Shown: piece after piece, positions 1 to 35,500 of the stretch | Numbering within the stretch: the first letter of the stretch is position 1 | Layout: each line of letters opens with the position of its first letter | Source of the DNA: a virus | Strand: one strand, 5' to 3' | IMG/VR virus record: IMGVR_UViG_3300030430_002680 | Location: 1 to 35,500 of that record | DNA: 35,500 nt | Translations under genes and position numbers: made by a program | Notes under the pieces: model-generated | The model's input: the letters and a program-made list of their open reading frames with translations, nothing else | Told to the model about the DNA's origin: nothing | Database searches by the model: none

Positions 1-3000
1 TTAAAGAACTCTGGTTCGAGTGGGAATACGCCTAGCTCTCTGGTTCATGGAGAACTAGCTCTTAACTATGCTGATGGCAAGATTTTTTATAAAAACTCTA
101 GTAATAGCATAGTTGAGTTTGCTAGTGGCGCTAGTTTTTCTGGAAGTTACAATGATTTAACAGATGTACCGTTTACTTATAATAATATTACAGGCGTAAG
201 TACTAATGCTGATTTAGGAATTATTTTTCATACTGGCGGTACGGCTCTACAAGCAGATGCACATGCTGAATTAACTTTTAATCCTTCTTCTAATCTTTTA
301 AAGGTTGGCGGTGACGTAACTATAACTGGTAGTTATACCGCAGATACTCATTTTAAATCGTCAGATGGTAATGTCACTTTATCTGCTACGGGTGGCGGTG
401 GTGTATATTTAAGACCTGACGGCAGTACAAGCAGTAGTACTCAATTATATATCCAATCAGGAACAGGCAACGCAGAATTTTCAGGCACTATTTCTAGCGG
501 TGCTATTACAGCAGATACTGGCGGTTCTTCACAAAATGCCTTAAATATTGGCGGTTCATCTGCAACAAATTACACCCTACAGCGTTGGCTAACCAGTGCT
601 CATAGTGGTAATGAGGCTTACATAATCGCGTATGGCGCAAGTCATTCATCTGAAGCTGGCAATTTTGCGATTAAAAATCTTGAAGCTAATAGTGATATAT
701 TCTTTGAGCTTGCAAGCTCTGTCATACCATTACGTCTTACAAGTACAGGTGCGACTTTTGCGGAAAGTGTTAATGTTTCTGGCGATTTAAACATTGCTTC
801 TACTCTTGCACACACTGGCGATTTAGATACTTACTTTCAATTTAATGCCGCCAACACAGCCCGTATTGTTGTTGGAGGATCGCAAAAGTTAGTTATAAAT
901 ACAAACGGTGCTCAGATTAGCAATGGCACTCTCACAGTTGCAACTACATCAACAAATGGAATACTAGTTTCTGGTAATACTGGAGGTCTAAATTTTACTG
1001 GCGGTAACAACCGAATCTATTTTGGCGGTCAGAGAGCGCTAGAAGGTGTTACCTCAAGTGGCAATATCCAAATAGGCGAAGGATTCTCTGGAAATTTATT
1101 GTTACAAATGGCTACAGAAGTACAGGGTCAATTATCTGTAACAGATGGCTCTGTAGGAGCACCTTCTATAAGATTTTCAAATGACACTAACACTGGCATA
1201 TATAGAGGGGGCGATGATAATTTTATTATTGCTACTGGTGGCGCTAATAGAGTTACTGTTACCAGTGCAGGTATCTTTTCTTCAGCAAATTTATATTCTG
1301 GCACTACTGGATCATATAGAAATTTCGCAGGAACGTGGGCGGGAACTACAGGTACAGCAAATAACGGATTTTATTTTTTAAACACTGCAAACAGCAATAC
1401 AACAAAAGCTATGGAGCTTTCTCACGATGGCAATGTTGTGTTTGCAGGTCAAGTGCAAGGTTCGTCTTTAGATATTAATGGTGGTGCAGAGATATCAGGT
1501 AATACAACTATTACTGGTAATACTTCTAGTGGTAACGCTTTTCTTGCAAATAGAGGAGATGGTGGAGGACAAGGGCTGCGAGTACATAATACTGGTGAGG
1601 TTGTAGTACCAACAAATTATTTATATGCGGCACGTTCATCTGGTAGTGCATTTTACGCACAAGGGTCTGCTGTATTTAGAGGTGGAATTACTAATGATGG
1701 AGGTAATACTCTATCAATTAGCTCTGGTAGTTCTAATATTAATTTTAATAGTAAAAACTTAACGTCAGTAGGTTCTATTACAAGCAGCGGAAATCTAGTA
1801 TTAGATGCCACAGGGCATAATTATATAGAGCTACACAGTGCTACTGCAAATACACGAAAATGGCGGTTTTATAATGGACAGGGGTGGAATCAAGATGCGC
1901 TTCTAATTTATGACCAAGATGCAGACCAAACTGCTGTAACTATTGAGACGGGTAAACTTGGAATTAATAGAGGTGCAAGCAGTTTATCACATAATTTAGA
2001 TGTCGGTGGTAGTGTTGCTATATCAGGCACACAAATTTTAGACTCATCAAGAAACCTTTCAAATATTGGCACAATCTCTAGCGGTGCTATTACAAGTAGT
2101 GGACAAATATTAACCACAATCGAAAGTTCTACTGCTATTAAATCACGCTTTATAATGGGTAAAGCAGGTGGAAGTACTGCAAATGGAAACCTTTACCTAC
2201 AATATGGTTCATCAGACACAGTTTTTATCGGGGCAGGAAGTGGAGGTGCAGGACTTGATATTGCAGGAACTCTTAAAACAGGTCGAACAGGTATAAACAC
2301 AGCGTCAGTTAGTGATGTGCAACTTAAAATTAAAACAAGCACAAATGATAGCACTGATTTTGCAATAGAAGCCCAAAGTGCTAATGGTAGTGCTTTATTT
2401 AGCCTTGATGGAGCGGGTGAAGTCCGTTTAGCGGGTAATGTAAAAATGTCGGGAACGACTATTATTACCTCTGGCAGAGGGTTAACAAACTTAACGCTTT
2501 CACATGGAGCAGGTGGAACGAGATTTGAAACTAATGACTGGCATCGTTCTACTGATAATGATCAACGCTTTTATTTTGAAGCTAGTGGTCGAACTTTTTA
2601 TAAAGCGTCTTCTCATCAATTTAGAAATGCCTCTAATGCTACACAATTTAATATTAATACTAATGGACATATACATATAGCATCTAATGGAGATTCAGGA
2701 GCAAGCAGTACTGAATACATAAAAGCAGGTGGTGTGGCTATCCTTACCTCAAGCAGAGTCTTACAGAATGTATCTGGTAACATTTCAATGTTCACCAATG
2801 ACAGTAATTACGCAACGCAAACTTATGTAACTAACGCGATTAGCGATCTAGTTGATTCTGCTCCTTCAGCTTTAGACACGCTAAATGAACTTGCTGCCGC
2901 GTTGGGAGATGACGCTAGTTTTTCAACCACTGTTACTAATTCAATAGCAACTAAATTACCTCTTGCGGGGGGAACGCTTACTGGCACGTTAAATAGTAAA

Positions 3001-6000
3001 GCTATTAATATGCAAAACCATCAACTGTATGGTGTCAATAATCTACGGTTTAACGATCCTGGGGTTAACGAAGGTATTAAGTGGGACGGTGGTAATGAAT
3101 GGCAGATTTATGAGTCACCCGACAATCAAACAAATGCCTCAGGTAATTTACAGTTTACTACTGGTTCTGGTGGCGGGACACTTAAAGCTACTTTAGATAC
3201 GTCTGGTAACTTTATTGCGAGACACTCAAGCGGAACTACACGAATAGGCCAAGACGGTAATTATGGTAATTACGGATCGCTTGGTTTTGGTGGACATACC
3301 AACGGATCAAATAGAATTTTTGGTCATTATAGTACAGGAGATGGTTTATATTTAGCGTCCGCTACTGGTCGTGGGGTTTTTATAAGAACAAATGGTGGTA
3401 ACGCTAATAACTTTGAGTTTACAAGTGGCGGTGACTTAAAAGTAGCAGGATCAACATTTGTTACTTCAGGTAGGGAAATACAAAATGCTTCTGTAGCGGC
3501 ATCTTCTTCAATAGCTCCTAGAAGACGTGGTACTGCTTCTGTTAATAACTCTGGTTATGTTCATGCATTCAGAGTTGATGGCGATAATTTAGCGAGTTCA
3601 ATTAGATTTACGGTTCATGGAACAACGGGAAGCGTTGTCATTAACTCAGAAATTTTTGTTTCTTGTAATCATTTTAAAGATATTTTTATAGAAAGTAATA
3701 GCGGATTTTATACGGTGCTTACGGTAAAAGTTGTAAGTAATGGTAATGAAGATTTTTCTGTTTATTTAAAAACAAATTCTGCAAACACTGCTACTGTTCA
3801 AATAGAAGTATTTCCTCTTAATAATGAAGTAATTACATTTACTTCTACTGACCAAGGTTTCACAACTAAAACATTAGAACATACTTGTGAGTACGGTAAA
3901 AGACTTAGTGCAGAAGATAATGTATCTGGTCGTGGATTTGACATTGAAACAGACGGACAAATAGATGCACTTAAATATCAAATCAGCGGTACGACAGTAA
4001 TAGGCGCAGATAGGTCGTTAACAAGCATTAATAGCATTACTTCTGGTGGAAACATTAACACTACAAGCGGTGGCTTTCAGATAAATGGCGCTACTGTAAT
4101 TAATAGCAGTAGACATATCAATTTATTTACAAGCGGTAGCACTGGTACGGAACAAATTAACTTAGCTAGAGGAGGTAGAATTACTTTCTATGGCGATACA
4201 AATGCCAAACATTCAATAGGATCTCGTGATCTAAATGGAGCTATTTCTGATGATATAAGAATAAATACGTATGGCGGTTTGTCTATAAATTTAGACTCTA
4301 ACGACAATAATGCAGGTAACGCTAATTTTACAATAGGCAGACATGGCGGTGGAAGTAGCACTATATCTGAACTAATGACCGTATCTGGTGAAACGGGTGC
4401 TATAAATACAAATTCAACAATTACAGCAGGGTCTACAATACATCGCGGCAATCTGACTATTGATAGTCAAGAGATAGATGTAGGTTCTGGTGATCTTGCT
4501 TTAGACGTTGCAGGAAACATTACTCTTGATGCAGGTGGTGGAAATATAGACCTCAAGGAAGGTGGCACTACGTTTGGTAGGCTACAAGAAATGATTGGTG
4601 GCCTTGGTATATCTGCCGGATCAACACCTACGTTTGCACAGCTTATTTCTTCTACTAAAACACTTTTCTTTGGACACATTGAGCTAGGTGATAACAAGCA
4701 CGTTCAATGGGGAGATTCAGGTGGTGATCTTCAGATATATCACGATGGGTCAGATAGTTACATAAAAGAATATGGCACTGGTGCTCTTAAAATTCTTACA
4801 AATGGATTACGTGTAAGAAACGCGGCAGATGATGAGGACATGATTACTGCTAATCAAAACGGAGCAGTAAATTTATATCACGATAATACAAATGTTTTAC
4901 AGACCATGACTGGTGGTGTAAACATTACAGGTGAATTGCAGTCTGATTCATTAGATGTAGACGGTGCTGTAGATATAGATGGAAATACAGTTATCACTGG
5001 TAGTTCCGGTACTGGCTTTGCGCTTGAAGTTGAACGTGGTGATAACTCTGCGGATGTACTTTTAGCTTATAACAATGGTGTTGTACAAACACCAAATAAT
5101 TATTTGTTTGCTTCACGTTCAGGTGGTGTATCGTTTTACTCACAAAGCGCGGCTGTTTTTAGAGGAGGAATTCTTAATGATCAGTCTGGTCAGGCTTTAA
5201 CAGTAAGTGATGATTTAAACATTACAGGCTCTACTTCAATTAATGGTACACAAATCATTTCATCTTCAAGAGCTTTATCAAACGTCACTGGTAACATCTC
5301 CATGTTTACTAACGATGCGGGTTATTTAACTTCAGCTACGTTAGGAAGTAATTTGAATGCCGACACTGTAGATTCACTACATGCATCTTCATTTTTAAGA
5401 TCAGACGCAAATGACACTATGAATAATACCCTTACTTTTGGTTCGGGTTCTGGATTTGATTTAGCAACATTTGATATATATGGAAGTATGCGAGTTATCA
5501 GAAATAATAAATCTGGTAGCGATGGAATGTACATTGGATATCTTAATTCTAATAGTGGTGTTACAAGGATTTTTGGTGGCGGTCAAGGATCTGGTGGTAT
5601 TTACATTCAAGGAAGCGGTGCTAATGATATTAAATATAATAACTCATCTACGTTTTGGCACGCAGGGAACGATGGAAGTGGATCAGGACTCGATGCTGAC
5701 ACTTTAGATGGATATCAGTCTGGTTATTTTGCTACTCAAGGTAACTTAGGAAATTATCTAGCCTTAAGTGGCGGTACGATGACTGGCACTATTACAAGCC
5801 GTGATCTTTTATTGCAGTCTGGTTATCACTTAATGAGATCAAACCATCACACAGGTCATCTTGAAGGTTCATACAATAACGTAGGTGGAAACGCTGTTAA
5901 GTCAAACCCAATTTATACGATAGGCTCAAATTACAATCCTTTAGAAGCATCACTACAAAATATGTACGGTATTGGATTCGCTAAGAATAGTGCCTCATAT

Positions 6001-7716
6001 ATGACAGGAGACCTTGATGCAGGAAATAATAATGGTTGGGGTTTATATGTTGCGGCAGACGGTGATGCAAGAGTATTCCTAAACGGTTCTCATGGTATTA
6101 TCAGTTCTACAGGACAACACTATGCAGATGGTCAACTCGTTTGGAACGCAGGAAATGATGGTAGTGGATCAGGATTAGACGCTGACACTGTGGACGGTAT
6201 TCATGGGTCTTCACTTTTAAGATCAGACACCGCTGATACAGCGTCAGGAGCATTAACGCTTACAAATAACAATAATCATTTCAAAGGGCATTTATATTTT
6301 GATGAATATAGCTCCGGTAGACATTACATTCATTTCACTACAGCAGGTTCTACTAACCAAATTGATTGGCGAATACAAACTAATAATGCTAATTCGGTAG
6401 TCCATCAATGGTCAAACACCAATGCTTATTTTGCTACTCAGGTTCAAACAGCAACGCAGGGTATTCTTTGGGGTGCATCAAACGATGGCAGTGGGAGTGG
6501 ACTTGATGCTGATACCGTTGATGGTATTCAAGGTGCTAGTTTCTTACGATCAGATGCAAATGATTCTGTTACAGGCGACAAAACAACAACTCTTCAAAGA
6601 TTACAATTTAACGGTGTAGGCGGTAACTCTGGCGCCACAAATAATAGTTATGCAATTTATCAAGAAGCAGGTTCTTGGTCACACCCATACCCTGATTTAA
6701 TAATTGGCTACCATACAGGTATTAAAATGGGAGGCCACACTAGTTATGGTGGTGTTCGTTTTTATAATAATAATCCTACTAGTGGTTCAATTATAGCTTC
6801 TATCGGAGATGGCGATCAAAACTTTAGAGGCTATCATAACGGTTTTTTAAGACATGGCGGAAATACTGATCACAAAATAATGACTGTCGGAAACGATGGT
6901 TCAGGATCAGGATTTGACGCTGATACCGTTGACGGAGTTCACGCATCATCTCTTTATGGAGTAACTTCCGTTGCAACTGGCGGTGGACTTACAGGCGGCA
7001 CGATTACATCTACAGGTACAATTAGTCACGCTGATACTTCTAGTGTTTCTAATGTAAACAATAGCGGTAATACTTTTATACAAGACATTACATTTGATAC
7101 TTATGGTCACGTAACAAGCGTAACGTCTGCTACTGCAACGTCAAGTGGTGGCGGTGGAGCTAGTAGTTCTCAAACGGTTACTGCAAGGGTAAAAGCAAAT
7201 AGACTTGATTATATAGCAGCGACTAGCCCCGCAACTATATTTACAGCTACATCAGGGAAAGTAATAGTTTTAGAAGAAGCTATTTGTTTCATTGATGCTG
7301 ATGCTGTATCAGCAAGTGGGTATCCCGTGTTTGGTTATCCAATAAGAGTAAGAGTTAAATCACAATGGAACAATAGCAGCGATGCTTATATACATAGAGA
7401 TGGTGGAATGACGTTTACAAAAGAGGCATTAAATTCTTTGTTCCGATCTAACTCGCAATCTGCAAATTATTCTGCAAACATGAAAAGATTCTTAGTAGCA
7501 CAACCTCGTGATCCAACCGCTAATAACCCAGATCAGCAACAACAAATTGCAGAGGTTAATAGTAGTGATGGAACTTTTAATAGTAAAATAGAACTTACAA
7601 TGGATTCATATGTGAACACTTCTACTTCTGAAGATTATTACTTTTATTTCCAAGTGAAATTTAGAGAAGTAACTCTTAGTGATATCACTGGTGCATCTGG
7701 TATGGTAACAATTTAA
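1..7716 (+). CDS. Giant repetitive tail fibre protein (5' end missing)
   Basis: Frame 1 is open from the first base to the TAA at 7714-7716, so the gene enters from the left and at least 2571 residues lie in the window; the ATG at 1099 is only internal. The protein is Gly/Ser/Thr/Asn-rich and has hallmarks of marine phage fibres: GELALNYADGKIFYK and SGSYNDLTDVP near the left edge, a FSNDTNTGIYRGG module (about 1176), and a DLQIYHDGSDSYIKEYGTG module (about 4730). A short SSRxLxN-type strand recurs at about 2040, 2470, 2750, 3465, 4005, 4105 and 5260. A DADTVDG-type motif recurs at about 5355, 5690, 6175, 6505 and 6915. A block of roughly 80 residues at about 1496-1725 recurs diverged at about 4975-5210. 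The role is host receptor binding at the virion tail. I see no S74-type self-cleaving chaperone at the C-terminus. Confidence 0.9.
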   Translation, partial: LKNSGSSGNTPSSLVHGELALNYADGKIFYKNSSNSIVEFASGASFSGSYNDLTDVPFTYNNITGVSTNADLGIIFHTGGTALQADAHAELTFNPSSNLLKVGGDVTITGSYTADTHFKSSDGNVTLSATGGGGVYLRPDGSTSSSTQLYIQSGTGNAEFSGTISSGAITADTGGSSQNALNIGGSSATNYTLQRWLTSAHSGNEAYIIAYGASHSSEAGNFAIKNLEANSDIFFELASSVIPLRLTSTGATFAESVNVSGDLNIASTLAHTGDLDTYFQFNAANTARIVVGGSQKLVINTNGAQISNGTLTVATTSTNGILVSGNTGGLNFTGGNNRIYFGGQRALEGVTSSGNIQIGEGFSGNLLLQMATEVQGQLSVTDGSVGAPSIRFSNDTNTGIYRGGDDNFIIATGGANRVTVTSAGIFSSANLYSGTTGSYRNFAGTWAGTTGTANNGFYFLNTANSNTTKAMELSHDGNVVFAGQVQGSSLDINGGAEISGNTTITGNTSSGNAFLANRGDGGGQGLRVHNTGEVVVPTNYLYAARSSGSAFYAQGSAVFRGGITNDGGNTLSISSGSSNINFNSKNLTSVGSITSSGNLVLDATGHNYIELHSATANTRKWRFYNGQGWNQDALLIYDQDADQTAVTIETGKLGINRGASSLSHNLDVGGSVAISGTQILDSSRNLSNIGTISSGAITSSGQILTTIESSTAIKSRFIMGKAGGSTANGNLYLQYGSSDTVFIGAGSGGAGLDIAGTLKTGRTGINTASVSDVQLKIKTSTNDSTDFAIEAQSANGSALFSLDGAGEVRLAGNVKMSGTTIITSGRGLTNLTLSHGAGGTRFETNDWHRSTDNDQRFYFEASGRTFYKASSHQFRNASNATQFNINTNGHIHIASNGDSGASSTEYIKAGGVAILTSSRVLQNVSGNISMFTNDSNYATQTYVTNAISDLVDSAPSALDTLNELAAALGDDASFSTTVTNSIATKLPLAGGTLTGTLNSKAINMQNHQLYGVNNLRFNDPGVNEGIKWDGGNEWQIYESPDNQTNASGNLQFTTGSGGGTLKATLDTSGNFIARHSSGTTRIGQDGNYGNYGSLGFGGHTNGSNRIFGHYSTGDGLYLASATGRGVFIRTNGGNANNFEFTSGGDLKVAGSTFVTSGREIQNASVAASSSIAPRRRGTASVNNSGYVHAFRVDGDNLASSIRFTVHGTTGSVVINSEIFVSCNHFKDIFIESNSGFYTVLTVKVVSNGNEDFSVYLKTNSANTATVQIEVFPLNNEVITFTSTDQGFTTKTLEHTCEYGKRLSAEDNVSGRGFDIETDGQIDALKYQISGTTVIGADRSLTSINSITSGGNINTTSGGFQINGATVINSSRHINLFTSGSTGTEQINLARGGRITFYGDTNAKHSIGSRDLNGAISDDIRINTYGGLSINLDSNDNNAGNANFTIGRHGGGSSTISELMTVSGETGAINTNSTITAGSTIHRGNLTIDSQEIDVGSGDLALDVAGNITLDAGGGNIDLKEGGTTFGRLQEMIGGLGISAGSTPTFAQLISSTKTLFFGHIELGDNKHVQWGDSGGDLQIYHDGSDSYIKEYGTGALKILTNGLRVRNAADDEDMITANQNGAVNLYHDNTNVLQTMTGGVNITGELQSDSLDVDGAVDIDGNTVITGSSGTGFALEVERGDNSADVLLAYNNGVVQTPNNYLFASRSGGVSFYSQSAAVFRGGILNDQSGQALTVSDDLNITGSTSINGTQIISSSRALSNVTGNISMFTNDAGYLTSATLGSNLNADTVDSLHASSFLRSDANDTMNNTLTFGSGSGFDLATFDIYGSMRVIRNNKSGSDGMYIGYLNSNSGVTRIFGGGQGSGGIYIQGSGANDIKYNNSSTFWHAGNDGSGSGLDADTLDGYQSGYFATQGNLGNYLALSGGTMTGTITSRDLLLQSGYHLMRSNHHTGHLEGSYNNVGGNAVKSNPIYTIGSNYNPLEASLQNMYGIGFAKNSASYMTGDLDAGNNNGWGLYVAADGDARVFLNGSHGIISSTGQHYADGQLVWNAGNDGSGSGLDADTVDGIHGSSLLRSDTADTASGALTLTNNNNHFKGHLYFDEYSSGRHYIHFTTAGSTNQIDWRIQTNNANSVVHQWSNTNAYFATQVQTATQGILWGASNDGSGSGLDADTVDGIQGASFLRSDANDSVTGDKTTTLQRLQFNGVGGNSGATNNSYAIYQEAGSWSHPYPDLIIGYHTGIKMGGHTSYGGVRFYNNNPTSGSIIASIGDGDQNFRGYHNGFLRHGGNTDHKIMTVGNDGSGSGFDADTVDGVHASSLYGVTSVATGGGLTGGTITSTGTISHADTSSVSNVNNSGNTFIQDITFDTYGHVTSVTSATATSSGGGGASSSQTVTARVKANRLDYIAATSPATIFTATSGKVIVLEEAICFIDADAVSASGYPVFGYPIRVRVKSQWNNSSDAYIHRDGGMTFTKEALNSLFRSNSQSANYSANMKRFLVAQPRDPTANNPDQQQQIAEVNSSDGTFNSKIELTMDSYVNTSTSEDYYFYFQVKFREVTLSDITGASGMVTI

Positions 7717-7740
7717 TTTTAATAAAGTGGAGATAGACTT

Positions 7741-8031
7741 ATGTGGTCAATAGAAAACATTGTGCGAAATTCTAAAGGTGCACAAAAAGATGGTGTAATA
7801 GAAGTACTTGGACACTATACACTTACAGATGGTGATCATTCTGCATCTTATCCAATGATGGCTGTTTTTCAACCAGATAAAAGCAAAGAGGGATATGTTG
7901 CTTGGTCTGATTTAACTCTTGAAATAGTTCAAGGTTGGATGGATGATTATTGTGATATGGATAGTGTAAAAGCAAATTTAAGTGCTCAGATAGATGAGCA
8001 AAAAGGTAAAACACAAGGGTTGCCTTGGTAA
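7741..8031 (+). CDS. Small conserved-type phage protein, unknown function (96 aa)
   Basis: A 96-residue soluble protein starting MWSIENIVRN, with a GGAG ribosome binding site 8 bases before the ATG. It has no signal peptide, membrane segment or catalytic motif. It sits between the tail fibre and the holin and is followed 23 bases later by a similarly sized protein whose middle also runs as a strand-rich, acidic domain (GHYTLTDGDHSASYPMM). Similar small proteins lie beside fibre genes in other podovirus-like phages, and the fold resembles what has been grouped as DUF7936, but that match is from memory and unsure. It could be a fibre accessory or a host-takeover protein. Confidence 0.7.
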   Translation: MWSIENIVRNSKGAQKDGVIEVLGHYTLTDGDHSASYPMMAVFQPDKSKEGYVAWSDLTLEIVQGWMDDYCDMDSVKANLSAQIDEQKGKTQGLPW

Positions 8032-8054
8032 TAAACTAACAAGGAGCAAATATT

Positions 8055-8339
8055 ATGGCTACAACTTGGAAACTGCTTGAAACTTGGGATGGTACTAGAG
8101 AACAGTCTATGCCAGACCCAGAGAATGAAGGCGAAACTAAAACTGAAACTCTGACAGGAATTATGGACATCAAAGTGCTTTTTACTTGCAAGGATAAAAC
8201 TCCTAATGTTAAGCATGAAAGAATGGTTAATGTAGTTCTCGATGCTGATGGCAAATATGATGAAACTGCTATGCAAGAACGTCTTGAACAAGTTGCTCTG
8301 GGAGTATCAAATAAAGTTGCGTGTGGCGCAATAAGCTGA
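8055..8339 (+). CDS. Small phage protein, unknown function (94 aa)
   Basis: A 94-residue acidic protein starting MATTWKLLETWDGT, with AAGGAG 8 bases before the ATG. It has no membrane segment or signal peptide. The segment after residue 35 (IMDIKVLFTCKDKTPNVKHERMV) looks like beta strands, and the C-terminal third looks helical (ETAMQERLEQVALGVSNKV). It may be a distant paralogue of the preceding 96-residue protein: both start with W near the N-terminus and have the same strand-then-helix order and length, but identity by eye is too low to be sure. It is co-directional and evenly spaced with the holin gene 16 bases downstream. Confidence 0.7.
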   Translation: MATTWKLLETWDGTREQSMPDPENEGETKTETLTGIMDIKVLFTCKDKTPNVKHERMVNVVLDADGKYDETAMQERLEQVALGVSNKVACGAIS

Positions 8340-8355
8340 TTAATGGAGAAAATTT

Positions 8356-8733
8356 ATGTCAGTTCTTCAAAGTTTTATAGCTCCAGCAACTCAATTACTA
8401 GATAAGTTTATTGAGGATAAAGACGAAAAAAATCGTATCGCTTTCCAGCTGAATACGATGGCAGAGCGTCATGCTCAGGAGCTTGCGAAAGGACAAATAG
8501 AAATCAATAAACTTGATGCCAAAGGTAATTGGTTTCAATCTAGCTGGAGGCCGTTAGCAGGTTATGTTTGCGTCATGGGTCTTGCTGTTAATTTTTTGGT
8601 ATCACCGATATGCGCTGGTTTTGGCGTTATCATCCCCCAAGCTGATGCCTCTGTGATGATGCCGCTTTTGCTCGGTATGCTTGGTCTTGGAGGCGCTAGA
8701 AGTTTTGAACGTGTTAAAGGCGTAGGTAAATAA
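8356..8733 (+). CDS. Holin, GTA 3TM family
   Basis: A 125-residue protein with a charged helical N-terminal half (residues 15-58), then the SSWRPLAGYVC motif (62-72) typical of the three-transmembrane holin family first described in gene transfer agents (PF11351). Hydrophobic segments run at about 67-83, 85-95 and 99-113. A GGAG site lies 7 bases before the ATG. The expected role is to permeabilise the inner membrane at the end of infection so that lysis can proceed. Its place just downstream of the tail fibre gene is common in phages. No endolysin is recognisable next to it or elsewhere in the window, so its lytic partner is either outside or of an unfamiliar type. Confidence 0.82.
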   Translation: MSVLQSFIAPATQLLDKFIEDKDEKNRIAFQLNTMAERHAQELAKGQIEINKLDAKGNWFQSSWRPLAGYVCVMGLAVNFLVSPICAGFGVIIPQADASVMMPLLLGMLGLGGARSFERVKGVGK

Positions 8734-8743
8734 AGGGTCTAAA

Positions 8744-10438
8744 ATGACAGGATTTAGTTTGCAAACTTTTGGCGGAAAAGCACCTAAGATTTATTCTAGG
8801 TTGTTACCGAATGATATGGCTACGGTAGCAACAAATGTGAGATTAGATACAGGTAGGCTTGAGCCGTGGAAAGGAAATGCAAGCTCGTCTATACAGGCTA
8901 CGAGTAATACTCAATTTTCTGATAATGTAAAAACAATTTTTAAACACAGCAGTAACATATGGATTGCAGTCAATCAAGTTGTTGACATACTTGAAAGTCC
9001 TATAGCTCAAGATCCACATAAAAGAATTTATTATTCTGGATATACAATATCCAGTTTCTCTAATCCACTAATGCAAGCATTAGCGCCAACGACAAATGAT
9101 GTTGCTAATGATACTTTTTATAAGTTAGGTATACCTATTGCGCCAAACTTGGCAACAACACCAACTTTAACACCTACTGTTTCATCAAATGCTTCTACAG
9201 AAACACCTTCAGCAAGGAGTTATATTTATACACTTGTTAGTGTTTATGGAGAAGAAGGGCAACCAAGTACAGCACAAACAAGCCAAATATTGAGTGTATT
9301 TTCTGATCAAACAGTGACTATCACGTTCCCTGTAGCGCCATCTGGCATGCACAATTTAGCAAAAAGAAGATTATATAGAACTGATGCGGATGGAACTTTT
9401 AGGCAAGTTGCAGACATTGATATTCCTTCTGATGAATCATCAAGTAACTTAACAACTTTTGTTGATGATAAAACTGACGCTGAATTAGGTGAGCCAAATG
9501 AAACATCTGATTTTGAGCCGCCACCTGATAGCGATGGAACTGCACACCCACAGGGTCATTTGCAAGGTTTAAAATCTATGAACAATGGCGTGTTTGCTGG
9601 ATTTGCTGGCAAAACAGTTTTATTTTCAGTTCCTTTTCAACCTCATGCGTTCCCAGAAAAGTTTCAACTTACAGTTCAGTCTCCTGTCATTGGTTTGGCT
9701 CCACTATCAAATGGTTTAATGGTATTGACTAAAGGTAAGCCTGTTTTAGTTCAAGGTACAGATCCATCATCAATGGCTATGGTAGAAATAGATTCTGCTC
9801 AAAGTTGTGTATCACGAAGAAGTATTGTTGATATGGGCGATTTCAGTGTCTATGCAAGTCCCGATGGATTAGTTTTGGCAAGTGAGTCAGGCGTTCAATT
9901 AATTACTGAACAAACATTTACAAGAGATCAATGGCAAGCACTCAACCCATCTTCTATTCATGCATATTATTGGGAAGGTCATTATGTTGGATTTTATGAA
10001 ATATCTTCCAGTGAAAAGGGTGGCTTTGTCTTTGACCCAAGGGGAGGTAAAAATTCTTTCGTTGATTTAAATTTTTATGCTGAAGCAGGATTTGCAGATT
10101 TAGAAAATGACGAGTTATATTTAATAGTAAATAATAGTTTTGTTGAGTTTGCATCAGGTTCAAATTTATCTTACACATGGAAATCAAAAGAGTTTTATAA
10201 CGCAAGACCAATCAATCCGGCTGTAGCGCAAGTAGAATGTGACAGTTATTCTCCTTCTGTGACTTTTAAATTATTTGCTGATAATTCCTTAAAACATACA
10301 CAAACCGTTACAAGTGCTGATCCATTTAAACTACCCTCAGGATATAAAGAGAACGCTTTTCATGTAGAAGTTACAGGCAGTGTTCCAATCAATCAAATAA
10401 AGGTATTTGAAAGTTCTGAGGAAATAGGTAATGGCTAG
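8744..10438 (+). CDS. Large virion-associated protein, tail region (564 aa)
   Basis: A 564-residue protein beginning MTGFSLQTFGGKAPKIYSRLLPNDMA; the GGxAPKxxxxLLP...A...N opening followed by a WKG motif (residues 39-41) is familiar from proteins encoded in the tail region of many podoviruses. The rest is strand-rich with fibronectin-like stretches (about 145-230), a proline-rich linker (about 240-260) and a possible beta-propeller segment (about 270-480) with repeated short strands and aromatic residues. It has no signal peptide or membrane segment. The ribosome binding site is weak (GGG, 6-base spacer). The last 8 bases overlap the next gene, suggesting coupled translation. A structural or tail-assembly role is inferred from neighbours; the exact function is unknown. 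Confidence 0.75.
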   Translation: MTGFSLQTFGGKAPKIYSRLLPNDMATVATNVRLDTGRLEPWKGNASSSIQATSNTQFSDNVKTIFKHSSNIWIAVNQVVDILESPIAQDPHKRIYYSGYTISSFSNPLMQALAPTTNDVANDTFYKLGIPIAPNLATTPTLTPTVSSNASTETPSARSYIYTLVSVYGEEGQPSTAQTSQILSVFSDQTVTITFPVAPSGMHNLAKRRLYRTDADGTFRQVADIDIPSDESSSNLTTFVDDKTDAELGEPNETSDFEPPPDSDGTAHPQGHLQGLKSMNNGVFAGFAGKTVLFSVPFQPHAFPEKFQLTVQSPVIGLAPLSNGLMVLTKGKPVLVQGTDPSSMAMVEIDSAQSCVSRRSIVDMGDFSVYASPDGLVLASESGVQLITEQTFTRDQWQALNPSSIHAYYWEGHYVGFYEISSSEKGGFVFDPRGGKNSFVDLNFYAEAGFADLENDELYLIVNNSFVEFASGSNLSYTWKSKEFYNARPINPAVAQVECDSYSPSVTFKLFADNSLKHTQTVTSADPFKLPSGYKENAFHVEVTGSVPINQIKVFESSEEIGNG

Positions 10439-11255
10439 ATTTATAAGCAGTCCTGTACCTATAAAATGGTCAGATCAAGAAAAAAGATTTGGATTTGCTA
10501 TAAAAGAAAGCGTTGATGTTTTATCAGGATTGCGAGGAGATCCTTTGGATAAGGCAATTACCGCTAGAGAACTTTTAAACTATGGGGTTATAAGGCTAAA
10601 AGAAGGACAGCTTTCTTATAATTTAACAACGGGCGCAAGGCAAGGAAGAGTAGAGGCTAGAACATTAAATCTTGATGAGAGTTCGTTTGAGGCTAATATA
10701 AATAATGAACTGACTCTAGCGGAAAATGCAGTTGGTGAGCAGTTATTAGTGTTCATTGAAAACACACAAACAGTTACACAGCAAACTGCATTAAGCAGTG
10801 TGTTTGAGCAATCTGAGCCTCCATTTAAGGCAACTGCGGCAGAAATAGGCGAATCAAGTGGAGTTACGTTGCCTGTTATTATGGGTCAGTTGAATAATAT
10901 AGAAATACTTAGTTCTCAAATAAAAGATGATGGTAATTATTTATTCGATTTTGGTGCAGTTGTTTCAGGCAATGCAACTAATTCAACTCAAGGAGGATCA
11001 TACGTTGCTCTTGGAGTTGAAAGAAAAGTAGCGGGTGCAGCATCATCCACTTATACGGACTTTCAATCACAAAAATCAGATGAAGTTACAAATGGGGTAA
11101 ATATTTTGGGTCAGAGAGTAGGGATCGTTAATGTTCCTTTAGCTAAAGGATTTGATTATAGATTTAAAATTTATGTTTACTTGAGAGGCGCAGGAAGTTC
11201 GGGTGCTGTTTACAACACATTTATACGAGGGTTTAGGTTAAATACAAGATCATAA
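10431..11255 (+). CDS. Virion-associated protein of the tail region (274 aa)
   Basis: A 274-residue soluble protein whose ATG lies inside the end of the upstream 564-residue gene, with GAGG in that gene's last codons serving as ribosome binding site. Its own stop overlaps the next start (TAATG). The N-terminal 60 residues are mixed helical (KWSDQEKRFGFAIKESVDVL). From about residue 150 the sequence becomes beta-rich and Gly/Ser-rich, ending in YVYLRGAGSSGAVYN-type strands, which resembles the tip or attachment domains of small fibre proteins. I do not recognise a named family. The context, between a large structural protein and a tail-chaperone-like protein, argues for a tail or fibre component. 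Confidence 0.72.
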   Translation: MARFISSPVPIKWSDQEKRFGFAIKESVDVLSGLRGDPLDKAITARELLNYGVIRLKEGQLSYNLTTGARQGRVEARTLNLDESSFEANINNELTLAENAVGEQLLVFIENTQTVTQQTALSSVFEQSEPPFKATAAEIGESSGVTLPVIMGQLNNIEILSSQIKDDGNYLFDFGAVVSGNATNSTQGGSYVALGVERKVAGAASSTYTDFQSQKSDEVTNGVNILGQRVGIVNVPLAKGFDYRFKIYVYLRGAGSSGAVYNTFIRGFRLNTRS

Positions 11256-11641
11256 TGGCTACTATATATAATAAAGATACTGGCGAAATAGTTCTTAATA
11301 TTAGCTACGAAGATGAAGCTGTGCGTAGAATGTTAAATGATGACCAAGATTTTTTGCGGGAAAATATAAATGGCTCCCTCTATAAAATAATTGATGGTAA
11401 GCCAGTAAGAAAAGAAGCGCCTCCTATTAATCATTATAAATTTGCTCAAGAATGCAGACTACCTAAACTAATTGATAGCGACTGGACGCAGATGCCTGAT
11501 AATGCTTTAGATGATGATAAAAGAAATGAATGGAAAGAATACAGGCAAAAACTTAGAGATTTTCCCGATTTAGTGTTAGCAACCTCTGACGCTAGAACAG
11601 AACAAAAAATTATGGATTTACTTCCTATTGAACCCGAATAG
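11255..11641 (+). CDS. Phage tail assembly chaperone-like protein
   Basis: A 128-residue acidic protein. The C-terminal half carries the segment CRLPKLIDSDWTQMPDNAL followed by EWKEYRQKLRDFP (about 67-104). This matches the signature of the phage tail assembly chaperone family (PF16778, Phage_tail_APC): an SDWTQLPD-like turn, then a W...YRQ.LRD.P helix. Members usually sit beside fibre or tail-tip genes and help fold or attach fibres, which fits the location here. The start overlaps the upstream stop (TAATG), so translation is likely coupled; no separate ribosome binding site is evident. The N-terminal 60 residues are not recognisable. Confidence 0.72.
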   Translation: MATIYNKDTGEIVLNISYEDEAVRRMLNDDQDFLRENINGSLYKIIDGKPVRKEAPPINHYKFAQECRLPKLIDSDWTQMPDNALDDDKRNEWKEYRQKLRDFPDLVLATSDARTEQKIMDLLPIEPE

Positions 11642-11646
11642 TAAAT

Positions 11647-11967
11647 ATGAAACAAAAAAAATTACAGACAAAAAGTAAATACGATGAATTTGATATGGAC
11701 AATGATGGTGTTGTGACTGACAAGGAGATAGCACAGCATCAGGAAATGATGAATCAACAACTGTTAGAGGAGAAATCAGATACTCAAAGAAAAATGGCGT
11801 GGGTAGCAATGATATCTATGTGTGTATTTGCATTGATACCATTATTACCTTTTATACCAGAGAATAGGTTATCAACATTAGCTTCTTTGTCTGACATGCT
11901 TTTTTTATCTCAAGCAAGCATCGTTGGGCTTTATTTTGGAGCACAAGCATATATGGCTAAACGCTAG
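11647..11967 (+). CDS. EF-hand-containing small membrane protein
   Basis: A 106-residue protein joining a canonical 12-residue EF-hand calcium loop (residues 16-27: Asp16, Asp18, Asp20, Gly21, Val23, Glu27) to two hydrophobic segments (about 51-70 and 82-102) split by a short PENRLST turn. The N-terminus is highly charged and probably cytoplasmic, and both termini would then face the same side. The holin-like hairpin topology and its position before the ejection-protein block suggest a lysis, membrane or virion-associated role, but no family name can be given with confidence. Only one EF-hand loop is present, whereas classical EF-hands work in pairs, so dimerisation or a structural use of the loop are both possible. 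The start has a poor ribosome binding site and lies 5 bases after the upstream stop. Confidence 0.72.
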   Translation: MKQKKLQTKSKYDEFDMDNDGVVTDKEIAQHQEMMNQQLLEEKSDTQRKMAWVAMISMCVFALIPLLPFIPENRLSTLASLSDMLFLSQASIVGLYFGAQAYMAKR

Positions 11968-11968
11968 A

Positions 11969-11998
11969 TTGACAAGAAAAAATGGCGTATCATATGAA
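11969..11998 (+). promoter_or_regulatory. Predicted sigma70-type promoter before the GNAT/ejection block
   Basis: A perfect TTGACA (11969-11974) is followed after 18 bases by TATGAA (11993-11998), four of six matches to the -10 consensus. It sits in the largest non-coding gap of the structural block (11968-12044), just before the GNAT gene and the ejection-protein genes. It shares the TTGACA-N18-TATGA pattern with the promoter at 26334-26363. Confidence 0.45.
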
Positions 11999-12044
11999 TA
12001 ACTTATTACTGCATGGAATCGCCTAAACAAAAAAGGTATTTCGT

Positions 12045-12500
12045 GTGTCAAGAAAACCTAGACCTGAAGATTTTGAAGACATTCATGCTCTAGGACAATG
12101 GATGCAAGAAAACAGTCATTTCGCAAACAATGGATGGTGTTCGCGTAAAATTTATACGATTGTTTCCTTAGCTCAAAATCCAGACTCAAATATCTTTTTA
12201 AGAGTATGTGAAAGAAACAATAAGATTATTGGTTTTTTTGTCGGATCTGTAAGCGAATACTTCTTTTCCGATAAACTAATTGCTCAAGACATGGTGCTTG
12301 TTTTTCATCCTAATGAAAGACAAAACATATCAAGAGATATTATAAGACTAATAAAAGATTTTGAAAAGTGGGCTAAAGAAAAAGGAGCTACAGAAGTAGC
12401 GATTGGAATTACAAGTGGGATAGCGGGTGAAGGATATCCCAAGTTATTAAAGAGGCTTGGTTATGATCAAGTCGGAATACTGACCAAGAAAGAGGTGTAA
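12045..12500 (+). CDS. GNAT-family acetyltransferase-like protein
   Basis: A 151-residue protein starting at GTG. The order of strands and helices fits the phage-type GNAT fold: an N-terminal helix (FEDIHALGQWMQ), a central strand pair (IFLRVCERNNKIIGFFVGSV, about 52-71), the strand AQDMVLVFHPNERQNISRDIIRLIKDFEKWA (about 81-111), where a V...HP...R pattern substitutes for the acetyl-CoA-binding Q/RxxGxG/A loop, then a strand AIGITSG and the terminal LLKRLGYDQVGILTKKEV typical of GNATs. Such genes are common next to ejection-protein genes in T7-like phages; the substrate is unknown. The degenerate coenzyme-A loop leaves some doubt about activity. It is preceded by a predicted promoter and followed by the next gene after 2 bases. 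Confidence 0.72.
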   Translation: MSRKPRPEDFEDIHALGQWMQENSHFANNGWCSRKIYTIVSLAQNPDSNIFLRVCERNNKIIGFFVGSVSEYFFSDKLIAQDMVLVFHPNERQNISRDIIRLIKDFEKWAKEKGATEVAIGITSGIAGEGYPKLLKRLGYDQVGILTKKEV

Positions 12501-12502
12501 CA

Positions 12503-13075
12503 ATGTGTTTTGGTGGTGGCGGTAGCGAACCTGAAGAGTTAGAGAGCAAAAAAGCTATAGCAGAACAAGCGGCTATACAGCTTAAAAATGTTGGAGAAAC
12601 TTTTATTCCGCTTGAAAATCAGTTTATTGCTGATCAATACAGGAGATTTGATGATTCTTCTTATGAAAATGCTATGGGTAGAGCGGCTACCGTAGCGTCT
12701 GGTGCATATGAAAATAGAATGAGACAGTTAAATCCAGCGATGTTTGCAAGAGGGATAGATCCTTCTTCACAAGCGTTTATTGATTCCTCAGAAGCATTAA
12801 CTAAAGCTCAAGGAAGAGGTGTTGGACTCATCGCGGCAGATGCTGGGTTGACTAATACAGATGCAGCTTTTCAAGGACTTAGTAATGTTGTCCGAATGGG
12901 GCAAGGACTCGAAGCAGACATTATGGAAGGAAACATTGATAGATTAAATACTAATATGCAACTAGCCGAACAAATGGCAGATAGAGATTTTGCGAGGAAT
13001 GCGGCTACAGCCAATATTTTTGGAAGTATTGGTGGTGCGGCTACTGCATATGGCATGAACAGAAGAATGGGATAA
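12503..13075 (+). CDS. Internal virion (core) protein, gp14-like
   Basis: A 190-residue helical, Ala/Gln/Met-rich protein with an MCFGGGG start. An N-terminal MC(G)GG-type opening, followed by alpha-helical repeats rich in N, Q and A and a Gly/Ala-rich C-terminal helix (NIFGSIGGAATAYGMNRR), is usual for the small internal core proteins of T7-like podoviruses that are ejected into the cell with the DNA. GAGG lies 7 bases before the ATG. It is the first gene of the core block (12503-21235). The next gene also starts MC-x-GG and may be a paralogue. The exact equivalence to T7 gp14 is inferred from order and size, not from visible identity. Confidence 0.65.
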   Translation: MCFGGGGSEPEELESKKAIAEQAAIQLKNVGETFIPLENQFIADQYRRFDDSSYENAMGRAATVASGAYENRMRQLNPAMFARGIDPSSQAFIDSSEALTKAQGRGVGLIAADAGLTNTDAAFQGLSNVVRMGQGLEADIMEGNIDRLNTNMQLAEQMADRDFARNAATANIFGSIGGAATAYGMNRRMG

Positions 13076-13087
13076 AGGAGAATATAT

Positions 13088-13624
13088 ATGTGTTCTGGCG
13101 GTTCTGAAAATCCTTATGAAAGAGTGTTTTCGCAACTTAATACAGGTGTGCAAAATGAAGTAAGACCTATGTTTGATGAGTCTTATAACCCTTATGAAAA
13201 TATTCCAACCAGCGTTGCTAGAGGAAGGGGTGCTGGCAAAAGACCAGCAGATGATTTGTTTGCTCAGTTAATTAGAGCGCAGACTAGAGATTATATGACT
13301 AGATTTGCACCAGTAGAAAGAGATTTGACAGGCATGATTACAAGAACTGGTACAACAAGTTTACCTGATGATCTTATGAGAACAGGTGATGCAATTACTA
13401 CAGCAGCTGAAAATGCTGCGGGACAACAAAGAAGACGTTTAGAAAGGTTTGGACTCACAGGAAACAACGATATAGGACAAGATAACACATACATTAGTTC
13501 TTTGGTTGGTGGATTTAATGATGCAATAGATAGAGATAGAGACAGGCGATCTGCACTAATAGGTGGAGTTGGAAATGTCTCTTCTACTTCAAGAGCAAGA
13601 ACGAAGGGCATGGGAGGTTACTAA
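13088..13624 (+). CDS. Internal virion protein (178 aa), possible paralogue of the preceding gene
   Basis: A 178-residue protein starting MCSGGSENPYERVF, with AAGGAG 8 bases before the ATG. It shares with its upstream neighbour the MC-x-GG opening, similar length, a middle helical part ending in ERFGLTGNNDIGQ, and a final Arg/Ser/Gly-rich tail. Between them lies an Arg-rich segment (VARGRGAGKRPADD, about 42-56) that could bind nucleic acid. No catalytic motif is visible. Its position within the core block points to a virion component; similar small proteins are seen there in marine T7-like phages. Confidence 0.62.
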   Translation: MCSGGSENPYERVFSQLNTGVQNEVRPMFDESYNPYENIPTSVARGRGAGKRPADDLFAQLIRAQTRDYMTRFAPVERDLTGMITRTGTTSLPDDLMRTGDAITTAAENAAGQQRRRLERFGLTGNNDIGQDNTYISSLVGGFNDAIDRDRDRRSALIGGVGNVSSTSRARTKGMGGY

Positions 13625-13625
13625 T

Positions 13626-14207
13626 ATGTCTTTAATACAGCTAGGAAGAGCAAAATTAAATATGGCGAATCAAGGTTTTGGCGTTGTAGCTAAAGCCGAA
13701 GCTCAAGAAATAGCTAATGAAATGTCTATGGATGCACAGAAAAAAGCGTTGCAAGGTCAAACTTTAGGTACAGCTGGAGGAATTGGAGCGCAAGTTGGTG
13801 TAAATAAAGCATTATCTGCTACTGAAAAGACAGCGACTGCGATAGGAAATATTAATAAAGGTATTGAGGGTATTGGTAAGGCGGGATTGCAGGGTGACAA
13901 ACTTACATTTTTTAGATCAGGAACGACTATGGATGCGGTAGTTGGAGAAGCGGCTGAAAAAGCAATAGCTGAATCATTTGCAGAAAAAGCTATGGTTGAA
14001 GCTAGTAAAGGTGCTGGTACAACGACTGAAGTTATTTCAGCTATGAATAAAGCACAAGCAACTGGTTTAGCTGAAGGTAAAGCTGCTGTTGATGCAGCAT
14101 CCGCAGCGGCAGCTGGTTCTAGTCCTATGGCTACATTAGCTCAGATAGCGGCTCCTGTGGCTATTGCAATGGGAATTGGATTCCTTCTTAATAAAATATT
14201 TGATTGA
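13626..14207 (+). CDS. Internal virion protein with hydrophobic C-terminus (193 aa)
   Basis: The start is placed at the ATG at 13626, which has GGAGG 8 bases upstream; an in-frame GTG at 13563 would overlap the previous gene and lacks a comparable site. The protein is Ala/Gly/Lys-rich and helical, with stretches resembling amphipathic membrane-associating segments (GTAGGIGAQVGVNKAL). It ends in a clear hydrophobic segment (AQIAAPVAIAMGIGFLLNKIF, last 24 residues). That fits a core protein that inserts into the host envelope during DNA ejection. No named family is recognised. Confidence 0.65.
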   Translation: MSLIQLGRAKLNMANQGFGVVAKAEAQEIANEMSMDAQKKALQGQTLGTAGGIGAQVGVNKALSATEKTATAIGNINKGIEGIGKAGLQGDKLTFFRSGTTMDAVVGEAAEKAIAESFAEKAMVEASKGAGTTTEVISAMNKAQATGLAEGKAAVDAASAAAAGSSPMATLAQIAAPVAIAMGIGFLLNKIFD

Positions 14208-14215
14208 GGTGATTT

Positions 14216-15697
14216 ATGGTACTTGGTTTTGCTGAAGGTTTCCGATCTGGTTATGGAATGGTAGAAGATACCATTGAGCGCAGACAAAGAAGAAGGGACA
14301 GGCGAGAGGATATCGAAAGATTAGATCGCATTCGTGAAGAAGAAAGAACGCAAAGGAGAATGGAGCGAGAAGAAGATTTGGTTCGTTCAGCTATGGAGCG
14401 ACAACAAGATATTGATTTTAGACAAGAACAATTACAAGTAGAAAGAGATAGAATAGGATTTGATCAAGGTCTAAAACTTGCTCAACAAATCAATCAAAAT
14501 AATAAGTCGGATATCGAGATTCAAGAAGCAAAACTTAGAATCGGTTTAGTTGAAGAAGAACAGAAAAGAAAAAAAGAAGAAGAGGACATTGCTAAAGGTG
14601 GACTTGCCCTAACCAATTTAATAAATAGGGGACTTCCAAAAGGTTTGGGTGAAGGCGGTGAATTAACAGATGAGCAAGCATCAGAGATTAATGGGCTTCT
14701 TGCATTGGCAGTTGCCTCTCCTTTAGATCCAACTCCGGCTCTGGATCTTTTTGCTGAAGACGCTATAAAAAATGCACAAGACTCTTTAAGTGCATTTGCT
14801 CGTGGCGAACAAGGAGATAATGATGCCATTTTAGGCGCTATTAATAACTTGCTTGTTTTTAACAATAAAAAATTAGTTGGGAAAACGGTAACTTTAGATG
14901 AGTTTCCAAATGCTCCCCCAAAATTTGCAAATGGTGATTTTGAGGTATTAGGAACAGAGGTGTCTGATATAGACGGTCGCATGGATGAAAACGGTAATCC
15001 AGTGATCGATACCACTGTATTTGTAAGTCTTGAAAATAAAAGAACTGGTGAAACAACGGGTTACTTTACTGAGATGACAGAAGGTAGGCAACCAACAGGA
15101 GTTCAATATTCATTGCCTGTTAATGAAATGACAAAGGCATTTGGTCAAAAACTTATTTATTTAGATTACATTAAAAATAATAGAGAAAGTCTTTTAGAGC
15201 AAATTGAAAATGCAACATTTAGAAAAGATGGAAAATATGATCGTAAGGCATATGAAGATCGTTTAGCTGAACAAGACAAAAGATTTCAAGAAGAGCTTGA
15301 ATACAAAGTAGATATGCCAGTAGTTCAAGGTTCAAGACTTACATTTGGAGATGTTGCAAAAGATCCTAAATTAAGAGATGAATATGTAAGACAGAAAACA
15401 CTTTTAGGTGTTGATCCAACCCATGATTTAGCAAAAGAAATGAAGACTCTTTTTGAAGAGGTAAGATCCCTTCCCCAAATACAAAAATTTGAACAAAGAC
15501 TTAATAGACTCCGCAAACCTCTACTAAATAATAAAGATTTATCTGAATTAGTCTCTTTGTTAGATTATGATGAAAGTGGGGACAAAATTATTCTTAAACA
15601 AGAAAACAAAGATGAGTATAAGGATCTTTTAAGAAGAAAATTACAATCAGGCAGACAGTCAGTTGCTCTAGGTCAATTCATCCCTCCGTCTAGGTAA
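14216..15697 (+). CDS. Coiled-coil internal virion protein, gp15-like (493 aa)
   Basis: A 493-residue highly charged protein. Residues about 20-125 form a nearly continuous Arg/Glu/Gln-rich coiled coil (repeats of ERxxRRxxREED), and the C-terminal half is mixed helical with no catalytic motif. GAGG lies 6 bases before the ATG and the following giant gene begins 6 bases after the stop. In T7-like phages the gene just before the largest ejection protein encodes the middle core protein (gp15 in T7), so the assignment rests on size, order and helical character. The antisense strand has a 164-codon open frame (14521-15015) that I treat as a shadow. Confidence 0.68.
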   Translation: MVLGFAEGFRSGYGMVEDTIERRQRRRDRREDIERLDRIREEERTQRRMEREEDLVRSAMERQQDIDFRQEQLQVERDRIGFDQGLKLAQQINQNNKSDIEIQEAKLRIGLVEEEQKRKKEEEDIAKGGLALTNLINRGLPKGLGEGGELTDEQASEINGLLALAVASPLDPTPALDLFAEDAIKNAQDSLSAFARGEQGDNDAILGAINNLLVFNNKKLVGKTVTLDEFPNAPPKFANGDFEVLGTEVSDIDGRMDENGNPVIDTTVFVSLENKRTGETTGYFTEMTEGRQPTGVQYSLPVNEMTKAFGQKLIYLDYIKNNRESLLEQIENATFRKDGKYDRKAYEDRLAEQDKRFQEELEYKVDMPVVQGSRLTFGDVAKDPKLRDEYVRQKTLLGVDPTHDLAKEMKTLFEEVRSLPQIQKFEQRLNRLRKPLLNNKDLSELVSLLDYDESGDKIILKQENKDEYKDLLRRKLQSGRQSVALGQFIPPSR

Positions 15698-15703
15698 TCA
15701 AGC

Positions 15704-18700
15704 ATGTTATCTTTAGGGTCAACAAATCCATACAAATCTTTACAAAAAAGATCATTTCAATCTGCCTCAACAGAAACTGGAGTTTTTAATGAAATTGGTA
15801 AAGGTTTTGGTGCGGGAGTAGATCAGCTACAAGCCCTTGGTATAGGTGGAACAAAAGCATTATTTGGACAGCTTATTGGTAATGAAGAAATGTTTCAAAG
15901 CGGCATTGAATATTACCAAGAACAAATGTCTGAAGCATCTGCGGCAGAAGTAGAAAGAATAGAAGATGTCGATGGATTTTACGATGGAGTTCTTTGGGCT
16001 TCATATTTAGTTGGTAATGTAGTACCAACTCTTGTTGGAGGTATTGCGTCTGGTGGTGTTGGTGGTTTTGTAGCTAATCTGGCGGTCAAAAAGAAAGTAA
16101 AAGATGAAGTTAGCAAAATAGCAAGAAAACAAACTGAAAAAGTTGTTAAAGAAAAAGCAAAAAAAGCATCATTTAAAAAATCTCTTGCAAATCAGTATAA
16201 AAAAATAAAAGGAGATCCTGTCAGAATAGGGCAAGGTATTGGAGCTTTTACATATAGTGCTGCTTTAGGTGCTTCAGAATCAACTGCTAATTTGTATGAA
16301 GAAGCAGATGAAAGAAATTCTGCACTTGCATTGTCAGTTGGACTTGCTTCAGGAGCTTTAGATGCTTTAGTTCCAATGAGAGCATTAAAAAAATTATTAC
16401 CAACAAAAAAATTTAAAGAAGCGCAAGATCAAATCTCTGATCAAGTAATGTCTAATCAAAAGCCTATAACAAGAACTCTAATTGAAATGGCTAAATTAGG
16501 TGGTTCGGAAGGTGTAACCGAGGCGCTTCAAGAAATCGTCCAACAATCAGCCGTTGAATATGTAAAAGGTCAAAATGATTCAAGTCTTGAAAAAGACTTT
16601 TTTGGAAGATTATTTGACGAGGAAAATAGATCAGTTTACTTAAATGCGGCATTTGCTGGCGCTATCGGTGGTGGTATTGTTGGTATTCCCACAGGCATTG
16701 TTGGTGATCCAACTCCTACAAGAACATTAGAGGAAGCTACTAGAGCAGAGCAAGAGTCACAAGCACCTCAAGAAACGCCTTTAGACCCAAATAATCCGAG
16801 AAATATTACACCCGAAAAGTTACGGGAAAACTTAGAAATGATAAGGCTTTTAGAAGAAGAGGGTTTAGAGGTAGCTGTCCAAGATACATCGACAGATCAA
16901 AGTGCTACTGAAGTTCAACTTAAAGCTAGACAAAATGCGAGAGACTTATTAAATAGAACTGCTGAATATAGAGCGTTAGCTCAAAATATTATTGAAGATC
17001 AATTTGCATTACACATAGCAGAGCTTGAGAGACAAAGAGGTGGCGTTAGAGATTTAGTGGTATCTGAACAAACACCTCAAAATGTTAGTGAGACAGTGAG
17101 AGTTACTAGGCAACAACAAGAAAGTCTGCAAGAAAATTTGAACAAAGTTATTGAGCAAGCGAGAGAAGCTGGATTAAATGTTGATATGCTTTCTGATGCT
17201 AATTTTGCAATTCAAGATCAACTTGCACAGAGAGTCGCTGAATTAGCAACAAGTGGTGGAGAGGTTGCGGTTGCTACGCAAGCAGTAGAGCAAGATACTG
17301 ACAGAAGATTGGCTCAACTTGATGAGCAAATACAAGAAAGAAGAATAGCTAGAAATGTTGACGCTCTTACGGGCGAAACTATTGAGACTGTTAATGTTTC
17401 TGAAATTAGTCTTGGATCGTTACCCACAGAAATACAACAAGCAGTAGCAGCATTAGCTGAAAATGAGACTGAAGTACCAGTATTTGTATCTGAAGAAATA
17501 TATGAAAGAGCAGTTAATACAATACCTTTGCCATTTAGAGAAGAAGTTGATAGCGAAGGTAGAAAGATTATTGACCTTCAAAGAGATAAAAGAAAGGATA
17601 CTGCAAATCCAGAAAATTATTATTTTGGGGAAGTAACAACAACCCCCACCGCAGAAGATAACTTATTCTTGGCAGATGCTATAAGAAAAGTGCTAAGACA
17701 AAACGGGGACGATTACAACGATGCTATAACAAGAGCAATGCTCGATTTAAACAAAGCTGGTGTTGGAAATATATTTTCTGCTGAAAGGTTTGTAGTACCT
17801 CCTATTGAAAGAATGCAAAGACCTTATGGTGAAGCTGCGGCATCTTATAGCCCATCAACAAATGTAATTAGTTTAAGTCCAACATTAATCCAAGACTCAT
17901 TAGGAAATACTAATGGACAAAGATATTTAAGATTTGTTATGGCGCATGAGTTAGGCCATCAATTTGATTTATCTAATGAAGTTTCGGAAAATGTTTCAGA
18001 GTTTGATGTAACTGGTTTGCAGCAAGATAATGGTAATTTTAGATTATCTGTCGGTGATGCAGTAGCTGAAATATTTGCGGAATATCAATCAGGAAGTGAT
18101 TTTGGTTTGCTGTTTGAACATCCTATTAGATACATGCACCGCGATTTTGAAAAGGCAATACAGAAAGGGAATGTAGACGAAGTATTAGCATTGCACAGAA
18201 AAGAAATTTTTGCTCAAGCATATGCAATATACTATACAGATCCTGTAAACTTTAGAGAGAAGTTGCCTAAAGTACATGAAGTATTAACAAGGGAGATAAC
18301 TGATGAAAGAAATAATAATCAAGCCACCGACAGACTCTCCGATGGTGATGGAGTACGAGAAGACATTCGGGCATTTACCAGCAATAGAAGCGAGGAAGTG
18401 GTTGAGCCTAGAGCAACTAGAGAGAGCGGCAGAACAGGCGTTGAAGGACAACAAGCCGATCAAAGAGTGGGAAGAGAGGGAGAACAAGACGATGGACTCA
18501 GTGCTAGACGAGGCTTATTAGACGATAATGATGTCTTTGATTTACCTACGAGAACAGCCCAAGAGATAGAGAGAGATGATGGTTTAATAGATTCTGTTCG
18601 TGAAACTACAACTAGACTTGAAGCAACAAAATCTAAAGCTAGAACAACCTTCCGTAAATATTTATTACCAAGAGGATTATTACCTGAGACTGCTTTTGAT

Positions 18701-21235
18701 TCAATGATTGAAAGAGATGGTCTGATAGGTGCGGCTGAAATAGAGGTCAGGCAACTATTAGGCAATTACAGAAATGCAGTTAGAGAAAAACTTGGCAGAG
18801 ATCCTTCACAAGAAGATAAAAAAACTTTGAATGATCTTCTATCAGGAAGTTTATCTGATGTTGAAAATGCGGTTATTCCCGAAAGCATAAAAGAACCTTT
18901 GAGAGCAATGAGGGTTTACCTTGATAATTACTCTGATCAATATGCTAAAGCTATCTTCAAAGATATTGAAAAACTTGTTGCACAGGGGAAAGAAGGTCAA
19001 GCCGCAACAAAGATTGATTTGCTCAATACTATTATCGAAAGAAAAGGCACATATGTAACAAGATCATATCGTGCTTTTGATGATAAAAACTGGTTCAAAA
19101 AAGTTCCAGAAGAAGTCATCGTAGCAGCGAGAGACTTTCTAGTAGAGCAAGGTAGCACAAATCCTATTCAAGTAATAAATACAATTCTCAAAGAAGGTAC
19201 AGCTTATCAAGACTTGCCAACGCTCATAAGAGAGACAAAACTTGGAGCAAAAGACTTATCTAATTTAATGAAAAAGAAAAATATTGCTCCTGAGATAAGA
19301 GCGTTATTAGGTGAATACACTGATCCAGAAGTAAACTTTGCTAGATCAGCAACAAAAATGAGTCGTTACATATTCAATACTTATTTCTTAGAAAGAGTTT
19401 TAGAATTAGGTGAAGGTGTATTTTTATTCAAACCTGAAAACGCACCACCTGATCATTTTGTAAAAATAGCAGCTGATAATTCATCTGTTTTGGCTCCCTT
19501 GAATGGATATGTTACTACGCCAGAAATAAATCAAGCATTCATTGATGCTATAGATCCTTCATCTCCAACTGGTTTATATGGATCAATTATCAGAGCAAAT
19601 GCTTTTGTTAAGTTTGGTAAGACAGTCATTGCACCTACAACAATGGCAAGAAACTTTTTATCAGCCGCATTGTTTACTGTAGCCAATGGTCATTTTAACT
19701 GGGCTAAAACAAGTAAAGCAAGACAAGCTAGAAAAGCATATTTTAATAATTTATCTGATCAAGAGATGGTTGATTATCTTAAAGAGATAAAAAAACTTGG
19801 CGTTAATTATGATTCTGCAATCGCTGGTGAATTAATAGACACTTTAAAAGATACACAATTTGGTGCAGATATTGTCTTTGATGAAGAAGGCGCAACAATC
19901 AGCACAAAAGCAAAAAGAAAAGTTTCAAAGACAGCTGAATTTTTTACAAAGGCTTACCAGTTTGGTGATGATTTCTGGAAGATTGTCGGTTTTGAAAATG
20001 AGGTTGATATTCTTATGAATGCTAAGGGCATAACCAGAGAAGAAGCTATGCCTGAAGCTGCAAAAAGAATAAGAGATACTTACCCTACTTATTCATTGGT
20101 TGGAGCGGGAGTTAAGTGGTTAAGAAGATTCCCCTTAATTGGTACATTTGTTTCATTCCCTTACGAAATAATTCGAAACAAAATGAACATGCTTAGATAT
20201 CTTGCAAGAGATATGAAAGATCCAGATTTAAAGAAAACAGTTCCTAGAAGACTTTTAGGTTTAGCTTTAGCTAATGCTGGTGCATACGGATTAGTATATG
20301 CATCTAAAGGAATGCTTGATGTTTCGGACGATGAAGAAGAAGCAATTCGATTGATGGCTCCACCTTGGTCACGAAACTCTAATTTATTAGTGACGAGCAG
20401 AGAGCCTGATGGAAAAATTAATTACTTGGATCTATCCCATATGGATCCTTATGCTCAATTTAAAAGACCAGTAAACGCTCTTTTTAGAGATGGAGATATT
20501 GAGGATAAAATTTATGATGCAACGTGGGAATTTTTCAAACCATTTTTAGGATGGGATATATCAACAAAAACTTTATTAGAATTGATTGGGAATAAAAAAG
20601 AGTCTGGAGCACAAATATATAATGAATCAGACACTTTACTAAATAGATCAAAAGACATTTATATGCATATTGAAAGAGGCGTTGCTCCCGCTGTTTTGCA
20701 AAATTTAAGAAGAACTACTTCAGCATTGAATGGTGAGATCACTAAGTCTGGTAGGAAATTTTCAATAGAAGATGAAGCTATGGCTATTGTTGGATTTAGA
20801 ACTACTTTATTTGATCCTAAGACTGCTTTGTATTTCAAAGCATATGAGTTTAATGAAATGAAGAGGGAGTCTGTATCGCTTCTTACAAACGTCCTACGCG
20901 ATCCTAATGATGTATCTGAGGGAGATATTAGGACAGCCTTTAAAAACTCGTCACGAGCCAGAAAAGAGGCTTTTGAGCAAATGTCAAAGCTAGTTCAGGC
21001 AGCTTTAAAAGCGGGACTAACAAAAACACAAGCAATGATGATTTTACGAGCCAACAATGTAACTAAAGCTGATGCAAAAGCATTGGTAGAAGGAGGCATG
21101 ACGGCTTGGGAAATGTCAGATAGTAGTATTAAAAATACAGTGAAAAAATCTGACGTTTTATTTGGTGATAAAAAAACCAAAGAATTCAGGGAAAGATTTA
21201 AACTAGTAAATGAACTTTTGGAGCAAGAAATATGA
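15704..21235 (+). CDS. Giant ejection/internal virion protein with predicted zincin domain, gp16-like
   Basis: An 1843-residue protein. Residues about 20-240 contain Gly-rich hydrophobic segments (GIGGTKALFGQLIG, YLVGNVVPTLVGGIASGGVGG, SVGLASGALDAL) expected of membrane-inserting ejection proteins. Residues 340-600 are helical and Gln/Glu-rich. A metallopeptidase signature HELGH is at 748-752, with a likely third ligand in AEIFAEY (about 788-794), the layout of gluzincin-type proteases. A Gly/Arg/Glu/Asp-rich linker follows (about 867-945). The C-terminal 850 residues include VIAPTTMARNFLSAALF and LRRFPLIGTFVSFPYEIIRNKMNMLRYL, typical of marine phage core proteins. It lies at the end of the core block, as T7 gene 16 does, but carries a protease-like rather than a transglycosylase-like signature. 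The next gene overlaps its stop by 4 bases. A second frame inside it is described separately. Confidence 0.8.
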   Translation: MLSLGSTNPYKSLQKRSFQSASTETGVFNEIGKGFGAGVDQLQALGIGGTKALFGQLIGNEEMFQSGIEYYQEQMSEASAAEVERIEDVDGFYDGVLWASYLVGNVVPTLVGGIASGGVGGFVANLAVKKKVKDEVSKIARKQTEKVVKEKAKKASFKKSLANQYKKIKGDPVRIGQGIGAFTYSAALGASESTANLYEEADERNSALALSVGLASGALDALVPMRALKKLLPTKKFKEAQDQISDQVMSNQKPITRTLIEMAKLGGSEGVTEALQEIVQQSAVEYVKGQNDSSLEKDFFGRLFDEENRSVYLNAAFAGAIGGGIVGIPTGIVGDPTPTRTLEEATRAEQESQAPQETPLDPNNPRNITPEKLRENLEMIRLLEEEGLEVAVQDTSTDQSATEVQLKARQNARDLLNRTAEYRALAQNIIEDQFALHIAELERQRGGVRDLVVSEQTPQNVSETVRVTRQQQESLQENLNKVIEQAREAGLNVDMLSDANFAIQDQLAQRVAELATSGGEVAVATQAVEQDTDRRLAQLDEQIQERRIARNVDALTGETIETVNVSEISLGSLPTEIQQAVAALAENETEVPVFVSEEIYERAVNTIPLPFREEVDSEGRKIIDLQRDKRKDTANPENYYFGEVTTTPTAEDNLFLADAIRKVLRQNGDDYNDAITRAMLDLNKAGVGNIFSAERFVVPPIERMQRPYGEAAASYSPSTNVISLSPTLIQDSLGNTNGQRYLRFVMAHELGHQFDLSNEVSENVSEFDVTGLQQDNGNFRLSVGDAVAEIFAEYQSGSDFGLLFEHPIRYMHRDFEKAIQKGNVDEVLALHRKEIFAQAYAIYYTDPVNFREKLPKVHEVLTREITDERNNNQATDRLSDGDGVREDIRAFTSNRSEEVVEPRATRESGRTGVEGQQADQRVGREGEQDDGLSARRGLLDDNDVFDLPTRTAQEIERDDGLIDSVRETTTRLEATKSKARTTFRKYLLPRGLLPETAFDSMIERDGLIGAAEIEVRQLLGNYRNAVREKLGRDPSQEDKKTLNDLLSGSLSDVENAVIPESIKEPLRAMRVYLDNYSDQYAKAIFKDIEKLVAQGKEGQAATKIDLLNTIIERKGTYVTRSYRAFDDKNWFKKVPEEVIVAARDFLVEQGSTNPIQVINTILKEGTAYQDLPTLIRETKLGAKDLSNLMKKKNIAPEIRALLGEYTDPEVNFARSATKMSRYIFNTYFLERVLELGEGVFLFKPENAPPDHFVKIAADNSSVLAPLNGYVTTPEINQAFIDAIDPSSPTGLYGSIIRANAFVKFGKTVIAPTTMARNFLSAALFTVANGHFNWAKTSKARQARKAYFNNLSDQEMVDYLKEIKKLGVNYDSAIAGELIDTLKDTQFGADIVFDEEGATISTKAKRKVSKTAEFFTKAYQFGDDFWKIVGFENEVDILMNAKGITREEAMPEAAKRIRDTYPTYSLVGAGVKWLRRFPLIGTFVSFPYEIIRNKMNMLRYLARDMKDPDLKKTVPRRLLGLALANAGAYGLVYASKGMLDVSDDEEEAIRLMAPPWSRNSNLLVTSREPDGKINYLDLSHMDPYAQFKRPVNALFRDGDIEDKIYDATWEFFKPFLGWDISTKTLLELIGNKKESGAQIYNESDTLLNRSKDIYMHIERGVAPAVLQNLRRTTSALNGEITKSGRKFSIEDEAMAIVGFRTTLFDPKTALYFKAYEFNEMKRESVSLLTNVLRDPNDVSEGDIRTAFKNSSRARKEAFEQMSKLVQAALKAGLTKTQAMMILRANNVTKADAKALVEGGMTAWEMSDSSIKNTVKKSDVLFGDKKTKEFRERFKLVNELLEQEI
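18303..18521 (+). CDS. Candidate out-of-frame nested gene inside the giant ejection-protein gene (72 aa)
   Basis: An ATG-started 72-codon frame lying wholly inside the 1843-residue gene in a different frame. GGGAG (18291-18295) lies 7 bases before the ATG, and an in-frame TAA (18297-18299) sits just upstream, so this is a defined start. The product starts MKEIIIKPPTDSPMVMEYEK and continues with FGHLPAIEARKWLSLEQLERAAEQAL, which reads like a folded helical protein with normal residue balance. The host frame over the same bases is a low-complexity Gly/Arg/Glu/Asp/Gln linker. Local GC by hand count is 48% and 55% in the two 60-base rows inside, versus 35%, 40% and 33% in three nearby rows. Function is unknown; no family recognised. 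Confidence 0.55.
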   Translation: MKEIIIKPPTDSPMVMEYEKTFGHLPAIEARKWLSLEQLERAAEQALKDNKPIKEWEERENKTMDSVLDEAY

Positions 21236-21531
21236 GTGATATTAAAATACCTTCATGGGCTTTACCAATCGGTGCTGCAATTATTCCAGCAGCTATTGCA
21301 TGGGGTACTATGCAAGCTCAAGCGCAAGCTACAGATGAAGAGGTTGCTAAAGTATCTAAAGTTGTAGAAAAGTTAGAGACTACAACGACTGATAATGCAG
21401 TACGAACAAAATTAAACGAGCAAGCAATACAAACCATAGCAGATGGACTTGCACAACAAACTGAAATCTCAAAAGCTACTGATGAAAAGCTAGGAACGCT
21501 AATAGAGATTATGCTTCGTGAGAGGCAATGA
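21232..21531 (+). CDS. Small protein with one membrane segment and coiled coil (99 aa)
   Basis: A 99-residue protein starting in the last codons of the ejection-protein gene (ATGA overlap, GGAG in the preceding codons). A single hydrophobic segment lies at about 8-25 (WALPIGAAIIPAAIAWGTM), then a long heptad-like helix (about 32-98) rich in Glu, Lys, Thr and Gln. One N-terminal membrane anchor plus a periplasmic coiled coil is the layout of inner-membrane spanins (Rz-like), which help disrupt the outer membrane in lysis, and also of some virion-associated small proteins. No direct sequence signature distinguishes these. It overlaps the next gene by 4 bases. Confidence 0.66.
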   Translation: MSDIKIPSWALPIGAAIIPAAIAWGTMQAQAQATDEEVAKVSKVVEKLETTTTDNAVRTKLNEQAIQTIADGLAQQTEISKATDEKLGTLIEIMLRERQ

Positions 21532-21776
21532 ATTTAAAATTAGTAATCGCTCTTATTATCGTGGTGGATGGATTAGAAGTTGATGATGAAAGAAAAACAT
21601 ACTTCAAAAATCCAACTCATTGCGAATGGGTAGCTCAAGAACTAAGTAGAGAAAGAAAATATTTTCAAGGTTTTGAACACGCTTTTTGCAGACCTGAATG
21701 GGTTGATGCAGAAACGCCTGTCACAAGCGTCAATGTTATACCACTGCCCGAACCAGAAGAAAACGAGGCTCCTTAA
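21528..21776 (+). CDS. Small secreted or membrane-anchored protein (82 aa)
   Basis: An 82-residue protein with a hydrophobic N-terminus (KLVIALIIVVDGLEV) resembling a short signal or anchor, then a charged domain with two Cys residues (Cys31 and Cys53) that could form a disulfide outside the cytoplasm, and an acidic Pro/Glu tail. The FxxxxHCEWVAQELSRERKYF...AFCRPEWVD pattern resembles small exported proteins frequent in marine phage lysis or accessory regions, recalled from general familiarity only. GAGG precedes the ATG; the start overlaps the upstream stop and its stop overlaps the next start (TAATG). Confidence 0.62.
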   Translation: MNLKLVIALIIVVDGLEVDDERKTYFKNPTHCEWVAQELSRERKYFQGFEHAFCRPEWVDAETPVTSVNVIPLPEPEENEAP

Positions 21777-21916
21777 TGTCTTGGTTGGAACAATATAATG
21801 GTGAAGGCGCCCGTTGGTGGATGATAATAGTGCTATTTCTCTTCTGGGGTGGTATATTTGGATATATATACTTTTTTGGCGGTGATGCTACGGAGATTGT
21901 AAATGAAGATTTTTAG
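21776..21916 (+). CDS. Tiny single-pass membrane protein (46 aa)
   Basis: A 46-residue frame starting at an ATG overlapping the upstream TAA (TAATG), with GAGG 7 bases upstream. The product has one strong aromatic-rich hydrophobic segment (WWMIIVLFLFWGGIFGYIYFF, about residues 14-34; aromatic residues at both ends) and a short acidic tail. Its stop lies downstream of the next ATG (14-base overlap). The tight overlap on both sides and the good ribosome binding site support reality despite the size. It may act in the envelope, for instance in lysis control; this is inference. Confidence 0.6.
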   Translation: MSWLEQYNGEGARWWMIIVLFLFWGGIFGYIYFFGGDATEIVNEDF

Positions 21917-22061
21917 AAAGTTATATAATTTTTTTACTTCATCAGAGGATGTTGTGGTAAGAAATAGAAATGCAAAAGGTCAATTTGTTGGTGATGATAA
22001 ATCAACACCTAATAAAAATGAAGCATACAAAACAGTAAGACGTAAAAAGAAAAAAGCATGA
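21903..22061 (+). CDS. Tiny basic phage protein (52 aa)
   Basis: A 52-residue basic protein. GGAG lies 7 bases before the ATG, and the stop overlaps the nuclease start (ATGA). It carries RNAKGQFVGDDKSTPNKNEAY in the middle and ends in RRKKKKA. The short AKGxFVGDDKSTPNxNEA motif is familiar from small proteins near the structural genes of marine phages. Function is unknown; the Lys/Arg tail suggests nucleic acid or membrane surface contact. Confidence 0.6.
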   Translation: MKIFRKLYNFFTSSEDVVVRNRNAKGQFVGDDKSTPNKNEAYKTVRRKKKKA

Positions 22062-22480
22062 TTGTTAAAGATTACAACATTGTAATGCTATATGACTGCA
22101 CTCCATTTAGTTATTTTTGTGAACTTAATCGTGTTGTAGATGGTGATACTATAAAAATGCGTAGAATTGATTTAGGTTTTGGTGTTTCTCTTCACGACAA
22201 AACAGTTAGGATACATGGTATAGATGTTCCAGAATCTAGGATAAACCTCAAGAAATTTCCAGAAAGAGAAAAAGAAAAAGAATTAGGTTTGCTTGCTAAA
22301 GAAAGAGTTGATAAATACCTAATGAATAGTCCTATAGCAATAACATCATATGGATATGATAAGTATGGTCGCATACTAGCTAATGTTTTTTGCAATGCGG
22401 GGTCTTTATCACAACTTCTTATAGAAGATAATTTAGCAGTAGAATATGATGGTGGTAAAAAAACAAAGGTATGGACTTAA
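22058..22480 (+). CDS. Thermonuclease-like (SNase) nuclease
   Basis: A 140-residue protein with the staphylococcal nuclease fold signatures: VVDGDTI (26-32, Asp28 and Asp30 matching the calcium ligands Asp19/Asp21 of SNase), VRIHGIDVPE (50-59, with Arg51, Asp56 and Glu59 matching Arg35, Asp40 and Glu43), and YGYDKYGRILANV (98-110, Arg105 matching Arg87). All the main catalytic residues are therefore present. It would degrade DNA or RNA with calcium. No obvious signal peptide is seen, so it may act in the cytoplasm or be released at lysis. It is the last gene of the rightward structural block and its last 4 bases overlap, tail to tail, the integrase gene. Confidence 0.85.
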   Translation: MIVKDYNIVMLYDCTPFSYFCELNRVVDGDTIKMRRIDLGFGVSLHDKTVRIHGIDVPESRINLKKFPEREKEKELGLLAKERVDKYLMNSPIAITSYGYDKYGRILANVFCNAGSLSQLLIEDNLAVEYDGGKKTKVWT

Positions 22481-23364
22481 CTTATTATTGAGTCTAATCT
22501 TTCAACGATCTCTTGTTTTTTCTCTGTGTTTACGTGAGCATATCTAGTAACGCTTTGTAAGTTTTTCCATCCTCCCGCTTCTTTTATTTGAAATATATCA
22601 ACTCCATCTTTTACTAATAATGTTGCAAAAGTATGTCGCAATGTATGTGGTGTAATATTTTTTTTCACACCACTTTTATGCACAGCCTTTTTCCAACAAC
22701 TATTTCCTAAAGAATTTGGGACTAAAGGTTTACCATTATTCTGCACAAACACATATTTAATTTTGCCTTTCAAATAAGGTCTTGATTTTTCAAGATATTC
22801 TTTTCGTTCCCACATTTTTATTATAATTTGTCTAGCGGAGTTACCAATAGCAAGAACATTTGGTTCGGCATTTTTCATTTCATCACTTTTCTGAGTCCAC
22901 TCTCTAAAATCATTTGATAGAGAAGACCATTTGAGATTAATTACATTTGATTTTCTCTGACCAGTAAGGGCAAGAAACTTAACAATGTTTGATCTTAAAA
23001 AGTCTAGCTGCTTGATAAACTTTACGAGTTCATCAGGTTCAAGATATATTTGTTTGCCCTTAACTTGTTTTGTTTTTATTTTGATTGTTGTATTTGATAA
23101 ACCATTTTCTAATCCAAAGTTCATAACTGCATTGAATGTTGCTATATATCTTTGAATAGTAGAATCAGAAAGATTCTTATTAGTTTTAAGATGTTTTTTA
23201 AACTGAAAAATATCTTTCCTTGTTAAATCAGAAAAAGATTTATTTTTAAAAAAATTTGTAATGACATTGCACCTTTGAACTTCATTCGGATGCTTTACAT
23301 TTCTTTCATTTTTTGAAGGCTCTTCTAGCCAATTTTCAGCAATCTCTAAGATTGATGATTCCAT
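22477..23364 (-). CDS. int: Tyrosine recombinase/integrase
   Basis: A 295-residue phage integrase. Residues about 1-95 form the SAM-like core-binding domain, and the catalytic domain follows. The active-site set is visible: Arg137 in LALTGQRKSN, His240 and Arg243 in HTLRHTF, Trp266 in AGGWKN (the His/Trp position) and the nucleophile Tyr275 in SVTRYAHVN. It catalyses site-specific integration and probably excision, so the phage is likely temperate. GGAG lies 7 bases before the ATG. A hairpin-plus-T-run (23380-23427) lies just upstream of this site, so transcripts from upstream genes would largely stop before int. The stop overlaps the nuclease gene tail to tail, leaving no room for attP there; a site upstream of int (23365-23461) is more plausible. 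Confidence 0.93.
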   Translation of the reverse strand: MESSILEIAENWLEEPSKNERNVKHPNEVQRCNVITNFFKNKSFSDLTRKDIFQFKKHLKTNKNLSDSTIQRYIATFNAVMNFGLENGLSNTTIKIKTKQVKGKQIYLEPDELVKFIKQLDFLRSNIVKFLALTGQRKSNVINLKWSSLSNDFREWTQKSDEMKNAEPNVLAIGNSARQIIIKMWERKEYLEKSRPYLKGKIKYVFVQNNGKPLVPNSLGNSCWKKAVHKSGVKKNITPHTLRHTFATLLVKDGVDIFQIKEAGGWKNLQSVTRYAHVNTEKKQEIVERLDSIIS

Positions 23365-23371
23365 ATACTAT

Positions 23372-23383
23372 CTCCATGTAAAA
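23372..23383 (-). promoter_or_regulatory. Repeated leader element TTTTACATGGAG (int copy)
   Basis: Read on the minus strand this is TTTTACATGGAG, including the integrase ribosome binding site. The same 12 bases occur before the annealing-protein gene (26297-26308) and 11 of them at 24146-24156. Confidence 0.5.
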
Positions 23384-23427
23384 ACCCAGACCACGCCATA
23401 ATACGACTCGAATTATGGGTGATCTGG
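23380..23427 (-). terminator. Predicted intrinsic terminator just upstream of int
   Basis: On the minus strand a long hairpin has arms at 23412-23427 and 23386-23402 (5, 3 and 7 paired bases broken by one mismatch and one bulged base) and a 9-base loop at 23403-23411. It is followed by GTTTTTA (23380-23385). It lies between the upstream minus-strand gene and the integrase ATG, so read-through would control integrase expression. Confidence 0.55.
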
Positions 23428-23432
23428 TAATC

Positions 23433-23450
23433 GCTGATAAAGCTATCAGC
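23433..23450 (-). repeat. 7-bp perfect hairpin in the int leader
   Basis: GCTGATA and TATCAGC flank a 4-base loop (23440-23443). It stands 5 bases from the terminator-like hairpin, giving a tandem-hairpin leader. It could equally be an arm-type or core site of attP. Confidence 0.5.
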
Positions 23451-23461
23451 ACTTGGGGGTA

Positions 23462-23731
23462 TTAATTCAGTACACCCGTTTCTGGTTGTTCTTCTACAGG
23501 CGCTTCCTCGTCCAAAGGATCAGGCAATAACTTCAATGCATCTTTAGTCTGCGCTTCAACACCTATCCTAGCCATACCCAATAAAACAGACATCAACTCT
23601 ATAGCTTGATTTCCAACTTGAACTGAACCTAGAAGTTCCATGCAGTTTTTTGAAAGATCATTTCTGTTATAAGACTTACCATCTATAATAACAAGATCCT
23701 TTTCATCAACTTTAGTTTTTTTCTTTGTCAC
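23462..23731 (-). CDS. Small phage protein, possibly DUF6447-like (89 aa)
   Basis: An 89-residue protein starting at GTG (GAGGAGAAC directly before it) and overlapping the upstream stop as GTGA. After a Lys-rich start it has VIIDGKSYNRNDLSKNCMELL, then a helix, then a Pro/Glu-rich acidic tail. The xIDGKxYxxxDLSxxxxxLL pattern followed by a helix resembles DUF6447 proteins found in marine phages; this is recalled, not searched. Function unknown. It is the last gene before the integrase leader. Confidence 0.62.
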   Translation of the reverse strand: MTKKKTKVDEKDLVIIDGKSYNRNDLSKNCMELLGSVQVGNQAIELMSVLLGMARIGVEAQTKDALKLLPDPLDEEAPVEEQPETGVLN

Positions 23732-24117
23732 GTTCTCCTCGCTTCGTTTCGTACAAATTTATATTGTTTTGGCGCAGTGATTGAGAGTTTTATTTGAGGA
23801 ATCATCCTCTCTGCTCTATATCCTTTACCACAATGTTCACAGTATTTATTTTTAGGAGTCCAGTGTTCTCCAATCCCTACCATTTGAACCACAACATTTG
23901 GCTCTAATTCAATCGGTTCGGGATCATCAACCGACAGAATTCTCTCTATTACACCATCAACACTAGCTATATTAGCAATGCAATCTTGATAATGTCTCGT
24001 ATATCTTACTCGTCTTATCCATATTTTATGAGAGTACGAGCCTTCAAGATCATTAATGTTAAGATTGCGACCACCATATAATACACTATTGACAGGCCTT
24101 GTCATTCTTAATGGCAT
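23728..24117 (-). CDS. Unknown protein with a CxxC motif (129 aa)
   Basis: A 129-residue protein with CEHCG at about 93-97, a single CxxC that may be half a zinc site, and a basic C-terminus. GAGG lies 9 bases before the ATG. The 47-base gap upstream (24118-24164) contains the third copy of the TTTTACATGGA element. No family recognised. It overlaps the next gene by 4 bases (GTGA), so the two are translationally coupled and probably co-transcribed with the recombination genes. Confidence 0.6.
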   Translation of the reverse strand: MPLRMTRPVNSVLYGGRNLNINDLEGSYSHKIWIRRVRYTRHYQDCIANIASVDGVIERILSVDDPEPIELEPNVVVQMVGIGEHWTPKNKYCEHCGKGYRAERMIPQIKLSITAPKQYKFVRNEARRT

Positions 24118-24145
24118 TCATACTTTCCTCACAAATGTCATTACA

Positions 24146-24156
24146 TCCATGTAAAA
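24146..24156 (-). promoter_or_regulatory. Repeated leader element TTTTACATGGA (third copy)
   Basis: Eleven bases identical to the leaders of int and the annealing-protein gene. Here it lies about 29 bases before the ATG at 24117 and is not the ribosome binding site of that gene, which suggests that the element is more than a Shine-Dalgarno sequence. Confidence 0.4.
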
Positions 24157-24164
24157 AGTTAAAT

Positions 24165-24602
24165 CTAAAATGGAATGTCATCATCAAAATCACTTACAGG
24201 ATTTTGCTTTTCTTCCACTGGTGTAGCCTTTTTTGGCTCAACTGGTGGTGGAGCTTTTTTTGGTTCAACTGGAGGCAAAGACTTCTTGTACTCTTTAAAA
24301 CTAGGAACTCCTCCACTGACCCATAAATCACCGATCTTCAACATTGGAGTTCCATCTAACTTCTTTGCAATTTTTCCTTTCCAGTTGATCCTATCTTGAT
24401 CCATTTTTAAAGAATATGACAACCACTGAATAAATTGTTCATCAATTTTGATAAAGCCATCATAGTCGTGACATTGATCGTCTGTAGCCCATGCCTGACC
24501 AGTTTCCCTCAGACCCTTAAGCCTTAATAATTCATTTTGCCTTTTCTCTTCTGTAAGTTTATACAACCTTGCATTACCCGCTTGTACTTCAAAACTACTC
24601 AT
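24165..24602 (-). CDS. Single-stranded DNA-binding protein-like
   Basis: A 145-residue protein. The last residues, DFDDDIPF, are the acidic, Phe-terminated tip found on SSB proteins, which recruits partner proteins. Before it lies a Pro/Lys-rich linker with PVEPKKA twice (about 112-130). The N-terminal 100 residues (including WLSYSLKMDQDRINWKGKIAKKL) could form a small DNA-binding domain but are not a classic OB-fold SSB by eye. Its ATG overlaps the exonuclease stop (ATGA). Operon position with a DNA-annealing protein and exonuclease supports a recombination and replication SSB. If the tip is coincidental, it is an unknown accessory protein. Confidence 0.68.
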   Translation of the reverse strand: MSSFEVQAGNARLYKLTEEKRQNELLRLKGLRETGQAWATDDQCHDYDGFIKIDEQFIQWLSYSLKMDQDRINWKGKIAKKLDGTPMLKIGDLWVSGGVPSFKEYKKSLPPVEPKKAPPPVEPKKATPVEEKQNPVSDFDDDIPF

Positions 24603-25639
24603 AAAATATCTCCATATTTAATTGAAACTTGTCTAGTTCCATTGGGTCTTCTAAAGTCTTCTATAGACTTCTCTACTTTAAGCAAAAGTTCTTCGCCATT
24701 TATTTCAGCAAAGGCTTTCTTAAAATCAATGGGCGCTTTTTTGTGTGTTACTTGTACTATTGTTTCGTGATTACCCACACTTTTACCATATTTATCAGCT
24801 ATAAGATTCTTAAGTTCATTTGATTTTTTTTCTAAATCAGAAAGTTCATCAAACATATCTATGTTATCTAATTTTATATCGGCAATTCTTCTTTGAAGTT
24901 TTGTCAACCTAACTATAGCATCATCGTCTTCTACGTAGTCATAATCTCTAGCTGTTTTTTTTGCGCCTAAATACTTTTTTCTTTTTTCAGGATCACTGTA
25001 CTCTTCCTGAATATAATCATAGACACTTCTCCAAAGGTCAATTCTTTCAATCAATCCTTCTTTTGGTACAGGTAAATGTCTTGCAGAAACTTTTTCATAC
25101 AACCAATTATCTGTTCTTTCTATGGTTTCAAGGATTACTTGCGGGTCGTCAGAAGGTTTATTGACTTTGTAGCAAAGAAAATACATTCTTTCCAAATCAG
25201 CAACTTCCATTATTGTCCGGCACTGCATTTCATAATATTCTTTTTCAAAGACAGAATAAGGTTCTTTTGCATAGAACGGACACTTGATTTCTATACCCGC
25301 ATCAACACCAACTAAACCATCAGGTGATGCCGCAAGAAATGGATATTTATCATGCACTATTAGACCAGTTTCAAATACTTTCTTTCCTGTCCTCTCTTCA
25401 AAATATTTTCTTGCATAAGGCTCAAGTTTTGTTCCATGTTCAACCGCTTCATTTGTAACAAACTCGTCCTCGGCCTCTGATAATGCTCTTACTTTTTTTC
25501 TGACAAGATCATCGAATGATTCAAATTGATTTTTTCTTTCGATGACTGATGTTTCGGTTGCTGTAATTTTAGAGGCTCTAACTTTACGCCATTCAATACT
25601 GCCTTGCTCTAGTCCGGCAAAAGGTTGTGTATCAACCAT
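24599..25639 (-). CDS. YqaJ-type (lambda exonuclease-like) 5'-3' exonuclease
   Basis: A 346-residue PDDEXK nuclease. The family opening QGSIEWRKVRASKITATE (12-29), Glu73 in GTKLEPYA, Asp107 in AASPDGLV, Glu117-x-Lys119 in GIEIKCP and Gln139 in YYEMQCRTIMEV are all visible, which gives a complete active site. It should digest one strand of duplex DNA ends to expose single strands for the annealing protein encoded just upstream (start overlaps that stop, TAATG). The C-terminal 130 residues are coiled-coil-like (KLQRRIADIKL...). It is longer than lambda exonuclease (226 residues), as YqaJ-type proteins of marine phages often are. Confidence 0.88.
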   Translation of the reverse strand: MVDTQPFAGLEQGSIEWRKVRASKITATETSVIERKNQFESFDDLVRKKVRALSEAEDEFVTNEAVEHGTKLEPYARKYFEERTGKKVFETGLIVHDKYPFLAASPDGLVGVDAGIEIKCPFYAKEPYSVFEKEYYEMQCRTIMEVADLERMYFLCYKVNKPSDDPQVILETIERTDNWLYEKVSARHLPVPKEGLIERIDLWRSVYDYIQEEYSDPEKRKKYLGAKKTARDYDYVEDDDAIVRLTKLQRRIADIKLDNIDMFDELSDLEKKSNELKNLIADKYGKSVGNHETIVQVTHKKAPIDFKKAFAEINGEELLLKVEKSIEDFRRPNGTRQVSIKYGDIL

Positions 25640-26289
25640 TAGAAATCCCTCTCATCCGTTTCCTTAAAACCTCCTTGAGAAACGAATTCTAAAAATCTAT
25701 CTTCTTGATAATCTTTTAATCCAAGATTATTAAGTTGTTTAAGAAACTTATCATAAACTTTTTTAGCAGCGTCAAAAGTTTTTGTCTTATGGATTCCACT
25801 ATCTTTCCATAAATTATCAATCGTTTCCTCATTTGATATCTCTTTTGGCTTAGGTGCTTCTTCTTCTATATTTTCTTGCTCATCAACGGCATCTAACTCT
25901 TCATAATTTTTTAGATTCAAACCAAATTCTGCCATAGTAGCAACTCTGCACCTTTGTTTTGCTGTATGAATTTGAGTCGCAGAAGGATTTTGTATAGATT
26001 GCCAATCATCATGTATTGGGTATGATCTTTGTATTGTCCTACCTAGAACAGTCATTTTAATCCTAACCTCTGCTGTCCCATTTCTATAATAATGGCACTC
26101 ATTTCCATCGGGATCTCTTTCAAATGTCCAACTGTAGTTAGGGTCGATGCTCATCATAAGTCTATGTGCAGTAGACCACGGTAACATCGTGATAATTTTG
26201 CCGTCTTTAGTGGGTTTTTCTGATTCTTTTAGATATCCTGTAACATCAATATCATAAGCTTGCAGGAAAGCAGATTTTTTGTCTGACAT
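25639..26289 (-). CDS. Single-strand annealing protein, DUF1071/Sak3-like
   Basis: The start is set at the ATG at 26289, preceded by ATGGAG with a 7-base spacer; an in-frame extension to 26340 would run through the promoter region. The 216-residue protein has the DUF1071 (Sak3-type Rad52-like) pattern: LPWSTAHRLMMSIDPNYSW (about 36-54), a strand pair through YYRNGTAEVRIKMTVLGRTI, PIHDDW, then the helix NPSATQIHTAKQRCRVATMAEFGLNL. The C-terminal 80 residues are a charged helix. It would anneal complementary single strands and partner the YqaJ exonuclease directly downstream. It is the first gene of the leftward operon. Confidence 0.8.
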   Translation of the reverse strand: MSDKKSAFLQAYDIDVTGYLKESEKPTKDGKIITMLPWSTAHRLMMSIDPNYSWTFERDPDGNECHYYRNGTAEVRIKMTVLGRTIQRSYPIHDDWQSIQNPSATQIHTAKQRCRVATMAEFGLNLKNYEELDAVDEQENIEEEAPKPKEISNEETIDNLWKDSGIHKTKTFDAAKKVYDKFLKQLNNLGLKDYQEDRFLEFVSQGGFKETDERDF

Positions 26290-26296
26290 AAACAAA

Positions 26297-26308
26297 CTCC
26301 ATGTAAAA
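26297..26308 (-). promoter_or_regulatory. Repeated leader element TTTTACATGGAG (annealing-protein copy)
   Basis: Identical over 12 bases to the int leader copy. A near match, TTTTCATGGAG at 26381-26391, lies on the opposite strand before the divergent gene at 26398. Confidence 0.5.
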
Positions 26309-26317
26309 TATTGTCTC

Positions 26318-26345
26318 ACTATACCAGTTTGGTTTGACAAATCAA
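26318..26345 (-). promoter_or_regulatory. Predicted leftward promoter of the recombination operon
   Basis: On the minus strand, TTGATT (26340-26345), a 16-base spacer and TATAGT (26318-26323) face the annealing-protein gene. It overlaps the rightward promoter's -35 region, so the two may compete. Confidence 0.4.
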
Positions 26346-26363
26346 CTTTCTAAACTTTATGAT
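26334..26363 (+). promoter_or_regulatory. Predicted rightward promoter of the replication operon
   Basis: A perfect TTGACA (26334-26339), an 18-base spacer and TATGAT (26358-26363, five of six matches) face the gene at 26398. This is the best sigma70-type promoter seen in the window. Confidence 0.6.
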
Positions 26364-26397
26364 CGCAGTCCTATCAGTAATTTTCATGGAGAGATAA

Positions 26398-27165
26398 TTG
26401 ATATTCCGACCCGCTCATAAAGAAAATAACTATACAGTTATTCCTAATAAACTCCTTAGAGGTGGGCTTCATAATGCAAGTGAACAAAGAGAAGATACCC
26501 TTAGTCCAGAATCCTTAGGTGTGCTTGTGTATCTTTTATCACATAAAAATGATTGGCAGATAACAAATGTTCAGCTTGCTAAGTTTTTTTCTATAACAAA
26601 AGAAAAAGTTACAAAGATTACTAGAGAATTAGAAAAAGCAGGTTACGCTAAAAGGGTTGTAAGCAGAACAAAAGGAAAGTTAAAAAGATGGGACTGGATG
26701 GTGACTGATGAAAGGAACAACTTCACTGAGATTCCATCGATAGGAGGTCTGCCTAAGCAAAATGTTTCTGATACTCAAGGCAGAGAAGATAAAAACCAGA
26801 TCAAGGAAAAACCAGATCTGGTTAATCAACCCACTAATAATACTATTAGTAAAGATAATAATATTAATAAAGAAAAGCCTGAACCCTCTCTTTTTAAAAC
26901 TTTTTTACAAAATCCACCTGATCCTATATCTTCAGACGCTTGGATTCTTTGGTGGAATTATAAAAATATTAACAGAGTCCCCGCGAAAGCAACGATTACA
27001 AAGACAATTAATTTGATGAAGAAATTAGACAAGACTCATAATCTTAAAAAATGCATTGAGTATGTCATAGAGAGAGGTTGGAGTGGTTTACCCGTTGATA
27101 AAGATGGAAAAGTTTATGAATCCTGTAACGAGTTTAAAAAAAATACATTACATTTGGTGAAATGA
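26398..27165 (+). CDS. Replication initiator-like winged-helix protein (255 aa)
   Basis: The start is a TTG at 26398 with GGAGAG 4 to 6 bases upstream. Residues about 10-105 form a winged helix of the phage replication-protein type: YTVIPNKLLR, LSPESLGVLVYLLSHKNDWQI, then QLAKFFSITKEKVTKITRELEKAGYAKR. An Asn/Lys/Pro-rich linker follows (about 125-175). The C-terminal segment (W-x-x-W-x-x-YKN...TINLMKKL...IEYVIERGWSGLP) resembles the C-terminal part of replisome-organiser proteins. It probably binds the origin or loads the helicase encoded next (1-base gap). A transcription-regulator reading is also possible from the winged helix alone, but the neighbour favours replication. Confidence 0.75.
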   Translation: MIFRPAHKENNYTVIPNKLLRGGLHNASEQREDTLSPESLGVLVYLLSHKNDWQITNVQLAKFFSITKEKVTKITRELEKAGYAKRVVSRTKGKLKRWDWMVTDERNNFTEIPSIGGLPKQNVSDTQGREDKNQIKEKPDLVNQPTNNTISKDNNINKEKPEPSLFKTFLQNPPDPISSDAWILWWNYKNINRVPAKATITKTINLMKKLDKTHNLKKCIEYVIERGWSGLPVDKDGKVYESCNEFKKNTLHLVK

Positions 27166-27166
27166 C

Positions 27167-28990
27167 ATGGACGTTAAAGAAATAAAACTGAGGTTAGCGC
27201 CTCATGTATCAACATTACTAAGGGAGTTTTATCCTGAGGGAAAAATAGAGGGCGGTAATTTTAAAATAGGATCTGTTCAGGGCGAAAAAGGTAGAAGTAT
27301 GTCAGTCTTTTTGGGTGGTGATCAGGTAGGTCAATGGGTTGATTTTGCTACGGGTGAAACTGGAGATATGCTTGATTTAATATGCTCAAAAGAATCATTG
27401 TCTATTGTTGAAGCAATGAACTGGGTAAAAAAACGATTTGGTCTTACAGAAAAAGTTCAGAAAAAAATTAAAAATATCGCGGGTAAAAAATACAACACCC
27501 CCATTCTACCTTCTCAAGACACAGAAATGATACATGATTATTTGAAAGGTAGAGCCTTCAAGAATACAGATGATGTATTAAAAAACTCTGGTATATATGA
27601 AACAAAACTAGATGCATTAGATAGGGCAGTTGTTTTCCCCTACTACTCAGCTGACAATCAGCTTACCTTCATCAAAATAAAGCCTATTACTGGGGAGGCA
27701 TCACCGTTTACTCAAAAAGCATTGAAGCCTATCTTATTTGGATGGAAAACTATAGACGATAGAGCGAGAGATTTAATGATTGTAGAGGGTGAGTTTGATC
27801 AGGTGATGGCAAATGAGTTAGGTTTCAACGCATTGAGTGTACCTATGGGCGCACAAAATCTTAACTGGATTGAACATGAGATGCCTAACTTAGAAAGGTT
27901 TGACCGCATTCTCATTTGTTCTGATATGGATGAAGCCGGAGATGATATGTGGAGAAAGGTAAGCAAGAGATTAGGTGATAAATGTTACCGAATTGAAATA
28001 CCTTGCAAAGATATCAATGACCTTGTGAAAAAACATGGATATGAGAAAAGCAAAATTATCATTGATCAAGCAATAGAATCAGCTATCTACAAAGACCCAC
28101 CGACTCTGAGAAACATAAGTGAATTCAAAGAAGAGATTGATCAATACTTTGCATTTGATGAAAAGGACAAGAACGGTTTTGGTTTTGGATGGACTAAATT
28201 AGATGAGGAAGATATAACACTTAGAACGCATGAACTTGTTACTGTAAGTGGCGCTAACGGTCATGGTAAGTCTATGTGGTTATCTCAAGTTTGTTTGAAC
28301 GCAATACATCAAGGCCAAAAAGTTTTAGTTGGATCGTTTGAAATGATACCTAGTCAGACAGCGGGGAGGATGATGAAACAAGCAGCTGGAGTCTTCAATC
28401 CAACGCCAGAATATAGAGATGCTTTGCTTGATTGGTTGCTACCTAACTTTTGGTTGTATGTAGATACATTAACACCAAAGCCAAAGGATTTATTAGAATG
28501 TTTTGAGTATGCCTACAGACGTTATGGTATAAACGTCTTTGTTGTAGATTCGTTGACAAATATAGTTAGACAAGATGACTATGGGGCGCAACAAGAATTT
28601 ATAGAATCATTAGTCCAGTTCAAACTGAACTTCCCTGTTACGGTATTTTTAGTAACGCATGTTCGCAAAGGAGAAACAGAGAACTCAAGAACTGGCAAGT
28701 ATGATGTAAAGGGTAGTGGGTCAATCACTGATTTAGCTGACAGTTGTATTTCTGTTTGGAAAAACAAAAAAAAATTAGAACATATACAATACCAGAGTAT
28801 GTTGGGTGAAGAGCCTGATCCTGATGTACTTAACCAATGGGATATATATATTGGTGTAATGAAAAATAGGGCTGGTCAATTTGAAGGATCAGTAGGATTT
28901 GAATTTAAACCTGACTGTTTTCAGTACGTGCAATCTCGTGGTGAACCTGTCAGAAAATACATAGAGTTTGATATCAACCATGCAAGATAA
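27167..28990 (+). CDS. Fused DNA primase-helicase, T7 gp4-like
   Basis: A 607-residue bifunctional replication protein. The N-terminal 100 residues have the primase-type segment ATGETGDMLDLI (61-72) but only one Cys (Cys73), so the usual zinc-binding Cys set is missing. The TOPRIM domain has MIVEGEFD (Glu207) and ICSDMDEAGDD (Asp253, Asp255). The DnaB-like helicase domain has Walker A GANGHGKS (362-369), the catalytic-type Glu392 in GSFEM, Walker B VFVVD (Asp461) and LVTHVRKG. It should unwind DNA at the fork and prime the lagging strand. It follows the initiator-like gene by one base, and no DNA polymerase is visible in the window. Confidence 0.9.
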   Translation: MDVKEIKLRLAPHVSTLLREFYPEGKIEGGNFKIGSVQGEKGRSMSVFLGGDQVGQWVDFATGETGDMLDLICSKESLSIVEAMNWVKKRFGLTEKVQKKIKNIAGKKYNTPILPSQDTEMIHDYLKGRAFKNTDDVLKNSGIYETKLDALDRAVVFPYYSADNQLTFIKIKPITGEASPFTQKALKPILFGWKTIDDRARDLMIVEGEFDQVMANELGFNALSVPMGAQNLNWIEHEMPNLERFDRILICSDMDEAGDDMWRKVSKRLGDKCYRIEIPCKDINDLVKKHGYEKSKIIIDQAIESAIYKDPPTLRNISEFKEEIDQYFAFDEKDKNGFGFGWTKLDEEDITLRTHELVTVSGANGHGKSMWLSQVCLNAIHQGQKVLVGSFEMIPSQTAGRMMKQAAGVFNPTPEYRDALLDWLLPNFWLYVDTLTPKPKDLLECFEYAYRRYGINVFVVDSLTNIVRQDDYGAQQEFIESLVQFKLNFPVTVFLVTHVRKGETENSRTGKYDVKGSGSITDLADSCISVWKNKKKLEHIQYQSMLGEEPDPDVLNQWDIYIGVMKNRAGQFEGSVGFEFKPDCFQYVQSRGEPVRKYIEFDINHAR

Positions 28991-29321
28991 ACAAGAGCAT
29001 TTAGCAGACAATCTAAGAAAAGCGGGTAAGATGGTTCAGCAAGCGCAGATACAAATACATACAGCTGAAGCAAATTTGAAAAGAGAGATAGCGTTGCAAA
29101 AGGTTATTGCAAGTGAACAGAGAAATATAAAATCAAATGCCGCTCAGGATAGATGGGCTGATGAACAAGAATCAGTTTATCAAGCGAGGTTAGAATTAGG
29201 TGTTGCAAAAGGAAATCTTGAGGCCGCTCGATGCGAGGTGATGGCGGTAGAGGCTGAGTTTAAAATATGGCAAAGCAAGCAAGCAGATTTGCGATTTGAA
29301 AGGAGAGTTTACGGAGGATGA
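28980..29321 (+). CDS. Coiled-coil protein of the replication operon (113 aa)
   Basis: The ATG at 28980 lies in the last codons of the primase-helicase gene (11-base overlap); an upstream in-frame TTG at 28968 is less likely. The 113-residue product is almost entirely helical, Gln/Ala/Glu-rich with heptad character (residues about 10-100) and no catalytic motif. Its stop overlaps the next start (ATGA). It probably acts as a small structural or accessory factor in replication; no family recognised. Confidence 0.62.
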   Translation: MQDKQEHLADNLRKAGKMVQQAQIQIHTAEANLKREIALQKVIASEQRNIKSNAAQDRWADEQESVYQARLELGVAKGNLEAARCEVMAVEAEFKIWQSKQADLRFERRVYGG

Positions 29322-29614
29322 AATCGCGCAGTCCGACTAAAGTTGAGACTGCATGGATGGCTAAGTTAACGGAACTAGGATGCTGTGTTTGTTGGCGTGA
29401 GTACGATGTCTTTACGCCTACAGAAATACATCATTTAGACGGAAAAACTAAACCAGATGCTCATCTTAAAACAATAGGATTGTGTTATCGACATCACAGA
29501 GAAGGAGTTAATAATGATAGATACGTCAGCAGACATCCCTTCAAACGAGAGTTCGAAGAAAGATACGGAACAGAGTCAAGTCTTCTCGACTGGACAAGAC
29601 AAAGGCTCGGATAG
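29318..29614 (+). CDS. Ref-type HNH nuclease (RecA-dependent nuclease family)
   Basis: A 98-residue protein matching the catalytic part of P1 Ref: LTELGCCVCWREY (18-29, Cys22/Cys25), TEIHHLDG (35-42, His38/His39), CYRHHREG (56-63, Cys56, His59, His60) and HPFKREFEERYGTE (73-86). The two Cys pairs and the HH...HH arrangement fit the zinc-stabilised HNH fold. Ref in phage P1 cuts at displacement loops made by RecA, so a recombination role is plausible. The conserved C-terminal end continues to the stop, so its 101-base overlap with the following gene is likely real dual coding. Confidence 0.8.
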   Translation: MKSRSPTKVETAWMAKLTELGCCVCWREYDVFTPTEIHHLDGKTKPDAHLKTIGLCYRHHREGVNNDRYVSRHPFKREFEERYGTESSLLDWTRQRLG

Positions 29615-29843
29615 TGATATTGTTTATGATTTAGTAGCAAGGCCTAGACATTACAATCAGGGTGATATTGAGTGTATTGATTACATCAAAGATCGTTTAG
29701 GCAAGGAGTTCAAAAATTATTTATTTGGCTCAATAATAAAATACATCCACAGACACCCCTACAAGGGAAACCCAGTTGAAGATTTACGTAAAGCGAAGTG
29801 GTACTTGCATCGCTTGATAGAGGAGTATGCAAATGACAAATAG
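29514..29843 (+). CDS. DUF3310 family protein
   Basis: A 109-residue protein with the DUF3310 core: RPRHYNQGDIECIDYIKDRLGK, FKNYLFGSIIKYIHRHPYKGNPVEDLRKAKWYLHRLI (about 44-105). The ATG at 29514 has AAGGAG 6 bases upstream, so its start lies 101 bases inside the Ref-like gene. The first 40 residues are Ser/Asp/Lys-rich and probably disordered, as expected for overprinted sequence. DUF3310 proteins are common in phages near replication genes and are sometimes labelled nucleotide kinase, but the function is unproven. Confidence 0.85.
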   Translation: MIDTSADIPSNESSKKDTEQSQVFSTGQDKGSDSDIVYDLVARPRHYNQGDIECIDYIKDRLGKEFKNYLFGSIIKYIHRHPYKGNPVEDLRKAKWYLHRLIEEYANDK

Positions 29844-30216
29844 TAGAACAAAAGGTCATGGCTTTGAAAGAGAAATTGTCAATCTTTTCAAAGATGAATT
29901 AGGGTATTGTAAAAGAAACTTAGATCAATATGCTGAAAAGGATCATGGAGATATTATATTGAAACCATTTTGTGTTGAGTGTAAACGATATGCGAATGGT
30001 CACTGGCATAGAGAAGACTGGTGGAATCAAGTTGTAAAATCTGCGGGAGATAAATATATCCCTCTCCTTGTATACAGATTCGACCGTCAGCCAACTAAAT
30101 TTGTTTTCCCTTTATTTGTTGTTGGGGATTACGTCAGAAAAGATAACGAAACATTTACAGTATGCACAAGGGAAGCCATGCTGATAATGCGAGAAGTTAT
30201 CAGTGAAACCAGCTGA
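29833..30216 (+). CDS. PDDEXK-type nuclease, Holliday-junction resolvase-like
   Basis: The ATG at 29833 is chosen over 29827 because AGGAG (29821-29825) then has a 7-base spacer. The 127-residue product shows the restriction-endonuclease-like core: Glu in KGHGFEREIVNLF, Asp in DHGDIILKP, and Glu-x-Lys in FCVECKRY, followed by the W...QV..SAGDKYIPLLVYR helix and strand. This is the layout of archaeal-type and phage resolvases (Hjc-like) and of small VRR-NUC-like nucleases. Within a replication operon it likely resolves branched DNA, the role of endonuclease I in T7. Its stop overlaps the next GTG by 14 bases. Confidence 0.78.
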   Translation: MTNSRTKGHGFEREIVNLFKDELGYCKRNLDQYAEKDHGDIILKPFCVECKRYANGHWHREDWWNQVVKSAGDKYIPLLVYRFDRQPTKFVFPLFVVGDYVRKDNETFTVCTREAMLIMREVISETS

Positions 30217-30559
30217 GTTGAGAAAAATTGTAGAACAAGCAGCTGATCGCATATATTACCCTGAGATCGAGGGGTATTTAGATAAGCATCTAGACAAGCA
30301 ATTCCATTCACTTGCGAAAGGAATGCTTCAATATTTTTTAGTCAATAGAATCATGGACTTAGACTCAAGAGAAGAAAGAAAACGTGCGCTCGATTTGTTG
30401 CCAGAAGAGGATGATGTACCTCATCTGAAGTCATTCGTTAAGTACACGATTCTAAGGCTTTGGAGTAAAAGAAATGTCGAAAATAATGTACGAGACAAAA
30501 CAAGATTTACAAAGAGAAAAAAGAATTATAGAAAAAATAGCAAACAAATGGAATTGTAA
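30203..30559 (+). CDS. Unknown helical protein (118 aa)
   Basis: A 118-residue protein starting at GTG inside the end of the nuclease gene. Residues 1-85 look like a compact helical domain (LRKIVEQAADRIYYP, GMLQYFLVNRIMDL, ERKRALDLLPEED). The last 30 residues are Lys/Arg/Asn-rich and coincide with the first 86 bases of the next gene in another frame, so the tail may have arisen by overprinting or stop-codon loss. No family recognised. Confidence 0.55.
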   Translation: MKPAELRKIVEQAADRIYYPEIEGYLDKHLDKQFHSLAKGMLQYFLVNRIMDLDSREERKRALDLLPEEDDVPHLKSFVKYTILRLWSKRNVENNVRDKTRFTKRKKNYRKNSKQMEL

Positions 30560-30899
30560 ATATAAAAAATTACCAATTCAGTACAGATTAGACTTTGCCC
30601 TTACGAGAGATAGCCAAATAAAGGCATTAGTTGAGATAAGGGTTAGAAAATTTAGAAGCGATAGGTATAAAACAATAATCGTTTCGGCTATGAAAAGATT
30701 GACTGCCAGATCATTGTCAAAAGAATTATCAGTTCCTTCATACTTTGTTGTAAAGTTTGATGATTGTATAAAATATATAGATTTCAATGAGTTACCAGAG
30801 TCTTTTCAAATAGGTGGTAGGAGTAATAAAACTAAGAGAAGTGAAGATGACATCGAGATAGTTTGTCATTATTTAGTTGATTGCTTTAAAAACTTTTGA
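30474..30899 (+). CDS. Putative PDDEXK-like protein (141 aa)
   Basis: A 141-residue basic protein with GGAG 8 bases before the ATG. The pattern is helix with Glu (EKRIIEKIANKW), then a strand RLDFALT (Asp), then ALVEIRVRKF, where the usual Glu-x-Lys of PDDEXK nucleases would be Glu-x-Arg, then YKTIIVSAMKRLTARSLSKEL and a strand FVVKF. This secondary-structure order fits a nuclease-like fold, but the active site is atypical, so it may be a non-catalytic DNA-binding relative. It is the last rightward gene and overlaps the preceding one by 86 bases. Confidence 0.58.
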   Translation: MSKIMYETKQDLQREKRIIEKIANKWNCKYKKLPIQYRLDFALTRDSQIKALVEIRVRKFRSDRYKTIIVSAMKRLTARSLSKELSVPSYFVVKFDDCIKYIDFNELPESFQIGGRSNKTKRSEDDIEIVCHYLVDCFKNF

Positions 30900-30931
30900 T
30901 AGACTGCTTTATGGATTTATCCCATGAATCC

Positions 30932-31007
30932 GTTCTGGGTGATAAGAAAGTGTAATCCAATCGTTTCATTGTGCGCTTTCTTTACCCTCCTCAGGATCAC
31001 CCAGAAC
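30932..31007 (-). repeat. 12-bp perfect inverted repeat enclosing a repeated CCTGAGGAGG element
   Basis: GTTCTGGGTGAT (30932-30943) and its exact complement (30996-31007) are 52 bases apart. Read leftward, the loop contains CCTGAGGAGG (30986-30995), and an inner 7-bp stem sits around 30946-30984. It lies between the convergent genes ending at 30899 and 30997 and covers the last codons of the latter. There is no T-run on either side, so it is not a classical terminator. A 27-codon leftward frame (30886-30969) starts inside the loop but is 16 bases from the Shine-Dalgarno-like element. Confidence 0.5.
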
Positions 31008-31224
31008 TATATTCTTCTTTGTTTTCAAGCCACTTGTAACACTCAGCGATTTTATCGCTCGTTTCAAAAGAATAAAGTCTCGCAGCTTTTGTCCCGCATG
31101 ATCGTTTCATTTGGTATAAAAACTCGTGCTCGACATAATATTGATCGAATACTTCTCGTTGCTTTTTTGTCGTTAGATGACGGTTCAATACTGCAAAAGT
31201 AATATCACCGCCATCTATTGACAT
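30997..31224 (-). CDS. Small unknown protein (75 aa)
   Basis: A 75-residue protein starting MSIDGGDITFAVLNRHL, helical after residue 15 with VEHEFLYQMKRS in the middle and ECYKWLENKEEYSSG at the end. No clear ribosome binding site precedes the ATG, 14 bases after the upstream stop, so reinitiation is possible. The bases for VEHEFL share a 16-base identical stretch with the leader at 32115-32130. Last gene of the leftward right-arm operon. Confidence 0.5.
   Translation of the reverse strand: MSIDGGDITFAVLNRHLTTKKQREVFDQYYVEHEFLYQMKRSCGTKAARLYSFETSDKIAECYKWLENKEEYSSG
31118..31133 (-). repeat. 16-base repeat, copy in coding sequence
   Basis: AAAAACTCGTGCTCGA on the plus strand; exact second copy at 32115-32130, about 1 kb away, in a non-coding leader. 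Confidence 0.6.
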
Positions 31225-31238
31225 CGTTAAAACTATAG

Positions 31239-31421
31239 CTATTGAGAATACTCCTTATATTCAACTGATTCTACGTCAGAGTGTACAAGATCGGAATCAA
31301 TGAAACTGTAATTACCATTGTCTTGAAACCATTCTTTCGCTTGATCAATGGTTCCTTCAAATTCATAAAAGTAATTGACCGTTTCAAGTCTCGTTTCTGT
31401 GATAAGAATTGTTTTACTCAT
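31239..31421 (-). CDS. Small acidic unknown protein (60 aa)
   Basis: A 60-residue acidic protein (MSKTILITETRLETV start, QAKEWFQDNG in the middle) with AAGGAGG 8 bases before the ATG, inside the end of the upstream gene (ATGA overlap). Its last residues VEYKEYSQ repeat the VEYKE ending of the upstream gene, encoded by the same 15 bases. No family recognised. Confidence 0.58.
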   Translation of the reverse strand: MSKTILITETRLETVNYFYEFEGTIDQAKEWFQDNGNYSFIDSDLVHSDVESVEYKEYSQ

Positions 31422-31762
31422 TTCACCACCTCCTTATATTCAACATTTGATAAAACATCACAAGTATAATCAATGACCCATTTTGACCTTGCGTGGTACT
31501 TATGTTCAAAAATTCCCACTTCTTTTAAGGATTCAAAAGCATTCCAATAAGCCTTCATAGTTTTATGATGTATAGGCTTAAGTTGTTTTTTACTGGCTGT
31601 CATTTTCAATAATTGCATCTCTTTTTTCATAGCAATAGCCAAAAACTTACTAACAAGATCAAAATATTTATTGTTAAAGGGTATTACCTCAGATTTATCA
31701 CTGAGTCCACCCGCTGAACAGTCCCCTGATATTGCATACAAACAAAGCTCTTTGTTTTTCAT
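31418..31762 (-). CDS. Small unknown protein (114 aa)
   Basis: A 114-residue mostly helical protein with a basic middle (KKEMQLLKMTASKKQLKPIHHKTMKAYW) and a C-terminal YTCDVLSNVEYKEVVK. GGAGG lies 7 bases before the ATG, which overlaps the upstream stop (ATGA). Nothing in it suggests a specific function. Confidence 0.58.
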   Translation of the reverse strand: MKNKELCLYAISGDCSAGGLSDKSEVIPFNNKYFDLVSKFLAIAMKKEMQLLKMTASKKQLKPIHHKTMKAYWNAFESLKEVGIFEHKYHARSKWVIDYTCDVLSNVEYKEVVK

Positions 31763-31774
31763 TTCACCACCTCC
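31759..31774 (-). repeat. Duplicated gene-junction sequence (copy 2 of 16 bases)
   Basis: TCATTTCACCACCTCC on the plus strand; exact copy at 31418-31433. Both encode a VVK ending plus the next gene's ribosome binding site and start. Confidence 0.6.
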
Positions 31775-32058
31775 AACTTTTTAGTTTTCTGGCGGGTGTT
31801 TTCTACTTTTGAAAATGCATCTTCTACTGCTTCAAGAATTATTTTTTCACACAAATCCATGTGACCATTAGCTTTATAAAACAAAGCGGTCGCTAGATTA
31901 TTTACTAAAAAATAAGTTGCTTGTAACGGATCCATCATGCCTTGATCCTCATCAATCTCACATTTATTAGCATACTGATTCATTGCATGAGTCATTAAGT
32001 TAAATGCTAGATTGTCGTTTTTTGCAAAGTACTGATTTTTATCTTCTGTTTTTTTCAT
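31759..32058 (-). CDS. Small helical unknown protein (99 aa)
   Basis: A 99-residue protein with the leader element CCTGAGGAGG (minus 32073-32064) 5 bases before the ATG. The middle is helical (NLAFNLMTHAMNQYANKCEI, ATYFLVNNLATALFYKANG) and the C-terminus is Lys-rich (NTRQKTKKLEVVK). It heads a three-gene coupled set with the two genes to its left. No family recognised. Confidence 0.6.
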   Translation of the reverse strand: MKKTEDKNQYFAKNDNLAFNLMTHAMNQYANKCEIDEDQGMMDPLQATYFLVNNLATALFYKANGHMDLCEKIILEAVEDAFSKVENTRQKTKKLEVVK

Positions 32059-32063
32059 AATAT

Positions 32064-32147
32064 CCTCCTCAGGATTTTAGTTTAGTGTCGGAATTAACAC
32101 TAAAGAACCACCTCAAAAACTCGTGCTCGATTTGATATTCGAGGTGG
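32064..32147 (-). promoter_or_regulatory. Structured 5' leader of the 31759-32058 gene
   Basis: On the minus strand: a 7-bp outer stem CCACCTC/GAGGTGG (32141-32147 with 32108-32114) around a 26-base loop holding the 16-base repeat, then 3 bases, then an 8-bp perfect hairpin TTTAGTGT/ACACTAAA (32081-32104), then CCTGAGGAGG (32064-32073) and the ATG. The loop can also form CTCGA/TCGAG, giving a competing fold. Within it a start-less frame spells EYQIEHEFLRWFF, echoing VEHEFL of the gene at 30997, so a decayed gene end is also possible. Confidence 0.5.
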
Positions 32148-32161
32148 CTCTATGGTGTTTA

Positions 32162-32470
32162 CTACACACTGCCTTCTTTTTGTAGATAAACGGTTTTCAT
32201 CATATCTTTGTTGCCGCATTTGGGGCATATTTTGATCACCGTTCCGTCTGTGTTTTCTGGGTAAACATGATCACATTCTAAACAATGAATATTTTGAAAT
32301 AATTCATATTCATCTCCACAAGTTGAATCTGTTCTTTCGTCAGACCATAATCCTTCGGTAGACCCACAAGATAAACATTTGTTTTCTGACTCATCTACAT
32401 TTCTACTGCCGCAACATATACAACACAGCGGCATATTAGCTATCTCTAACCAAGAATAAGATTTATCCAT
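32162..32470 (-). CDS. Zinc-ribbon-type protein (102 aa)
   Basis: The ATG at 32470 with GGGGGTG upstream is preferred to an in-frame TTG at 32473. The product has 11 Cys in 102 residues, including CCICC (16-20), CLSC, HCLEC and CPKCGN, i.e. two or more zinc ribbons. Such small phage proteins often bind nucleic acid or host RNA polymerase; the role here is unknown. The start lies inside the end of the HTH gene. Confidence 0.7.
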   Translation of the reverse strand: MDKSYSWLEIANMPLCCICCGSRNVDESENKCLSCGSTEGLWSDERTDSTCGDEYELFQNIHCLECDHVYPENTDGTVIKICPKCGNKDMMKTVYLQKEGSV

Positions 32471-32690
32471 CAATCACCCCCTTGTTAGCTTCTCGCATCG
32501 CTAGTTTAATTGTTAACAGTTCTAAAATTGGTTTTGGTATAGCCACGTTTTTAAACTCCTTAGGGCTTCTAAACCATTCGTTGACTGTATGTATGCTTAC
32601 ACTGCAAATATTCGCGATATCGCTATTTGTTAGCTTGTATTGACGTTTTAAATCAATCAGCCGGTTTGTTCTATCTTCTTTACTTGTCAT
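32463..32690 (-). CDS. Helix-turn-helix DNA-binding protein (75 aa)
   Basis: A 75-residue protein with GGGAG 5 bases before the ATG. Residues about 17-42 (KLTNSDIANICSVSIHTVNEWFRS) form a Cro/CI-type helix-turn-helix with the recognition helix SIHTVNEWF. Single-domain regulators like this often control phage early or lysogeny genes; no other repressor candidate is clear in the window. It overlaps both neighbours by about 10 bases. Confidence 0.75.
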   Translation of the reverse strand: MTSKEDRTNRLIDLKRQYKLTNSDIANICSVSIHTVNEWFRSPKEFKNVAIPKPILELLTIKLAMREANKGVIDG

Positions 32691-32913
32691 ACATTCTCCC
32701 TTTAGATAATCCCCATTTCTTAAAACATTTTTTTCTGTTTAGATCAGGGTCTATTAAGTCCAGTTGTAAATCTTTCATGCACTTTTGTCGGGCTACTTCA
32801 ATTCTAATTTTATTTTTCGCTTTTAAAATTGATCGCTCGACAGTTGGCATTTTCAGAATATTTGCAATCCTTTCGGCTTGCTCTAAATGCTGCTTTAAAT
32901 TTTTCACGTTCAT
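32680..32913 (-). CDS. Small basic helical protein (77 aa)
   Basis: A 77-residue basic protein (MNVKNLKQHLEQAERIANIL, then RSILKAKNKIRIEVARQKCMKD). GGAGG from the repeated leader element lies 5 bases before the ATG. Function unknown; the basic helices and the neighbouring HTH gene allow a nucleic-acid-binding role, which is only inference. Confidence 0.6.
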   Translation of the reverse strand: MNVKNLKQHLEQAERIANILKMPTVERSILKAKNKIRIEVARQKCMKDLQLDLIDPDLNRKKCFKKWGLSKGRMYDK

Positions 32914-32918
32914 CTTTG

Positions 32919-32928
32919 CCTCCTCAGG
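32919..32928 (-). repeat. Repeated CCTGAGGAGG element (copy 3 of 5)
   Basis: It also encodes the TGA stop of the small membrane protein upstream. Other copies: 30986-30995, 32064-32073, 34326-34335, 35017-35026, all on the minus strand. Confidence 0.65.
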
Positions 32929-33055
32929 TCATTATGATGTAGGTTAGTGATGCAACAACCACTATTAGAATATTAAAGATAAGGTATGCTTTGCCTGTAA
33001 CTTTAACAGCAAAGAACTTTCCGTTTTCATCCCGCAAAATTTCAAAGTGTTTCAT
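32924..33055 (-). CDS. Tiny single-pass membrane protein (43 aa)
   Basis: A 43-residue frame starting in the last codon of the upstream gene (TAATG). The first 22 residues are charged (MKHFEILRDENGKFFAVKV) and the rest is one hydrophobic segment (AYLIFNILIVVVASLTYIIM). Its stop is part of the CCTGAGGAGG element. Overlap with both neighbours and a clean topology support it despite its size. Confidence 0.6.
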   Translation of the reverse strand: MKHFEILRDENGKFFAVKVTGKAYLIFNILIVVVASLTYIIMT

Positions 33056-33630
33056 TAGTCTTCACCTTCTTTCCAACTATCTGTGCAAAAACCTTCTGGA
33101 TAATCTATCTTTTGAAAATCAAGATCGATTAACCTTTTCCGAAATGAATCCATAAATGGTTTTATTAAATCTCTCATTTTCTTTAATGCTTCCTCTTCAG
33201 TATCTGCTTTAATGTCTATTGAAAGATCCATGCATGGATAACAACGAAAAAAGCCTTCATCTTCCTCAGCAAAATTCCAATTACAACTTAACTCCATAAA
33301 ACCAAGATCAAATAATTGATAATATAGATCACTTTGATAGTCTCCAATTAAGGATTCAAATTTCATTAAGGCTTCGTCTTCATCATCCGCCTCAATTTCC
33401 AAATAGTAATTAACATTAGGAACGCACCTCCAAATAAACTCTGGTTCAGGACGCACATTTATTTCACAGATACCTCGATCTGGAGTGAAATCAAAATCAA
33501 TATTATTTGTATGATAATATTCTCCGTCTTCATCGAATGAACACATTAGAATCATATCGTCAGGTTTAGTTAAATCGTCCTTAATTCCTTCTTGTAATTG
33601 ATCAATCAATTCTTGAACAGTCATCATCAT
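33055..33630 (-). CDS. Very acidic protein with an internal duplication (191 aa)
   Basis: A 191-residue strongly acidic protein. Three ATGs in a row begin it; the third (33624) has the best spacing from GGAGG. It opens with TVQELIDQLQ, almost the same as the next gene upstream (TIQELINQLQ). Two halves repeat: LEIEADDEDEALMKFESLI at about 76-94 and LSIDIKADTEEEALKKMRDLI at about 132-152, each followed by a helix ending in LxDLxF. The acidic, repetitive nature could suit a DNA mimic or a decoy for a basic host protein; this is speculation. Confidence 0.65.
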   Translation of the reverse strand: MMMTVQELIDQLQEGIKDDLTKPDDMILMCSFDEDGEYYHTNNIDFDFTPDRGICEINVRPEPEFIWRCVPNVNYYLEIEADDEDEALMKFESLIGDYQSDLYYQLFDLGFMELSCNWNFAEEDEGFFRCYPCMDLSIDIKADTEEEALKKMRDLIKPFMDSFRKRLIDLDFQKIDYPEGFCTDSWKEGED

Positions 33631-33644
33631 TCCTCCTCCTCTTC
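33624..33644 (-). repeat. Duplicated 21-base gene junction (poly-Glu tail plus ribosome binding site), copy 1
   Basis: Identical to 33836-33856. Each encodes a run of Glu codons (GAG/GAA) at a protein end, which supplies the GGAGG of the next gene and its ATGATG start. Confidence 0.65.
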
Positions 33645-33842
33645 AGCCGAAACACCAATAGCTAGTTTCCAACTGTTTTTGTTGTCATAACCGGAACTAT
33701 CGGTATCTAAATAAATATTCCAATAAGTTTGTTCTTCATAAACATTATCATCAGTTTCAGCACAAATTTTAGTATCTGGAAGATAACCTAATTCATCTAT
33801 TGCATTTTGTAATTGATTGATTAGTTCTTGTATTGTCATCAT
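33627..33842 (-). CDS. Small acidic protein, partial paralogue of the 33055-33630 gene (71 aa)
   Basis: A 71-residue acidic protein starting MMTIQELINQLQNAIDELG and ending SAEEEEE. The N-terminal 15 residues closely match those of the downstream neighbour, so the two share a duplicated start. The Glu tail carries the GGAGG of the next gene. Start overlaps the upstream stop (ATGA). Function unknown. Confidence 0.62.
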   Translation of the reverse strand: MMTIQELINQLQNAIDELGYLPDTKICAETDDNVYEEQTYWNIYLDTDSSGYDNKNSWKLAIGVSAEEEEE

Positions 33843-33991
33843 TCCTCCTCCTCTTCAAGTCCCCAAGTTTCGATTTTTATGCTCAGTCCTCCATCATTTT
33901 TTTCAAAATCATATGACCAATCACAACCAAAAAAATCGGCTAACACTTGCTCCAAGTTATCAAGGAAATCAGATTCAATTTTACGATCCAT
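33839..33991 (-). CDS. Tiny acidic protein (50 aa)
   Basis: A 50-residue frame starting MDRKIESDFLDNLEQVLADFF and ending GLEEEEE, 2 bases after the upstream stop; GGGGG lies about 8 bases before the ATG. The poly-Glu end is the duplicated junction shared with the next gene. Function unknown. Confidence 0.58.
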   Translation of the reverse strand: MDRKIESDFLDNLEQVLADFFGCDWSYDFEKNDGGLSIKIETWGLEEEEE

Positions 33992-33993
33992 AA

Positions 33994-34320
33994 TTAATAC
34001 CCCCACTTTATTGAACTTGGGCTATCTCCGGCTCTCCACCTCTCGCCATCTTCAGTTGGTAAATAACCAAATCTTTCAACTCTTCTAGCTTTCGCCATAT
34101 AAAATATGAATTTTCCCTTAGCTTCAGATGCTGATAACTCGCCATCTTCATAGAGGGATTCATCACATAAATAACCGTTTAAATCGTTATAAATTTGATC
34201 AGCTTCCTCCTGACTGCTTGGTGAAATTTCATGCTCTCTTAAAGAATACATTCCTTTTGAGTCTCTATATGTGTAATAAATGGAATCACCACTTATTATT
34301 TTTGCTTTTTTTCTACTCAT
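33994..34320 (-). CDS. Unknown protein (108 aa)
   Basis: The start is placed at the ATG at 34320, 5 bases after CCTGAGGAGG, rather than further upstream at 34428: the longer frame would translate the structured leader. The 108-residue product (MSRKKAKIISGDSIYYTYRD start) is mixed helix and strand with an acidic middle and a C-terminal GYLPTEDGERWRAGDSPSSIKW. No family recognised. Confidence 0.65.
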   Translation of the reverse strand: MSRKKAKIISGDSIYYTYRDSKGMYSLREHEISPSSQEEADQIYNDLNGYLCDESLYEDGELSASEAKGKFIFYMAKARRVERFGYLPTEDGERWRAGDSPSSIKWGY

Positions 34321-34325
34321 GTTTA

Positions 34326-34399
34326 CCTCCTCAGGTAATAGTTTATTTAGGTCTAGCGACTCCCCAGAGTAGGGGAGTTTCGGACATTCCTCAATGTCC
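34326..34399 (-). promoter_or_regulatory. Tandem-hairpin 5' leader A (before the 33994-34320 gene)
   Basis: On the minus strand: a 7-bp hairpin GGACATT-GAGG-AATGTCC (34382-34399), 3 bases GAA, a 7-bp hairpin ACTCCCC-TACTCT-GGGGAGT (34359-34378), 23 bases, then CCTGAGGAGG (34326-34335) and the ATG. The layout matches leader B at 35017-35086. Confidence 0.6.
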
Positions 34400-34412
34400 A
34401 TCATCAGGCTAG

Positions 34413-34580
34413 TTATGAATTCAACCATTCGTCAAAAGTTTTTAATGGTTCACCTGTCAATTCACAGTGACCAGTGCCATCATCTGAACACGATAAATAA
34501 ATTTCGTACTCATCTTCTAGCCTTCCGCGTTTTCTGGTTTGACTCTCTGCGTGTTCTATTAACATTCGTTCAAGGCTCAT
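34413..34580 (-). CDS. Small unknown protein (55 aa)
   Basis: A 55-residue frame starting MSLERMLIEHAESQTRKRGR, with GGAGG 8 bases before the ATG (GAGGAGGTGCTGTG then ATG). It overlaps the upstream stop as TGATG. The C-terminal half (CSDDGTGHCELTGEPLKTFDEW) has two Cys and reads like a small zinc-less domain. Function unknown; the tight coupling supports it. Confidence 0.62.
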   Translation of the reverse strand: MSLERMLIEHAESQTRKRGRLEDEYEIYLSCSDDGTGHCELTGEPLKTFDEWLNS

Positions 34581-35008
34581 CACAGCACCTCCTCTTTATT
34601 AAAGTTATTGATTAGTTCATCTGATAAATCAAATGGCTTTTGATTTGCTAAAAGAATCTCTCTTACAAGATTATCTTGATCGTGTTTTTGTTGCTCTTTA
34701 CCCGTAAAAAATTCACGATCAATAATCTCAAAGTTTTCCACCCAGTAGACACCGTTATTAAAGTTATCTGCATCAAGTGTGCTATATGTACCGACACCGA
34801 CTGAAAGAATACCTCCCATCCAGTTCCCGATCATTTGAGCGACTCTAGCGCAACAGTATGAAGAATCTTCTCTAATGCCTATGATCTTTGCGGCTTTCAA
34901 AAATGCTTCTACTGAGTCTCTGCCTCCGTTCCAGTGTAGATAAATGGACGGTGAATCTTCTTTGTTTATATATTCATCTTTAAATGATATTACTGCTCTA
35001 TTTCCCAT
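34580..35008 (-). CDS. Conserved hypothetical protein with SIYLHWNGGRDSVEAFL motif (142 aa)
   Basis: A 142-residue protein starting MGNRAVISFKDEYI, preceded by CCTGAGGAGG with an 8-base spacer. The segments PSIYLHWNGGRDSVEAFLKAAK (about 19-41), ARVAQMIGNWMGGILSVGVGTYSTLDADNFNNG (about 54-86) and IIDREFFTG match a small family I recall from phages, plasmids and gut bacteria, whose function is not established. The strong pattern suggests a conserved fold with a catalytic or ligand-binding role. It is separated from the upstream gene by leader B. Confidence 0.72.
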   Translation of the reverse strand: MGNRAVISFKDEYINKEDSPSIYLHWNGGRDSVEAFLKAAKIIGIREDSSYCCARVAQMIGNWMGGILSVGVGTYSTLDADNFNNGVYWVENFEIIDREFFTGKEQQKHDQDNLVREILLANQKPFDLSDELINNFNKEEVL

Positions 35009-35016
35009 TTTATTTA

Positions 35017-35086
35017 CCTCCTCAGGTTGTTAAGTTTATGGGTCTTACTAGCCCCTTTCGGGGCTTTCGATTACTCCCCAGTAATC
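35017..35086 (-). promoter_or_regulatory. Tandem-hairpin 5' leader B (before the 34580-35008 gene)
   Basis: On the minus strand: a 7-bp hairpin GATTACT-GGGG-AGTAATC (35069-35086) spanning the upstream gene's stop, 3 bases GAA, a 6-bp hairpin AGCCCC-GAAA-GGGGCT (35050-35065) with a GNRA loop, 23 bases, then CCTGAGGAGG (35017-35026) and the ATG. No T-run follows, so it is not a classical terminator. Confidence 0.6.
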
Positions 35087-35406
35087 TCGTCAGGTAAGTT
35101 TAAATATCCTTTACTTTGTCTCAAATATTCAGAGTTTGACGCAAAGTTTTCAAAGTAATTTTGAATGCTTGAAAATGTGCAACCTCTCTCAAAATGCTTG
35201 AAGCAATTCTTTGATTTTAAATAATCATTGATTGCATTGTGAGCATCGTCCAAATGTTTCTCAGCTTGATATAATTCTGGGTCATTTCTAAACTGCTCCA
35301 TCTGACCCGAAACAAAGTAGATTGCATCATAAAGGGTTATCAAGTGATCTGCTTTTCTTTGATCAATTTTTAAAGGAAATCCGGCAAGTTTGATCTTGTT
35401 ATCCAT
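35071..35406 (-). CDS. Unknown helical protein (111 aa)
   Basis: The ATG at 35406 with GGGAGG 7 bases upstream is preferred to the in-frame GTG at 35409. The 111-residue product is helical, with a heptad-like middle (DPELYQAEKHLDDAHNAINDYL) and a Cys at about residues 82 and 90 (NCFKHFERGCTF). Its last codons form part of leader B's first hairpin. Function unknown. Confidence 0.62.
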   Translation of the reverse strand: MDNKIKLAGFPLKIDQRKADHLITLYDAIYFVSGQMEQFRNDPELYQAEKHLDDAHNAINDYLKSKNCFKHFERGCTFSSIQNYFENFASNSEYLRQSKGYLNLPDEITGE

Positions 35407-35500
35407 CACGCCACCTCCCTTGTAAAATCACATGGAATCTCCAAAAACTCAATGCTCTTGATCACTTTTTTAGGCGCATCAGTCCACCTCCATTTGACTC
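35406..35500 (-). CDS. 3' end of an unknown gene, cut by the window edge
   Basis: An open minus-strand frame enters from the right edge and ends in TGA at 35406-35408, overlapping the next ATG (TGATG). The visible C-terminus, about 30 residues, includes WTDAPKKVIKSIEFLE. Too little is present to name a function; the overlap with the next start supports its being a real gene. Confidence 0.5.
   Translation of the reverse strand, partial: VKWRWTDAPKKVIKSIEFLEIPCDFTREVA

Follow-up and report, generated by a model that had tools for sequence, protein, structure and literature searches.

A conserved, putatively overprinted gene within an inter-domain linker of a giant phage protein of polyvalent type

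Does a short reading frame that lies wholly inside a much longer phage gene, and out of frame with it, encode a second protein? The question is raised by positions 18303-18521 of a 35,500-nucleotide stretch of viral DNA (IMG/VR record IMGVR_UViG_3300030430_002680, positions 1 to 35,500; the window), where the initial annotation, made from the letters alone, had proposed a gene nested in the gene of a giant ejection protein. In this work we have compared the locus with its relatives, all of them metagenomic virus contigs, and conclude that the frame is very probably a real, overprinted and dual-coding protein gene, its translation being inferred in the absence of expression data.

The giant host protein and the frame nested in it

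The host gene (15704-21235, plus strand, as are all parts of it described below) encodes a predicted giant multidomain protein of 1843 amino acids, of virion-structural or polyvalent type. It comprises an N-terminal module recognized as conserved in the alignment (GFGAGVDQ..., 15782-16760), a zincin-like metallopeptidase domain (17861-18301) with HELGH at 17945, a Glu that is a candidate for the third ligand and a FAQ motif, a linker (18302-18520) and a C-terminal module (18662-21235). The HExxH motif and the downstream Glu are conserved in all 12 peptidase domains aligned. The domain of one relative (L044) weakly matches a single zincin Pfam family (E 4e-5, below the gathering cutoff); the host protein of the window gives no gathering-level Pfam match and matches no Pfam polyvalent-protein model. 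The PHROG family phrog_22602, annotated as 'virion structural protein', matches host residues 1029-1824 with E 1.6e-68. The C-terminal module is common to the window, L002, L041, L043, L044, L046 and L048 at 49-86% identity and is exchanged in some relatives: L024/L035 and L033 carry an unrelated module behind the same N-terminus and peptidase, and the module of the window type has not been found in L038, L039 or L040. In the host protein of L033 (4655-7300) a MarR-like winged-helix stretch also separates the N-terminal module from the peptidase, and in Pseudoalteromonas phage vB_Pun_Y3 (L014, 8001-11604) the homologous C-terminal module is divided between two annotated genes.

The nested frame (18303-18521) lies entirely within the host ORF, in the +1 frame relative to it, and comprises 72 codons closed by TAG. 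Its ATG at 18303 is preceded at a 7-base spacer by a Shine-Dalgarno-like AGGGAG (18290-18295), and the nested frame is closed upstream by TAA at 18297-18299, with a single codon (CTG) between this stop and the ATG. The predicted product is MKEIIIKPPTDSPMVMEYEKTFGHLPAIEARKWLSLEQLERAAEQALKDNKPIKEWEERENKTMDSVLDEAY. Read in the host frame, the same stretch gives DERNNNQATDRLSDGDGVRED...GLSARRGLL, a sequence rich in Gly, Arg, Glu, Asp and Gln. The 12 host-frame linkers are likewise G/E/D/Q/R-rich, contain 17% Gly and have no His, Met, Tyr, Trp or Cys, a composition as expected of a putative flexible tether with residues dictated by the nested frame. GC content is 48.6% in the overlap and 36.3% in the host gene, and is raised in the overlap in all 12 relatives. 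The start signals, the upstream stop, the elevated GC and the low-complexity linker behind HELGH, all pointed out in the initial annotation, were thus confirmed. An antisense ORF (18284-18487, minus strand) that shares the same wobble phase was rejected as a coding candidate; it has no clear Shine-Dalgarno sequence, and across the full nested span this frame contains stops in 10/12 sequences.

The gene order of the window includes an internal virion protein (phrog_511), and the giant gene is closely followed, on the opposite strand, by genes for a tyrosine-type integrase (22477-23364), a YqaJ-type recombinase (24599-25639) and a Sak-type annealing protein (25639-26340); an integrase was also seen in L002, L041, L043, L044 and L048. 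This gene order and the phrog_22602 match point to a putative integrase-bearing tailed phage. Entry of the giant protein into the host cell is inferred from the gene order and the PHROG virion-structural match and has not been shown; of the claim that a gene is overprinted in the linker of an ejection protein, the overprinting behind the HExxH domain is supported, and the term 'ejection protein' remains an inference. Several neighboring genes deserve mention. The 493-aa gene directly before the host gene (14216-15697, plus strand) has no Pfam or PHROG match and evolves fast, with 36% identity to its L002 counterpart vs 54-97% for the genes upstream. An acetyltransferase-like gene (phrog_1249; 12045-12500, plus strand) stands among virion-type genes. 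Provided that its GTG start is correct, the gene at 13563-14207 (plus strand) overlaps the preceding one (13088-13624) by about 60 bases; its L002 counterpart begins near the end of the preceding gene. A second giant ORF (1-7716, plus strand; 2571 aa) extends beyond the window start and gave no Pfam match in the part scanned (1099-7713).

Recurrence of the nested frame and selection on both readings

Searches of phages, viral contigs and genome contigs with one and two sequences of the nested product gave only L002, a viral contig with a 1892-aa host homologue and a homologous nested ORF in the matching position, the nested proteins being 66% identical and the host readings of the same bases 49%. 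The family was opened by a short-motif DNA pattern scan, which together with an HMM revealed the nested product in two records whose giant protein is a different one; the conserved host N-terminus, used as a scan query, retrieved 19 loci. The nested ORF is present in all 18 records (the window included; 12 distinct sequences) in which a related host gene extends past HExxH. The two exceptions, L037 and L042, are sequences that stop short of the nested region. In each of the 12 distinct sequences the ORF is intact, in the same position and in phase +1, begins with ATG, stops inside the host ORF and has 71-81 codons, and several of these ORFs recur in two or three distinct contigs, so a sequencing accident can be excluded. 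A relative in which the nested frame is broken but the host frame intact would have spoken against the gene; there is none among the 12, and start and stop are always kept. It is this recurrence, in an unchanged position, in each related virus reaching that far that makes the frame very probably a real, previously unknown phage gene.

Both readings of the shared bases are selected, the nested one being the better conserved. Mean identity over 66 pairs is 0.42 for the nested frame, 0.28 for the host frame and 0.33 for the third frame; nested identity exceeds that of the host frame in 65 of the 66 pairs, the BLOSUM score does so in all 66, and even the peptidase domain (mean pairwise identity 29%) is less conserved than the nested product in 64. 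Between the window and L002, substitutions at host codon positions 1/2/3 number 29/11/19 in the overlap vs 338/237/688 outside it (chi2 p 4.5e-4), the most variable position in the overlap being the nested wobble base, and no other non-overlapping segment of the host gene has more changes at position 1 than at position 3. Codon periodicity is also evident between L044 and L046 (p 5e-6) and weak between L033 and L035 (p 0.07-0.09), a saturated pair. The initial annotation had suggested testing synonymous-site constraint on aligned homologues, and host-synonymous conservation is indeed raised in the overlap for window/L002 (31/35 vs 876/1309, p 0.006), L033/L035 (20/26 vs 346/935, p 5e-5) and L044/L046 (23/27 vs 570/1217, p 6e-5). 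When the nested protein was recoded, the host frame remained open in only 0 to 0.7% of trials (P 0 to 0.007) in each of the 12 sequences, and of the six frames over the overlap the nested and host frames alone are open in 12/12, the other four not. Judged from these alignments, the nested frame is under purifying selection and the host reading is selected too.

These data bear on three readings that dispense with a separately initiated second protein. A low-complexity linker might simply lack +1 stops and its apparent conservation merely echo host homology. The window alone is no more than suggestive here, because redrawing codons from the usage of the gene under an unchanged host protein leaves the nested frame open in 5% of trials, and in GC-rich relatives the share reaches up to 37%; moreover, with the L002 host residues fixed, nested identity does not exceed its null expectation (P 0.64). 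That null is conservative, since the fixed host changes have already been filtered by the nested frame, and for identity it is uninformative. The recurrence in 12/12, the better conservation of the nested frame, the substitutions following its periodicity and the enrichment of start signals described below refute a chance ORF, which we regard as highly improbable. The lowered host-synonymous variation could also be produced by an RNA structure or a DNA signal constraining the bases without any second protein, but the consensus fold has just 5 pairs (-1.4 kcal/mol) with no compensatory pairs, there is no Rfam match, and the free positions are precisely the nested wobble positions, so this reading was rejected and retains next to no credence.

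The frame being +1 and directly behind the peptidase domain in all relatives would also suit a programmed frameshift from the host frame, by which alone the +1 frame would be read, yielding a truncated N-terminal/peptidase protein with an alternative tail. Against this, an ATG opens the conserved block in every relative and conservation starts at that ATG, in the window the TAA stop is only one codon ahead of it, and the DNA alignment shows no common slippery sequence upstream. A Shine-Dalgarno 4-mer precedes the nested ATG in 10 of the 12 sequences (L038 and L041 are without a clear one) vs 89 of 1068 (8.3%) other out-of-frame ATGs (p 9e-10). Frameshifting is accordingly very unlikely, if slightly less so than the two readings above, and an overprinted gene with its own start remains the preferred explanation. 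The nested protein would arise by internal initiation from its own Shine-Dalgarno sequence and ATG on the mRNA of the host gene, actual translation being inferred, and ribosomes in the host frame would read straight through, so that these bases also specify a flexible linker joining the metallopeptidase domain to the exchangeable C-terminal module.

The nested product, its linkage and its possible role

The product is predicted to be a small, mostly helical protein of about 72-73 amino acids. An AlphaFold2 model built from the 12 sequences has four short helices at moderate confidence (pLDDT 68, pTM 0.49); the folded helical protein expected from the composition is therefore borne out as to helices and only moderately as to fold. 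Eleven residues are invariant: M1, Y18, F22, H24, P26, E29, A43, A46, P52, W56 and D69. Cysteine is absent from all 12 products, so there is no lipobox, and the criterion for an Rz1-type spanin (a signal peptide with a lipobox cysteine) is not met in any of the 12. Sequence searches of Pfam, PHROGs, NCBIfam and PDB gave no consistent family, and fold searches of PDB and viral fold libraries gave no match below E 0.3. Weak matches to a Ghunavirus protein (E 4), a structural protein of a crAss-like phage (E 5), the PDB entry E8 (E 0.02), fumarase and PHROGs 10510 and 2827 were discarded as inconsistent across members.

The comparison shows dual coding, own start signals, a single copy, and linkage to the N-terminal/peptidase part of the host rather than to its C-terminal module. 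The nested ORF is kept where the C-terminal module is unrelated and stays with the N-terminal and peptidase part; in viruses that have only the C-terminal module in common (L003, L004, L009-L011) it is absent from the records examined. Distances between nested products correlate with those between host domains (0.72-0.75). Searches for stand-alone copies, which the initial annotation had proposed to make by tBLASTn, found none in the phage, viral-contig and genome-contig collections searched; peptide-pattern searches may overlook stand-alone or very divergent copies.

What the product may do can at present only be guessed. Our best specific guess, which has not been shown and to which we give somewhat less than even odds, is a cis-encoded partner of the peptidase-containing half, made alongside it as an inhibitor, a chaperone or a cofactor in processing. 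Such a regulator or chaperone would explain both the strict linkage to the peptidase part and the indifference to the C-terminal module; the linkage is nevertheless the sole evidence, and the data do not distinguish linkage to the peptidase from linkage to the N-terminal module. We hold this partner role no more firmly because a real overprinted gene whose role is independent of the peptidase, its place merely inherited, would explain the linkage equally. Such a gene might encode a small component of the virion or a protein that serves host takeover or anti-defence; vertical co-inheritance gives the same linkage and the same distance correlation, the product is more conserved than the peptidase itself, and it matches no known family. 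An independent role would, however, readily allow a stand-alone copy, and none was found in any collection searched; we consider it an even bet. The narrower proposal that the linker of a self-processing giant protein encodes a dedicated inhibitor or activator of the adjoining peptidase is not excluded, though we think it rather unlikely. If it were true, enzyme and regulator would stay locked together on a single piece of DNA as the cargo modules behind them are swapped.

A further alternative concerns origin and is compatible with overprinting as the preferred explanation: rather than arising de novo, a pre-existing small gene may have been swallowed as flanking ORFs fused through it. The position at a module boundary and the better conservation of the nested frame, beside which the host reading looks like a passenger, would fit this. 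On the other side, no unfused or stand-alone arrangement was found, and the host frame fits the codon usage of the gene better than the nested frame in 9/12. A better fit usually marks the older frame, but the comparison is confounded by stop avoidance. Fusion is thus a possibility that we entertain with some reserve.

Relation to known systems

Taken together, the alignments describe what is, on sequence evidence, a deeply conserved, unannotated gene overprinted in the linker between two domains of a giant phage protein of polyvalent type. ORFs that lie inside longer genes are usually dropped by annotation pipelines, and a conserved nested family therefore has no entry in any library searched. 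The gene offers a clean natural case of two proteins long sharing the same bases, in which the second frame and not the long one sets the sequence; the same kind of search can be extended to linkers in other giant phage proteins, and the linkage to a processing peptidase supplies a direct biochemical hypothesis.

Out-of-frame nested genes are known in phages, among them Rz1 in Rz, E in D of phiX174 and the lysis genes of RNA phages. The present gene resembles them in being complete within another gene, in a different frame and with its own start. It differs in that it occupies a linker between domains of a giant, virion-type protein from a tailed-phage-like virus, and its cysteine-free product is not lysis-like.

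Polyvalent phage proteins (Iyer et al. 2017, PMC5512222) are giant and multidomain, with a zincin-like HExxH hub, proposed to process the polypeptide, and with exchangeable modules. The present host is also giant and meets the criteria of a zincin-like HExxH peptidase with a downstream Glu and of exchangeable modules, virion delivery resting on the PHROG annotation only; unlike them, it matches no Pfam polyvalent-protein model. In the main text of that paper the word 'overlapping' does not occur, and 'nested' appears twice, both times for a hairpin fold. The family phrog_22602, from Cellulophaga phages phi13:2, phi18:3 and phi19:3, shares the homologous C-terminal module, but its match starts only after the nested gene and leaves the N-terminal part and the nested gene unmatched. 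In viruses generally, as far as the accessible parts of two accounts of overprinting go (PMC8227390, PMC6195259), a second frame is born or kept on an existing gene; compared with what those parts describe, the present second frame stands apart in lying in the linker of a modular giant protein and in being conserved across hosts with peptidase domains only about 25% identical.

Follow-up and report, generated by a model that had tools for sequence, protein, structure and literature searches.

All three topologies of the hammerhead ribozyme have been reported from phages (PMC7761336). Hammerheads flanking small genes without known function have also been described, and their role in phages has been called an open question (PMC6155905). 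The closest described system is found in prophages, where, in the survey by Perreault et al., clustered hammerheads flank single small genes and cutting into gene-length mRNAs was proposed (PMC3088659). Native polycistronic fragments carrying tandem ribozymes cut themselves in vitro, and one set did so in E. coli, in the same survey (PMC3088659). Here we describe two leaders, A and B, near one end of a 35.5-kb virus record (the window, 35,500 nucleotides in all). We place a probability of about 0.9 on the reading that both belong to the type I hammerhead ribozymes, are encoded on the minus strand and lie between neighboring genes of an uncultivated phage, with the splitting of a polycistronic mRNA by putative self-cleavage as the best explanation for their presence. 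Ribozymes of this kind are already known and the two leaders are new members; our comparison covers the open-licence literature, and an earlier description of this exact subfamily is possible.

The resemblance to the prophage clusters includes the occurrence of several hammerheads at small phage genes, a pseudoknot between stem I and stem II, and a link to anti-restriction, through ardA there and ArdC in a related contig here. In contrast to those clusters (PMC3088659), the ribozymes described below come from uncultivated virus contigs, are packed regularly between stop codon, Shine-Dalgarno site and AUG, and form arrays of six to nine at successive gene borders, a density that exceeds the published examples compared.

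Hammerhead core of the two leaders

The genes at this end of the window are on the minus strand. An earlier note on this DNA had picked out in each leader a 7-bp stem with a GAGG or GGGG loop, a GAA, a C/G hairpin, AGACC, CCUGAGGAGG and an ATG, and every one of these parts is present on that strand. The plus strand folds into the same two hairpins, but because the genes lie on the minus strand it is not the RNA in question. The hairpins are where the note had put them, but the starts it gave to the elements, 34399 and 35086, were too late, and the real starts are 34412 in A and 35098 in B (Table 1). Upstream of the first hairpin of A the minus strand reads CUAGC-CUGAUGA(U), with C-GCUAG-ACC just 3' of the second hairpin; in B the corresponding bases are CUUAC-CUGACGA and A-GUAAG-ACC. 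CUAGC pairs with GCUAG and CUUAC with GUAAG, forming stem I. The succession of CUGANGA, stem II, GAA, a stem III whose first base is A15.1 and last base U16.1, H17 and stem I identifies a type I hammerhead, and it went unrecognized at first because the reading had begun a few bases too late. What had been put forward as a candidate structured RNA family, perhaps a switch, is, on the evidence of its core and three stems, a hammerhead and not evidently a switch. The purine-loop hairpin corresponds to stem II and the C/G hairpin to stem III; the GAA between them belongs to the catalytic core, and AGACC comprises the end of the stem I 3' strand together with a loop that pairs with the loop of stem II.

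Table 1. Parts of ribozymes A and B and the adjoining genes, in window positions.
Feature	Positions	Strand	Basis or remark
A, stem I 5' strand CUAGC	34408-34412	-	sequence, fold, family covariation
A, conserved core CUGAUGA (C3-A9)	34401-34407	-	sequence, strict scan
A, extra U between A9 and stem II	34400	-	recurs in about half of close relatives
A, stem II GGACAUU/AAUGUCC, loop GAGG (34389-34392)	34382-34399	-	fold, covariation
A, core GAA (G12-A14)	34379-34381	-	sequence
A, stem III ACUCCCC/GGGGAGU, loop UACUCU	34359-34378	-	fold, covariation
A, C17; predicted cleavage between 34358 and 34357	34358	-	homology with hammerhead core
A, stem I 3' strand GCUAG (34353-34357) and ACCU (34349-34352)	34349-34357	-	sequence, covariation; CCU pairs with AGG of loop II
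Gene A Shine-Dalgarno site CCUGAGGAGG, within small hairpin UUACCU-GAGG-AGGUAA	34327-34336	-	
Gene A, 108 aa, AUG at 34320	33994-34320	-	
55-aa gene ending at ribozyme A	34413-34580	-	stop TAA at 34413-34415
B, stem I 5' strand CUUAC	35094-35098	-	sequence, fold, covariation
B, conserved core CUGACGA	35087-35093	-	sequence, strict scan
B, stem II GAUUACU/AGUAAUC, loop GGGG	35069-35086	-	fold, covariation
B, core GAA	35066-35068	-	sequence
B, stem III AGCCCC/GGGGCU, loop GAAA	35050-35065	-	fold, covariation
B, A17; predicted cleavage between 35049 and 35048	35049	-	homology
B, stem I 3' strand GUAAG (35044-35048) and ACCC (35040-35043)	35040-35048	-	sequence, covariation; CCC pairs with GGG of loop II
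142-aa gene led by ribozyme B	34580-35008	-	at least 165 viral relatives, few ribozyme-preceded
111-aa gene, last codons (..LPDEITGE-stop) within 5' half of ribozyme B	35071-35406	-	

The hammerhead core (C3 U4 G5 A6 N7 G8 A9, G12 A13 A14, A15.1-U16.1 and H17, as listed in PMC3088659) is complete in both copies, with C at H17 in A and A in B. Minimum free energy folding and pair counts arrange three stems around this core in both copies, stem I being open-ended. The completed sequences fold into the three-way hammerhead junction at -27.4 kcal/mol (z -4.6) for A and -21.9 kcal/mol (z -3.9) for B, and 0/200 shuffles were as stable in either case. Pairing directly adjoining the core is uninterrupted in B, while A has a single additional U separating A9 from stem II. 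On the minus strand no U run follows either hairpin, which speaks against an intrinsic terminator and agrees with the earlier note that these are not plain terminators.

With the type I hammerhead of Rfam (RF00163, Hammerhead_1), the leaders share the CUGANGA/GAA/A15.1-U16.1/H17 core, the three stems and the open stem I; they differ from it in their long stem II, in a short Watson-Crick pseudoknot between loop I and loop II and, in A, in the base inserted after A9. At its curated cut-offs Rfam detected the family neither in the window nor in any related locus searched, and 34/34 close copies score below the cut-off. As a threshold set by the curators of a library, that cut-off does not define the ribozyme biochemically or structurally, and the identity of the elements rests on the core and stems. 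Since the family falls below the thresholds of a standard library, virus metagenomes probably contain more such elements than their annotation shows. Two other sub-threshold matches were rejected. The type II hammerhead model (RF02276; 20.5 bits against a cut-off of 37) fits leader A in the wrong register, in which CUGAGGA, from the ribosome site, stands in for the core and the real CUGAUGA is left out, and a CRISPR-repeat match on the plus strand (29.3 bits against a cut-off of 42) comes from the opposite strand of stem III in copy B.

A covarying family with a loop-loop pseudoknot

Over 707 kb, a strict scan for the core and three stems matched A, B and copies in related phages and nothing else; a reversed control of about 700 kb gave 0 matches. 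Two matches to a loose three-word pattern were reached in 2/100 shuffles, and this pattern alone would not settle the identity. A covariance model (R1) built from A, B and one close relative recovered copies in independent virus contigs absent from the model, among them L030 at 1e-14 and L096 at 3.5e-11. The search yielded 34 close copies, all of them in uncultivated virus contigs, so the further copies in related phages that the earlier note had proposed to search for do exist. All virus contigs and a collection of bacterial genomes were also searched with a sequence pattern derived from the model matches. A structural filter then left 43 ribozymes in 36/76 pattern-picked virus loci and one in the reversed control; among the matches listed, 0/80 loci from bacterial genomes passed. 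Catalogued phages showed no DNA similarity to the leader region or to the leader of one relative.

The claim of a structured RNA family with real covariation is upheld by the 34 homologues, in which 99.3% of cells are paired and 20/22 pairs have both-sided changes. Covariation scores 0.587, compared with 0.165 after shuffling and 0.060-0.093 for slid partners. The alignment was fitted to the structure of the model and leans towards it, yet sliding the partners by a single base drops the pairing to about 40%. Essentially all 34 homologues retain the hammerhead core, and stem III is paired in 100% of cells.

The purine loop of stem II pairs with the pyrimidines directly after stem I, as GAGG/ACCU in A, GGGG/ACCC in B and GGGA/AUCC in L096. 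The triplets of this pseudoknot, AGG/CCU in A and GGG/CCC in B, are assigned from base-pairing and not from three-dimensional evidence. All three loop I-loop II pairs are formed in 34/34 sequences, and at two of the three A-U replaces G-C on both sides. A pseudoknot involving the purine loop had thus been correctly suspected, but its covarying partner is ACC(C/U) after stem I and not the C-run of the second hairpin, which is used fully in stem III. The pseudoknot also accounts for the matching position of AGACC in the two leaders. In a second subfamily (L085, L138, L172 and the G010 contig) the same principle can be seen by eye, with loop pairings UAGU/ACUA and UGGU/ACCA. In a related hammerhead, Perreault et al. 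showed that rapid cleavage depends on such a pseudoknot (PMC3088659).

The extra U after A9 occurs in about half of the 34 relatives alongside quite different stem II sequences, which argues that it is inherited and tolerated and is not a mutation of copy A. The filter of the 2011 survey required an intact core and pairing adjoining it, and some core insertions lowered activity; the insertions named in its text lie after A6, within GAAA and near C3, with none after A9 there (PMC3088659). By analogy, copy A may cleave more slowly on account of its extra U.

The gene-border slot and its possible role

The ribozymes occupy one slot, in the order stop codon, ribozyme, Shine-Dalgarno site, start codon. 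The stop of the upstream frame lies between -24 and +20 bases from C3 in 48/49 copies, most commonly 8-9 bases before C3 and directly ahead of stem I (26/49), and the distance from C3 to the start codon of the next gene is 55-93 bases, with a Shine-Dalgarno-like site in nearly every case. In B, CCUGAGGAGG lies between the AGACC region and the AUG at 35008. This ribozyme contains the last eight codons and stop of the upstream 111-aa gene, whose TAA (35071-35073) falls in the stem II 3' strand. Because the predicted cut site is beyond this stop, cutting would leave the reading frame undamaged. A single open reading frame (34428-33994) spans ribozyme A into gene A, and it is open in L085 too; an N-terminal extension of gene A is not favored, as the Shine-Dalgarno site belongs to the inner start. 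The gene A protein has no Pfam or PHROG match, and its relative in L090 is 92% identical.

The proteins encoded downstream of the ribozymes fall into 32 clusters with no common pathway, and most relatives of the 142-aa gene lack a ribozyme, which together indicate that the element belongs to the gene border rather than to a pathway. It is also not essential to the downstream genes, since most of their relatives do without it. Gene-specific control was rejected, the ribozyme preceding only a few relatives of the 142-aa gene.

The densest array is in L138 (11.2 kb), where the strict scan found eight ribozymes and inspection a ninth, with CCGA in its core; they precede 9/13 small genes in a row. 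Six ribozymes were found in the G003 contig and seven in the G010 contig. Another self-cleaving RNA takes the same place in one phage: in L151, a twister-P5 ribozyme (RF02684; 4400-4452, 59 bits against the Rfam cut-off of 37.6) sits between a stop codon and the Shine-Dalgarno site of the next gene, and hammerheads occupy two further gene borders downstream of it. Twister-P5 is likewise a self-cleaving class in an intercistronic slot, but its fold differs, and none was found in the window. In L194 (four copies) and L151, the stem I 3' strand is GGGAG, lies about 9-13 bases before the AUG and is paired with CUCCC; this GGGAG is likely the Shine-Dalgarno site, which cutting would free. Dense arrays of near-identical ribozymes, each at a different gene and with fixed spacing to stop and start, would make the role of hammerheads in phages testable.

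For this role, cleavage, the chemical ends and any effect on expression are extrapolated from hammerhead biochemistry. During transcription, CUGANGA, GAA and stems I-III would fold, and loop II would dock on the internal loop of stem I through the three-base-pair pseudoknot. The RNA would then cut itself after C17 in A or A17 in B, as the biochemistry of the class predicts. The upstream message would terminate in the stem III hairpin and bear a 2',3'-cyclic phosphate; the downstream message, with its own Shine-Dalgarno site, would start at a 5'-hydroxyl some 37-40 bases ahead of the AUG. Most probably, a polycistronic phage mRNA would be divided into one- or two-gene mRNAs, with altered stability and with translation of neighboring genes uncoupled.

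A different benefit may have been selected if the ribozymes are chiefly the borders of portable gene cassettes, that is, recombination sites between unrelated small genes at which an inserted gene would be independent of its neighbors' transcript. We regard this as possible but doubtful; it is compatible with mRNA cutting and differs in that the benefit would be gene gain and loss. A 698-bp stretch (34417-35114, minus strand) comprising ribozyme B and two genes, with one end only a few bases from ribozyme A, is missing from L085, whose flanks are 94% identical. Near-identical ribozymes precede proteins of 32 clusters, ribozyme-led genes are ordered differently in L138 and L172, and in these two contigs different ribozyme subfamilies lead the ArdC gene. 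These few examples suggest gene gain or loss at ribozyme borders. However, the L085 case is a single clean insertion or deletion, no recombination junction was mapped inside a ribozyme, and any shared leader would give short similar sequences at gene borders. Less probable again, and in our view unlikely, is a translation switch in which cutting exposes the Shine-Dalgarno site or upstream translation holds the ribozyme open and uncut. This fits L194 and L151, where GGGAG would stay paired with CUCCC until cutting, better than it fits the window, where the Shine-Dalgarno site is outside the ribozyme in its own small hairpin, not obviously changed by cutting. A ribosome terminating at the stop inside stem II of B would disturb the fold, but in 26/49 copies the upstream stop is 8-9 bases before C3.

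Decay of the ribozymes into remnants without present function might be suspected from the core insertion in copy A; compensatory changes throughout the family, the recurrence of the A-type insertion with different stem II sequences and the undeviating core of copy B make this very improbable. The absence of Rfam hits in the window at the library's cut-offs could even point to a structured leader of a new type, or a metabolite switch merely resembling two hairpins. The near-universal hammerhead core, the fully paired stem III and the lack of a common pathway downstream leave that reading scarcely credible. Returning to hammerheads that divide a message, we offer a wider proposal tentatively, as one that may well prove wrong: a phage-specific subfamily tolerating a base after A9 would serve as a standard stop-ribozyme-Shine-Dalgarno-start part, making each small gene of a variable region an exchangeable mRNA unit, with other self-cleaving classes able to substitute and, in some phages, a ribosome site in stem I switched on by cutting.

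Other leaders and genes nearby

The ribozyme-led gene at 8905-9774 in L138 encodes an ArdC-type anti-restriction protein (ArdcN and zincin domains), which echoes the ardA association reported in 2011 (PMC3088659). Within the window, minus-strand genes encode an integrase (22477-23364) and a RecE-like exonuclease (24599-25639), from which the phage may be temperate; a primase-helicase (27167-28990) and an internal virion protein (8744-10438) are also encoded.

The ribosome site CUGAGGAG recurs in a small hairpin with a GAGG loop at 34334, 35025, 32927 and 32072 of the window (minus strand) and in L085, L134, L138 and L172. The outer pairs of this hairpin change together between genes (UUACCU/AGGUAA, AAUCU/AGAUU, AACCU/AGGUU), ribozyme-free genes included. 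At about 32075-32155 of the window (minus strand), and at about 2530-2611 and 3630-3721 of L085, two successive hairpins without a hammerhead core precede the Shine-Dalgarno hairpin; this leader is possibly a terminator or another intercistronic element. The otherwise hammerhead-led array of L138 contains two near-identical leaders (about 9810-9870 and 10330-10390) with a nested hairpin, AAAGTAACTACCACAAAGCYCTTTT..AGGGCTTTTTAGTATTTATTTTT. A long paired leader of the form GAGTTGRTTTGAT..hairpin..AAATCAATTC-like occurs in L138 (about 6393-6450) and L172 (about 11245-11310, minus strand); its inner stem is changed between the two and still paired, and we consider it a candidate second RNA family.
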